This document shows, piece after piece, positions 1 through 64,000 of a DNA stretch of 64,000 bases. The notes beneath the pieces were generated by a model. The model saw only the letters and a program-made list of their open reading frames with translations, searched no databases and had not been told where the DNA came from. Source of the DNA: Actinostola sp. cb2023 (Eukaryota; Cnidaria; Anthozoa; Actiniaria; Actinostolidae); NCBI GenBank assembly GCA_033675265.1, contig JAUJYZ010000304.1:303501-367500 (forward strand). Direction: 5' to 3'. Every line of letters begins with the position of its first letter. Positions within the stretch are counted from its first letter, which is position 1. Made by a program: the position numbers and the translations under genes.

Positions 1-510
1 TCATCTTCAGCTAGGCTTACAATAAATACTAATTACATTAGCTTTAAAACCACCCAAACAATATCAACTTTCTATATTACCTTTCTAACCCTGCGTGCCG
101 TTTTCTGATTTTCGTTTCCTGATTATAAAATATTTAGCATGGGAATCAGAACAATCGCAATCTCGTTCATTCTCTTTATGCTTAAACTATACATGGTCTG
201 CAGTTCCCACAATTTGTAACACAGATCGAAAGAGGTTTTAAATTGCACATAGGAGCAGAAACAATTGCGCGGTAACTTATCTCACCTCACCTCACCTCAC
301 TGCACCTCACCCCACTGCACCTCACATCACATCACCCCACTGCATCTGCGCGTGTGAGCATCTTCCTATGTAACACGCGCAATATAAATATTAAATTATT
401 ATTAAATTATTATCTCACCTCATCCCACTGCACCTCACCCCACTGTACCTCACCTTACCTCACCCCACTGCACCTCACCTTACCCTACCTTGCTTTGCCT
501 TGTGTTTCAG
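1..510. repeat. Intron sequence with CTCAC-rich low-complexity tract
   Basis: No exon is seen before 511. Two stretches (about 279-335 and 412-490) are degenerate tandem repeats of CTCAC, CCCAC and TGCAC. This is intron sequence just upstream of the acceptor at 509-510; the pyrimidine-rich repeat probably serves as part of its polypyrimidine tract. Confidence 0.7.
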
Positions 511-3500
511 TCTTTCAAGATCAACATCACGTCAGACGGTTTGAGCAGTCATCAGTTGCGTGACTACGGGAACGTACCAATGACGGCACAGAACGTGCGT
601 TTGAACGTAACGAATCCTAACGATGGAGCGTTCTGTCTTAGCATTGAATTGTACGGCTGTTCTGGTAAATAGTCCCGATTATTCTTTGCACATCAAGTGT
701 TCCAGATATACCTGTTTAACGAGTGTTTGGTCCGTACCGTAAGTTATGGACCGAGTTTTATGCGAGTTATGGCCAAAAAAGTACGAAGTGCGCGGGCCAT
801 AAAAAGTGTGTGCGTGGGGGGTGGGGTAGGTGATGGTTTTTATACTGCACCCATATTGGGTAAGACCGCTGTAAATAGTTTTAAAGTTGCGAATCAACAC
901 CAGCTCATGATTATTTAATTACAAAATAAGGCAATTCTTTTGCAATCGCAATCACGAATTCTTGCTTATTTTTTATTTTTTTAAAGCAAAAACGTTTACA
1001 TTTTATTTTATCTTGCTGTTTGCATGTAGCTCTGTGTACCGAAACCGACTGTCCTAAAGGCTTCAAATGCACCGTACTCGAAGACGGTACGGAACGCTGT
1101 GATCGCTGCTCACCGGGATTTCTGAAGAAAGGTTCTGATTGCATTGGTGAGTAAACTAACTCATACGACCCGACTTCACATACGACGTTTTGCTTCGCGT
1201 AGAAGGTACCGGTTTTTGCTCCTCGTCAGCTGTGCAGCACCAGTCTGCCTTGAATGATAGTCAAAGCGGGAAACTCCAGGTAGCCCGAGGGTTATAGTGA
1301 TATTTGGTGTGTCTAATAATAATAATAATAATAATAACTTGATTTATATAGCGCTTTTACATAGACAGTACAAAGCACTTTACAACTGACACAACTGTCT
1401 ATTCGTGTATGTCTAATTGTTCTTTTTTTTTTTAAGCTCGTCGGCCGTGTAAAGACACGTCATCTTGTCATCCTAATGCAAACTGTGTGTCGCACGTACT
1501 GTACGACTATGCGTGTATCTGCAGGAAAAACTTCATGGGCGACGGCCAAACATGCACAAGTTAGTCATACATGCATGGTAGTTTCTCCTTAGAAACAAGA
1601 AAGAAAAGTGTATTTGCCTTGACTATTTGTTCATTCACAAACACCTTTTTGTTCGCTTCTGTTCTGTTCTTTTCCTTTTTTTTTCTGTTCTTTTCATTTC
1701 TGCTCTGCTTTCTATTCTGGGGTTTGGGATTTCTTCGAGCATGCGCAGTACGTAGCATCTTTGCGCGCATATATAAACACGCAGTCGATATATCATTAAA
1801 CGATGTTTAAATACTTTAGAGCGACATCATGGCGCTGTCTCTGATCGCGCTATCGATTCCCTCACCCCAAGCCCTCCTCGATCAATCAATTAACTTGATT
1901 TAATTTCGACATGGTAAATGGCTCACTGAAATCTACCATACACACAAAGCAATCTCGTCTATAGTTATGATACAGCCAATCGAAAAAACTACGACGCTCA
2001 AGTAGATAACTATACATCGGTCGTCCGCACATTGTGCAGTGGGTAACTCGAATAACCGCCCAAAACTTTATTGTAATTTATGCTTAGTTGTGCCTTGAAT
2101 AAAATAGTATTGATTGCGTATTTTAGTTCGTTGTTGTCTCTGTTGCATATTTTGTACCTCAAAAAAACATTACCCATAATGCACCCGATATATTCGGATA
2201 TCTTGAGTGGCGTAATGTTTGCAATCATTGGCTGTATTTAACATAGTGTGACTGTAGTTTAGTAGAGTCGTTTTCGTATGAGTGGGAAACCTATGGCACG
2301 GAGTAACGGTTACGGTAAAAACTCAAAGACATTCTATTCAACCAATCACAGCGCGCAAAATCATTAATAATACGGTACGGAGTTACGGTTATATTACGGT
2401 ACGGAATCGAAGACATTCTATTCAACCAATCACAGTGCGCAAAATCTTTGCTCAACCAATCAGAATGCTTAGACACGGCACGGTACCGTCACCGCACGGC
2501 ACGAATCGTACCGTAACTACTTTCCACTCATACGAAAACGATTCTATCATTGAGTCAGTATCATTCTTTAGGTTGTGGTTCAGGATATGTAGACGAAGGA
2601 CTTGGCTGTGCTGGTAAGTAAGTCGTCCACACTCAGTATAGAACTGCTGACCAGTAGTGTTTTAAAACATGCTGTTTTCTTCAAGACATCAACGAATGTG
2701 AGACGGGTGAACACAAGTGTCAAGAGAATGAAGACTGCATCAATACCGACGGTTCTTACGTTTGTCAGTGTAAATTTGGATTCAAAAAGAAAGACAAAGG
2801 TTGTCAAGGTAACATCTTAAATGTTGTGGTCAATAGACCCTTTGCATAACTGCTCTCATACAAATACATAATAATAATAATAATAATAATAATTATCGTG
2901 CACTTTTAATTTGGATTGATGCATTTGTGTAAAGGGTCGATATATAGTGGCGAAGAGTGATCAATGGCGGGTTTTTTTCAGACATCAACGAGTGCGAGGT
3001 AAAGGAAGGAATACTTCCTTGTCCGTCTTCCAAGACCAAGTGCGTCAACAAGGAAGGTTACTTTACGTGTGAATGCATCCATCAAGGTTACGTGTGGTAT
3101 GGTGACAAGTGTGTGGACATCGACGAATGCAAAGCCAACCTGCATAAATGCAAGAATGCCAACTGCGAAAACACCGACGGTGGTTATCGATGTCGCTGCA
3201 AATCTGGCTATCGATTCAAGAAGAAAGACTTGTTACAAAGAGAGTGTATAGGCAAGTATCACTAATAGAGCTGTTTCTACAAACGCGCTCAGTCCCATGC
3301 GTCTAGGCCAACGGAGGGAGCATGGGGAATATTGAGTGTGTTTTGTTAAGTTTTCTACACTATACTGTACTAACTTTATTGGAAACACAGAGTGATCACC
3401 TTCATTTCGTACCTCCCATGCTCCCTTTCGGTCATCTCGTCTATAGTTTTAGTGTTTTTAAGCGACAACGGTATTAAACAACTGAACCACTGTCATCACG

Positions 3501-6302
3501 GTCCAGGGTTTGGGTTCACTGATTGTCCCTGACGAGGTGTTTGATATTAGAGGGCTTAGAACATTATTCGTCAGTGAGCGCGCCGTCCGTGTTGATATAA
3601 GCTCTCTATAATTGCTGATTTGCACGTGACGTCATCTGATGGCGGCCATGTTGGATCGGGAGAAACTATATACAGTGGAACCTCGTTATAACGGACACCG
3701 AAGGAACCAGAGAAAGTGTCCGTTATAACGGGGTTTCTTACAATGTAGAGAAGAATAAAAAGAAGACTGTACACTGAACATACTGTAGTCTTAGCTTGCG
3801 TTTCTGTCTTGTAAAAACTTCATGTGAATTCTTAGCGTCACGCTGTGGCGAACTCTTGCCACATACGATATCGATATCCAGACGGATATTAAACTTTTAA
3901 TCGTATTAGTGCAACCATTAGCGCAATGGTGTGACGAAAGATTGTACTCAGACTGTTGGGTGTCCTTTATAACGGGGTCTTTTTAACAGAAAATGTATCA
4001 CCTTTCCGCCGGCACCTATAAAACTGTCCGTTATACCGGGGTGTCCGTTATACCGGGGTGTCCGTTAAGCGGGGTTCCACTGTACTCAGTTCATGTAACG
4101 TCTTCATACAATCTTTGGTATTATAGAGTCATTTTCGTATGAGTGGGAAACTTCACAGTACGCGGAGTTACGGTCACGGTACGGAATCGAACACATTGTA
4201 TTCAACCAATCACAGCTCGCAAAATCATTTCTCAACCAATCAGAATGCTTGGATACCGCACGATGATGGCGCGATACGGTCACCGCACGAACCGTACCGT
4301 AACTACTTCCCACTCATACGAAAACGACGCTCTATTGTTCACTGTCTATTGTGTCATTCTGATCTGCATTTAGTTCTTATTGATACATTACATCAACTGA
4401 GCGCTAGCGCTATCTAGTTTCTCCCCGACAAAGCAAAACAGTAACAAAACATGTTTTCGTGTGTTTTCAGACACCAACGAATGTACAGAAGAAGAATTCC
4501 AAAAGCTCTGCGAAACGATGGACGGTACTTGTAAAAATACTATTGGTTCGTACAAATGTGTTTGTCCAGTCGGTTTTATGATGGACAGCAACATGAAGAA
4601 ATGTGTAGGTAAGAAAACTATTGATATCAGGGCTGCTTACCATTTACTCGGAAAAACCGGAAATTCCGGTTGGAAAAACAAATGGTATGTGTCATTCAGA
4701 TCGGAAAGTTTCGGAAAACTCGGTCTAGCGATTGAGGTAATCCACTTTTCCCGCTCTTTTCGTTTTTTTTCCGTAGACGCGTGTACCATTAGACCGAGTT
4801 TTCCGGAATTTTCCGATCGGGATGACACATACTTTTTTTTTTCAAACCGGAATTTCCGGTTTTCCGAGTAAATGATAAACACCCCAGATATCAGTTTAGT
4901 CGTGGTCGAGCCCTTCATGCTTACTGGGGGAAAACGCGCGCTCTTAGTCGCGTGGTCGAGCCCTTCATACTTACTGGGGGAAACGCGCGCTCTTCAAACC
5001 TTGGAAAATTCTTTGAAAATGTCCAAAATCTTGGAAATTGACAATTAGTTTCCATGGTAACGCTCCTAACCCCACGGATAAATCATAAGGTAAATATACC
5101 GTGGTGAATCACCATAGATACGTCAAAAAGAACAAAAGCCCATGACATTGAACGAATTCAATACCCACCTCACGAACAAGACAATGCGACCAATCAGATT
5201 ACTGTCTTGTAGTACGTCAGTATGGGATATACACCTAATTCAATTAAGTTAGTCCCCCTTGACTCACAAAGGTGCGACCCCAGAGAATCATGGGAAATAC
5301 TGTTTACCAAGTCTTTCTACACAAAATCCCTGACATTTCGATAAAAAATTCTGCCATCTCATTTTGAATGTCACTTGAATTTGCTTCACCGCAATGTTCT
5401 TGTTTAGTACAAGACGTTCATGAAGAATATGGCTGCAAATAGAAACTCCCGTGATCCTTCAGGGTCGCACTTTCATCCTTTTCGGGGGACTAACGTAATT
5501 GAAATAGGTGTATATTTTAATATTAAAATAACCAAGATACTAGCGGTTCAATGCAACTATCCGCTTGATTCACGCATGCGCACTCATTTTAGCATGGTCA
5601 CGTGCCAATGAATAAATCGTTCGAATTATCTTACATCTGTAGTGATGGGCAACATTTACAGATTAAAGATTTTAGGAACTGCTAATGACCCAGAAGAAAA
5701 TGAGCCGACAATCGTTGTGTAGTTGTTATAATTGAATGGTTTGATTGACCTTATTTGGATGAGAAAAATAGAACATTTAAAGTTATACTTATTAAATAAG
5801 CTAATACACCCAACACGATGACAATTTAATGTTTCCTTCACGTGCAGATCGCGACGAGTGTAAGCAAGACAACCCGTGCAGCGAGAACGCATTCTGCCGT
5901 AATCTACAAGGTGGATATCGATGCACGTGTAGACCAGGCTTCGCGGGCGACGGCAGAACCTGCGTCCAGGACCTCGCGTCCTCGCAGAACGAGCAGACCA
6001 ACAAAATAGCAATGATCGCAGGCTCAGTAGGCGGGATTTTGCTGTCCATCATAGCAATTGGAGTGCTTGTATGGGCATTTCGTAAGAAGACGAAGAAGAC
6101 GGAAAATGAAGCGTTGATGATGACTGCTTTTGATCCAGGCTTTGATCCAGGATTTGATACTGGTTTTCCCGAGGGGGTACCAGGTGAGGAATGGCATCAT
6201 TATGATGATGATGAATCTGATTACGTGTCGGATGATTCTGAGGACTCCGATGTTGGTACTGTCTTCGAGTCGTCCTTTGGCGAGGAAGCACGTGGCCAGT
6301 AA
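511..6302 (+). CDS. F5/8 type C plus multi-EGF type I transmembrane protein (5' end outside window)
   Basis: Eight exons were traced: 511-664, 1030-1146, 1437-1559, 2572-2613, 2686-2808, 2982-3251, 4471-4608 and 5848-6302 (stop 6300-6302); together 473 codons plus stop. The first exon encodes the end of an F5/8C (discoidin) domain, closing with the motif LSIELYGC. Then come cysteine-rich EGF modules, several calcium-binding by their D-I-[ND]-E-C starts (DINECE, DIDECK, DTNECT, DRDECK). The last exon adds one EGF, a hydrophobic helix (about IAGSVGGILLSIIAIGVLVW), a basic stop-transfer RKKTKK and an acidic tail with a short DPGF repeat. Every intron after the first exon is phase 1, the usual class for shuffled EGF exons. 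Role inferred: cell-surface or matrix adhesion. The start lies upstream of base 1, so other domains and the signal peptide are unseen. Intron 3252-4470 uses a GC donor. Confidence 0.92.
1316..1400. repeat. AAT microsatellite with attached TATATAGCGC-type repeat
   Basis: A run of AAT units (about 1316-1336) is followed by the motif TTTATATAGCGCTTTTACA and CAAAGCACTTTACAA. This layout, a microsatellite anchoring a short conserved repeat, is known from dispersed elements of marine invertebrates. It lies in an intron of the EGF gene. Confidence 0.5.
2263..2546. mobile_element. MITE copy 1 (TIR GAGTCGTTTTCGTATGAGTG)
   Basis: The 284-bp element is bounded by inverted ends TAGAGTCGTTTTCGTATG... and ...CATACGAAAACGATTCTA, with TA at both outer edges, as for Tc1/mariner-like insertions. 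Inside are GTACGG-rich segments and the motif CAACCAATCACAG. The right end is 25 nt from the 14-codon exon at 2572, so the element supplies part of that intron's 3' splice region. Related copies are at 4124-4334, 7459-8085 and 54414-54566. Confidence 0.85.
3671..4084. mobile_element. Foldback element, TIR TACAGTGGAACC
   Basis: The left end TACAGTGGAACCTCGTTATA and the right end GGGGTTCCACTGTA are inverted repeats starting with TA. The motif CCGTTATAACGGGG or CCGTTATACCGGGG recurs inside. The structure resembles pogo/Tc1-type non-autonomous elements. Intron of the EGF gene. Confidence 0.8.
4124..4334. mobile_element. MITE copy 2 (TIR GAGTCGTTTTCGTATGAGTG family)
   Basis: A 211-bp element with ends TAGAGTCATTTTCGTATG and CATACGAAAACGACGCTCTA. 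It is shorter than copy 1 but keeps the core with CAACCAATCACAG and CAACCAATCAGAATG. Confidence 0.85.
4641..4874. mobile_element. Foldback element, TIR CATTTACTCGGAAAA
   Basis: Left CATTTACTCGGAAAAACCGG pairs with right CCGGTTTTCCGAGTAAATG. Internal arms also pair (GATCGGAAAGTTTCGGAAAA with TTTTCCGGAATTTTCCGATC). Both strands give short ORFs here, which are products of the palindrome. Confidence 0.85.
4903..4998. repeat. Two-copy direct repeat, about 48 bp
   Basis: Two adjacent near-identical copies carry GTGGTCGAGCCCTTCAT, then CTTACTGGGGGAAA and CGCGCGCTCTT. The copies differ at a few bases. No function is visible. Confidence 0.8.
5226..5519. mobile_element. Foldback element, TIR ATATACACCTA...GTTAGTCCCCC
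   Basis: Left arm ATATACACCTAATTCAATTA, then GTTAGTCCCCC, pairs with right arm GGGGGACTAACGTAATTG, then AAATAGGTGTATAT. Second inner arms GGTGCGACCC and GGGTCGCAC also pair. Intron of the EGF gene. Confidence 0.75.
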
Positions 6303-6410
6303 CTAATCACGCTGTACACTTCATCTTTAATGATTCTTAATTTGGCTGAAGTTCAGCGAAATGCACTCTTATAACTCTACTATTCTGTTACGTAACCCTA
6401 AGAAAACGTC

Positions 6411-6416
6411 AATAAA
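6411..6416 (+). terminator. Poly(A) signal of the EGF gene
   Basis: AATAAA lies 108 nt after the stop codon, followed by GTGTGTTTATATTTGTT, a GT/T-rich stretch typical downstream of cleavage sites. Confidence 0.65.
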
Positions 6417-6556
6417 CAAGTGTGTTTATATTTGTTATCCATTTCTTAATTAAATACCACGAGTCAGATCCAAAGGAATCCTAATATATCAAAGTATAGA
6501 TTCATATCTTGATAAAAAATACTGCTACAGTGTACTCATAGGTCATTTTGAAATTA

Positions 6557-7027
6557 CATCCATGAAGGCCGCCATCTTGAATTTTGATGACGTCACAGTG
6601 TTGCTCGACTAGCTGCTAAACGGTCAAGGCATTGTTTATAATCAGTAAAACTGGTCATAAAGGTAGTGCAAGAACGGTTACCATCAACAACATATGTCAT
6701 GTCAAACATTTTGCAAACATGCCGTAGAAAACCACACAATAAACTACTGTAGGAGTCGAGCAACCGCGTGACGTCATCACAAATCAAGATGGCGGCCTCC
6801 ATGGATCCGTGTGACGTCATCACAAACCAAGATGACGGCCTCCATGGATCCGTATGACGTCATCACAAACCAAGATGGCGGCCTACATGGATTCGTGTGA
6901 CGTCATCACAAACCAATGTGGCGCATGTATCTGCTTGGATCCGTGTGACGTCATCACAAACCAAGATGGCGGCCTCCATGGATCCGTGTGACGTCATCAC
7001 AAACCAAGATGGCGGTTTTCATGGATT
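6557..7027. repeat. Tandem array of CRE plus YY1-like motifs
   Basis: Six units of 43 bp (one of 48) start at 6768, 6811, 6854, 6897, 6945 and 6988. Nearly every unit reads GTGACGTCATCACAAACC, then AAGATGGCGGCC, then TCCATGGATCCGT. TGACGTCA is the palindromic CREB/ATF site and AAGATGGCGGC matches the YY1 core. A related single unit lies in inverted orientation at about 6557-6597. The array sits between the converging 3' ends of the EGF gene and GPD2. Protein binding is inference. Confidence 0.85.
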
Positions 7028-7265
7028 CAGAGACTCAAATTTCAATGCGAATTAAAAATCTAGAATACACATGAGATAATTGTTATCAAGATGGATCTTT
7101 AACTTGATATATTTGGATTCATTTGAATGATATTTGTCGAGTTTCAAATTTATAGAAAATACGAGTAGAAAATACGATAATTGACTTCTTTCTCTGTGTT
7201 TCCTTGGCTCCATAATGAGTGGAAGATTGAAATTCTTGTACCACGTTGTGAGAATTCAAATATTA

Positions 7266-10200
7266 TTACACGTCATCCGCACCACTGTCCACTGGATGCT
7301 TTTGTTTCAAGTGTTCAAAATGGCGGTCAATGACTGCGGCAAAACGGTTGTGGGCAACGGTCCCTCTCCTGTGTGCACTCATTACCTGGAGATACAAAGA
7401 ATTCCGCTTCAATTCACGATACGCGAGTTAACTTAAATTTAATAAACACTAAGGATTCGAGTCGTTTTCGTATGAGTGGGAAGTAGTTATGGTACGGTTC
7501 GTGCCGTGCGGTACCGTGCCGTGTCCAAGCATTCTGATTGGTTGAGCAATGATTTTGCGCACTGTAATAGGTTGAGCAATGATTATGCGCACTGTGATTG
7601 GTTGAACAATTATTTTGCGCACTGTGATTGGCCATGTTGAGCAATGATTTTGCGCGCTGTGATTGGTTGAGCAATTATTTTGCGCACTGTGATTGGTTGA
7701 ACAATTATTTTGCGCAATGTGATTGGTTGAGCAATGATTTTGCGCGCTGTGATTTTGCGCATTATTGTGCGCACTGTGTTGGTTGAGCAATGATTTTGCG
7801 CGCTGTGATTGGTTGAGCAATGATTTTGCGCACTGTGATTGGTTGAACAATTATTTTGCGCACTGTGATTGGTTGAGCAATGATTTTGCGCGCTGTGATT
7901 GGTTGAGCAATGATTTTGCGCACTGTGAGTGGTTGAACAATTATTTTGCGCAATGTGATTGGTTGAACAATTATTTTGCGCAATGTGATTGGTTGAGCAA
8001 TGATTTTGCGCGCTGTGATTGGTTGATAGATGTCTTCGATTCCGTTCCGTGCCGTAGGTTTCCCACTCGTACGAAAACGACTCTAATGCAAGTCGTGCAA
8101 TCATTTGAACAACATCAACGTAGAACTACCAACGTTTACCTGCAGGAACTCGTTCAGTTCGATGGTCGTGGAGTTCTTAGTCGTCACTTCATTCATGAGT
8201 TCGCGTAGATAATCATCTGAAATAGTCTCGCCTTCATCGCGCAACACTTTTCTTAGGTTAGAAAACGAAATACTGCCATTGTTATCAATGTCAAAGTGTT
8301 GAAAGGTTGCCTTGTTCTGCTCGATCTCTTTGTTCGTTACGTTCACATCCACCTTGCTTACTTTGTCGTGCAGGTTCATACCCATATGACCAAGAAACTT
8401 GCGCGCTTCCTCGAGTTCTTTCTAATAAAACAAGACATTTATCAATAAAATAAACTTTGACAAAACTAAATGAAAAAGGGTAATTTGCTTGCTCAAGGTT
8501 AAAATATAAACAAAGTTCATCTAACGTTGTTCGGAATATCTGATCAAATGAACAAGTTTTCCTAAACGTTGGTATTCTTAACTGTACCTGTTGTCTTTCT
8601 TCGCTCCAGTTTAATTCCTCAGCCAAGATCTCTACAATCCTTGGAGCCGCATCGTTCGCAGCTCGGACATTCAAAAACGCCAACCGTGTTCGTCTCGCCA
8701 GTACGTCCACTGCAGTGCATGCGTACTCCCGAGCAGCATAACGAACCTAACAAAACAACACGCGTTTGATCATTGGATTGGACGAGCCTTACAAACGATG
8801 TCGTTACTACGTCATACCTCAGCCTCGATGTACGGGAACGCTGGGACAAGCCTCTGTCCAACTACTGGCCAGCGGTTTCCTGTTAGATGTGCTAAAAGGG
8901 CTACTTGTGGCGCTTTGGTTCCATAGTTGTGAGCAAGGTTAATGGCCACCTGTAGCGAGTGTGCGGTAAAGAAACTTTCATTGAAATTTCATGTTACTGT
9001 CTTTATACCAGGGTCGTGACGAGGTAGATTTTCTCACAATCGATTCCGTGTTTTCACCCTAAAATATGATCCCTGATCCAGAATTTTTGGTCTATTTTGA
9101 TCCCTGATCCCGACAAACGATCCCGATCCCAGACAAAATTATTTGGGGATTTGGGTCTTATGACCACGTCTGCGATCCCTGATCCAGGGTCTCATGATCT
9201 CGATGGATGGATGACCGATCCCACGTCTGAGATCCCTGTTATACTGACGTTCCGACATCACTGATAAACCACGCGTTCTTCAAACCTGGCTTTAGCTTTA
9301 CACTCCAGACCGATGGTTCACCTACCTCTTCCTCTAACCCAAAGTCTTGGATCAACCTGATAAAGAAGTTGGGCGTATAACCTTGACCTCCCTCTAAGAG
9401 CAGGCCGTCTGTCTGGCAGCCACGTGCTGGATTGAGCCCGCACGTTTTGATGCAAGCGTCTACAGTATCTTGCGACATGGATCTGTACGTGGTCCATTTG
9501 CCGCCAGCAATGGTTACTAGGTTACTGTCACTGACGTCAATCACGTGATTACGTGCGATCGTGGCAGTGTTTTTGTTTTTAGGGTCACGGACAAGAGGAC
9601 GAATACCACTCCATGCAGCAAGCACATCGCCGCGACGAACTGAGAAAATAAGAGTAGGGCATTCTCATTTCTACCTGGATGTTTCATATATGGCGTCAAT
9701 TGACGACGACAACGACGCCGGGCAACGACGACGACGACATTGTAGCTCAGCTGGTAGGGCATCGGTGGTAAGATGCCATGAGCTACAATCCCATTGGGAT
9801 CAGACATTTTTTTTTCTTTTCTCCGTTTGGGCCTATCAAGAGTAGTAGGTTTTGATGGGTACATTTATAGCCCTATAATCACCTTTCCCTATATTTCTAT
9901 ATGATGATGATAAGTCACACTATGATGATGATGATTGATGGTAGTGCAGTAGTGATGCTGATCAATTATTAGCTGATATTGAAGTTACACTCCAATGACT
10001 CTGAACAAAGGTTTCAAGTCAAGGCTAGTTATCGGGTCAAGTTTTTGTACTGACCCGATAGCCTCGACTTAAAACCATTGTTCAGAGTCATTGGAGTGTA
10101 ACTTCAATATCAGCTATTATATTATACTGATGATGATGACAAAAAATATCATGAAACTGGAATTCTTACCGTTCACTTCATCGCTCAAATAGTGCTTGAT

Positions 10201-10851
10201 TTCACCAAGTATAAACTGAATTTCAACCTCTTGGGGTTCTGGCTCATAACTAATATTTGTAGGAGTGTCTGTAGTGCCTGCTATGGCACGACCTATTGTA
10301 CAACAAATTAACACATACATTGTACAAAGTTTTCAAACAGAACATTCAAAAGACACATCTAAGAACAGGCCAAACAAGTACTCACCCTCCCACGGTAAGA
10401 AGAATATGACTCTCCCATCACTAGTAGCTGGGTCCAATAGACCCATATTCTTTGGACTGAGAAAACAGGAGTGAAAACAATAAACAGTCAACAACAATAA
10501 ACAGTCAACAACAACAACAACAACTTTATTTAAGCTCCCTCAAACAAACGAATGAATGAACAAACAAGAACAAACATCCAAAGCATTACAATGACAAAAC
10601 AACACAACTCCAGCGCTCACTGGTTTTTATATAATTAGATCAAACCAGACTAATAATTATCCATTGTTTCTGATTGGCTTGGTACATTCACAGTTCTACA
10701 TCTGAAAAAGATCTTAGGCTCTAATCCTGCAAGCCAGTCTCATTGCTTGCACTGCATCCAATCTATTATGACTGGGAAACTTTGCTTTTAGTGTACATTT
10801 ATTGTATATTTTATAGGGTGGTCCACAAGTTTATAACCTCATTAGATAAAG

Positions 10852-10882
<31 letters not shown>

Positions 10883-11800
10883 ATTATAGTGTTCTCAGCA
10901 GGAATTCCTTCCTTCTCTAGGTCATACCAAATTCACTCTCTCTATTGGTGAGAAAACCAAAGTTTATAAGCCACTGTACGTAGCATTACTTACGCCAGCA
11001 TTTTATCAGTGGAAACAGGATTCTTGGATGAGTTACATGTGCTTAGGGTGTTTGACTGAGAGGGATTACGTCAAGGGTGAAGTAGCCATAAACTTAATCC
11101 CTTTTGTTCAAAATCCCAGACCACAGATAAACACTGTACGAGAGGATATAAGTAGCATACTGAGTTGATGACATGAACAACACCTGCTGATAGGAAAGCT
11201 GGGCTTACCTGTAATACGATGGTAAAACTATGTGAATTCCAGAACTAGGTTGACAGATTTTGGGTGTGTCTGGTCTATCCATTAATCTAATGCTGTCAGA
11301 AAATGGTCCAGTAGCATTCACTACACACTTGGCATGGATATCGAACTCTTCGTTGGTGAGATTATCTCGAACATGTGCACCACATACTACTTCCTTGGTA
11401 CCACCATCCTCTGTTAGACACAGAAACAGATTTCTTTATATCAATCACTTATAAAACCATAGTAAATTGTATATCCAAGCAGCCATGGAATAAACCCATG
11501 GATTTCTGTGGACGAACCCTGGCAACACTGCAGCTAAAACAATGCAACTTCATTGTGTAATATTGCCTCATTCCCTTTATCTACATCTTTATTTATTACA
11601 TTTTAGCAGAAATCTTTCCAACACCCCATTTCTTTTTGGGCTTACTGATATAGGGTGTGATCAGGGCATGCAGAGCAAGTTTTAAAGTGGTGGGGCTAAA
11701 ATGTTTCTTCCGTACAAGGGTCGCAATGACGATACCATTTAAAAAAATACCTTAAAAATTTTACTACCTGCATGTGGACAAAAAATTGGTGGGGCTATAG

Positions 11801-11855
<55 letters not shown>

Positions 11856-14800
11856 CCCCCCCCCTGCAGGGCCTGGTGATGGTAATCATTTAATCAGTTA
11901 GTTATATTTCTACCAGCATATTATTGTCTCACCTGTTTGTACTGTTTTCTTCAGGAGTGATAATACTTCAGAGTGATTCACAGCAGCTGCGCCATGTCTG
12001 ACAGCAGTCAATGCTATTGCTAGATTCATACGGGCATCATTATGTTGACCTAACAAAGTTTTATGTCATATTTAAACATGAGAAAGAGTTCTTCCTCTCA
12101 TTTCCAAACACTGAGAAGTGGGTTGAAAAAGAATGAGGTGGAGCCGAGGGTGTTTGGAAATCAGAGGAATAATTATTTTAACTTACTGTTCAATATAGCT
12201 TCTCAAACCATTAATAATTCTTGGAGAAAATCAAAGTTAAAGTTGACCAAATTTTATATTCATTAAGAACACATTTCTAAACTTCCTTCAATCATGGAAG
12301 AATAAGGTAAACTATCACTATAGAAGCATCTGATACTTCACTTAACAACACAATGAGTTCCCAGTGTCTTAGTTAGTGTCTGCCTAGTAGTATCCAGGAG
12401 ATCATGGATTCAAACCCCGTCTGGGACTCAGCAGCAGTTTTGTCAATGCAGATGGCGCTCACTGACAAATAATGTTCAAAACAACTGGTGACGTCCGTGA
12501 CGGCAATCTACATTTACAAGGTGAAAACAGGTGAAATGCCATCATAGATTGCCATCACGGATGTCAACGGTCGTTTTTAGCATTATTTGTCAGTGCGTGT
12601 GCCTTCTGCATTGACAAGAATGTCTGCTGCTTAAGCTCTCTACTAACTGCTAGATTCAGCAGCACACTTACCATCATAGTATATGATAGCACCACAAAGC
12701 TTATCCTTCTTCAGCATGGGGAAAAGCTCCAAAGCTTTTGCTTTTCCTACCATATAGCTACTTTTTAAAATCTGCTTTCCTGACACCAAGTCATACATCT
12801 TGATGCCAGCCCAGAAATATGGCACTTGCCACCATCTAGGTATAACGATACAATATATACATTTATCGAATTCATGAATTCAATTAATGAGTTAAATACA
12901 ATAGAAATCACTACCGTGAAGGACATCTGTAAATCGGATACAGATTCGTCCTCATTTGCATTCAACTTTAAGTTCAATTTTCTCGGCCAAACTGCTTCCT
13001 ATCATCAAAATTATAGTAAAACATCCACCTACATGTATACATCGTTGGATTCGATAAGTACTATACAATATTCACGTCCAATCTGTATGGGATTTACAAA
13101 CTCTCGCCTGCGGCTCGAGTTTGTAAATCCCATACAGATCGGCCGCTCATATTGTATATAGTACGTACATTGTACAGTGTATATGTAATAATGATGCAAA
13201 ACCATTAACATTTTCTAATTTGGAAGTGGACCAATCATCCACTGTTCAAATGGAAACTATAGGGACATATATATGTGCGCATAGGCATTATAACTGATCA
13301 GTTTATACTTCATTTCTATGGTACAAGTAAGGAGAAAACATATTTGATGATACCATTTGATTTTACCAGGTAAAGTTAGCCGTTTGGACGGGTCTACCCA
13401 TACAAATGGGTACATATACTGGTAACTTATCAGGAGACGTGATGTAAGGTCTCTATTTCATGAATGGAAACCTTGCTGATCAAACATACCAGTTGAACCA
13501 AGTCATCCTTACATGTTGGTATCAAGAAGGGGGTTTCCATTATCAAAGCTTCCACCAAAGGACATGTTTTTATATATCTCAACTAAATACACATATGTAT
13601 ACATACTTGTAGACAGGTAACATTATTGGCAGTGACGAAGATAAGTGGGGAGCAATAGCCAGTAAGTTTGCTCGTTCATGGAGGGCTTCTTTGACAAGTT
13701 TGTACTGATGATTAACACAAAATAAAACCAATGTAATAATAATAATAATTATAATAATAATAATAATAATAATAATTATGTAAAGGTGCTGTTACACGTA
13801 ACATTTTCTTGTGCAACTTCTCATGAAAAAAATTGTTGCAGGTTGCAATCTTGAGCATTTTTTACGTGTAACATACCATACCCTAAAGTGTGTGACTAGT
13901 TTTTTTTGTTGTTGTTGTTGTTGTGCACAAAAAGTAGAACGAGCTTCTAAAGTTTACAATATTTTCCCAGAAAAAAAGTGGAAATGACGGTTTCACGATT
14001 ATGCGTGCAACTTGAAATTTGTTTGTGCGTGACACAAGTTCCAACAGAAATTGTACGTGTGACATGGTGTCTTGCAACCTCAGGGTTCTCTCCAGGTTTC
14101 AAAAGTATTGAGAGAGAAAATCCCCCCAATATCCAAAAAGTGAGATTTTTTTGAAAAATGTGAGATTTTGTTATTAGTAGACAACATAGTTTTTGAAACT
14201 CAACATGATTTCCTACTTAATTTACAAACACACACTGTGATAGCAAGTTCCTCTTCGCTGTCTGCTTTTTCCATAGTGACTCACATGTTCTTATTTCCAA
14301 GAGATGCTTGGTTTGCATTTTTATGCTGTCTTGAAGTGACTTGTGACGATCAAGACTAGTTGTTTTAAAGTTTTTGGAACCGACAGTGAATATATTTTCC
14401 AATTTCGCTTTTTTACATGCTGAGCAATGTTCTCAGAATCGTATTCCAACCATGAGTTTAGCATAGCCATTTCTTTTGGAATTTCAAAGAATGTTTCTTT
14501 TCTGGATCTTTATCAGATTCGCCTGAAGTGATCGGGTTTTGATCCTCTTGACATACGTCGTTGTTAGTTTTTTGTTATTCGAAAAACCTAGTAAAGGGAG
14601 TAATTGAACCTTGTTTTGACATGGTTCATTGATATCACACGTGAATGATCCACGAAGACCTAAGTATCTCACGCATGCATCAGACTATACACACCGCTGT
14701 ACTAGTAAATGGCGGATTATCAATGATCAATAGATTGTCTGGATCGATGAACGCAAGAAAATGTTTCCCAATCAGTAAACAGTGATAATTTTTTGCTTTC

Positions 14801-17800
14801 TATAATTCTTTTTGTGATTTTTATTTATTCTTGGAAAATTCTCGCAAAATCGCACCTTGGAGAGAACGTACCCTGCAACCTGCAATAATCTTTTTCGGAA
14901 TGCAAGTTGCATGAGAAATTGATACGTGTGACACAGCCTTAAGACTGTTAGTTACCAATGCAGTGCTAGTCCGTGTAAATACTGTATTAACATAGTTTAA
15001 TCAATACCTGCTCTCTGTCCAACTTCATGATGGCATTTTGAAGGTAGCGTACTCCCCCATGTATAAGCTTAGTGCTCCTACTGCTTGTTCCTGCAGAGTA
15101 GTCATCTCTTTCAACGAGTGCTGTTGTCAGGCCTGAAGTAAAGGATTACTTCCTGTTAATAATTCTCAAACTACAAAATCTAGACACATTGTGGTTCTTA
15201 TAGGCCAATGGACAGACAGACAGAAATATACATGTAAATACATTAATAACTTTATGGACAGACATGCAGGCCGCAGGAAATCAAACCATGAAACAGAGTC
15301 AAAAACACAGACAAATAGACTAACAGACAGGAATTTTACAAAGTGTAGGGATATGTTTTGGAAGGTAAGTATTGACAATTAGTTTAAATTTGACACGGTT
15401 TTCTTTGTTATTCATAGGGCTTTATCTCCGGTATTGACCGGTTGAACAATAGAATTGAATTGAATTGCTCATTATGAATTCACCGGGATGTATCCATATA
15501 CAGCCCTGGGTTGTATATGAATACATCCCGGTGAATTCATAATGAGCACTGAAATGCTATTCTTCATGCTATTCATATAGTATTCATGCTAAATAACACT
15601 CCAAAAAATGCCTCAGATTGCTTCGTGCGAAAACCTTGTCAAATTAAACTAAGTCAGATAAATACCTCGAACGTCGGCAATAAGCCTATAAATCCCTCGG
15701 GCCTATGGCCCTCGGGATTTATATGGCTTATTGCCTCCGTTCTCGGTATTTATCTCTTACTTATTTATATAGCGCACTACGCATGCTCTTATTGGTCAAT
15801 TAGCGGGCTGTAACTTCTCGTACGGCCCGCTGAAAACAGAAAAGTAAGGAAAAGCTATATTATAATAAATATCTTATTAACCTCGCTTCCTCAGTCCGTA
15901 CGGGAAGTTATGGATCCTCGTTTCCCTCCAATTTTTATGGCCCGCGCACTACGCGCTTGGACCGTAAGGTTGTTTGAAAAAACTTGGTCCATAACTTCCC
16001 ATACAGACCTCGCGCTCAGTTAATAAGAAGTATATATTACCTCTTGTTACAGCATCTAGTGCTACGCCACTCCCAGTAGCTCCACCACCAATCACTAGAA
16101 CATCAAATTCTTTTGTCTCCTTCAAGTGTTGAATATGTACTGATCTATATAGTAAGTTAAAACATAGAGTTGGGTATATGTATATGTATGTACATGACAG
16201 ATTAGACTTGAAAATGATCAACTAACCTTTTTGGTAAAGGTGTATGTGTTTGTCCTATCCTACTTGCAACCTCAGCTGCTTGAACCACTGCCAACTGATC
16301 CTGTAAAGGTATACAATGGTGTCAGCTTTTTAACATATGTTGCAGACATATTGTAGTTCTGCATTCCCGGGGGGGAATACTCGCGAATACTCCCTTTGTC
16401 CAAGTGGTAGGGGTGATCGGCAGTCCTTTTAGGGTTTAAAATATTTCCTGTATGTACTCAAAAGTCAGTTACGTAACATCACTCCATACCTTTTAGGGTC
16501 AATTGTTATTTATTTTCTTTATTGAACATGAAAAAACAGAAGAAAGATGTTGTCCAGTCACTGATTAAATGATATCAGCATAATCACTTTTTTGCCATAT
16601 ATGGTCGTACCTTTTAGGGGTTAAAATCAACATGGCTTCATGCAACAGCTCTTTTAATTTATCCGTATCTTTTAGGGGTCGTTTTCAAGACCGACCGCTG
16701 ATCACCCCTACCACTTGGACAAAAGGAGTACCACCCCACCCCACCCCCCACTCCCCCCGGGTCTGCATGCTAGCCATGCGACAATGAGTCAGAGTTTAAG
16801 GTGTACAAATAGCCATTGCCCCCACACCCCTTCACAAGGAGAAGGGTAATGTGAGAGCTACATGTCGACAAAGGCTACAATGCAATAATAATATTCTCCT
16901 TCATAGACAGCAATATAACTTACATGTATATAAGTTGAATAAAGGAGAATTAATTTGGTTTATAAAGTACATTAATGCACAAAATTAATGTCATAAATGA
17001 TATATATAACTTAATATATAGTGCTAAAATCAACCTCCGATAAACAATATATAGATATATCAAATTACATAATTATCACGAAATGTAACTAATATTATAA
17101 ACCCCGTTGTCGACTCGACTCCATGCATGCAGCTAGCTGCATGGTGGTAGTTGTACAAGATAGTCGAGAATATAGTAGAGCGATCAGCTGTAACTGCATT
17201 GGACTCGGCTTAGTGTAAACGTCATGACCTAGACAAGGTGGCTGCAGGGGCGGATCCAGTTTTTTTTTAAACAGGGGGTTGTGTTATCTGAGCGGCAAAG
17301 CCGCGAACTACTAGGGGGGTGTGGGGGTATGCCCCCCCAGAAAATTTTGAAATCTACAAGCTCTGAAATGCAATTTTTAGAGATCTAGAGTTGTTTTATT
17401 ACAGTAACACAACAAAACTCAATTTTCAGTAAAATTGTGAGTTTATTGGACATCCAACAAAGATGATTGGAAGAGTCTTCTTGGGTGAGCTTAGTGTGTA
17501 AAACTAAGTTTCGAAAAGCGAAGAAATATGAAAAGCACCTTCAAGTTAGTAAACAATTTCAGTTTGTACATTCTCAGCGCTGTGCACGTGTTCCACTTGT
17601 GACGTCACATCACGTGACTTTACGAAAACAACCCGAACAGTCGAATCACTTTTTCGCGGATTTTTTCGAGTTAGAGATAACTTTTGGCAACATTTTCTCG
17701 ATTTCAACAACAAGTGTAGTCTTTAAATTTGTTTTGGGTGTTTTTCCGGATTTGTTAAATCATTTTCCAAAAAATTTCATATTTACGTGAGACCTTGCCT

Positions 17801-18282
17801 TGAACTTTTGCCGCTAAAAAAGGCAGGTTCTTTCGATTCAGTTATCAGTCAAACCGACCTCGAAGTTGAATGGTCGTGCAAACAGTATGAATTAATTATA
17901 TTATTCTTACGAGGGAGAGAGCTGAAAGGCAAGAGGGACCTACGGACAGACATACTGACATATACAAGTATTTAAAAAATATCCATAGGGGGGGTTGCAA
18001 CCCCCAGAACCCTCCCCCTGGATCCGCCCCTGGGCTGCTAGCCTTTTAGAGGGTTGGATGAAAGCATATATGTAAATGTTTGATCAACTATCGACCTTAT
18101 CGACCTAAAACAATTCAAATGTCCAACTGAATCGAATGTACAATTTTTATATGATGACATTGAAGCTTCAATGCAAGTAATTAAACTCTTACCTTCTTAT
18201 CCAAGAAATCTCTGGTGTATTTATATCCATAGATTCCACAGCCTAGTGCTACTGCACCCCCAACAACACGAACGTACGCCAT
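7266..18282 (-). CDS. GPD2: Mitochondrial FAD-dependent glycerol-3-phosphate dehydrogenase
   Basis: It oxidises glycerol-3-phosphate to dihydroxyacetone phosphate and passes electrons to ubiquinone at the inner mitochondrial membrane (glycerophosphate shuttle). Fifteen exons in transcript order: 18193-18282, 16227-16300, 16041-16144, 15008-15132, 13607-13704, 12672-12835, 11933-12049, 11209-11410, 10386-10456, 10170-10292, 9326-9639, 8818-8949, 8588-8746, 8140-8421, 7266-7385. All phases agree and sum to 724 codons; the vertebrate enzyme is 727. Seen: hydrophobic N terminus, FAD-binding [10 protein letters not shown] (about residues 72-81), [54 protein letters not shown], and a C-terminal EF-hand region (about 630-685). 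EF loop 1 (635-646) has N at position 12. Loop 2 (671-682) has lost its acidic residues at 1, 3 and 5 and the glycine, so calcium control may be weak. Introns hold many foldback elements. It shares a head-to-head promoter region with the TMEM163-like gene. Confidence 0.97.
7459..8085. mobile_element. MITE copy 3 with internally amplified CCAAT core
   Basis: Ends GAGTCGTTTTCGTATGAGTG and CACTCGTACGAAAACGACTC mark the same family as 2263-2546. Between them a roughly 30-bp unit (GATTGGTTGAGCAATG, then ATTTTGCGC, then ACTGT) is repeated about 16 times from 7533 to 8030. Single copies of the unit exist in the other family members, so expansion happened inside this one. GATTGG is an inverted CCAAT box. 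The element fills most of the last GPD2 intron (7386-8139). Confidence 0.88.
9000..9240. repeat. Degenerate GATCCCTGATCC repeats
   Basis: Irregular repeats of GATCCCTGATCC and GATCCCGATCCC lie in the GPD2 intron between exons 12 and 11. No ends or target duplication are seen. Confidence 0.6.
9697..9818 (+). repeat. Possible tRNA-derived SINE fragment
   Basis: A GACGAC-rich stretch is followed by TAGCTCAGCTGGTAGGGCA, a good tRNA A-box match. Further on come GAGCTACAATCCCATTGGGATC, whose B-box resemblance is poor, and a T8-9 run that could be a Pol III stop. No cloverleaf closes. It lies in the GPD2 intron before exon 11. Confidence 0.4.
9967..10117. mobile_element. Foldback element, near-perfect palindrome
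   Basis: The left arm beginning TAGCTGATATTGAAGTTACA pairs along about 70 bp with the right arm ending TGTAACTTCAATATCAGCTA. GPD2 intron. Confidence 0.9.
11801..11864. repeat. Poly-C tract in a repeat remnant
   Basis: A run of about 60 C with one interrupting T follows GGTGGGGCTATAGCC. It lies in the GPD2 intron between exons 8 and 7. True length is uncertain because such runs assemble poorly. Confidence 0.85.
12439..12620. mobile_element. Foldback element, TIR TTGTCAATGCAGA...ACTGACAAATAATG
   Basis: Left TTGTCAATGCAGATGGCGC, then TCACTGACAAATAATG, pairs with the right-arm complement of CATTATTTGTCAGTG and TCTGCATTGACAA. GPD2 intron upstream of exon 7. Confidence 0.85.
13059..13163. mobile_element. 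Short palindromic element
   Basis: Arms share ATCTGTATGGGATTTACAAA in opposite orientation around a centre rich in CGCCTGCGGC. GPD2 intron upstream of exon 6. Confidence 0.85.
13791..14941. mobile_element. Long non-autonomous inverted-repeat element (about 1.15 kb)
   Basis: Left TAAAGGTGCTGTTACACGTA and right GATACGTGTGACACAGCCTTA are imperfect inverted ends. Sub-terminal motifs (GCAACTTCTCATG and CATGAGAAATTG; AGGTTGCA and TGCAACCT) also pair. No transposase reading frame is seen. It fills most of the GPD2 intron between exons 5 and 4, next to an AAT microsatellite (13737-13780). Confidence 0.75.
15467..15550. mobile_element. Short palindromic element (GCTCATTATGAATTCACCGG)
   Basis: GCTCATTATGAATTCACCGG pairs exactly with CCGGTGAATTCATAATGAGC, with further pairing inward (GATGTAT and ATACATC). 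Confidence 0.9.
15650..15763. mobile_element. Short palindromic element (AGATAAATACCTCGAACGTC)
   Basis: Arms TAAGTCAGATAAATACC, GGCAATAAGCC and AAATCCCTCGGGCC pair with their inverted counterparts ending TATTTATCTCTTACTTA. GPD2 intron upstream of exon 4. Confidence 0.85.
16360..16768. mobile_element. MITE, TIR CTGCATTCCCGGGGGG
   Basis: Outer ends CTGCATTCCCGGGGGG and CCCCCCGGGTCTGCAT pair. Inner arms TTTGTCCAAGTGGTAGGGGT, then GATC, pair exactly with their complement near 16700-16725. Internal repeats of CCTTTTAGGG occur. GPD2 intron 1. Confidence 0.85.
17245..18032. mobile_element. hAT-like non-autonomous element, TIR CAGGGGCGGATCCAG
   Basis: The ends CAGGGGCGGATCCAG and CTGGATCCGCCCCTG are perfect 15-bp inverted repeats of a type common in animal hAT elements. 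The inside has CTAGGGGGGTGTGGGGG and GCCCCCCCAGAAAATTTTGA, segments shared with the repeats near 48770 and 49420. No intact transposase is seen and no clean 8-bp target duplication is visible. GPD2 intron 1. Confidence 0.82.
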
Positions 18283-18942
18283 GGATGATGTCAGTTTTAA
18301 CCTACAATTTCTACAAGATCTGCCGCTTTCATGTAAACTAGAACTCTATAATTCGCAAAAATTCTAGAGCAAAAAGTTAAATAGTGTAGTTGTGTTAAGG
18401 TGAGTTTTGATTCGTCATCTACAGCCTTCACATAACAGAAAAAACTATCTTTTTCGGTCCATCTTGCACAGAACTGAACCAGTGAACATGAACTAAAGTT
18501 ACTCGGAAGCCCGTCGCGAAGCCGAAAGTTGCATCGATCGATCTCGAGTAACGGTTTCCGAGTAACGCAATTCATTTAAAATTTATTCAGCAGTTACGTA
18601 ATGAAACTAAAACCTGGAGCTCTGCGAAGGAGACCATTTTTCGAAAAAAAAAAAATTATATTCTCTCGAATTTGTTTTTTTCTGTGAGCGAAACAAAAGG
18701 GTTTTCTTATTTTAAATTTTATTTTTCCAAAGTAGCTGAGGATTGCGTGACAATCAACTTCCCTCCCCCCCCCCCCCCACGGGTAAATCTCTGATGACTC
18801 ACTCTACTCCTACTAGTTGCATATTATTCTCAGTCGTGAAGCAGAAGCTATGTTATGTAGCAGAGCAGAATGCTTGAATGGAACATGCTTTTTGGGTGAT
18901 TTTGCAAGAACAATAATGAATCTAGGGCGTTGAGGAAAGAAT
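18283..18942. promoter_or_regulatory. Divergent promoter region between GPD2 and the TMEM163-like gene
   Basis: The two start codons (18282 minus and 18943 plus) are 660 bases apart and point away from each other, so both promoters and 5' UTRs must lie here unless non-coding first exons exist further off. Seen: A- and T-rich stretches around 18640-18730 and a C-run at 18763-18778. No certain TATA box or initiator can be named. Confidence 0.6.
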
Positions 18943-21900
18943 ATGGAAAACAATTCAACGTATGGAACAAATACATTCCTTGAAGACAAACATAACGGCA
19001 AAATAAATGGTCTAAAACAAGACGAAGCCGATGGACCAGATCCTTGTGTATCACCAAATGATGACGGTGAGTGGTGACGATCAAGTGTTCTTTTGCTTCG
19101 AATGGGTTTGGAAAAGAAATAACACTTTAAATCTATTAATTGGAATGAAAATACCGTCTACTTTTAAACAATCTGTCGTGTTGTTTAACTTCGCCCATCG
19201 GCAAACTGACATTATGTTTGTGGTTTTGTACTGCGGCCATGCTTGAGTGATCATCCTCTTCGATCGTTTTCCTGAAGCCTTGATCATCTCGTCATTTAAG
19301 AGAACATTTTTCACTGAACTTCTTGTTTTAAGATTGTAACCTTTACTGAAAGATCTGGGAGTTTTATTTGACATTTTGTTTGACATTTTACTAGCTTGCA
19401 AAGCTGCGCTAGAGATATTTTAGTGGGATATTTTAATTTGCATCTGTGCAAATTAAACATACAAACATATTGGCTATAAATTCTACGAGAATATATAATC
19501 AGTTCCAACTTTAATTGCCTCTGTAAAGAACATTTTAATTTTGAAAAGTTGTTTTACTTGAGTAGTATGTGAGAAGAAAATCTATTTTGATAAAGGATAT
19601 GTGTGCATGCAGCTGGATATTAATGAGTGATTTGCATGACTCTGGTCTGACTTTTGAGCAAGAAAATGCTAATGAATATTTAATACTGCAAACTGAAACC
19701 ACAACTGTCTCACTTGTGTATGATATCATATGTTGTGGGAAAATAACAGATGATTATCACTAATTAGCTACCAGCAATTTGCATGACGCGATAGGAGTTA
19801 ACAGTAATATAAGCCATTTTTGTACTTTTATATACAAATTAATCAGAGTACTTCTTGATTCACGTGATGTTTATTTCCACTACAACTGTCTTTTTCAGAT
19901 TATCTTCTCCAGAGAGAGAAACACCTTACATGCCACCTTGTAGCAAAGTGGAGAAAAGCTGCTCTTGTAGTTTCCTTTATTTCAATTTGCTGTACACTTG
20001 TGATTGGACTGGCTGCATTCTGTGAGTTCATGTTGTTGATAATAGAAATAAAGAATATTTATTACTTGTTAAGGGGAAGGGAATTTGTTTTCAGTTTGTT
20101 TACTCTTCTCTATGTCATTCTAGGTTAGAAATGCCAGTGACCACTCTCGACCATCTCCCTTAAGCGAAAGACTCTTCTCATTTTGTTTCTCATATACGTA
20201 ACCACTAAAACTCCAGATCAGATCAGATCCCGAGATGGTCGCTTACGAGGGAGTCAACTGTATCTGTTTTTCTTTTAGACTGACATGCATCGGCGAGAAC
20301 TTCACTGAAGTCCACCTGATTTTGTCACCGGAACTTAGAAAATATTGATTATGTACATTGTACATATCTGACGACCTAGCATCTGGGTCTTCCAGCTTGT
20401 CTCTTAATTACCAGAGCCTTCAATTTTTTCATTAGAAAGCTGAGTAGGGTCTGGGTATGAGAATGTTAGAAATGCAAAACTTAAAAGTATGAATTTATTC
20501 TTTTTTTCTTTGTTTTGAAAATATAGCAATATCCAGCATTGCAAAAAGCTCTGCAGCTTTTGGTTTTGCAGTAAGTATTTCAAGCCAATTAGATCTTATT
20601 TTGCAAGTGTTTATTACTTTGGCAATAGTGGCAGCATACATGTACATCATTTATACTACACTGTACATGTACATTGTATATGTTATCACTGATCAAGAGA
20701 CTATATATGAAGGGCTCCCTGCAAGAACAACGTATAAAGTGATCTCTGATCAAAATCTAAATTCTCCTTGAGATTATGTGAATTTCAAAGGAGAATTTGG
20801 GTTTTGATCACAAGTCACTTACTCTGTTCTTGCAGGGAGCCTGCAACTTGTACATCATTAAATTGATCATTTTTTTTGCAGTTTGATTCTTTGCTAGATG
20901 TTGTCACTACAGTGGTTGTGATTTGGAGATTCCTTGGTGAGAAAGGAGAATCTTATTCCTGGGAAAAAGAAAAAAGGTCTGATTTTCATGTTTTGCTAAA
21001 TGTACATGGCTGAACTTTGCTCCTTCATGTGAATGATCATTTCCTATTTTTTCATTGCGTAGAGCTTGTACAGTGATTGGAGTTTGTTTTATTATCTCTG
21101 CTATTGGTATATTTGTCAGAGCTGCCAGGTCCCTTGTGGTACAACGACATCCCCATGAGGTAACCAGCTACATGTATATACACATACTGTACATGTATAT
21201 GTTAATTATTGCCCCCTTTAATTAACCACCCCAACCCTTCTGCACAACCCCCCCCCCCCATATCCCCCCCCCATATTCCCCCCCCCCCCCCCCCCCCCCC
21301 CCCCCATATATTTTTTCCATTTTTGTTATGGACCTGATTTCATTATAATCTCTCTCTTTCTTCATTTCAGTTTGTAGGAATTCAGATCATTTCTGGTGTA
21401 AGTCTGGTTACATATTCCATCTTGACGTGGTCAAAACTTGTTGTTGCAGAGAGAATATCAAGTAGTTCTCTGAAGATTGATGGTAAGGATTTTCAAGATG
21501 TCTGTTGTTTGTTGAGAGATTTATACAACACAGAAGTTCCTTTTATTGTTTGAAACAATTTTGTATATGATGGATGTAATAACGAGAAGATAAATCATTT
21601 TTCTATTTATTTGATGCGGATGTTTCGGCTACCAAACTGTAGCCATGTAGCCATCCACTGCGAGAGAAAAGTGAAATGCTAATTTAATAGTGGATGGCTA
21701 TACAGTTAAATGGTAGCCGAAATATCCAGATCGAATAAATAGAAAAATGATTTATCTTCTAGTTATTTCTCGATTAAGCTGTATTGCCCAGATATTTACA
21801 ATTTTATATATGTAAAGAATCAATAGGCGCATTCAAACAAGAGAAAATAAGCCACGTCTTGAACTGAAAATCACAATTTATTCATGAATGCATAAGCACA

Positions 21901-24900
21901 CTGGTAAACGACCCAAACCGTGTCTTAGGCCCCATCCACATATGTATGAACGTTTTCATTTCAAAGCACATTTTTTAGCATTTTCGCTATTTGTTTTTCC
22001 CATCCAAATGAAAAGTCGAGTCCTGGTACTTTACTATTAATTACGACCCATTTACACAATTTTAAAATAAATAAATAAATAACTGTTTATTTAAGTGTCC
22101 AATGTATTTTAGCGCTTGAGGTGTAGTTATAAACCTGCCACATACTTAGGCTACATGGCTAAGTTATGCTGCCAACAACTCATGTAAATCGTCTACAATA
22201 TATATATGGCGCTTAACAAGTTGCAGAAATGTGTTGCACGTTATTAAAGGTTGTTGTTTCTATTATTGGGTTTGATTGTTTAGGACAATTTTAAAATTAA
22301 TTATTGTCAATATTATTTAATGATAAATTATGGATAATGATCTTTGTTTTCATTTGCAGGTTATAATTCATTTGCTGGTGCTATCCTGGCACTCGGAATG
22401 CTTATGAGTTCTCTTGCGTACACTTGGAATCAATCGATCTGGTTTTTGGATGCGTCCATTGCATTGTGCATATCAGTATTATTAGGGACGTATGGGATAA
22501 GGTAATGACTGGCTTGTATTGTGCATATCAGTATTATTAGGGACGTATGGGATAAGGTAATGACTGGCTTGCATTGTGCATATCAGTATTATTAGGGACG
22601 TATGGGATAAGGTAATGACTGGCTTGTATTGTGCATATCAGTATTATTAGGGATGTATGGGATAAGGTAATGACTGGCTTGCATTGTGCATATCAGTATT
22701 ATTAGGGACGTATGGGATAAGGTAATGACTGGCTTGTATTGTGCATATCAGTATTATTAGGGACGTATGGGATAAGGTAATGACTGGCTTGTATTGTGCA
22801 TATCAGTATTATTAGGGACGTATGGGATAAGGTAATGACTGGCTTGCATTGTGCATATCAGTATTATTAGGGACGTATGGGATAAGGTAATGACTGGCTT
22901 GTATTGTGCATATCAGTATTATTAGGGACGTATGGGATAAGGTAATGACTGGCTTGTATTGTGCATATCAGTATTATTAGGGACGTATGGGATAAGGTAA
23001 TGACTGGCTTGTATTGTGCATATCAGTATTATTAGGGACGTATGGGATAAGGTAATGACTGGCTTGTATTGTGCATATCAGTATTATTAGGGACGTATGG
23101 GATAAGGTAATGACTGGCTTGTATTGTGCATATCAGTATTATTAGGGACATATGGGATAAGGTAATGACTGGCTTGTATTGTGCATATCAGTAGTATTAT
23201 TAGGGACGTATGGGATAAGGTAATGACTGGCTTGTATTGTGCATATCAGTATTATTAGGGATGTATGGGATAAGGTAATGACTGGCTTGCATTGTGCATA
23301 TCAGTATTATTAGGGACGTATGGGATAAGGTAATGACTGGCTTGTATTGTGCATATCAGTATTATTAGGGACGTATGGGATAAGGTAATGACTGGCTTGT
23401 ATTGTGCATATCAGTATTATTAGGGACGTATGGGATAAGGTAATGACTGGCTTGCATTGTGCATATCAGTATTATTAGGGACGTATGGGATAAGGTAATG
23501 ACTGGCTTGTATTGTGCATATCAGTATTATTAGGGACGTATGGGATAAGGTAATGACTGGCTTGTATTGTGCATATCAGTATTATTAGGGACGTATGGGA
23601 TAAGGTAATGACTGGCTTGTATTGTGCATATCAGTATTATTAGGGACGTATGGGATAAGGTAATGACTGGCTTGTATTGTGCATATCAGTATTATTATTA
23701 TTAGGGACGTATGGGATAAGGTAATGACTGGCTTGTATTGTGCATATCAGTATTATTAGGGACGTATGGGATAAGGTAATGACTGGCTTTTGTATTGTGC
23801 ATATCAGTATTATTAGGGACATATGGGATAAGGTAATGACTGGCTTGTATTGTGCATATCAGTATTATTAGGGACGTATGGGATAAGGTAATGACTGGCT
23901 TGTATTGTGCATATCAGTATTATTAGGGACGTATGGGATAAGGTAATGACTGGCTTGCATTGTGCATATCAGTATTATTAGGGACGTATGGGATAAGGTA
24001 ATGACTGGCTTGTATTGTGCATATCAGTATTATTAGGGACGTATGGGATAAGGTAATGACTGGCTTGTATTGTGCATATCAGTATTATTAGGGACGTATG
24101 GGATAAGGTAATGACTGGCTTGTATTGTGCATATCAGTATTATTAGGGACGTATGGGATAAGGTAATGACTGGCTTGTATTGTGCATATCAGTATTATTA
24201 GGGACGTATGGGATAAGGTAATGACTGGCTTGTATTGTGCATATCAGTATTATTAGGGACGTATGGGATAAGGTAATGACTGGCTTGTATTGTGCATATC
24301 AGTATTATTAGGGACATATGGGATAAGGTAATGACTGGCTTGTATTGTGCATATCAGTATTATTAGGGACGTATGGGATAAGGTAATGACTGGCTTGTAT
24401 TGTGCATATCAGTATTATTAGGGATGTATGGGATAAGGTAATGACTGGCTTGTATTGTGCATATCAGTATTATTAGGGACGTATGGGATAAGGTAATGAC
24501 TGGCTTGTATTGTGCATATCAGTATTATTAGGGACGTATGGGATAAGGTAATGACTGGCTTGTATTGTGCATATCAGTATTATTAGGGACGTATGGGATA
24601 AGGTAATGACTGGCTTGTATTCTCTGGAGGGGGGTACTACTCCCTAACAGTACATGCTTATGGAAGATGTAAAAAATCAGATTTTAAACATTTACAGTTG
24701 TAGCCCTGAAGGTGGGCGCTTAGCCCGAAAGCTTGGCAGTTTTTATTAAAACTAAGGTTGAAGATACAAAATTATTGTCATGAATTATCCAACCTACAAA
24801 CCAACATTAGATTAAGATGTAACTTGTCTGCACACAATTAATCTGTAATAGCCATTGGGTTCTTTGCCGACATATCTGGTTTGGGCGTGGCAGTGGGGTG

Positions 24901-25080
24901 CATGCTACCTGGTTTTACTGATGACTTCCTCCCCCCTCCCCCCTCCCCACTCCCTCCTTTGATTTGTCCCTGCGGCATCTACTCTCACTTATAAGTCTTC
25001 TATGTCTTTTCCATTCTTCCAGGTTGTTGAGTCAGATGCTGGGACGTAAAGGACAAGAAACTTTAGATTCCGATGATTAA
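18943..25080 (+). CDS. TMEM163: TMEM163-like zinc transporter
   Basis: Eight exons: 18943-19066, 19899-20021, 20527-20570, 20882-20976, 21063-21159, 21371-21482, 22360-22501 and 25023-25080. Phases agree and give 264 codons; human TMEM163 has 289. TMEM163 proteins are six-helix membrane proteins related to cation diffusion facilitators that move zinc out of the cytosol or into vesicles. Seen: a hydrophilic N terminus, helix 1 (VVSFISICCTLVIGLAAF), then SSAAFGFAFDSLLDVV, which matches the conserved family SASAFGF.LDS.LD. Its two aspartates (about residues 99 and 103) correspond to the zinc-site aspartates of helix 2. Later come GYNSFAGAILALGML and WFLDASIALCISVLLGTYGI, matching the family's C-terminal helices. 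The exon 4 donor (GTCTGA) is weak but fixed by phase. Exon 7's last 43 bases and donor are the seed of a 39-copy array filling intron 7. The orthology call rests on motif memory, not a search. Confidence 0.92.
20715..20847. mobile_element. Palindromic element in TMEM163 intron 3
   Basis: Arms GGCTCCCTGCAAGAACA and TGTTCTTGCAGGGAGCC pair, as do GATCAAAATCTAAATTCTCC and its right-hand counterpart. It ends 35 nt before the exon 4 acceptor and contains a decoy TTCTTGCAGG. Confidence 0.85.
21247..21306. repeat. Poly-C tracts
   Basis: Three C runs separated by CATAT lie in TMEM163 intron 5. Lengths are unreliable in assemblies. Confidence 0.85.
21577..21776. mobile_element. Foldback element in TMEM163 intron 6
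   Basis: Left AATAACGAGAAGATAAATCA, then TTTTTCTATTTAT, pairs with right ATAAATAGAAAAATGATTTA, then TCTTCTAGTTATT. Inner arms TTTCGGCTACCA and TGGTAGCCGAAA pair too. Confidence 0.88.
22459..24621 (+). repeat. 55-bp tandem array seeded from the exon 7 splice donor (39 copies)
   Basis: The first unit is real coding sequence: the last 43 bases of exon 7 (from TTGCATTGTGCATATCAG) plus 12 intron bases GTAATGACTGGC. The unit is then repeated, giving donors (GATAAG followed by GTAATG) at 22502, 22557 and so on to 24603. The distance 2101 equals 38 x 55 plus 11, and the 11 is accounted for by three units with insertions of 3, 6 and 2 bases. Variation is slight (GCATTG or TATTG; GGGACG, GGGATG or GGGACA). 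Reading through the first donor gives AGG TAA, an immediate stop. Confidence 0.96.
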
Positions 25081-25340
25081 TTAATTCAGTCAATTATATC
25101 AATATTTAATTGATAATTAATCTAAAGTATGGTTGTGCAAACTACTCATGTCTGGTTTCTGAATCTATGGGGCCATAAACAGAATACATAAATATGCACT
25201 AAGACGTTCTTTATACAAATATTTATCACTGACGTGTTATTAGACGTTTGAAGACATTATTTATAGACATCACGTTCCTTTACAACAAAGGCACGGAGAA
25301 AGGAAAAGTGTCAATGAATTATTCAATGGAGAAAATAGTG

Positions 25341-25346
25341 AATAAA
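25341..25346 (+). terminator. Candidate poly(A) signal of the TMEM163-like gene
   Basis: AATAAA lies 261 nt after the stop codon. No closer canonical AATAAA is seen in the 3' UTR; weaker variants cannot be excluded. Confidence 0.45.
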
Positions 25347-25737
25347 CACGATACATGAAAACTGTTGCTATGGTACTGCAGGGAAAAACGCGTGCGGGGA
25401 TGTTCGTCGTACTATACCTAGCTACCTGGGCCCTAGTTTAGGGGTTTGGTACCGCTTAGGGTGTTTAAGGTTATAATTCTCGGCGCACTCGTCTATGACA
25501 AACTTTGGGTCATAACTTCCTCAGTCTGCTTTTATGCAAATGCCATAAAACATTGGCAACTATTAGAGCTATCATTCACCTATAATACAATATAATTCGA
25601 TTGCACTGCAGAACATTTTTTTAAATAATATTAGAACTTAAGTAAACTCAATATTTTGGATAAAATTGGATATTGCGAAAAATCTGTCCGGTTTTTTTGG
25701 ATTAAAGTTTTGGAATCACTTTAGATTGTAATTGACA

Positions 25738-25884
25738 TAATTCATAACCTGACCAAGTTTTAGCAAAATCGTTGGAGCTAAAGCACGGCCGCATGATAAT
25801 TTCAGTGCTTAATTTTGGTGGCCTTCATGCGGCCGTGCTTTAGCTCCAACGATTTTGCTAAAACTTGGTCAGGCCTATAAATTA
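25738..25884. mobile_element. Nested perfect palindrome
   Basis: CTGACCAAGTTTTAGCAAAA, then TCGTTGGAGCTAAAGC and ACGGCCGCATGA, is matched by its exact reverse complement ending at 25873, around a 20-30 bp centre. Confidence 0.92.
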
Positions 25885-26404
25885 CAGTCAACTCTCCGCT
25901 AACGGACACTCTCGTAAGCGGACAGCTCTACTTACGGACACCTTTTCAAATCCCCGTTTTACCTCCCAGTCAAACTCTGTATTTACACATTCCCGTAAGC
26001 GGACACTCTCGTAAGCGGACGCGGACACTTTTGAAAATGAAAATTGGATTTTTCTTTTGTTTCTGACGCTCTCTCGTAAGCGGACACACTATATAATAAT
26101 GTTTCGGCAATGGAATTTATCTTTAATTTGCAATAAATCAACAAAAATATGACCTTTTACAGAGCAACAGAACAGTGGGGATCGATTTTGTCAAATCTCC
26201 ATTTGTCCGCGGGGAAGCAAGGTGTACGGTTCAGTTGCTATTTTTCTCTACCGATTAAAACTAATTAACTTTCCCGTAAGCGGACATCCACCCTATTTTT
26301 CTTTGGTGTCCGCTTACGGGAATAGTTCTCATAAGCGGACAGCTCTACTAACGGACACTTTTTTCAATTCCCGAGGGTGTCCGCTTACGAGAGAGTTGAC
26401 TGTC
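25883..26404. mobile_element. Nested pogo-like element, TIR TACAGTCAACTCTC
   Basis: Left ACAGTCAACTCTC and right GAGAGTTGACTGT are inverted. The interior is packed with CGTAAGCGGACA and its complement, like the CAGCGGACACC repeats at 50600-50950. Confidence 0.85.
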
Positions 26405-26657
26405 ATTCTAATTTTTCGCAAGATCCAATTTTATCCAAATTATTTGTAAAAATGTTCTGCAGTGCAATCGAATTATATTGTATTATAGGTGAATGATAGC
26501 TCTAATTGTTGCCAATGTTTTATGGCAATTGCATAAAAGCAGAGGAAGTTATGACCCAAAGTTTGTCATAGACGAGTGCGCCGCGAATTATAACGGAGTC
26601 ACCTTAAACCTGAAACGACTACCATTAGACTGAGTTATCCCGGTACCAATTAGGGTA

Positions 26658-27751
26658 TTTGCCCGTTAATAACACACCTACAAAAAATACTCGTTTCTGA
26701 TTGGCTGATTGACTGTGGATTTTTTCTTTTCGAGTAACATTGTTCAGATTGTTGCGTTGCAAGTTGCAGAGCAACAATGTTGCGCGACAAGTTGCACGAT
26801 TTTGTTGCTCGTATTACCGCACCTTTAGAGGTTATATTTTTAACATTTCCGACGAGCATCCCTACCACTTTCTGTGGGCCGTTCTCCTGGTTAAATCACG
26901 GCTTTAAAGGTTTTGAGTTTAGTTCTAGAAACAGAGAAGGATAACAAACCATTTTCAAAGGGAGTAAATAAAAGTATATATCATACTTTTAAGTAAAAAA
27001 CAAGACGCTCTATATAAAGCGTTTACTCCACGGGCATCAGCAATGAGCCAGCCGTTCGGCTTCCTCAGCGGCACGAAGCGCATGCGCCTTGGTACCCAGC
27101 TGGCGATTTGTGGCCATAAGAAAAAGAAAGCCCAATTTTCAACTCGGCGTATAAACGAGTAATAAACAAGACTTTGGAAAATGATCGGTCAAAGTTTAGT
27201 TTTGAGACTCTGTAAACCATGTGACGTCATATTGCCGGACGTGTTTTTCAGAAACATTAGCCAAAGCAGCCATTTTACCAAACAAAGTATTATGATTTTC
27301 TATATGTGACTAACAATCTACATCAAGGAGTATCGAGCGGTGCCTAACAACTCGAAACCGTTGCACTGAAGTTTCCATTAGACTATAAAAACGTTATGAG
27401 AAAAGATCATGTCCTTTTCATTATTTTAAAACTAACTCTTCTAATAAACGCTTCTGGCTTGTAGTCGAGTACTTCAGTTGCAACGGTGTATCCTCCACGA
27501 TGGTATAACTAACTACATGTACAAAATAACGCAGTCCAACGACAATAAAAAGTGTTTATAAATGTTAATTCCTAATATACACAACGTATTTACTGAGATT
27601 ATGGTAAAACGAAATGCACGGGTTCCCTGTGTTAATCTACCGAGATTTGCTAACACACGAAGCCCATTCAAAAAACTTACACAAACTATAGCTATATAGA
27701 ATAGATAAATAAATGCTGAGGTTCTCATACAGCCGAGTACCTAGAGTATAT
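26658..27751. other. Gap between converging genes, mostly featureless
   Basis: 26690-26850 resembles the right half of the foldback at 40822-41081 (GTTGCGTTGCAAGTTG, TTGCGCGACAAGTTGCACGA, CCGCACCTTTAG). 27040-27150 shares GCGCATGCGC and TGGCGATTTG motifs with 51590-51650. The rest shows no exon; the 3' UTR of SLC22-A presumably lies just below 27752. Confidence 0.6.
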
Positions 27752-30700
27752 TTAAACTACAGTGTCCTTCTTATCAAGCAGCTTGTCTTCCTCTTTCTCC
27801 GTTTTCAATTCCTCGTCACCAGTCCCTTCCTTGTCAGGTCGTAAATCAGTCACCAGTCCCTGCTCGGAGTCACCCGTCTGCAAAGTTTCAACAGTTGGTG
27901 CGTTGTTGGTTTCGGGAAGAAGCATACACAGGAATCCCGCAATGAGAGCGTCAACAGCCATGACGATGTAGGGAAGCTGAGTGAAGTAGCGAGCCTGTGG
28001 AACGGTATTCATTCAAATTAAATCCCGGCTTTTCTGATGCTGGTTAATTTTCCACATCAAAACTACATGACCATATTTGGCAATGACGATGATGATGTAC
28101 AACATCACGTGATACAATGATGTGGAGATGTGGGTAAAGCGGCATTACTTACGAGCCAGATGACAAACGGTGCAGAGATTGCTCCAACCCTGCCAGCAGC
28201 TGAGGAACTTCCAATACCGATAGTCCTACCAAAACACAATGGTACATGATGTCTGTTAGTGTCTACAAGCGACAGGAGCGCAATCATGATATCGGGACAA
28301 TGTTATGATAAGACGTGATTAGCGCAAACAGAAAACGAAAAAAATGAGTCCAAGTGTACTTGCGTGTTTGGATTTTCAGTGCGTGGTAACGCTACTTATG
28401 ATTCCCATTCCAACCCCGTTTTTATTGCAAGAGAAAACCAGTCGTACCTGATAACTGTTGGGAAAAGCTCGGAAGAAAATACAAAGATGGCGTCAAAGGA
28501 ACACATAATTGCAAACTTGCCCAGTAAAGCAAAGGCGATGCGACCAGCCGCGTAACCTGGAAGACATCAACGAGAACATGTTACAGCACAGCATACAAGC
28601 ATGCATCCATGGCGTTATACAATCACATCACACCATATATAAAAAACATGTACACGTATACCACATAATACCTGCACACAACATCACACCACATCATATC
28701 AACAACACCTTACTCACCTCAGTTATCACATTGCTGTTTAATTATTTCCTTCCTTCTTTACCACACTATATACACCACACCACACCTCACTTTCCACACT
28801 GTACTACTGATGCTTTCTCTATTTTTTCTTTACCAAACACCAGCACCTTACACCACACCACACCACACCACACCACACCACACCACACCACACCACACCA
28901 CACCACACACCACACCACACACACACCACACACACCACACCACACCACACCACACACCACACTATGCATACACACATGACATCACGATACTACACTGGAG
29001 ACTAAACTAGCCAAACCTCTCGCTTATACAAGAGGCAATAATTACAGTTTTTCACTGAGAACTAGAACTACACCGCACCGCACGGCCGCACACGTTTTGA
29101 TGCTATTCAATATGGCGGGAAGAAGTGGCATCGTTTAATTAAGCATGTCTGTCTAGCTCGTACCTTCGTTTTCTGGATCCTCAGGAAACACCGTCACTAA
29201 CATGTTCCCAAATGCTCCTACGATGAGACCAACAACAACTACCAATTTACGTCCAAATCTGCAATAAATGTCAACATTATTATTTTCCTTGGGAAGATCA
29301 AGAAAGCTAGAGGGAGGAAAATACTGCAGTTGGTCCATGATAATCTACTGGTCCATAATAATCTACACTGGTCCATAATAATCTACACTGGTCCATAATA
29401 ATCTACACTGGTCCATAATAATCTACACTGGTCCATGATAATCTACTGGTCCATAATAATCTACACTGGTCCATAATAATCTACACTGGTCCATAATAAT
29501 CTACTGGTCCATAATAATCTACTGGTCCATAATGATCTATACCGGTCCATAATAATCTACTGGTCCATAATAATCTACTGGTCCATAATAATCTACTGAT
29601 CCATTATAATCTACTGGTCCATAATAATCTACTGGTCCATAATAATCTACCGGTCCATAATAATCTACTGGTCCATAATAATCTACTGGTCCATAATAAT
29701 CTACCGGTCCATAATAATCTACTGGTCCATAATAATCTACTGGTCCATAATAATCTACTGGTCCATAATAATCTACTGGTCCATAATACTCTCAGTACTG
29801 GTCCATAATAATCTACTGGTCCATAATAATCTACTGGTCCATAATAATCTACTGGTCCATAATAATCTACTGATCCATTATAATCTACTGGTCCATAATA
29901 ATCTACTGGTCCATAATAATCTACCGGTCCATAATAATCTACTGGTCCATAATAATCTACTGGTCCATAATAATCTACCGGTCCATAATAATCTACTGGT
30001 CCATAATAATCTACTGGTCCATAATAATCTACTGGTCCATAATACTCTCAGTACTGGTCCATAATAATCTACTGGTCCATAATAATCTACTGGTCCATAA
30101 TAATCTCAGTACTGGTCCATAATAATCTACTGGTCCATAATTACCTGTCCATAGACCAAATAGCAAATGCGTTTCCAGGAAGCTCAATGAGTGACGTCAG
30201 GAAAAAGTTAAGATACATGTTACCACCAAGGAGTACTGAACCTAGTGAGACACCGAAATACACCTGCGCATTGACAAACCTGCAGAATGAAAAACAACTC
30301 AGATGCATCAAGAATTTGATATTCTAAATGTCATTAAATGTTTTGCTCGCTAAAGTTAAAGTTAAAACTTGTTCGGCCATTTTGACAGATTTCGCTATAC
30401 TCACTAGCTGATAGCCTAGCAGTAACGAACAAATCAGAATTAACGCGCTTTTGCTCATATCCAGAGGTAGTTTATATAATAAGATCTGATATATTTCGAT
30501 AACAAATAAATTTAAACCGCGAGACGTTTTTTCTCACAAAATTGCGCGCGAGAGTGAATCACGAAATAGCGATAGCGCGATACTAAGAGGGTCTGAATGG
30601 GGTTAACTTTCAACTGACAAACGGCTTTAAAAATAACTGTTCACTGACAAACGTTTAACTGACGGGGTAAAAAAAAATGACACATGACCAAATATTTGAC

Positions 30701-33700
30701 TGACAATTGACACATAGACCCCTACATTCAGACGCGATGCTAAAGATACAGTTACAGTTCACAAGACTCCCACATTCAGACGCGATGCTAAAGATACAGT
30801 TACAGTTCACAAGACGTCTGTGACCGACCACCTCTCTTAATCGACCGCTTTAATTACACAAACATTGAATTAATGATGACTTCTGACTTGTAAGCGACCA
30901 CCTCCAGTAACCAACCACTCTGCCTAAATATAAGGATGGTCGATAAGAGAGGTTGGACTGCACTGCACTGCTTACCATGAGATCCATGAGATGATGGTCT
31001 TTTTAGTCATTGACCTGGTTTTAAACAGATCAAAAAAGTTGGGTGTTCGACCAGAGCACTTTTGTCCCTCGGGAAGGCCAACCTCTTCGTCCTCTACAAT
31101 TTCTTTCTTGTTATATTTTCCTATTTTGTTGAGGATTTCTTGCGCACCTTTTTCTTGGTCGTGTGTGATCATCCACCGTACTGACTCTGGAAAACAACTA
31201 CGACAAACTGGTTTAGTATATTTTTTTCAGCCTGCAGCAGAGTATCACAGGCAGCCCAACTGTGCGACTGAAATAAAAAATATGTATGGGTTTCCTGTAC
31301 GCGCGCCTTTATTAGTTAGATTTTTGATGGGTTCCCTGTGGTAGAAAAGCAATCTGATTTTCAATGCGCATGCGCACAGGACACCCCAATACAAAATAAA
31401 GATGAAGGGCAGAGAAGTGCGACACAGTCTCGATCCCCAGTATTTTTCCATGTCACGTGGATGTTCCGCTTTCCCAGACATCCTTGCGATCTGAATTCCA
31501 ACCCACGACGATTATGTAATCAGGTATGCACCTATTTACAACACTTGTCAAATTTCTCGCGCGCTGATTGGATAAGAGCCATTGTCGATAAGAGGACAGA
31601 CGCATAGAATGACGCTCGCGCACGGAACGAGCGCGCGCTTGCGCTTGAATCAGATTTTCTTTCAAATCTATTTGTCGTTTTGGGAGCCTTTTCCGCTTTT
31701 CTGAGTAAATATTGTTGTAAAAAAACAAATCGCTACGCTCGTTGTTCCACTTGAGTTTTGAACATTTTATGGCGTCATCCGTTGTCGATAAGAGTACAGA
31801 CAATGGAAAACCATGTTCGATTTAACAAATCGAAGTCGCTTTTCTATGGTCTGTACTCTTATCGACCATAGAAATGACGTCAGAAAATGATCAAAACTCA
31901 AGTGGAACCACGAGCGTAGCTACGCGAGTGGTTTCACTGCAAAGTTTTGATCATTTTCTGACGTCATTTCTATGGTCGATAAGAGTACAGACCATAGAAA
32001 AGCGACTTCGATTTGTTTTTTACAACAATATTTACTTAGGAAAGCGGAAAAGGCCCCCAAAACGACAAATAGATTTGAAAGAAAAACTGATTCAAGCGCG
32101 CGCTGGTTCCGTGCGCGAGCGAAACGTCATTCTATGCGTCTGTCCTCTTATCGACAATAGAGAGCTTCAGAATCGACTACGAGTACGACTACGAGTACGA
32201 GTTTTCGCCGTTACGATTAGTGCGCATGCGTAAAACCGTGACATTGTCACGCCAGCGTGAAAAACTCGTTGTCGTCATTTCGACTACGACGAGATTTCTT
32301 GCAAAACTCGTTTGTCTAGAGTACGAGTTTTGAGTGAGACATTTTGACTAAATATTTCGGTCTTTTAAATCTAGAACACTCAATAACATCTTCTTTAATG
32401 ATTGTTCTTCTTGTTGTGATAAGAAATAATTAAAGATCAGTGTTATTTTTGCTAAAATTTGAAAAACCGGAAGCGATAAAATTTCGTTTGTTTGTTTTTG
32501 AATCTAAATTTTGAATTTGCGCGAGCACGATTACGACAACAAGTTAGCGCGCGCGCTCAAAACTCGTACTCGTAGTCGTACTCGTAGTCGAATCTGAAGC
32601 TCCCTAATGGCTCTTATCCAATCAGCGCGCGAGAAATTTGACAAATGTGGTAAAATTGTTAAATTTCAAAAACGTTGATCTGAATTGGATTATCTGAAGC
32701 TTTTAAATTCACGTTAACCTCCGCCATATCTCGTTCGAACACCAAGCGTGATTCCAAGCTTGAGGTCGAATGAATGAATTTCGCATGTTACTAACGAAAG
32801 ACTTTCAGTTTCCCATAATTTGTCTTCATCTCAGATCATCCATTTCAGATCGCCCGTTGTCAACGTTTTTCGAAATAGGTGTATACATAAGACTGACAGC
32901 ATTACTGTACAGCTATTTCAAAAACGTTTGTCTAGCTTGTGAATACGTAGATCAGAACTGGACCCACTTTTATCTACGCGCGCGGCAAAGAGCAGAAGAG
33001 AAGAGCTGGGCTAGAGAGAGAGAGACAATTTTCTTCCGCGCGCATATTATTTTAGTTTTTTTTGTTTTCGCGCACAATATAGTTATTGAGAAATGCGGGT
33101 CCAGCTCTGGACTAGTAAATACGGAATATTGAATTGCAGTTCAAGTCGTTGTGATAAATTATAAAGAATATTTTTTAGAAGGCAAAAAACAACATTTGTT
33201 GCACTGACCGCACTATGCTAGTTGAACAAGTTATATATTCACGCACAAGGTATAAACAAAAGGCGCATTTTAGGCGCATTTCATCACATCCATATGCGAA
33301 TTGGCGCCGTGTAAATAATAAATTATTATTATTAAAAGGCACACTTACAACCAAAACAGGAAGAGTAGTATTCCAGGGGCTGAGGTGGCTATAGAGAGTT
33401 GTCGCCAGTCCCTTATCAGGTAGGCCAACAGAGCAATAAGCATGAGTGCCCCGGTCCAAAAGTACCATGCAAATGTTCCCGCCATGGCCCTCTTTGTAGG
33501 ACCCACAAATTCTGTCGCCATGACGAACAGACAGACTATCGAACCACCTAGAAAACAACACATGGTGAGGATTTATGTAGTAGTGGGAGAGAGAAAGTAA
33601 TGCAATGAATGGATGACAATATAAGAGAATGAATGAATGAACGAACGAAAAAGGGATAGAAATATGGAAGGAAAGAAGATATAAAGATGATTTGAAAGTG

Positions 33701-36700
33701 GGGTGTGTATAGTTGTAAGGAATCTAGAACATACCTTATTCGTACTTAATTTCGCGCGTACTTAATTTCGCGATTTTGTTAATACAGCATTTCGCGAGGC
33801 TTTATTTTCGCGATTTCGATAAGACAAAATGAAAAAAGAGCATTACATTTCGCGAAAGCGGTGTCAACAACATTAATTTTTCTAAAAAAACAAACTTATT
33901 TCTATACTGAAACAGGAACAAGATGACAGTCAACTAGACTATAACTAGATCAGACGTTATAAACTTGTAGCTAAAACAAACAAAAACATTTACGCTATAC
34001 GGTTGCTCAGTTGCAAATGGTAGTATTATGTTGTTGTTATGCTTTAATTTCGCGATGTTTTTAAAATCGCGGCGAACTTAAAGCCTCGCGAAATTAAGTA
34101 CGAATAAGGTAGATGGATCAAATAACGATGCATAAAAAGGACAAAATTATGACTGCATCATCTAATCACAATGTACATGACTCTAATAGAAGTAACACAA
34201 ATAAAACTCGTGCCAAGACGAAACTAACCCAGTCCAAATCCAATAAAGAACCTAAAGATAACGTAGAGCCAATAGTAAGGGATGAAGGAACTGATAAATG
34301 CTAGCCAGCATACCATACAAGATGAGATGAACAGGATCTTCTTACGGCCATACTTGTCCGACATGATCCCAAAGAATACATTGCCAAACAGCCAGCCGGT
34401 GAACATGATGGACGTCGTGGCCCAAGTAAAGGTAGCCTTGTCGCATACCAAGTCCCACTACAGCAAAAAGAAACATTTGTCATGATATGACACGGCAAGC
34501 TTTTCCAGAACTGGTAGTCTCAGAATTGTGTTCCGTTTTAGAATTGCCAAGTAAAGCGTGCTTAGCTGACACGTGCGAGATTCGAGTGGGCTGCGCGCAG
34601 AAGGAAGACACGATCTGGTAAAACCAGACACGGCAAAAGCGCCGGATTCATAAGCGCAATCAGAAGAAAAATGAAATCTAATGGTTCTTCCAATTCCGAT
34701 TAGCTTTGGATTGCGATTTTTAAATTAGCCCTCGGTTCGACTGAGACCCGCGAACCGTCTTGGCGCGCGTGAGTGCTGATTTATCGTGCATGTAAAGAGC
34801 ATCTCATACATGTTCGCCATTATCTATAGGGACTACTAGTGACTCACCTCAGTCACTATCGACGTGTACGGTGTTATCTAGAGGGACTACTAGTGACTCA
34901 CCTCAGTCACTATCGACGTGTACGGTGTTATCTAGAGGGACTACTAGTGACTCACCTCAGTCACTATCGACGTGTACGGTGTTATCTATAGGGACTACTA
35001 GTGACTCACCTCAGTCACTATCGACGTGTACGGTGTTATCTATAGGGACTACTAGTGACTCACCTCAGTCACTATCGACGTGTACGGTGTTATCTAGAGG
35101 GACTACTAGTGACTCACCTCAGTCACTATCGACGTGTACGGTGTTATCTAGAGGGACTACTAGTGACTCACCTCAGTCACTATCGACGTGTACGGTGTTA
35201 TCTATAGGGACTACTAGTGACTCACCTCAGTCACTATCGACGTGTACGGTGTTATCTATAGGGACTACTAGTGACTCACCTCAGTCACTATCGACGTGTA
35301 CGGTGTTATCTAGAGGGACTACTAGTGACTCACCTCAGTCACTATCGACGTGTACGGTGTTATCTATAGGGACTACTAGTGACTCACCTCAGTCACTATC
35401 GACGTGTACGATGTTATCTATAGGGACTACTAGTGACTCACCTCAGTCACTATCGACGTGTACGGTGTTATCTAGAGGGACTACTAGTGACTCACCTCAG
35501 TCACTATCGACGTGTACGGTGTTATCTATAGGGACTACTAGTGACTCACCTCAGTCACTATCGACGTGTACGGTGTTATCTAGAGGGACTACTAGTGACT
35601 CACCTCAGTCACTATCGACGTGTACGGTGTTATCTATAGGGACTACTAGTGACTCACCTCAGTCACTATCGACGTGTACGGTGTTATCTAGGGACTACTA
35701 GTGACTCACCTCAGTCACTATCGACGTGTACGGTGTTATCTAGAGGGACTACTAGTGACTCACCTCAGTCACTATCGACGTGTACGGTGTTATCTATAGG
35801 GACTACTAGTGACTCACCTCAGTCACTATCGACGTGTACGGTGTTATCTATAGGGGGACTACTAGTGACTCACCTCAGTCACTATCGACGTGTACGGTGT
35901 TATCTAGAGGGACTACTAGTGACTCACCTCAGTCACTATCGACGTGTACGGTGTTATCTATAGGGACTACTAGTGACTCACCTCAGTCACTATCGACGTG
36001 TACGGTGTTATCTATAGGGACTACTAGTGACTCACCTCAGTTATCTATAGGGACTACTAGTGACTCACCTCAGTCACTATCGACGTGTACGGTGTTATCT
36101 AGAGGGACTACTAGTGACTCACCTCAGTCACTATCGACGTGTACGGTGTTATCTATAGGGACTACTAGTGACTCACCTCAGTCACTATCGACGTGTACGA
36201 TGTTATCTATAGGGACTACTAGTGACTCACCTCAGTCACTATCGACGTGTACGGTGTTATCTAGAGGGACTACTAGTGACTCACTCACCTCAGTCACTAT
36301 CGACGTGTACGGTGTTATCTATAGGGACTACTAGTGACTCACCTCAGTCACTATCGACGTGTTGTATGTTATCTATAGGGACTACTAGTGACTCACCTCA
36401 GTCACTATCGACGTGTACGGTTATCTATGACTACTTGATCTCAGTCAAGTGTACTATCTAGGGACTACTAGTGACTCACCTCAGTCACTATCGACGACTT
36501 ACGGTGTTATCTATAGGGACTACTAGTGACTCACCTCAGTCACTATCGACGTGTACGTTGTTTACAAATACGGGTTATCTAGAGGGACTACTAGTGACTC
36601 ACCTCAGTCACTATCGACGTGTACGGTGTTATCTATAGGGACTACTAGTGACTCACCTCAGTCACTATCGACGTGTACGGTGTTATCTAAAGGGACTACT

Positions 36701-39700
36701 AGTGACTCACACCTCAGTCACTATCGACGTGTACGGTGTTATCTATCAAAGGGACTACTAGTGACTCACCTCAGTCACTATCGACGTGGGGTGGGGATTT
36801 GAAAGTGTTACTAGTCACCCTCAGTCGGGCACTGATTGTTTGTGCGTCCCGAGTGTCGATCTATTTGATCTGACCTAGTGACTCAGCTCTAGTCAGGCGT
36901 GGTCGAAGCATACTGTACATGTGCTTTCGGTACTTCGGTACTTTCAGTACTTGCAGTTCAAAAGAACCAAGAGGTGATTTTTTATTGAGACTTTTATCTG
37001 CAATTTTCATTCATCATATCGAAATTGTTTGTTTTGAGGAAGTCTGTACTCCCAGGTATATAATTGGACAGAAGTATCACCTCAGTCACTATCGACGTGT
37101 GGCCATGTATCTACCGACCGATTCAGCTATTGTGACTCATGCCTCAGTCACCTGATCGAAGTGTACCAATTTATCTAGATTTGCTGTGACAGTTGTGGCC
37201 TTTGGCACCATATGGTGTGCGTTGGGATGAAACACCAGATCACTGGCAGTGACTCACCTGGTCAGTCATCGACGTGTACGAGTGTTAGGGCATAGGGTTT
37301 ACTATTTGTTCCCTCACTTTCAAGAGAAAAAAAGAGATGACATGTTTTGAATGGATATGTCTATAGTTGTTTCTGCCCTTGCATGGGTGGGTCTTTTTTT
37401 CATTCATTTGATCTGAACGTGTACGGTGTTATCTCACCCTCGGGAGGGACTAAAATTTGTAGCTCACCTCAGTCACTATCGACGTGTACGGTGTTATCTA
37501 TAGGGACTACTGACTCACCCCCACTATCCCCCCATGTTATCTATAGGGACCTAGTGACCCCCCCCACTATCGAATTTGTACGGGGTTAACTTTGATAGGT
37601 GCATTAATCTCTCCAAACGTGTACAACCAAAATACTATTCAATCAAATCATTGTCTTAGTTCAGACAAAATCCAAGTTTTGAAACCCCAAATCATCGATA
37701 ATCCAATCTGGTTGTACAGGAAGGCCGTGGAAACCATGTATGAACTCGAAAAAAGAAGAATTATGTTGGCCATTTCTCCTCAATCGGTGTTGTATGGTAG
37801 CCATTTATCTTAAAGCGAGTAACCAGGCCTGTTTGCAGCACAGGTAAACCAAAGCTCACCGATTGATGTTTTCCTAAAAAGCGGGAATTTTGAACTCATA
37901 GTAAATATATTGGGTTTCCTGTGGTATATAGAAATGTTCAAAGTGCCTTCCGTGACTCGTTCGTACTCTGTGCCGAGCGTAAGCGAACACTTCATCTTTA
38001 AATCTATCCACCTCAACAGAAGCGCTTGGTATTTCTAAACAAACTTAGAATAGTTTTATTTTGATAAATTATGTTTTTTTTTGGGTGGAAATTTCGAAGG
38101 GAATTTCGGACTGGAGGTAGACCGCTGGTCATAATATCGCGGGAGTAAAATGTCTTGGATTTCTGGTAATGTGTACGGTGTTATCTAGAGGGACTACTAG
38201 TGACTCACCTCAGTCACTATCGACGTGTACGGTGTTATCTATAGGGACTACTAGTGACTCACCTCAGTCACTATCGACGTGTACGGTGTTATCTATAGGG
38301 ACTACTAGTGACTCACCTCAGTCACTATCGACGTGTACGGTGTTATCTAGAGGGACTACTAGTGACTCACCTCAGTCACTATCGACGTGTACGGTGTTAT
38401 CTAGAGGGACTACTAGTGACTCACCTCAGTCACCATCGACGTGTACGGTGTTATCTAGAGGGACTACTAGTGACTCACCTCAGTCACTATCGACGTGTAC
38501 GGTGTTATCTAGAGGGACTACTAGTGACTCACCTCAGTCACTATCGACGTGTACGGTGTTATCTATAGGGACTACTAGTGACTCACCTCAGTCACTATCG
38601 ACGTGTACGGTGTTATCTAGAGGGACTACTAGTGACTCACCTCAGTCACTATCGACGTGTACGGTGTTATCTAGAGGGACTACTAGTGACTCACCTCAGT
38701 CACTATCGACGTGTACGGTGTTATCTAGAGGGACTACTAGTGACTCACCTCAGTCACTATCGACGTGTACGGTGTTATCTAGAGGACTACTAGTGACTCA
38801 CCTCAGTCACTATCGACGTGTACGGTGTTATCTAGAGGGACTACTAGTGACTCACCTCAGTCACTATCGACGTGTACGGTGTTATCTATAGGGACTACTA
38901 GTGACTCACCTCAGTCACTATCGACGTGTACGGTGTTATCTAGAGGGACTACTAGTGACTCACCTCAGTCACTATCGACGTGTACGGTGTTATCTAGAGG
39001 GGTGACTCACTCAGTCACTATCGACGTGTACGGTGTTACTAGAGGGACTACTCACTCACTCAGTCACTATCGACGTGTACGGTGTTATCTAGAGGGACTA
39101 CTAGTGACTCACCTCAGTCACCATCGACGTGTACGGTGTTATCTAGAGGGACTACTAGTGACTCACCTCAGTCACTATCGACGTGTACGGTGTTATCTAG
39201 AGGGACTACTAGTGACTCACCTCAGTCACTATCGACGTGTACGGTGTTATCTATAGGGACTACCAGTGACTCACCTCAGTCACTATTGCATTGCCAGAAA
39301 TCAGAGACATTTTGCGTCTACGATTATTTGTGTCAGCGGAGTTACCCAGAATCAAAAGATTATGCTCAAATTCATGTAAACTATGTGAAATCTGAATCAC
39401 AAACTAATAGTGTGAAGCGATCTTGATCATACAGCCTCTACATTTTAAAATAATTGCAAATTTAGCAAAAAGATACAAAAATGGTATTTACCACAGGAAA
39501 CCCAAAGTTGAACCCCCTCCCCTCCTATATCTCTCTCCTATTTCTCGCTTTTTGAGCTAACTCAGTTACTATATCCGGGTTTCCTGTTTAATCTAACAGG
39601 CCAGGCTACTTATGTAAACATGGCGATCCAAATAATCTTGATAGAAGCGTTTCATGGAGTGAAAAACAACGGTGAAAACAGTATATTTACTCAGTATGCT

Positions 39701-42700
39701 TCTGTATCGGCGAAAGTGGAATTTAGCTTATCTTTGGCTGGATTTTGTCATATTAGAAGTGGAATTGATGGCCAAACAAGTGTGATATTCTGTGAGTTTA
39801 GATGATGTCCTTTCGAACTGGCTATCGGGAAAGTGTGTACCACGCTCGACGAAGCTGCTACCAACTTTTAGGAATTTACTTAATTTGGCGGCCTTTTACA
39901 GTAACAGACAGAGGTGAGATGTTGTTGAGAGAGCGATTTTTGAAATCGATTTTGTCATACTTTATTTTCGCTTGTTTGTAAGAAGTGTACTCGATTCGAG
40001 CACCCAAAACATTAAACTTGTGAATTAGCTATCGGGAGTTTGCATCCGAAGTTTAGTTCTTCAGATATTTCTGATTTTCTATGTTTTGCCATACATTTCT
40101 ACCATTTCTCTTTGATATGTAAATGTACGAAAAACTTATGAATAATGAGCTGCGCGACCAGGCATGTCTCTGATTTCTGGGTATGAAGTGTACGGTGTTA
40201 TCTAGAGGGACTACTAGTGACTCACCTCAGTCACTATCGACGTGTACGGTGTTATCTCAGTAGAGGGACTACTAGTGACTCACCTCAGTCACTATCGACG
40301 TGTATGGTGTTATCTAGAGGGACTACTAGTGACTCACCTCAGTCACTATCGACGTGTACGGTGTTATCTATAGGGACTACTAGTGACTCACCTCAGTCAC
40401 TATCGACGTGTACGGTGTTATCTAGAGGGACTACTAGTGACTCACCTCAGTCACCATCGACGTGTACGGTGTTATCTATAGGGACTACTAGTGACCTCAC
40501 GGTGTTATCTAGAGGGACCTAGTGACTCTCACTATCGACGTGTACGGTGTTATCTAGAGGGACTACTAGTGACTCACCTCAGTCACTATCGACGTGTACG
40601 GTGTTGTAAATTCCCATTCACTGCGTGCAATACTACATCGATAATCGCGGTTGGGATCGTTTCCTCTGATTGAAAACGTTTCTACATCAAGAAAAAATTA
40701 CCGTGAATCAATCTGTCGTTCCTTGGAGGACTTTTGATGAGGGGGAGGGGAGGGGAAAACACAAATCTTGGAAAGTTCGCGATCACGTGGGCTATCATTT
40801 TTGTGAGTTTTATCGGTATTAAAAGGTGCGGTAATATGGTCAACAAAATCGTGCAATTTGTCGCGCAACATTGTTGCGTTGCAAGTTGAAGAGAAAATGT
40901 CGCTCGTATTACCACTCCGCGCGCAACAAAGAAAAATTAGAAACCCTCTCTACTCTTTGCAACAAAGAAAATGTGTTGCGCGCGGAGTGGTAAAACGAGC
41001 GACATTTTCTCTTCAACTTGCAACGCAACAATGTTGCGCGACAAATTGCACGATTTTGTTGCCCTTTTTACTGCACCTTTAGTCTGCGCATGCGCTTACC
41101 TATACAAGTCCCGCGAACCTGTTAAACAAGATTTATTTCTAAGATAATTGATATGATGCTGTTGCATATGTTGCACGGGGAATTATGGGATGTTCCAGCA
41201 AGACTTACGTGTAAAGTTACAAATGATGCTGTTGCGCGGGGAATTATGGGATGTTCCAGAAAGACTTACGTGTAAAGTTACAAATGATGCTGTTGCGCGG
41301 GGAATTATGGGATGTTCCAGCAAGACTTACGTGTAAAGTTACAAATGATGCTGTTGTGCGGGGAATTATGGGATGTTCCAGCAAGACTTACGTGTAAAGT
41401 TACAAATGATGCTGTTGCGCGGGGAATTATGGGATGTTCCAGAAAGACTTACGTGTAAAGTTACAAATGATGCTGTTGCGCGGGGAATTATGGGATGTTC
41501 CAGCAAGACTTACGTGTAAAGTTACAAATGATGCTGTTGCGCGGGGAATTATGGGATGTTCCAGAAAGACTTACGTGTAAAGTTACAAATGATGCTGTTG
41601 CGCGGGGAATTATGGGATGTTCCAGCAAGACTTACGTGTAAAGTTACAAATGATGCTGTTGTGCGGGGAATTATGGGATGTTCCAGCAAGACTTACGTGT
41701 AAAGTTACAAATGATGCTGTTGCGCGGGGAATTATGGGATGTTCCAGAAAGACTTACGTGTAAAGTTACAAATGATGCTGTTGTGCGGGGAATTATGGGA
41801 TGTTCCAGAAAGACTTACGTGTAAAGTTACAAATGATGCCGTTGTGCGGGGAATTATGGGATGTTCCAGCAAGACTTACGTGTAAAGTTACAAATGATGC
41901 TGTTGCGCGGGGAATTATGGGATGTTCCAGAAAGACTTACGTGTAAAGTTACAAATGATGCCGTTGTGCGGGGAATTATGGGATGTTCCAGAAAGACTTA
42001 CGTGTAAAGTTACAAATGATGCTGTTGTGCGGGGAATTATGGGATGTTCCAGAAAGACTTACGTGTAAAGTTACAAATGATGCCGTTGTGCGGGGAATTA
42101 TGGGATGTTCCAGAAAGACTTACGTGTAAAGTTACAAATGATGCTGTTGCGCGGGGAATTATGGGATGTTCCAGCAAGACTTACGTGTAAAGTTACAAAT
42201 GATGCTGTTGCGCGGGGAATTATGGGATGTTCCAGCAAGACTTACGTGTAAAGTTACAAATGATGCTGTTGCGCGGGGAATTATGGGATGTTCCAGAAAG
42301 ACTTACGTGTAAAGTTACAAATGATGCTGTTGCGCGGGGAATTATGGGATGTTCCAGCAAGACTTACGTGTAAAGTTACAAATGATGCTGTTGTGCGGGG
42401 AATTATGGGATGTTCCAGCAAGACTTACGTGTAAAGTTACAAATGATGCTGTTTGCGCGGGGAATTATGGGATGTTCCAGAAAGACTTACGTGTAAAGTT
42501 ACAAATGATGCTGTTGCGCGGGGAATTATGGGATGTTCCAGCAAGACTTACGTGTAAAGTTACAAATGATGCTGTTGTGCGGGGAATTATGGGATGTTCC
42601 AGCAAGACTTACGTGTAAAGTTACAAATGATGCTGTTGCGCGGGGAATTATGGGATGTTCCAGAAAGACTTACGTGTAAAGTTACAAATGATGCTGTTGC

Positions 42701-44382
42701 GCGGGGAATTATGGGATGTTCCAGCAAGACTTACGTGTAAAGTTACAAATGATGCTGTTGCGCGGGGAATTATGGGATGTTCCAGAAAGACTTACGTGTA
42801 AAGTTACAAATGATGCTGTTGCGCGGGGAATTATGGGATGTTCCAGCAAGACTTACGTGTAAAGTTACAAATGATGCTGTTGTGCGGGGAATTATGGGAT
42901 GTTCCAGCAAGACTTACGTGTAAAGTTACAAATGATGCTGTTGCGCGGGGAATTATGGGATGTTCCAGAAAGACTTACGTGTAAAGTTACAAATGATGCT
43001 GTTGTGCGGGGAATTATGGGATGTTCCAGAAAGACTTACGTGTAAAGTTACAAATGATGCCGTTGTGCGGGGAATTATGGGATGTTCCAGCAAGACTTAC
43101 GTGTAAAGTTACAAATGATGCTGTTGCGCGGGGAATTATGGGATGTTCCAGCAAGACTTACGTGTAAAGTTACAAATGATGCTGTTGCGCGGGGAATTAT
43201 GGGATGTTCCAGCAAGACTTACGTGTAAAGTTACAAATGATGCCGTTGTGCGGGGAATTATGGGATGTTCCAGCAAGACTTACGTGTAAAGTTACAAATG
43301 ATGCTGTTGCGCGGGGAATTATGGGATGTTCCAGCAAGACTTACGTGTAAAGTTACAAATGATGCTGTTGCGCGGGGAATTATGGGATGTTCCAGAAAGA
43401 CTTACGTGTAAAGTTACAAATGATGCTGTTGCGCGGGGAATTATGGGATGTTCCAGCAAGACTTACGTGTAAAGTTACAAATGATGCTGTTGTGCGGGGA
43501 ATTATGGGATGTTCCAGCAAGACTTACGTGTAAAGTTACAAATGATGCTGTTGCGCGGGGAATTATGGGATGTTCCAGAAAGACTTACGTGTAAAGTTAC
43601 AAATGATGCTGTTGCGCGGGGAATTATGGGATGTTCCAGCAAGACTTACGTGTAAAGTTACAAATGATGCTGTTGTGCGGGGAATTATGGGATGTTCCAG
43701 CAAGACTTACGTGTAAAGTTACAAATGATGCTGTTGCGCGGGGAATTATGGGATGTTCCAGAAAGACTTACGTGTAAAGTTACAAATGATGCTGTTGCGC
43801 GGGGAATTATGGGATGTTCCAGCAAGACTTACGTGTAAAGTTACAAATGATGCTGTTGCGCGGGGAATTATGGGATGTTCCAGAAAGACTTACGTGTAAA
43901 GTTACAAATGATGCTGTTGCGCGGGGAATTATGGGATGTTCCAGCAAGACTTACGTGTAAAGTTACAAATGATGCTGTTGTGCGGGGAATTATGGGATGT
44001 TCCAGCAAGACTTACGTGTAAAGTTACAAATGATGCTGTTGCGCGGGGAATTATGGGATGTTCCAGAAAGACTTACGTGTAAAGTTACAAATGATGCTGT
44101 TGTGCGGGGAATTATGGGATGTTCCAGAAAGACTTACGTGTAAAGTTACAAATGATGCCGTTGTGCGGGGAATTATGGGATGTTCCAGCAAGACTTACGT
44201 GTAAAGTTACAAATGATGCTGCCATTGATACATTTCCAATCAGGTTCTAGAGCAAGGAATGTCATGACTAATGTCTGGAATGTCACTGGTACCATCATTA
44301 CTCCAACCAAGACCACAATCAACCACTGAAACCGACCCATCACGCCAACACGCTCCAAATACTCGTCTACCGATAACACCAT
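27752..44382 (-). CDS. SLC22-type organic cation/anion transporter, copy A
   Basis: Ten exons in transcript order: 44199-44382, 40578-40663, 34229-34457, 33349-33547, 30976-31197, 30145-30279, 29164-29258, 28448-28556, 28153-28225, 27752-27994; all phases agree, 524 codons. It is a 12-helix major-facilitator plasma-membrane transporter for organic ions. Seen: EPDWKC and paired cysteines in the first outer loop, QWDLVCDK-like WDLVCDK after helix 1, DKYGRKK (loop 2-3 MFS signature), GPTKRAMAG, FPESVRW, DRFGRK (loop 8-9), ELFPTVIR, and a Lys/Glu-rich C-terminal tail. Exon 5's acceptor (CGTAG before TTGTTTTCC) lacks a good pyrimidine tract but is set by phase and by copy B; exon 2's acceptor (CAGAG before GAAACG) is also chosen by phase. 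Introns 1, 2 and 6 carry donor-seeded tandem arrays. Intron 1 is absent from copy B. Substrate unknown. Confidence 0.95.
28847..28972. repeat. CACAC/ACACC microsatellite
   Basis: Tandem CACAC and CACACA repeats in SLC22-A intron 7 create open frames on both strands that are not genes. Confidence 0.95.
29331..30140 (-). repeat. 18-bp tandem array abutting the exon 6 splice donor
   Basis: About 44 units of TATGGACCAGTAGATTAT (minus strand), some expanded to 20 bp or carrying CTCAGTA. The array ends a few bases from the donor of exon 6 at 30144. That junction reads TATGGACAG, then GTAATTAT, which differs from the unit only by small indels, so the array may derive from the junction. Unlike the other arrays, its units no longer keep AGGTA. 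It fills nearly all of SLC22-A intron 6. Confidence 0.88.
31540..32650. mobile_element. Long-arm foldback element, split by a younger insertion
   Basis: The left arm (31545-31850, starting ACTTGTCAAATTTCTCGCGC) is matched by the right arm (31960-32158 and 32606-32648). The central palindrome around 31880-31960 (ATGACGTCAGAAAATGATCA and its complement) pairs too. The right arm is interrupted at 32158. It lies in SLC22-A intron 4. Confidence 0.88.
32159..32605. mobile_element. Nested MITE with AAT target duplication, TIR AGRGAGCTTCAGA
   Basis: Ends AGAGAGCTTCAGAATCGACT and AGTCGAATCTGAAGCTCCCT are inverted, with repeated ACGAGTACGACTACGAGT inside both. AAT flanks both sides (32156-32158 and 32606-32608). 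The uninterrupted left arm of the host element shows the empty site with a single AAT. A 3-bp duplication suits PIF/Harbinger-type elements. Confidence 0.88.
33732..34111. mobile_element. MITE, TIR TACCTTATTCGTACTTAATT
   Basis: TACCTTATTCGTACTTAATT, then TCGCG, at the left pairs exactly with its complement ending AATAAGGTA at 34111. TTTCGCG motifs recur inside. It lies in SLC22-A intron 3. Confidence 0.9.
36790..38168. repeat. Decayed section of the 54-bp array plus unassigned insert
   Basis: Scattered fragments of the unit (CTCAGTCACTATCGACGTG at 37081, 37465 and elsewhere) are mixed with unrelated sequence. 37590-38168 looks like an insertion whose right end, TGTCTTGGATTTCTGGTAATG, resembles the right end of the element at 39283-40190. 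Local errors in a hard-to-assemble repeat are an alternative explanation. Confidence 0.6.
39283..40190. mobile_element. Foldback element inserted within the 54-bp array
   Basis: Left end TTGCATTGCCAGAAATCAGA and right end TCTGATTTCTGGGTATGAA are inverted, and array sequence flanks both. Inner motifs GGAAACCCAAAG and CGGGTTTCC also pair. No transposase is seen; short ORFs inside are unrecognised. Confidence 0.75.
40822..41081. mobile_element. MITE, TIR AAAGGTGCGGTAATA
   Basis: AAAGGTGCGGTAATATGGTC at the left pairs with CTGCACCTTT at the right. The inner arms CGTTGCAAGTTGAAGAGAAA and TTTCTCTTCAACTTGCAACG pair exactly. It lies in SLC22-A intron 1, next to exon 2. Related half at 26690-26850. 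Confidence 0.88.
41166..44198 (-). repeat. 61-bp tandem array seeded from the exon 1 splice donor (50 copies)
   Basis: The unit (minus strand) is the last 21 bases of exon 1 (GCATCATTTGTAACTTTACA, then C) plus 40 intron bases starting GTAAGTCTTGCTGGAACATC. The authentic junction is the highest-coordinate copy (donor 44193-44198); the most distant donor is at 41203-41208. The distance 2990 equals 49 x 61 plus one, the extra base being a T in the unit at about 42452. Three variable sites define unit types and reveal a higher-order structure. Read-through of the first donor stops after CGT AAG TCT TGC TGG AAC. Confidence 0.97.
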
Positions 44383-45198
44383 GGTTACAGGCTGAAACAG
44401 GAAATATTGGATGACATTTATCCAACAGTTTATAGACTTTATGGGCGCACCGGTCTGTCAACTGACCGCCATCTTGGAGCCAGTAGCCACTTCGTGCAAG
44501 AGGCGTAGCCTGTAATTGTTTCTCGCTCGTATGCTATTAATGCACTCGCTGCGTATAGTAGCCAGTAGCCGCTAGAGTAACCTAACACAGGTTCTTTTTA
44601 AAACGTCCTTCTCAGTTGTCAGTGAGGGGAGACAGGTCCTACGATTTTACGTTCTGGTCCGAGAAGACGTGAAGGTCTAACCATTTGTAGAATAACAATC
44701 TAAGGTAGCACCTCCTCCTCTAGACTGCAAAACAGACCCTACGTTTTTCGCGAAACTTATTCGAGAAGAGTTGAAGTTAGGCCTTGGCCACACTAATGGG
44801 TTTTCGTTTGAAAATGCATCGTTTTTATATTGTTCTATGTCCTCAAAGGAATCGAAAGCAATCAGCTCATTACCAGAAACAATATTAGGAAAACGCAGGT
44901 TAGCGTTTTAGTGCGGACGGGGTCTGTCCAAGGCCACGGCCACACTAATGGGTTTTCGTTTGAAAATGCATCGTTTTTATATTGTTCTATATCCTCAAGG
45001 GAATCGAAAGCAATCAGCTCATTACCAGAAACAATAGGAAAACGCAGGTTAGCGTTTTAGTGTGCGGGGTCTTGGTTGTTCGGACTTCGAGAGAATGAGA
45101 GAAATGAGACGAGACAAAAAAGTAGCTATAGGTGCTCGGCATCTGAGTTGATGAATATCATCTGGTTGATGAATATCAATCAGGTCGTAGTTGTATAA
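44383..45198. repeat. Upstream region of SLC22-A with a 152-bp direct duplication
   Basis: From about 44783 to 45065 a 152-bp block starting GGCCACACTAATGGGTTTTC occurs twice in tandem, ending AAACGCAGGTTAGCGTTTTA. No exon is seen. The SLC22-A promoter and 5' UTR should lie directly above 44383, but no motif is distinctive. Confidence 0.75.
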
Positions 45199-45386
45199 AG
45201 CCGCATCTACACGAACAAGTTTTCCTTGACAAGTTTTCCTTGACAAGGAAAAATTGACGTCATCTACAAATGAGCAAGTTTTCCTTGACAAGGAAAAATT
45301 GGCGATGTTTTTGCCGTCTACACGAGCAAGTCTTCCTTGTCAAGGAAAACTTGTCAAGGACAATTTGCTCGTGTAGATTCGGCTTA
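45199..45386. mobile_element. MITE, TIR AGCCGCATCTACACGA
   Basis: AGCCGCATCTACACGAACAA and CTCGTGTAGATTCGGCTT are inverted ends. The inside is built from TTTTCCTTGACAAGGAAAA palindromes. Same family as 62872-63164. Confidence 0.88.
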
Positions 45387-47440
45387 AATGGTTTCTAGCC
45401 TCACAGCGTAGCAAGCATGCATTTATGCGTCGTTTTATATATCAAAGAAGTCGCAAGATTAGCCATTATTTACTATACACCACTGACTACTAGCTCCCAA
45501 CTAACCTTGACTCGTATATATTGCGGCATGTTTTTTATGAATATTTTTCAATACCTAATGACCTATGTTAGATGTTATCAGCTCTAAGTGTCATTAGTCT
45601 ATCATATGGTTTAGTTTATACTAAATTAATATAACGCTTCGAGAACTTTCTATTTCACTCAGTTAATCGAGTAGACTACACTTCGAAGTGTTTTATACCA
45701 ATAAAGTTTGGGTGAAAATTAAGGTTTTGTGCAAATGTCTCCCGCTTTGTGCGCCGAGGAACACATTTGCGTGATCCAATGTGTTAATGACGACAATTGA
45801 GCTGATATTTGTGTACATAGAAGTCTTAGCTTGTTGTCTCAACAGTGCGCTGGGCGTACTGGGTGCGTGAGGCCGAGAGAGTGGTGCCTGCTACTTTCAA
45901 TCACTGTTGGAGGTTATTTTGCAACAAGAGACATGAAAAATAACTTTGTTTCATAAAAGTACTGAAAACCTCTCGTGAAAAAATCAGTGTTTTTCGTTCA
46001 ATACTTTTTGCAAGCATGATGATATACAAAGTTTGGACATTCAAGTCTACAATCCCATGCAAAATAAAATGTGCCACCATGAAATCGTAAGTCTCGCCCC
46101 CCCTCCCCGTTCCAAAGTTGATGTTTGGGTTCAAAATTCCCTCAAATACAGTACAAACCATCACTGATCAACATTGTGGAAGGGGAAGGGATCATAGGTG
46201 TCTCGTTTATATTGCAGGAGATCAATCCCATGCAAAATAAAATGTGCCACCATGAAATCGTAAGTCTCACCCCCCCTCCCCGTTCAAAAGTTGATGTTTG
46301 GGTTCAAAATTCCCTCAAATATTACAAACCATCACTGATCAACATTGTGGAAGGGGAAGGGATCATAGGTGTCTCGTTTATATTGCAGGAGATTGTAGCT
46401 CCTGATTTGCTGCACAGTTATGTCTGCATCAAATGAAGCTTTCGCGTTCCCATTAGATTTGTGATCACGTACTGTTCATTCGAATTCAGGACGCGAATAT
46501 CATGTGAAGCCTTTGATAATAGCAGCATTTTCAGTTATGTTCAAGTATCTTCTCTAATTCCACATTTACAATCAGAGGGTTTACGTTGTGACAGAACGAA
46601 TATAGAATCAATCTAGTACATAGACACTCAGGCGAAATCAAATTGAAATGGCCGGAATCGGAAGGAAAACTTATACAACTTCAACAACATCTTGTATGTT
46701 ATTCCACGTGCATCAAGTCAACCATGTACTCTCTACAAGTCGGTGGATTGTTTTGGCGCCATCCAATATAACCATTGAAATCCAATATATTAATATCTTT
46801 ATATCGTTGTACTTGGGGACGGAATAACAAACGTTCAGATCATAATTAAATTTAAAAAAACCCTCTACTTTGGCAAGACACATGCATTATTTGAAAATTT
46901 AATGTACAATGTCTTTATACACACTACTGATTTGTGATCCATTTGTGTACTAACAACGCTTTATACAGCTGAGTTGTTGGATAATTGGTATTCCCACAAC
47001 AAATTTGAGGTTGAGCTAAACAAGCGAATTTATCAGTCTATTAAAGCAAGCAAATGAGCATTCAACCCGACTGTGTCAGTGAGACAATAATATTATCGTA
47101 CTTACAACACGACTCATGAATACGACTCAACAACACAGTACAGTATTATCATTTCTTATTTACTGCTTGAAGCTGAGCTTATAATTGCAAGAGATGTGAT
47201 CTTACCTTGTATTTATTTTATCCAGCTCCAACCTATGAATTTAGAGCAAATGTCAACAATGTGAATTCAAAATAAGGTGTGCAAAGCTATATGAAGAAAA
47301 TAAAAGACTAATTACGGTTTTACCTTTATGGTCACAACGACAAACAGCACAAGGCGTTAATAATGATCGATGTAAGTGACAACAACACAATACAATAAAT
47401 TATATGCAAATCTTGTCGACATTTGACAGCATTGTGAAAA
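45387..47440. repeat. Intergenic region with a 173-bp tandem duplication
   Basis: 46051-46394 holds two copies of a roughly 173-bp block. Each carries TATTGCAGGAG (acceptor-like) and the copies contain TCGTAAGTC (donor-like). Short ORFs cross the duplication but match nothing I recognise. The remaining sequence shows no supported feature. Confidence 0.6.
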
Positions 47441-47441
47441 A

Positions 47442-47534
47442 TTGGACTGGACTGGACTGGACTGGACTGGACTGGACTGGACTGGACTGGACTGGACTGG
47501 ACTGGACTGGACTGGACTGGACCGGACTGGACTA
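47442..47534. repeat. GGACT pentanucleotide microsatellite
   Basis: About 18 tandem copies of GGACT with one variant (GGACC). Confidence 0.97.
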
Positions 47535-48341
47535 AATTGGGAGCCTACTATAACTTTTAAAAATGTTTCATAATGGACGTTCGAATCATTTACTAGTAGA
47601 CTAGTGCTACACTTGACCGTATTGTAAAAAAAGAACATGAACGGAAAGCGTTAGGATAAGAAAGAAAAGGAAAGAAACTGAGAAGGAAAGAAAGAAATGA
47701 AAGAATGAAGGTGAAAAAGTGAAAACAAAGGAACCAAAGAAAGAAAGAAAGAATGGAATTAATTGCCCAAAGAACGAAAAATATAATAAAAAAGAAATAA
47801 ATGGAATAATAACGGAATGATCGACAAGGAAAAAAATTGCTGAAAAATAATTGTGGTACTGAATTTAGTCAGAAACACCTTTCCTTTCTGAGAATATCAT
47901 TAGGTTAGTCGTATGGTCGTGCGGTTAGATAAACGTCGTACCACTGAACATAAATATTCTTGGCCAATTATCTTTATCACGTAAGGTCATGTTATTACAC
48001 GGGAAGAGTGTAATGTTGTTTTAAGGTAGCAGTGTTATACAAACACCTCCTTGTTGATACCTTGTTCAACACCATTCACCCACAATGAAGATTGCACTAA
48101 ATGTCGTCCTGCATTCCATGTATGTTAAATAATGACGACTTGAAGCGCATCAACGTTTTAAAAAAAACCACGAACAATCGTCGTCAGTCCCGCGTATGAA
48201 ACATTAGTCTCCTTTACAGGCGTTCTTAAATGAGGTCCTAAACTCCCCTCTCCACAAACGCCTATAAGAACGCCTGCAATTTTAATCTAATTTGTTATAC
48301 ATAAAAGTGTTAATTAAGCCTTCCGTTTACAATGACACATT

Positions 48342-48369
48342 AGGGACGACGCACCATTAGAAATGTGAA

Positions 48370-48406
<37 letters not shown>

Positions 48407-49612
48407 AGGACTTTCTCGACAGGCAGGTTATTATTTTCCAAACTTCTTGGCGTGCAAAATTTTTTTTTCATCGTTTAAAGCTTTGCAAGATTTTTTTTTA
48501 CGCGATTATTATAATAGGTCTTATAAATCGCAATAGCGGAGTTTGATATGGACATGGTTTTAACAACTATCTATTAAAATAGATAGTTAGTTTACCTCAT
48601 AAATTCTCCTGCTGACGCACCACGCACGTAAAATAAACCTTCATAATTTTCAGATCTCCTCTCTTGGGGATATATCAGAAGGTGATGGAAGGCAGGGGCA
48701 TAGCGTGCTTTTTTCCCAATGTAGACACATAGCAACGAACGCCGAAGGCGTAAGCTTCTAGGGGGGTGAGGGGGCATGCCCCCCCTGAAAATTTAGAAAT
48801 CTAGAGCCTTGGAAATACCATTTTCTTCGTTTTCCAGCGGACTTTCTCGCTACATAAATACATAGTAAAATGAATTTATCACTCATTTTTGGGAGGGGAT
48901 TTATGTAAAGGTTATATAAAGGATTTAATATGTAAAGGTTGTTTAAATGACTTATGCATAGGTTATCAGGGCAGTACACAGCACAGGGGCAGGGGGGGGG
49001 GGGGGTGGCAGTTGCCCCCCCTAGCAAGGCGAAAAAGATACCAAAAAGTACTGAGAACTGTGACTATTTTTATTTATTTTTTGCTGTTAAATATGTACTG
49101 CCCCCCTTAAATTTTGGGTTATGTACGGCCCTGGTTTGGAAGGGATTCATGTAAAGGATGTGTAAAGAATTTATGTAAAGGTTATCTGAAGGATTTATGT
49201 AAACGGGTTATATACCGCTACCGTTCAGTATATATCGCTAATAGCGATAAAACAATCCGAGGCGAAGCCAGTTTTTTGGTATTTATTTTGTTTGAGACTG
49301 TACTAACTACAATTATTATTATACATGCCTACAGTAACTGACTGCAAGGGGAAATTTATTGGGCACACAAAAATGATCTAACGAGCGGTGAAGGCGCGAG
49401 CTCGTAGGGGGATGCGGGGGCATGCTCCCCGAAAACTTTTGATGTATAAGTTCTCCAAAATAGCATTTTATATTGGCATTTGTATAATGTATTCTCTTAC
49501 TCCATCTTTACTCCATCCACAATGCATGATTTTTTTTTCTGGTAACATTGACATGCATGATATTTTTTTTAGAAATATTTCTTTGCAGGAATTTTTTTTT
49601 TTTGGTTTTTGG

Positions 49613-49666
<54 letters not shown>

Positions 49667-49691
49667 TTCACATTTCTAATGGTGCGTCCCT
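48342..49691. mobile_element. Inverted-repeat element with poly-G and poly-C just inside its ends
   Basis: The left end AGGGACGACGCACCATTAGA, then AATGTGAA, is followed by about 36 G. The right end has about 54 C, then TTCACATTTCTAATGGTGCG, then TCCCT. The homopolymers are thus part of the inverted repeats (left has an extra AC). The inside contains GTAAAGGTTATATAAAGGAT repeats and two CTAGGGGGGTGAGGGGG segments like those of the element at 17245. No transposase is seen. Confidence 0.85.
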
Positions 49692-52008
49692 TATACTAAT
49701 GGTTGTCACTCGTTCGTATCAACAGCCAATTTTAAAACAGCAATAACAACGCCTTGAGTACCGTTTTCCTGTCTATTTTACACCAGTGAATTATACCGAT
49801 TTTGTTATCATTTCAGAAACAACGCTGCTTCTCGTGTTTGTTTCTTACAGCCACAACTACGTTTTGTCTAAGTTTTTTAAACGAATCTTTCGCTCTTTTC
49901 TCGTCCTAAGAACACACAGCAAACGCTGTAAGAAACACTGAGGCATGTGTCCACCCGTGCCCACTATATGTTGTTCAATTGAGTTCATTATTGTTAGGAT
50001 AAGACTTATAAAGTACATCCTATACGATCCTTTATACGTGTTTTATGGATATATTAATTGATATATATATATATATAATGGTGTGCAGTTTACTGACCTG
50101 GTTTGGTCCGTACGCGCGTGTCCTTCGGCTGTGTTGTCTTGGTTGAAAACATGTAAAGAATACATGACCCCTAATATCACACCTACACACGTCATGGTAT
50201 GCGACGCACCTGGAGGGGGTGGGGTTTTTTAGTCCCTTTTTGCAAAACTGTACCCGGATCTGATATGTACTCAGTCTCTATAACTAATGTACTCTATTAC
50301 GGTGGGAAGAACACAGGGAGACGGTCAAAAAAGACGCGCGCATGATATCAAAGAAACAGTTGGGCTTCCTGTGGTAGCTATGCAATCCACAAATTATAAA
50401 TGCCCGTAAATGGCTGTCAAGCCACTGATGGCACGCATGCCGTTATATTGTGTTTTAGGAAGACTTAGATATTGATAGTACACTTCTTCGATCGCCTTAT
50501 CTTGCTTTAGCGTGCATTGCGCTATGGAAAGGCTTTCTCGCGCATTCCGTAATCATCACTGGTTTTAAATTGCGTAAATATATACTGCATGCAGTGAATC
50601 TGGACACCTCTATTCAGCGGACCACCTATTAAGCGGACACCTCCATCCAGCGGACACCACCTATTAAAAGCGGACACCTATATTCAGCGGACACCACCTA
50701 TTAAAAGCGGACACCTCTATTCAGCGGACACCACCTATTAAGCGGACACCTCTATTCAGCGGACACCACCTATTAAGCGGACACCTATATTCAGCGGACA
50801 CCACCTATTAATCGGACACCTAGTAAAATCTCCCTTTATTAAACAGACACCTCTATTCAGCGGATCCCTATAAGAGAACACCTCCATTCAGCAGACGCCC
50901 TAGTAAGCGGACACCTCTTTTCAGCGAAACCCCTTTTAAGCGGAAAAGAAAGTGTTTGAAATGGGTATTTTTATTGTCATCAATCTGTATCAAACTACAT
51001 AGCTTTATTTACTTCACAAAACTGAGGACACAGCTGAAACACAAACTAGACGCTCTACTAGCGTGAAGTCGGGCTTTTGCTACTTCTCAAGACTAAAACA
51101 GTGTTTGGTCGCTCGTTGCGTAACTCGGTAGAACATGCTTTCCTTGCAATTTCAGTACTGCGATTCAGTTCAAAAACCTGGCGAATCATGAATGACAATG
51201 AAATAGTTTATTTGGTACCATAAATATATCCATACAAATTACAAATACCGTATATACATAAACTAGACATCGCAGAGTGATTAAACAGTGTTTGGATGAA
51301 GTGTAAATATGGGTTTAGGTTCCTCGGCTCGGTGTCTGAAAACCTCACAACTGTTCCGTCTCTTCAAGTGCTGCGTGTATCAACTCACTTCGATTCGTTC
51401 TAAGTTCTACTAAGATCTCTAAACCCTTTGCAGTACTAGTACTGGATTGATAAATCCATATCTCTATGAATTATTGTGGTTATTTTGAAAACAAGGGCGA
51501 CATAACCTTCCTCCAACAAGGTTTGTGAATTCAGAAGCGATGTCTCGTGTTGATAAGGCCATGTTGTTAGAGCCTTCGGTGATTATCTTAGCGGCCGGCA
51601 CAGGGCGCATGCGCTATTGAACCCAGTTGGCGATTTGAGGTCAACGACAAAGAACGGACTGCATTTTTAGAGTCGGAGCTTCCACAGGAAGCCCGACTAA
51701 TAATTGTAAATGTGAAGTGATGAGCAGATTTCGTATGATTTCAGATTTCATGCCGTGACCCATGGCCATGGTGACCGTGCCGTGGTTTTTCAGTCACACG
51801 AAATCTGCTCTAGTATCAGTGTCTAAACCATGAGACAGTAGAGTATATTAAGAATGACGTCATTTGTAATTTTGGCTTGAGTTCAGCACATAAACTCATC
51901 CCCAGGCTTCTCAGTTACGCAGGGCCATATTGTGATGTCACAACTTTTCGTTTTTTTGAAAACAACTGGAAACTAGTCCGTACAGAGATGATAACTGATA
52001 TTGGGTGT
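49692..52008. repeat. Intergenic region with AT repeat and CAGCGGACACC array
   Basis: An AT run lies near 50062-50078. From about 50605 to 50945, units of AGCGGACACCTCTATTC and AGCGGACACCACCTATTA recur irregularly, about 12 to 15 times. These resemble the ends of pogo-like elements at 3671 and 25883. The SLC22-B 3' UTR presumably lies just below 52009. No gene is seen. Confidence 0.7.
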
Positions 52009-55000
52009 CTAAACTGATGCAGTATTTCCGTTTTGAGTTTGAGTGAGTGGCATTGAGTCTTGTGGAACTAACCCATCACTGTCATTGGCGGCTTTCTGGT
52101 CGTTGTCATTGTTTTCTAGCAGCTCTTCTCCAGACGGTTCTGCACCAAGGACTTCGAGCATTGGCTGGTCTTTGGTCTCTGGTAGCAAGAGGCATAGCAG
52201 TCCAGCAAGAAGAGACGCAGCGCCCATCAGACCGTAAGGAAGAAGTATATGGACACGTTTCTATAAGATCAAATCATTAAAGGGGGACTAGTACGTAAAT
52301 CGTTCAAAATTTGATTTAGCTGAAACTTCACTGAAATAATTTCAAAGACCCATACAATCACTGGTTAATTTTTTTCTCAAAAATTCCAATGGGAAGTAAT
52401 ACATTTTTATGAATCTTTAGGTGTCAGTGACGTCACTTACTCAACCCAAACTCAGCTCCATACATTTCTTTGTATTTTGTGATCAAAATATCTGAACGGT
52501 TTGTTCAGATAACTGCAGCTCTGCATTGAAGAAAACTAGTCAAACAATCAATCCTAAGCACATATAAGGTAAGAAAACTCCATCACACAAACGTTTAGCT
52601 CAGTCATAGAAATAAAATAATTCAAAACATTAAACATGAAGAAATGTATGGAGTGAAACCGTGACCGTGATGATTGTTTGGGTTGAGTAAGTGACGTCAC
52701 TGACACCTCTAAAGATTCATGAAAATGTATTACTTCCCATTGGAATTTTTGAGAAAAAAACGAACCAGTGATTGTATGGGTCTTTGAGATTATTTCAGTG
52801 AAGTTTCCGCTAAATCAAACTTTGAACGATTTACGTACTAGTCCCCCTTTACAGTGAGGATACACTAACCGGGACCACTTGAGCAAAACTGACCAATCAG
52901 ATTACACCTGAAAAGAATCACATTCCAACAAAAGTTGTCTGGGCCAATCAGCATTATAGTCATAATGATGATTGGCGCAGATGACTTTTGTTGGAATGTG
53001 ATTCTTTTCAGGTGTAATCTGATTGGTACGTTTTGCTCAAGTGGTCCCGGTTAGTGTGTCCTCACTATAATCGCTACAATAAGTGACGTTGACTAGAATG
53101 GATGAATTGCCGGTCACCAGGCCCCCTCATTTTATCCCATCAATCGCAAAGCTTTCTGGGTATGCCAGGGGCAAACAAATGAAAATGTCCTTATAAAATA
53201 GATAGATTCAATACCAATGCTAGTTATAGTAAGAGTGAATTTAGTTCATTTCCAATATTTTCGATGCCTACAATTTCCTACAACTCATAGTCATAACATA
53301 CAATGATACGCGTGAGCGAAGGCCTCTATTATTATTATTTTACTTTGTTTGCCCCTGGCCTGGCATACCCAGAAAGCTTTGCGATTGATGGGATAAAATG
53401 AGGAGGCCTGGTGACCGGCGTATATAACAAGTGTCAATAAGTGTTGTACGTACCAGCCATACAACATAAGATGACAAGAACGATCCTATCCTTCCAGAAG
53501 CAGAAGCAGTTCCCATGCCTATGTTCCTATTAACGAGAACCTTGTAAATAAACTGTTCTACTTGAAAACAAACTTTAACACCGTTTAAAAAAACACTAAA
53601 TTTACTGACGTTTTACAGGCAACCCAACCATTTCTTCAAAACGATATTTATTTCATGCGCCCACATTTTTATGGGTTTCCTGTGGTAGAGCGCGCGCGCA
53701 ATTCGTCATTAAAAATATGTTGGGCTCCCTGTGCGCGTCCTGCCGCGCCCGCACAAATGCAGCAGGACAATTTGCTTTCGCACTTTCAATGTGGTAGAAG
53801 TTGATTTGTAGCGCGTAATTTCGACAAGGCTTCTAAACTGAGACTGATATCAGTTAAAGTAAATTGAGTGCGCCAACATAGGCCATGACACGAACCTTAC
53901 AACAGTTGGAAGAAGTTCAGCTGAGTACACGTAGATGGAATCAAACGAGATCATGATAAAGAACTTCGCTAACATCGCCATGATGATACGACCCGCAAGG
54001 TATCCTGGGGGGAAAAAAATTGATTTCAGAAAAGGACTTGATCGCTCATAATTGACTTCAGTTTGCGCAATGATTTGACTACGATAGAGATGGCGTTTCT
54101 TGGTACACAACACTATAATGCAAGACCGTTATTATACCTTTATCGCTCGAGTCCTTCATTAGCAGTACAGCTCCTATTGCAGCCAATGCAGCCAGAATCA
54201 TGGGGATAACTGTGGACTTCTTACGACCAAACCTGAATAATCAATTACTCAATCTTTTATTTACCCACATAACGCCTAGGAGCATTTTGCATACTCGTTG
54301 TATTGCGCACGTGCTAAATATCAAATCTAAAATCTATGTGTAATATGGTATCAATAAAGCAGATACTATAATAGAAAGAAAAGTAACTAACGATATACTA
54401 ACTACTTCTGTATAGATTCAACATCTAATTCAACATCTATTCAACAAATCACAGCGCGCAAAACTGAAAACTCAAGTCCAGACAATCAGAATGCTTAGAC
54501 ACGGCACCGTCAACGCACGGACGGACAGTACCGTAACTGCTTCCCCCTCATTCGAAAACGACTCTATGACAAGTGTAAGTGACAGCTCAAAAGGTTAGCT
54601 TGGGCTGCCTGTGGTATGCCAGGAAATCTCACCTCTTCATGACAATTATAGCTGCAGAATTGGCAGGAATTTCGATAATACTCGTCAGAAAGAAGTTGAT
54701 GTACAAACTTCCACCTAAAGATGGCGAGCTTAGACTAACTCCATAATACACCATGCTATTTGCAGCCCTGGAGGAACATAACGAAAACAGTCAGAAAATC
54801 TCGTAATGTTTCAAGTACATCGCAAGCAAGGGGAATTTCATTTCAAAATGTATATGGAAAACACAAAACCTGATATTCAATGAAACTGTTGCTGCTTCTG
54901 TATGGAAAGCGTTTCAGCATTCTTTTCTAGGGGGACAAGGTAAGATCGAGGGAGGGGGAGAGGAAGTGGGGATGGATGGAGAGAGAGAGAGAGAGGGAGG

Positions 55001-58000
55001 GAGGGAGGGAGGCAGAGAGGGAGGGAGAAGAGAGGGAGGGAGAAGAGAGGGAGGGAGGGATGATATAACGTACCATGCTACCCATAAGATAATAGATAAA
55101 TGCGCCATCTTTTTCTGTCGGAAAAGGTCAAGGAAGTTCGCGGTATTAGTGTTATCATTGGCTGGCTGCATAAGCGGTTCGTTGGGCAGTTCTTTCTTGT
55201 TGAATTCAGCCATGTCCTTGAGAATGCGTTGTGCTTCTGTAACACGTCCCTTCACTAACAACCAACGAATTGACTCTGGAATAAACCTGTAAACGAAGAG
55301 TTTGATTTCCAGATGGACGCTTTATTTTTACTTCTGATCGCCTTGTTTTTGTCCAATTTTTAAATAAGAAATATAATTTCTTTTAGACTTTCCCAGAGTT
55401 ACCCATAATTCTTTACGATTCCGCACGCGCAAGCGAGGTCAGATGCTAAAATTATTTAGAATTGATCGTGTATGGGAGGTTTTACGTGTGACGTAGTGGC
55501 CGTCAAAATCTACAAAATGTTCGAACTTAACTTTCAAAGTCTGTTAGTTTTTCTTCAAGCAACTAGATGACATTTGTTTGTTTGTTTATAAGTAACTTAT
55601 ATTTGGTATATTTGACAGATATTTAGACTTCACCGATCTAAAATTGAAGTTTTGAGCAAGTAAAATGACGGTTTGACGGCCACTCGCGACAGATTTTGAC
55701 GTCAGAAAAAGATTCCATAAAACCTCCCATTGAGGAAAATATGACTACTGTAACTAATCAAGAACAGGCTAAAAAACTGTTTTCTTTGCTTGAGAATTTG
55801 CATCTATCTTTGTGATTCTTCTAATTACGCACTTTTAACTTAAAAGTCTAAGTTTTCTCAGTACTGAATTTCTTCATTCTCTCTTAATATTTTCGATCTA
55901 TTTTGTATCCTGACCTCGCTTGCAGAATCCTGAAGAATTCTGGGAAACTACGAAAAGGTGCATAAAATAAATACAGCTGTGACGTCATTACCGTACGGGT
56001 AACAGCCAATCAGATCACGGACCGGAGTCAATCAGTAAGAGAACTTACCACCAAAAAAATGCAAATGGAATCCCGGTGATAGACACAGCGACGGTCAAGA
56101 TGCGCCAGTTTCGTAGATAGTAGGCGATGAGTGCTGTAGTCATGTACGAGAATGTCCAAGCATACCATACCAGTGTACCCGCTAAATTACGATGACGAGG
56201 ACCAACAAACTCAGTGATGAGAACGAACTGATTGAGAGAAGTTCCACCTTTACAAAGACAAATTTAAAATCAGTAAATCCACGCGTCCGCACGGTACTGA
56301 AAAAAACATGACGGCTGTACATTTAACCACAATCCTTTGCGAAAAACTAATTCAGTACCTGATGTACCTGAAAAAACATGGCGGCTGTACATTTAACCAC
56401 AATCCTTTGCGAAACTAATTCAGTACCTGATGAAAAAACATGGCGGCTGTACATTTAACCACAATCCTTTGCGAAACTAATTCAGTACCTGATGAAAAAA
56501 CATGGCGGCTGTACATTTAACCACAATCCTTTGCGAAACTAATTCAGTACCTGATGAAAAAACATGCGTACATTTAAACTAATTCAGTACCTGATGAAAA
56601 AACATGGCGGCTGTACATTTAACCACAATCCTTTGCGAAACTAATTCAGTACCTGATGAAAAAACATGGCGGCTGTACATTTAACCACAATCCTTTGCGA
56701 AAACTAATTCAAATCCCTTTAATTTTGATGTACTTTTTAACCACAACCCTTTGCGAACCTAATCAATATTTTTGTCATCAACAGTAACCAAGCAAACTAC
56801 TTAATCCCTTTTTCACCTGATGATGTAAAAAAAAACATGGCGGCTGTACATTTAACCACAATCCTTTGCGAAACTAATTCAGTACCTGATAGGCCTAAAA
56901 AACATGGCGGCTGTACATTTAACCACAATCCTTTGCGACCGTAGGTATAAACTAATTCAGTACCTGATGAAAAAACATGGCGGCTGTACATTCTATTCCG
57001 CCTTCGACTTCACAACATGTAATAAATAAACACAACTTCTAGCTGCTAAAATTAAATCAAATTGAGATTCCCAAGGAAGCATCCGGAGATTACAATAAAC
57101 TTTATACTCACAGAGATACAGTTCTTGCGGGCCTTTGCGAAACTAATTCAGTACCTGATGAAAAAACATGGCGGCTGTACTTTTAACCACAACCCTTTGC
57201 GAACCTAATATCAATATTTTCAAATCCCTTTATTTTGATGATTCTTCCAAGTACAGTGTAAGGATTTTTCAATAAGGCATCCACTGATCATAGAACCGTT
57301 GTGGTTACTTGTATGTTGTCAGTGCGCTTCGCATGCATGAACAGTCGAAGTTGAGACAATCTAGAAGGACGCTCATTCGCGTGCTCATGGGAGGTGGTCG
57401 CTTACGAGATCTATAATAATTATAGTGTTTGACCAGAGACCATGACCTAGGGTTTCGTTTGACGGAGAAATTTGGGGTACGTGAATTCGGATAGTGAGAG
57501 GTTTTGCTATTCAAGAAATAAAATAACAGAAATACAGACCTATACCAAAGCCAACAACAGCCCTGCAAACCACGAACATCCAGAAGTGAGGAGCCGCAGC
57601 GCTCAACAGCAAAAACTACAATGACAAGACTGCCAAAGTACGCTACTTTACGTCGGCCAGTCTTGTCGGACACCCAGCTAAGGATGATGGCACCGAGTAG
57701 CCAGCCGATGAAAATGGACGAGGAAGAAACGCTTTGTAGAATTGAGCGGTCGCACACAAGATCCCACTGCAAAGTAGAGAAGTTATAATTGGTCGATTAG
57801 TACGCGCCGTCCAGGACACTATCAGATATCATATGGAAAGACATCAGTGGAATAGTTGGATTTCAAATCTACATTCTATATTACTCGAATCGTTGTAGTT
57901 CAGTATACAGCTATTTCAAAAAAGGTTGGTGAAGGTTTTGTTGCATCTTGCATGTTGCATCTTGCATACCAAGCCCGAAATGCATTGTGGATCATATGTA

Positions 58001-59530
58001 AATAATGTCAGCATGCACATACAGAAGAAATTATGCCGGTTCCATATTGCGAAGACAAAGTTTGGGGAAATTCCCAGAGTCCATATTGTTGTGACCTTTC
58101 ACTGATTCCATTCACATTGCCCATATTGCATTTCGGGTTTGGGATGCAACATGCAACATGCAAGATGCAACAAAACCTTCACGAACCTTTTTTGAATTAG
58201 CTGTATATACAGCTAATTGTCCCAGGTTTTGTTGCATAATGCCGGCATATTGACATATATTGCCTTTGCAGACCGTAGTCAATTGTGGTCGCTATGAATT
58301 GTATTGTAAAGAAGCGATAACCCCACGTTAGAACACACTCAACCACTACAGAAAAATCTGAGCCCCAGGTGGGAAACGAACCCACGACCTGCCGATTTTC
58401 TAGACGGTTGCTCTACCACTGAGCTACTGGACACTCTTATGATTATCTGAGGGTTGAGTGTGATATAACGTGGGGTTATCGCTTCTTTATTCATTTATAT
58501 GTATAATTTACCCTTCTATCTATGAATTGTATTGTGTGTTTTCTTCTATTTTGGGGTTCAAAAACCCGCAAACAAATATCAGGGGGGGCCTGACAGTCAA
58601 CCATGATCTCAGCCGGTTTCGGAAATAAATGCTGGGAATGCAATATGCAGCAATACCTAGGACAACGTTTTTTGAATCAGCTAGTGTATACCCAAACAGC
58701 TGCATAATCGTTGAAAATGGATTGCACGTGATGTCATGGCCGCCATGTTGGTGCCTGATAACAAAGCAATCGCTAGCTTCTCTTGTTTGTACCACCAACA
58801 TGGCCGCTGCGCCTTTGTACGTACTTGAAATAAATAAAACAATCAATTGAACCTCAGGTATGACAGGGGGGTCAGGACCCCTCCGACCTTCCCCCTGGAT
58901 CCGCCACGGCAGGAAAATCAAGAAATTTCAATGAAAATACAATCAGTAAATCGAAATTAAGCATCGACATGTAACTCCCCTCTCCCTCCCCCATGCATAT
59001 AACCCCTCCCCTCCAATGTTATTGACCTTTGGTATTCAATACAAGCATCAAGAGTTCCAGACTTTCGGTACGCGCGCAATGCATTATGAGATTATTACAA
59101 AGGAAAAGTGAGCACCAATTCTAGACACAGGGAGCCCAAGCTATGTTTTAGCTCACTTGGTGCTCACTTTTCCTTTGTAATAATCTCACAATGCATTGCG
59201 AGCGTACCGGAAGTCTGGAACTCTTGATGCCGTTGTATACATTACCTGTGTAACGGTGGAGGTATATTCATTAGTATATTCCCAGTCACTTCTACTCATT
59301 ACACATCTGCTTTCATAATGATCGGATCCTGGTCGATGGACACCAGTGTAATTACATGCAGTACTGTTCTCAGCACACTTCCACCCAGGCTCCGCTGCGA
59401 TGAAAGTTACCAACAGGGCCTGGAACCCAATCACGAAGAATGCGCAAAAACCAAAGATGGCGACGAGACGTATCTGGTAGCGGCCCATGCTACCAACTTG
59501 CTCGAACGCTTCGTCAATTGTCAAAGCCAT
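52009..59530 (-). CDS. SLC22-type organic cation/anion transporter, copy B (one frameshift)
   Basis: Nine exons in transcript order: 59246-59530, 57540-57766, 56049-56247, 55074-55286, 54633-54767, 54138-54232, 53896-54004, 53454-53526, 52009-52260. It is a tandem paralogue of copy A with the same intron positions and phases; five exons have exactly equal lengths (199, 135, 95, 109 and 73). The first exon equals copy A's exons 1 plus 2 with no intron between. Seen: EPGWKC, TSTVTQ then WDLVCDR, DKTGRRK, FIPESIRW, RFGRKKS, ELLPTVVR. Exon 2 is 227 bases where phase needs 226. An A5 run at 57611-57615 (T5 on the coding strand) separates two frames, both matching the family. It is either a homopolymer sequencing error or a young inactivation; all other exons are intact, which favours error. 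About 528 codons if corrected. Confidence 0.93.
52278..52851. mobile_element. Long-arm foldback element, TIR AAAGGGGGACTAGTACGTAA
   Basis: Arms of about 170 bp (AAAGGGGGACTAGTACGTAA, then ATCGTTC, to GTGACGTCACTTACTCAACC) pair with few mismatches. SLC22-B intron 8, first of three consecutive foldbacks. Confidence 0.92.
52853..53068. mobile_element. Foldback element, TIR AGTGAGGAYACACTAACCGG
   Basis: About 90-bp arms (ACTAACCGGGACCACTTGAG and complement; GTGTAATCTGATTGG and complement) surround a short centre. It directly follows the previous element. Confidence 0.93.
53109..53419. mobile_element. Foldback element, TIR GCCGGTCACCAGGCC
   Basis: GCCGGTCACCAGGCC, then CATTTTATCCCATCAATCGC and AAAGCTTTCTGGGTATGCC, is matched by its complement at 53335-53419. 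Its right end is 34 nt from the donor of exon 8. Confidence 0.93.
54414..54566. mobile_element. MITE copy 4, degraded
   Basis: The right end CATTCGAAAACGACTCTA and core TCAACAAATCACAGCGCGCA match the GAGTCGTTTTCGTATGAGTG family; the left terminus is no longer recognisable. SLC22-B intron 5. Confidence 0.65.
54930..55062. repeat. GGGA/GAGA microsatellite next to the exon 4 donor
   Basis: Purine-rich repeats of GGGAGGGA and GAGAGA end 11 nt from the SLC22-B exon 4 donor (55073). On the transcribed strand they form a CCCT-rich tract. Confidence 0.9.
56290..57195. repeat. 62-bp tandem array with ATGGCGGC motif in SLC22-B intron 2
   Basis: About 8 good and several partial units of ACATGGCGGCTGTACATTTA, then ACCACAATCCTTTGCG and AAACTAATTCAG and TACCTGATGAAAA. 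Unique sequence breaks it at 56700-56820 and 56990-57130. On the minus strand each unit carries TTTTTTCATCAG then GTACTG, resembling both an acceptor and a donor. It is not adjacent to an exon boundary. Confidence 0.85.
57903..58209. mobile_element. Foldback element, TIR TATACAGCTATTTCAAAAAA
   Basis: TATACAGCTATTTCAAAAAA, then GGTTGGTGAAGGTTTTGTTG, pairs with the right arm; GCATCTTGCATGTTGCATC is shared. SLC22-B intron 1. A relic of the TIR is seen near 32910 and 58672. Confidence 0.88.
58308..58519 (-). mobile_element. tRNA-derived SINE with terminal inverted repeats and 16-bp target duplication
   Basis: Both flanks carry CTATGAATTGTATTGT (58292-58307 and 58520-58535), a perfect target duplication as made by LINE machinery. 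On the minus strand a tRNA-like core (about 58362-58433) has an A box TAGCTCAGTGGTAGAGC and a B box GGTTCGTTTCC inside a perfect 5-bp T stem (GTGGG/CCCAC). The acceptor stem pairs only partly and the anticodon stem is poor. Around the core, 38-bp inverted arms (AAAGAAGCGATAACCCCACG and its complement) could fold the transcript into one long hairpin. It lies in SLC22-B intron 1. Confidence 0.88.
58560..58912. mobile_element. Fragment of a GGATCCGCC-type repeat
   Basis: It ends CCCCCTGGATCCGCC, as does the element at 17245-18032, and contains CAGGGGGG and CAGGACCCCTCC. The minus-strand ORF starting IFLPWRIQGEG is a translation of this repeat, not a gene. The middle carries GTCATGGCCGCCATGTTGG. 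Confidence 0.6.
59045..59230. mobile_element. Foldback element, TIR GCATCAAGAGTTCCAGACTT
   Basis: GCATCAAGAGTTCCAGACTT, then TCGGTACGC, AATGCATT and CACTTTTCCTTTGTAATAAT, pair in both arms. Its right end is 15 nt from the SLC22-B exon 1 donor. Confidence 0.92.
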
Positions 59531-59696
59531 GTTGGGTTGCTCCTATAACTATCTGATCGCTTTGTAACCAGACCTGCAAGTCAAATGTCATGAACATTGA
59601 GCCCGTGGTCTTCTTAGACATCTGGGGTTGCGGTTTCGTTTCATACAGCACAAAATATTTCAAGTACGAAAGAATGACTAGTTATGCGTACTATCT

Positions 59697-59795
59697 AATA
59701 ATAATAATAAGACTTTATTTTCTGAGGGTGACACTAAACAGTCTCAGACTGATAAACTTGTGGCCCTCTAACCTAAACTAAATAAACCTATAAAA
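59697..59795. repeat. AAT microsatellite with attached TTTATTTTCTGAGGGT repeat
   Basis: (AAT)n is followed by GACTTTATTTTCTGAGGGTG and AACCTAAACTAAATAAACC, a second microsatellite-anchored short repeat like that at 1316. It lies upstream of SLC22-B. Confidence 0.5.
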
Positions 59796-59810
59796 TGAAT
59801 ATTTATATAG

Positions 59811-60042
59811 TCTCGAGTTGTTTAGACACCGCTGTACTCCTTCACAAAAGACGCATTTGTTCAGGCTTAGCCTCAATTAGGTGTAAATTATGAACAAATA
59901 CCGACGAGAACGCGAAAAAGTGTTGACATTCAACAATAGAAACCATTTTTAATTCAACGGGTTATTATCTGGATCGAGGCTAAGCCTGAGCAAACGCGTC
60001 TTTTGTCAAGGACTACAGCGGTGCGTAAACAACTCGAAACTG
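59811..60042. mobile_element. Foldback element, TIR TCGAGTTGTTTAGACACCGC
   Basis: TCGAGTTGTTTAGACACCGC pairs with GCGGTGCGTAAACAACTCGA; AGACGCATTTGTTCAGGCTT pairs with AAGCCTGAGCAAACGCGTCT. Confidence 0.9.
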
Positions 60043-62200
60043 GAGTATTCCTGGAACATAGCACCTGGTGGAATGCCCTTCACACTTACAGAATAGATAC
60101 AGAATAGACAAACGGCCCATAAACCCCCTGTTGATATCAGTGTGGCTGCATGTTATCTGTTTGAAATGACAACAATGTTCCGAGAGATCGAGCTTTTCCG
60201 CATGAAATGTTTTCCCATTTCAGACATCATTGTACAAAGTATTTATTTCCATATCAATGCATGCATTAACAAGAAGAAAAGACGTTATTCTCTAGGGAAT
60301 GGTCACATGGTCTGAAATGGGACAACATTGAAGTAAGATCACACGAAATACTTACTGAACAAGAATTTATGTATTACCCTGGACAGCCTTTTTGCTATGA
60401 TAATGGTATGAGCTGTTGAAAATATACTGATTCGTGATATGTGATCAGGGAATCGATCAGTATTTGTTATTACTTTTGTTGAAAACACCGGGGAAAACAA
60501 GATTATCAATTCACTACCATTTTGCCTCATCCGATGCAGACGTTTCCGGTGGTTCTCTCTCGTTCCGCACTCGCTAACAAGAGCGGTAAGGGAACTCGAT
60601 TGTCGATCGACAGAAGATCGCAACGACGACGAACGACCAGTATTTTTCTTTCGTAGATTAAAAACTACAGTATGTGTTTGTTTTTGTTAGTCCTGACAAC
60701 TTAAGCCTTCTCTATTGTGAACAAACCTTTCAAGACAAACCCCCGTCTTGCAGTACAAGAAAGAACTACAATAGCGTTTGTTAATAGGGGCGTCTTTGCA
60801 GATAGTGGAATTGTTAGCTTACGGGCACCAGCTGTTCGATAATAACTATTTACTTGAGATAAATTCGATTAAAATGCATACAAACAATCATTAGAAGAAG
60901 CGTCAACTAAAAATAACCAATTATATGCCACGAGTATATGTTACTTGGGGACGCTATTTTAATATTCAATGTCTGATCATCATGCATGCTTCAGTTTTTG
61001 GCCTAAATCGATTCAGATGTGTAAATTGTACTTCTTCTTTCATACACATTTGTACTAAAATGGCTAAGTAATGAAGTATACAAATGAATGTATAAATGAG
61101 TGACCAATTTTTACAGTCCGATTGTCCAATGTCCATTAGATCCAGAATTCCGGCTAAGTCCCTTTATGGCTTTATCGCACATCGAGCATACACTCCTTTG
61201 CTCCCTCATTTGATTGGTCTGAAAAAGCCGAAAACAGAATATCGCTTTCATGTTGATGAAACTCGGTCGGAAAAGCGGCAGTTTAGTAAATTTTAAAAAC
61301 TGACGATGTATTGTTCCAGTTACCTGCGGTTTAGATGGCCACTGTCACTTGAGCTACTGTCAGTGTGAGTTCGATGACTCGTTCTCTTCGCGATCTTTTA
61401 ACCATTAATCAATATGCAAACTCTGCCCACCACGATTTGTTTGTGTGACTTCGGCGCTGGAGCACGAGTTTAACTTAGAAATTTACAGTTCGATAAATCC
61501 GCTAATTGCTACACGTCAATACACTAAACGAGTACGTACATTCACAGATATCATACCAAAACGTACATTTTCCTTATCGCGAGTAAACGACATACAATGA
61601 CTATCACATCCTCACCTCTATATACTGCGAATTTGAAGTTTTCTTTGAAGCGGTTCATGCAAGAAAGGTATTCTCGAATGCCTGCCTCTTATACTCTGAT
61701 TGGTACAAGTAACTGCAGCTTCTTCAAGCACCTTGATCTTTTATGAGTATTTTGATGCAAAGCAAAGCCGCGTTATAATTCGTCCATCCGAGAAATGTGA
61801 TTGGTTCGTCAACAATGGGACGGATGCGGAGTACCAGTTTATTGGCTTGCAAAGAAATTGGTTCATTAAACTCAATAAATGAGTACAGTAGGCGAAAAAA
61901 GTTTATTAGATTCATAGTTTGTTTTTGAGCCAGCCGGCCGTCTTATTTAAGAAACACAGCTTGATATCAAGCGTTATGAATTATTTGTGAACAAATAAAA
62001 ATATTAAAACTGACTGAATGGCAGTTTATTGAGATGAGTGCTATCATGATCAGCTCAGATCGGATGTTGACGGAGAAGCAATTTAGTTCAATTTTTGAAC
62101 ACAAGTATAGCGCAAGGAACTTTTGTGTTTTAGCCGGCCGGCTCGTCGGCGATCATTTAAAAAGATCGCTGAACTGTGAATTTGGCCTCTGATCCATGCC
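60043..62200. other. Intergenic stretch with no supported gene
   Basis: Short ORFs on both strands lack recognisable motifs, splice partners or neighbours. A weak inverted pair (CCCATTTCAGACATC and GGTCTGAAATGGG) spans 60210-60325. No repeat array or RNA gene was recognised. Confidence 0.6.
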
Positions 62201-62209
62201 ATATTATTT

Positions 62210-62600
62210 CAAGTCAGTCCATCCATATTTGTTCAAGTCAATTGATCCATTTAATATTATTATTTCTAGTCACGGCCAATCCATTCCATATTATTTCAAG
62301 TCACATTCCTGATATTTTCAAGTCAGTCAATCCATATTATTTCAAGTCAGTCAATCTATATTTTTTCAAGTCAGTCAATCCATTCCATATTATTTCAAGT
62401 CACATTCCTGATATTTTCAAGTCAGTCAATCCATATTATTTCAAGTCAGTCAATCTATATTTTTTCAAGTCAGTCAATCCATTCCATATTATTTCAAGTC
62501 ACATTCCTGATATTTTCAAGTCAGTCAATCCATATTATTTCAAGTCAGTCAATCTATATTTTTTCAAGTCAGTCAATCCATTCCATATTATTTCAAGTAT
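62210..62600. repeat. TTTCAAGTCAGTCAATCCATA array with 97-bp higher-order unit
   Basis: A roughly 20-24 bp motif (TTTCAAGTCAGTCAATC) is organised into a block of about 97 bp that includes TTTCAAGTCACATTCCTGAT and recurs three times. The in-frame ORF rich in FKSVN is a by-product. Confidence 0.92.
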
Positions 62601-62871
62601 TCGTATGTAGTAGCTCTTTTAAAATTGATCGTTTTGAAGCCTGTTAGGATAACTTACACAAGCAATAACTGAATCCTTTATAATACGCCTCAATCGAAAT
62701 TTAAAATTCAAATGTAATATTTTGTGTCAACGGCGTTTTGATCGTTCGAAGATTGCACCTGTTCAGGTATTTTATGAAAATGGTAAACACTTACTGTGCC
62801 GAACTACTCATCACCAGATGGCTGGCGATGAATCTAACCTGGACTTGTGCCTCGCCTTTTTGGCTAAAACT

Positions 62872-63164
62872 AAAGTCGAATCTACACGAGCAAATTTTCC
62901 TTGACAAGTTTTCCTTGACAAGAAAGACTTGCTCGTGTAGCCGACAAAAATTAAACATCGCCAATTTTTCCTTGTCAAGAAAAATTTGCTCGTGTAGATG
63001 ACAAAAAATTGTCAATTTTTCCTTGTCAAGAAAAACTTGCTCGTGTAGATGACAAAAAATTGTCAATTTGTCCTTGTCAAGAAAAACTTGCTCGTGTAGA
63101 TGACAAAAAATTGCCAATTTTTCCTTGTCAAGGAAAACTTGTTCGTGTAGATGCCGCGGCTGAG
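62872..63164. mobile_element. MITE of the CTACACGAGCAAG family with internal tandem copies
   Basis: The ends AATCTACACGAGCAAATTTT and GTTCGTGTAGATGCCGC match the family at 45199-45386. Between them a roughly 51-bp unit (CTTGCTCGTGTAGATGACAA, then AAAATTGTCAATTTTTCC and TTGTCAAG) is repeated about four times. Confidence 0.87.
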
Positions 63165-64000
63165 TTCCAGTAATCATTCTTTCTCTTTGATTGATATACT
63201 GAAAGTAAAGAAAACAGCAGTTAATTTATGGCCACTTTCTGAATGTCGACTTTAACTGAAAGCTTCTGCATAGGTAAAAAAATACTGGTCAAATTAATAA
63301 AAAACATGATTTGACCAAATGAGCTGATAAACTAACACCCTGAGAGCTCTACTCGACGCAAGACTGCAGGTGTTATTGACTTTGAAACGTCAATGCATTT
63401 GTCAACAAAATATCATAAATATCAGAGAGAAATGGGAACCAAGAAAGAAAAAGGAACTGAAAAAGCAAGAAAGAAAAGAAACAAACACAAAAATTATAAA
63501 ATGTACCAAATTTTAATGCCGGTAAGTGGATTTATCAGTTTTCGACGAATCGCAAAGTTGATCAGTAATTCAAGGAGGCTCAATGGTTTTACTGCTAATA
63601 AAGTATCTATCGATTTTAGCTGAACCAACTCCAGCTAGCACTGCCTGGGGAGACTGAGGTGATCATTCACGGTTAATCGTTTTAGCAACTGAAGTTTGAG
63701 ACGGTTATAAATGCAGTTCTAAAGGAAGACGAATATTAATGAAATAGACTAAAATACAAGATAAAGTAGGATAGAATACAAAGTAGACTGAGAAGAATCG
63801 AATCAACGTATGAGAACAACTTGTACTGTGCCAAGTGTGAAACGGTTTCAGCTATTCAATAGTTCCACTGATCTATAGTATGATCACTAATAATTTTAAT
63901 GACCGAGTCATTCATCACGAAAAGAAAACTGACGTTTGAAAGGAAAACCAATAAGTAGGCGAACAATTAATAATTCGCATCTTTTCTTACTCTTTGGCTG
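63165..64000. other. No supported feature
   Basis: A-rich sequence with a lysine-rich 76-codon ORF (63393-63623) of no recognisable family. Nothing else was seen. Confidence 0.5.

Follow-up and report, generated by a model that had tools for sequence, protein, structure and literature searches.

Tandem arrays spanning 5' splice sites in the sea anemone Actinostola resemble the mirages of amphioxus

In a stretch of 64,000 nucleotides from contig JAUJYZ010000304.1 of the deep-sea anemone Actinostola sp. cb2023, referred to here as the window, four introns of two genes (TMEM163 and SLC22-A) open with a tandem array at the exon end, as an earlier note on this DNA had described. Three of these arrays are exact, with 39, 50 and 60 donor copies, and the fourth, built of an 18-bp unit, is a probable case whose first copy has diverged. 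At the three exact donors (TMEM163 and SLC22-A introns 1 and 2) each unit consists of an exon tail and an intron head, and array growth extends into the intron only. The arrays are probably minisatellites of the kind called mirages in amphioxus, products of ordinary tandem duplication and later expansion, with those that span a donor being tolerated. With the genome so rich in repeats, duplication by chance accounts for them about as well as a donor-specific origin does.

Genes and Splice Junctions in the Window

Gene models were rebuilt in this work, which fixed the positions of the donors. SLC22-A, on the minus strand, has 10 exons in a single open frame of 530 codons plus a stop; it matches the Pfam family Sugar_tr (4.5e-36), and its best relatives among solved structures are SLC22 family members. 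TMEM163, a partial gene on the plus strand, shares 74% identity with Exaiptasia TMEM163 and 62% with Actinia TMEM163. It matches the Pfam family Cation_efflux just at the cut-off, and a search of solved structures returned no relative for it. The best protein matches are anthozoan, with Exaiptasia at 84% over the full length. Adjoining SLC22-A on the same strand is a paralogue, SLC22-B. In its exon 2 (57540-57766, minus strand) the expected transporter reading switches frame part-way, and this frame break is either an assembly error or a sign of a damaged gene.

Anatomy of the Arrays

TRF returned 70 rows for the window and recovered the four arrays where they had been described. In TMEM163, the exon at 22360..22501 (plus strand) ends in 43 bp (22459-22501) that form the first, authentic copy of a 55-bp unit composed of 43 exon and 12 intron bp. 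The donor lies at 22501|22502, and the TRF array (22459..24621, plus strand) takes up most of the 2521-bp intron, with AAG|GTAATG present in 39 of 39 copies. The last exon (LLSQML...; 25023..25084, plus strand) was placed by the gene model and homologs. SLC22-A exon 1 (44199..44382, minus strand) contributes its last 21-23 bp as the first copy of a 61-bp unit at the intron 1 donor (44199|44198). This TRF array (41169..44221, minus strand) holds 50 copies and 50 ACAC|GTAAGT motifs, and its exon copy and copy 2 are identical over the 21 bp upstream of the donor. At the intron 2 donor (40578|40577), the last 27 bp (40578-40604) of exon 2 (40578..40681, minus strand) are the first copy of a 54-bp unit, 27 bp of which are exonic. 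The resulting array (34820..40604, minus strand; TRF and a motif scan) contains 60 GAG|GTGAGT motifs, with 45 donor spacings of exactly 54 bp. It is interrupted by four gaps of more than 120 bp in the donor series (132, 149, 951 and 1439 bp). The 1439-bp gap is a degenerate stretch, and within the 951-bp gap lies an element (39289..40185) with 22-nt inverted ends that are 91% complementary. Another similar inverted end is visible by eye near 38160.

The array of SLC22-A intron 6 probably spans its donor but is not an exact case. Exon 6 (30145..30279, minus strand) ends in TATGGACAG|GTAAT at the donor 30145|30144, and the array (29331..30141, minus strand; 43.6 copies by TRF) abuts that donor. 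The exon copy, TATGGACAG|GTAAT (14 bp), is unlike the unit TATGGACCAGTAGATTAT, and the donor score of the 18-bp unit is -1.2 as compared with 8.2 for the authentic intron 6 donor. TRF matches amount to 97% for the 55-bp array, 97% for the 61-bp array, 94-97% for the clean parts of the 54-bp array, and 92% for the 18-bp array.

Turnover within an array is suggested by SLC22-A intron 1. When the copies of its 61-bp unit are sorted into types, one string of 11 units occurs twice (the maximum in 500 shuffles was 8), and the types recur in blocks beginning at copies 1, 19 and 39, with the type of copy 1 found in 10 further copies. The repeated string suggests block exchange between parts of the array.

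The First Copy as the Authentic Splice Site

The proposal that the authentic copy is the one attached to the exon is borne out by homologous proteins, which are continuous across the junctions. SLC22-A proteins from Exaiptasia, Stylophora, Montipora and Desmophyllum, four homologs in all, align without a gap at all three junctions, and the one from Desmophyllum has a 2-residue gap four residues beyond the intron 1 junction. The TMEM163 proteins of Exaiptasia, Actinia and Desmophyllum run from R directly into LL across the junction (LLSQ/LLGN). Translation continued past the authentic donors runs into an in-frame stop after 1, 8, 3 and 1 codons, so splicing from a later copy would break the protein. 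When identical 5' splice sites are duplicated in vitro, the site nearer to the intron is often favoured. If the same preference holds here, correct splicing of these introns needs explaining.

Frequency at Donors and Acceptors

A scan of the junctions of 30 introns from four genes, with the genes between about 8 and 18.9 kb left unannotated, found a spanning array at 4 donors and at 0 acceptors (Fisher one-sided 0.056). Three further junctions gave low p values: in TMEM163 intron 2 (p 0.0) and SLC22-A intron 4 (p 0.02) it was the acceptor, and in SLC22-B intron 6 (p 0.025) the donor, which has an 11-base match and no array. On reading, the two acceptor signals proved to be short or T-rich matches and were rejected as arrays. 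For 11 arrays hand-picked from the TRF rows, 0.28 would be expected to span one of the 30 donors as compared with the 4 seen (P 1.2e-4, post hoc); calculated per intron, the figures are 4 of 5 and 0.48 expected (P 2.5e-4, post hoc). These P values overstate the case because the finding was chosen for its pattern. Donor motifs in the units of the 11 window arrays numbered 2, with 0.7 expected (p 0.165), which is not significant.

The remark that other arrays in the window do not start at exon borders holds. A 62-bp array in SLC22-B intron 2 (intron 56248-57539; array 56293..57200, minus strand; TRF, right end by reading) reaches neither border and serves as a comparison case. The array at 7535 (30 bp) sits inside an element with 28-nt inverted ends (7455-8087), and similar ends can be seen by eye near 2270-2540 and 4130-4330. 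The array at 6764 (43 bp; 6558-7026) lies on one arm of a 53-nt inverted repeat, and its unit includes TGACGTCA and AAGATGGCGGC. Inverted repeats also occur inside the array at 62901; the arrays at 50602 and 62207 have none of at least 14 nt, and that at 56301 has a weak one only.

A positional sample of the same genome comprised 20 stretches of 10 kb at preset positions (L009-L028; 195,000 non-N bases), 4 of them on the contig of the window and 16 on other contigs. The sample contained 52 arrays (unit of at least 15 bp, span of at least 70 bp) covering 31,142 bp, or 16%, and a stricter filter left 31 arrays (14.5%). One stretch on the contig of the window (L012, positions 250001-260000) is in its entire 10 kb a single array with an 82-bp unit and about 123 copies; without it the minisatellite share is about 11%.

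Relaxed scans of the 52 arrays gave 6 donor rows and 4 acceptor rows, of which 3 and 1 were kept by reading. The donor rows L009, L010 6324 and L013 and the acceptor rows L010 6324 and L018 (twice) were dropped by reading alone for weak signals or unlikely peptides. These scans require both an acceptor and a donor within the stretch, and first exons, cut exons and diverged first copies can escape them. The arrays kept from the sample have units of 73-117 bp, as compared with 18-61 bp in the window. One of the three donor-spanning arrays is confirmed by homology: in L011 (exon 5918-6065, 3 donor copies), the two exons flanking the array, once joined, match human NUP160 (9.5e-22) and the Pfam Nup160 domain (1.7e-30). 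The arrays of L010 (exon 9206-9299, 4 donor copies) and L024 (exon 8426-8581, 4 donor copies) were recognised by open frame and splice signals only, and a Pfam search with their exons returned nothing. For L024 the scan picked another GT, and CAG|GTAAAG was taken by reading. L010 and L011 are on the contig of the window, so that two of the three arrays come from 4 of the 20 stretches. The acceptor case is L028 (9092-10000), where a 103-bp unit containing TTTTCAG (taken by reading, the scan having picked another AG) continues for 8.9 copies until the stretch ends. This array overlaps the exon by 1-2 bases at most and thus abuts the acceptor rather than spanning it; the exon has P-loop matches only, below curated cut-offs, and no solved relative was found for it. 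A coding-potential scan of 84 repeats from window and sample gave 2 donor candidates, one of them SLC22-A intron 1, and 0 acceptor candidates, and is too weak to weigh, having been trained on 1045 codons with TMEM163 left out after it failed the frame check.

At about 260 introns per Mb, a density taken from the gene figures of the genome paper, 1.03 donor-spanning arrays would be expected in the sample by chance, and 3 were seen (P(>=3) 0.086). An excess over chance at donors is seen in the window, with P of the order of 1e-4 and post hoc, but is not supported in the preset sample. Window and sample together have 7 donor arrays to 1 acceptor array (two-sided P 0.07), and the sample alone has 3 to 1 (P 0.63). 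Donor motifs are not enriched in the sampled units: across 35 arrays and three thresholds, 5 were seen with 7.0 expected, 2 with 3.4 (score of at least 7.5), and 2 with 1.75, the donor matrix having limited power because it was built from just 26 donors and scores several true cases low. Survivorship, which the earlier note had offered as its own null, is not rejected.

Relation to Mirages and Other Boundary Repeats

The earlier note knew of no named repeat class defined in this way. Such a class exists in amphioxus, where tandem repeats spanning exon-intron boundaries have been named "mirages" (PMC3087553; PMC3902484). They were described in Adh3 and in the globins BflGb6 and BflGb9, at both splice sites (PMC3087553), and a later paper adds PGBD5 and cites troponin C (TnC) as further mirage genes (PMC3902484). 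In the available portions of both papers, splice signals are present in many copies and evolution within a cluster is concerted. The anemone arrays meet the anatomical definition, three exactly and one probably in the window, with three more in the sample. They also share the retention of the authentic exon copy with an unchanged product, as seen by protein homology (NUP160 included), and concerted evolution within the array, as seen in TRF matches of 92-97% and in the repeated 11-unit string. Amphioxus mirages are further characterised by undisturbed normal splicing and by length instability, either somatic or between haplotypes; in the anemone, the recurring blocks of unit types suggest turnover. 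The differences lie in scale and host. Three anemone arrays have 39-60 donor copies, whereas two BflGb6 haplotypes are reported with 6 and 3 units, and anemone units of 18-61 bp (window) and 73-117 bp (sample) compare with 10-72 bp in Adh3 and 150-160 bp in the globins (PMC3087553; PMC3902484). The anemone is a cnidarian, whereas mirages were described in cephalochordates.

Other systems are related in part. In human segmental duplications, internal tandem repeats at exon-intron boundaries likewise reflect minisatellite expansion and can alter intron structure, but, as far as the available text goes, they are short (30-bp units on average, four times repeated) and tied to recent paralogues, unlike the anemone arrays (PMC2812944). 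The potato RdRp gene offers a similar founding event, a tandem duplication across an intron-exon border. There, however, a new intron is made, whereas the anemone arrays lengthen existing ones, two of the three in SLC22-A being in introns shared with the paralogue by reading of the gene models (PMC4974935). Boundary-spanning arrays are not described in the accessible part of a study of intronic minisatellites in earthworms (PMC12783039). Among the literature matches listed, none reports a cnidarian mirage; subscription papers were mostly outside the coverage, and absence is thus unproven. What appears to be new is the cnidarian case, the copy numbers and the apparent commonness of these arrays, the kind of repeat itself being already known. 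If they are as common as the small sample suggests, the genome holds a large set of natural introns in which 3 to 60 near-identical donors compete. Where donors are near-identical, intrinsic site strength cannot explain the choice among them, and position or transcription order must.

Origin and Growth of the Arrays

In the proposed sequence of events, a segment straddling a donor would have been tandemly duplicated once, in some cases by slippage or microhomology joining at short direct repeats shared by exon tail and intron head, and the array would then have expanded via unequal exchange. In a genome rich in minisatellites, some duplications would happen to fall on donors. These could be kept because the first copy, which leaves exon and donor intact, is transcribed first and the extra copies are intronic; early use of the first donor would presumably account for their tolerance. 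A duplication at an acceptor would place decoys ahead of the authentic site. With the authentic site first in the transcript at donors and decoys first at acceptors, more donor than acceptor arrays would be expected with no special mutation. The 7:1 totals lean toward survivorship in this sense and are not decisive (P 0.07).

Comparison of the exon start of each array with its end revealed direct repeats of 9 bp (SLC22-A intron 1) and 5 bp (L010), with 2-3 bp in the other four of the six cases. Repeats of at least 5 bp in 2 of 6 tested cases, the 18-bp array being left out, give a binomial P of 0.0045, which is optimistic since the phase of the array ends was set by eye. The four cases with no direct repeat of at least 5 bp include TMEM163 when an exact run is demanded. 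In this gene the exon has TTGCATT and the array end TTGTATT, the intron-side T occurring in 32 of 39 copies and C in 7, including the exon copy, as would be expected if the second copy had joined at the intron-side repeat. Slippage or microhomology joining thus fits some cases and not all. The 16-mers of the four units occur nowhere else in the window, and when a query from the TMEM163 array was run against the genome, all 11 of the matches listed, best candidates only, fell inside that array; on these two counts the arrays do not appear to be borne by a transposon.

Three observations weigh against survivorship after ordinary duplication as the whole explanation: the 4 donor arrays of the window, as compared with 0.28-0.48 expected, go beyond what survivorship alone would give, though post hoc; the donor-to-acceptor ratio reaches a two-sided P of 0.07; and 4 of 6 tested cases have no direct repeat of at least 5 bp. 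The bolder reading is that donors are preferred birthplaces of minisatellites, so that thousands of introns open with ladders of near-identical donors from which the spliceosome picks the first. A crude extrapolation from 3 arrays in 195 kb, two of the three on one contig, gives about 6,500 introns (95% range 1,350-19,000). This reading is rather unlikely; if true, it would offer a natural experiment across a whole genome on how 5' splice sites are chosen, together with a mutational process tied to donors. The process itself could be a mutational hot spot, with transcription-linked breakage, R-loops or slippage at 5' splice sites seeding the arrays. A donor is spanned in 4 of 30 window introns and by 3 of 52 sampled arrays, and donors outnumber acceptors by 7 to 1, as such hot spots would have it. 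The lack of a clear excess in the sample (3 as compared with 1.03 expected, P 0.086) and the sampled units, unenriched in donor motifs, speak against them. The R-loops or breakage at donors invoked by the earlier note find no consistent trace, as the G/C skew of the sense units is +0.52, -0.33, 0.00 and +0.33, and their single-strand folds have z values of 1.09, 0.62, 0.19 and -1.91, where the 18-bp unit, fourth in this series, was folded as a dimer. An 8-bp hairpin around the donor in the SLC22-A intron 2 unit was no better than shuffles (z 0.19) and was set aside. Nor are such arrays confined to donors, since L028 abuts an acceptor in the same genome and the mirage paper, in the portion available, reports both boundaries (PMC3087553). 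Hot spots at donors are therefore unlikely.

Three other readings concern intron birth, function and assembly. The arrays could be remnants of introns born through tandem duplication, an origin that has been put forward in amphioxus for the globins. SLC22-A intron 1, of which the array fills 3053 of about 3517 bp, is missing from SLC22-B, whose exon 1 spans that position; it may be a gained intron, in which case the array would agree with what was proposed in amphioxus. Its acceptor, however, has no match in the final 700 bp of that intron, a stretch with about 3 units (p 0.775), and more generally GT and AG drawn from two copies do not bound these introns, the arrays ending 72 to 488 bp short of the acceptor and spanning acceptors in 0 of 30 introns. 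Introns 2 and 6 are common to SLC22-A and SLC22-B by reading of the gene models, and arrays thus grow in older introns too. Intron birth is quite improbable. A regulatory function, with tandem decoy donors or intronic elements acting on splicing or expression, could be read into the intact decoy donors of three arrays (39, 50 and 60 copies), but such intactness follows from recent homogenisation, the donor of the 18-bp unit is weak, and the matching SLC22-B donors (introns 1 and 5) have no array in the junction scan. Function is very unlikely, and the arrays would seem to do without one. Inflated copy number or misjoining in assembly has in its favour the frame break of SLC22-B exon 2 and the use of PacBio reads with DBG2OLC and polishing, which can misjudge repeats; the assembly (424.3 Mb, 1596 scaffolds) is described as built from PacBio and Illumina reads (PMC10803348). 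The arrays, at 0.8-6 kb, are nonetheless short relative to the 20-kb insert library (PMC10803348), and their ordered unit types and inserted element would be hard to produce by a misjoin, making an artefact extremely unlikely.

Gene Prediction Around the Arrays

Two deposited models, both computer predictions, meet the arrays of the window. P0123 (QZH41_012996) terminates with YGIR, the residues that immediately precede the TMEM163 array. P0009 (QZH41_003255; window 27752-59530) is a chimera that fuses two genes: its 338 residues come from nine window pieces, namely SLC22-B exons 1, 2 and 7, SLC22-A exons 6-10, and an intronic bit of six residues, and SLC22-A exons 1-5 are omitted. From the stop in the one and the fusion in the other, donor-spanning arrays appear to upset gene prediction.
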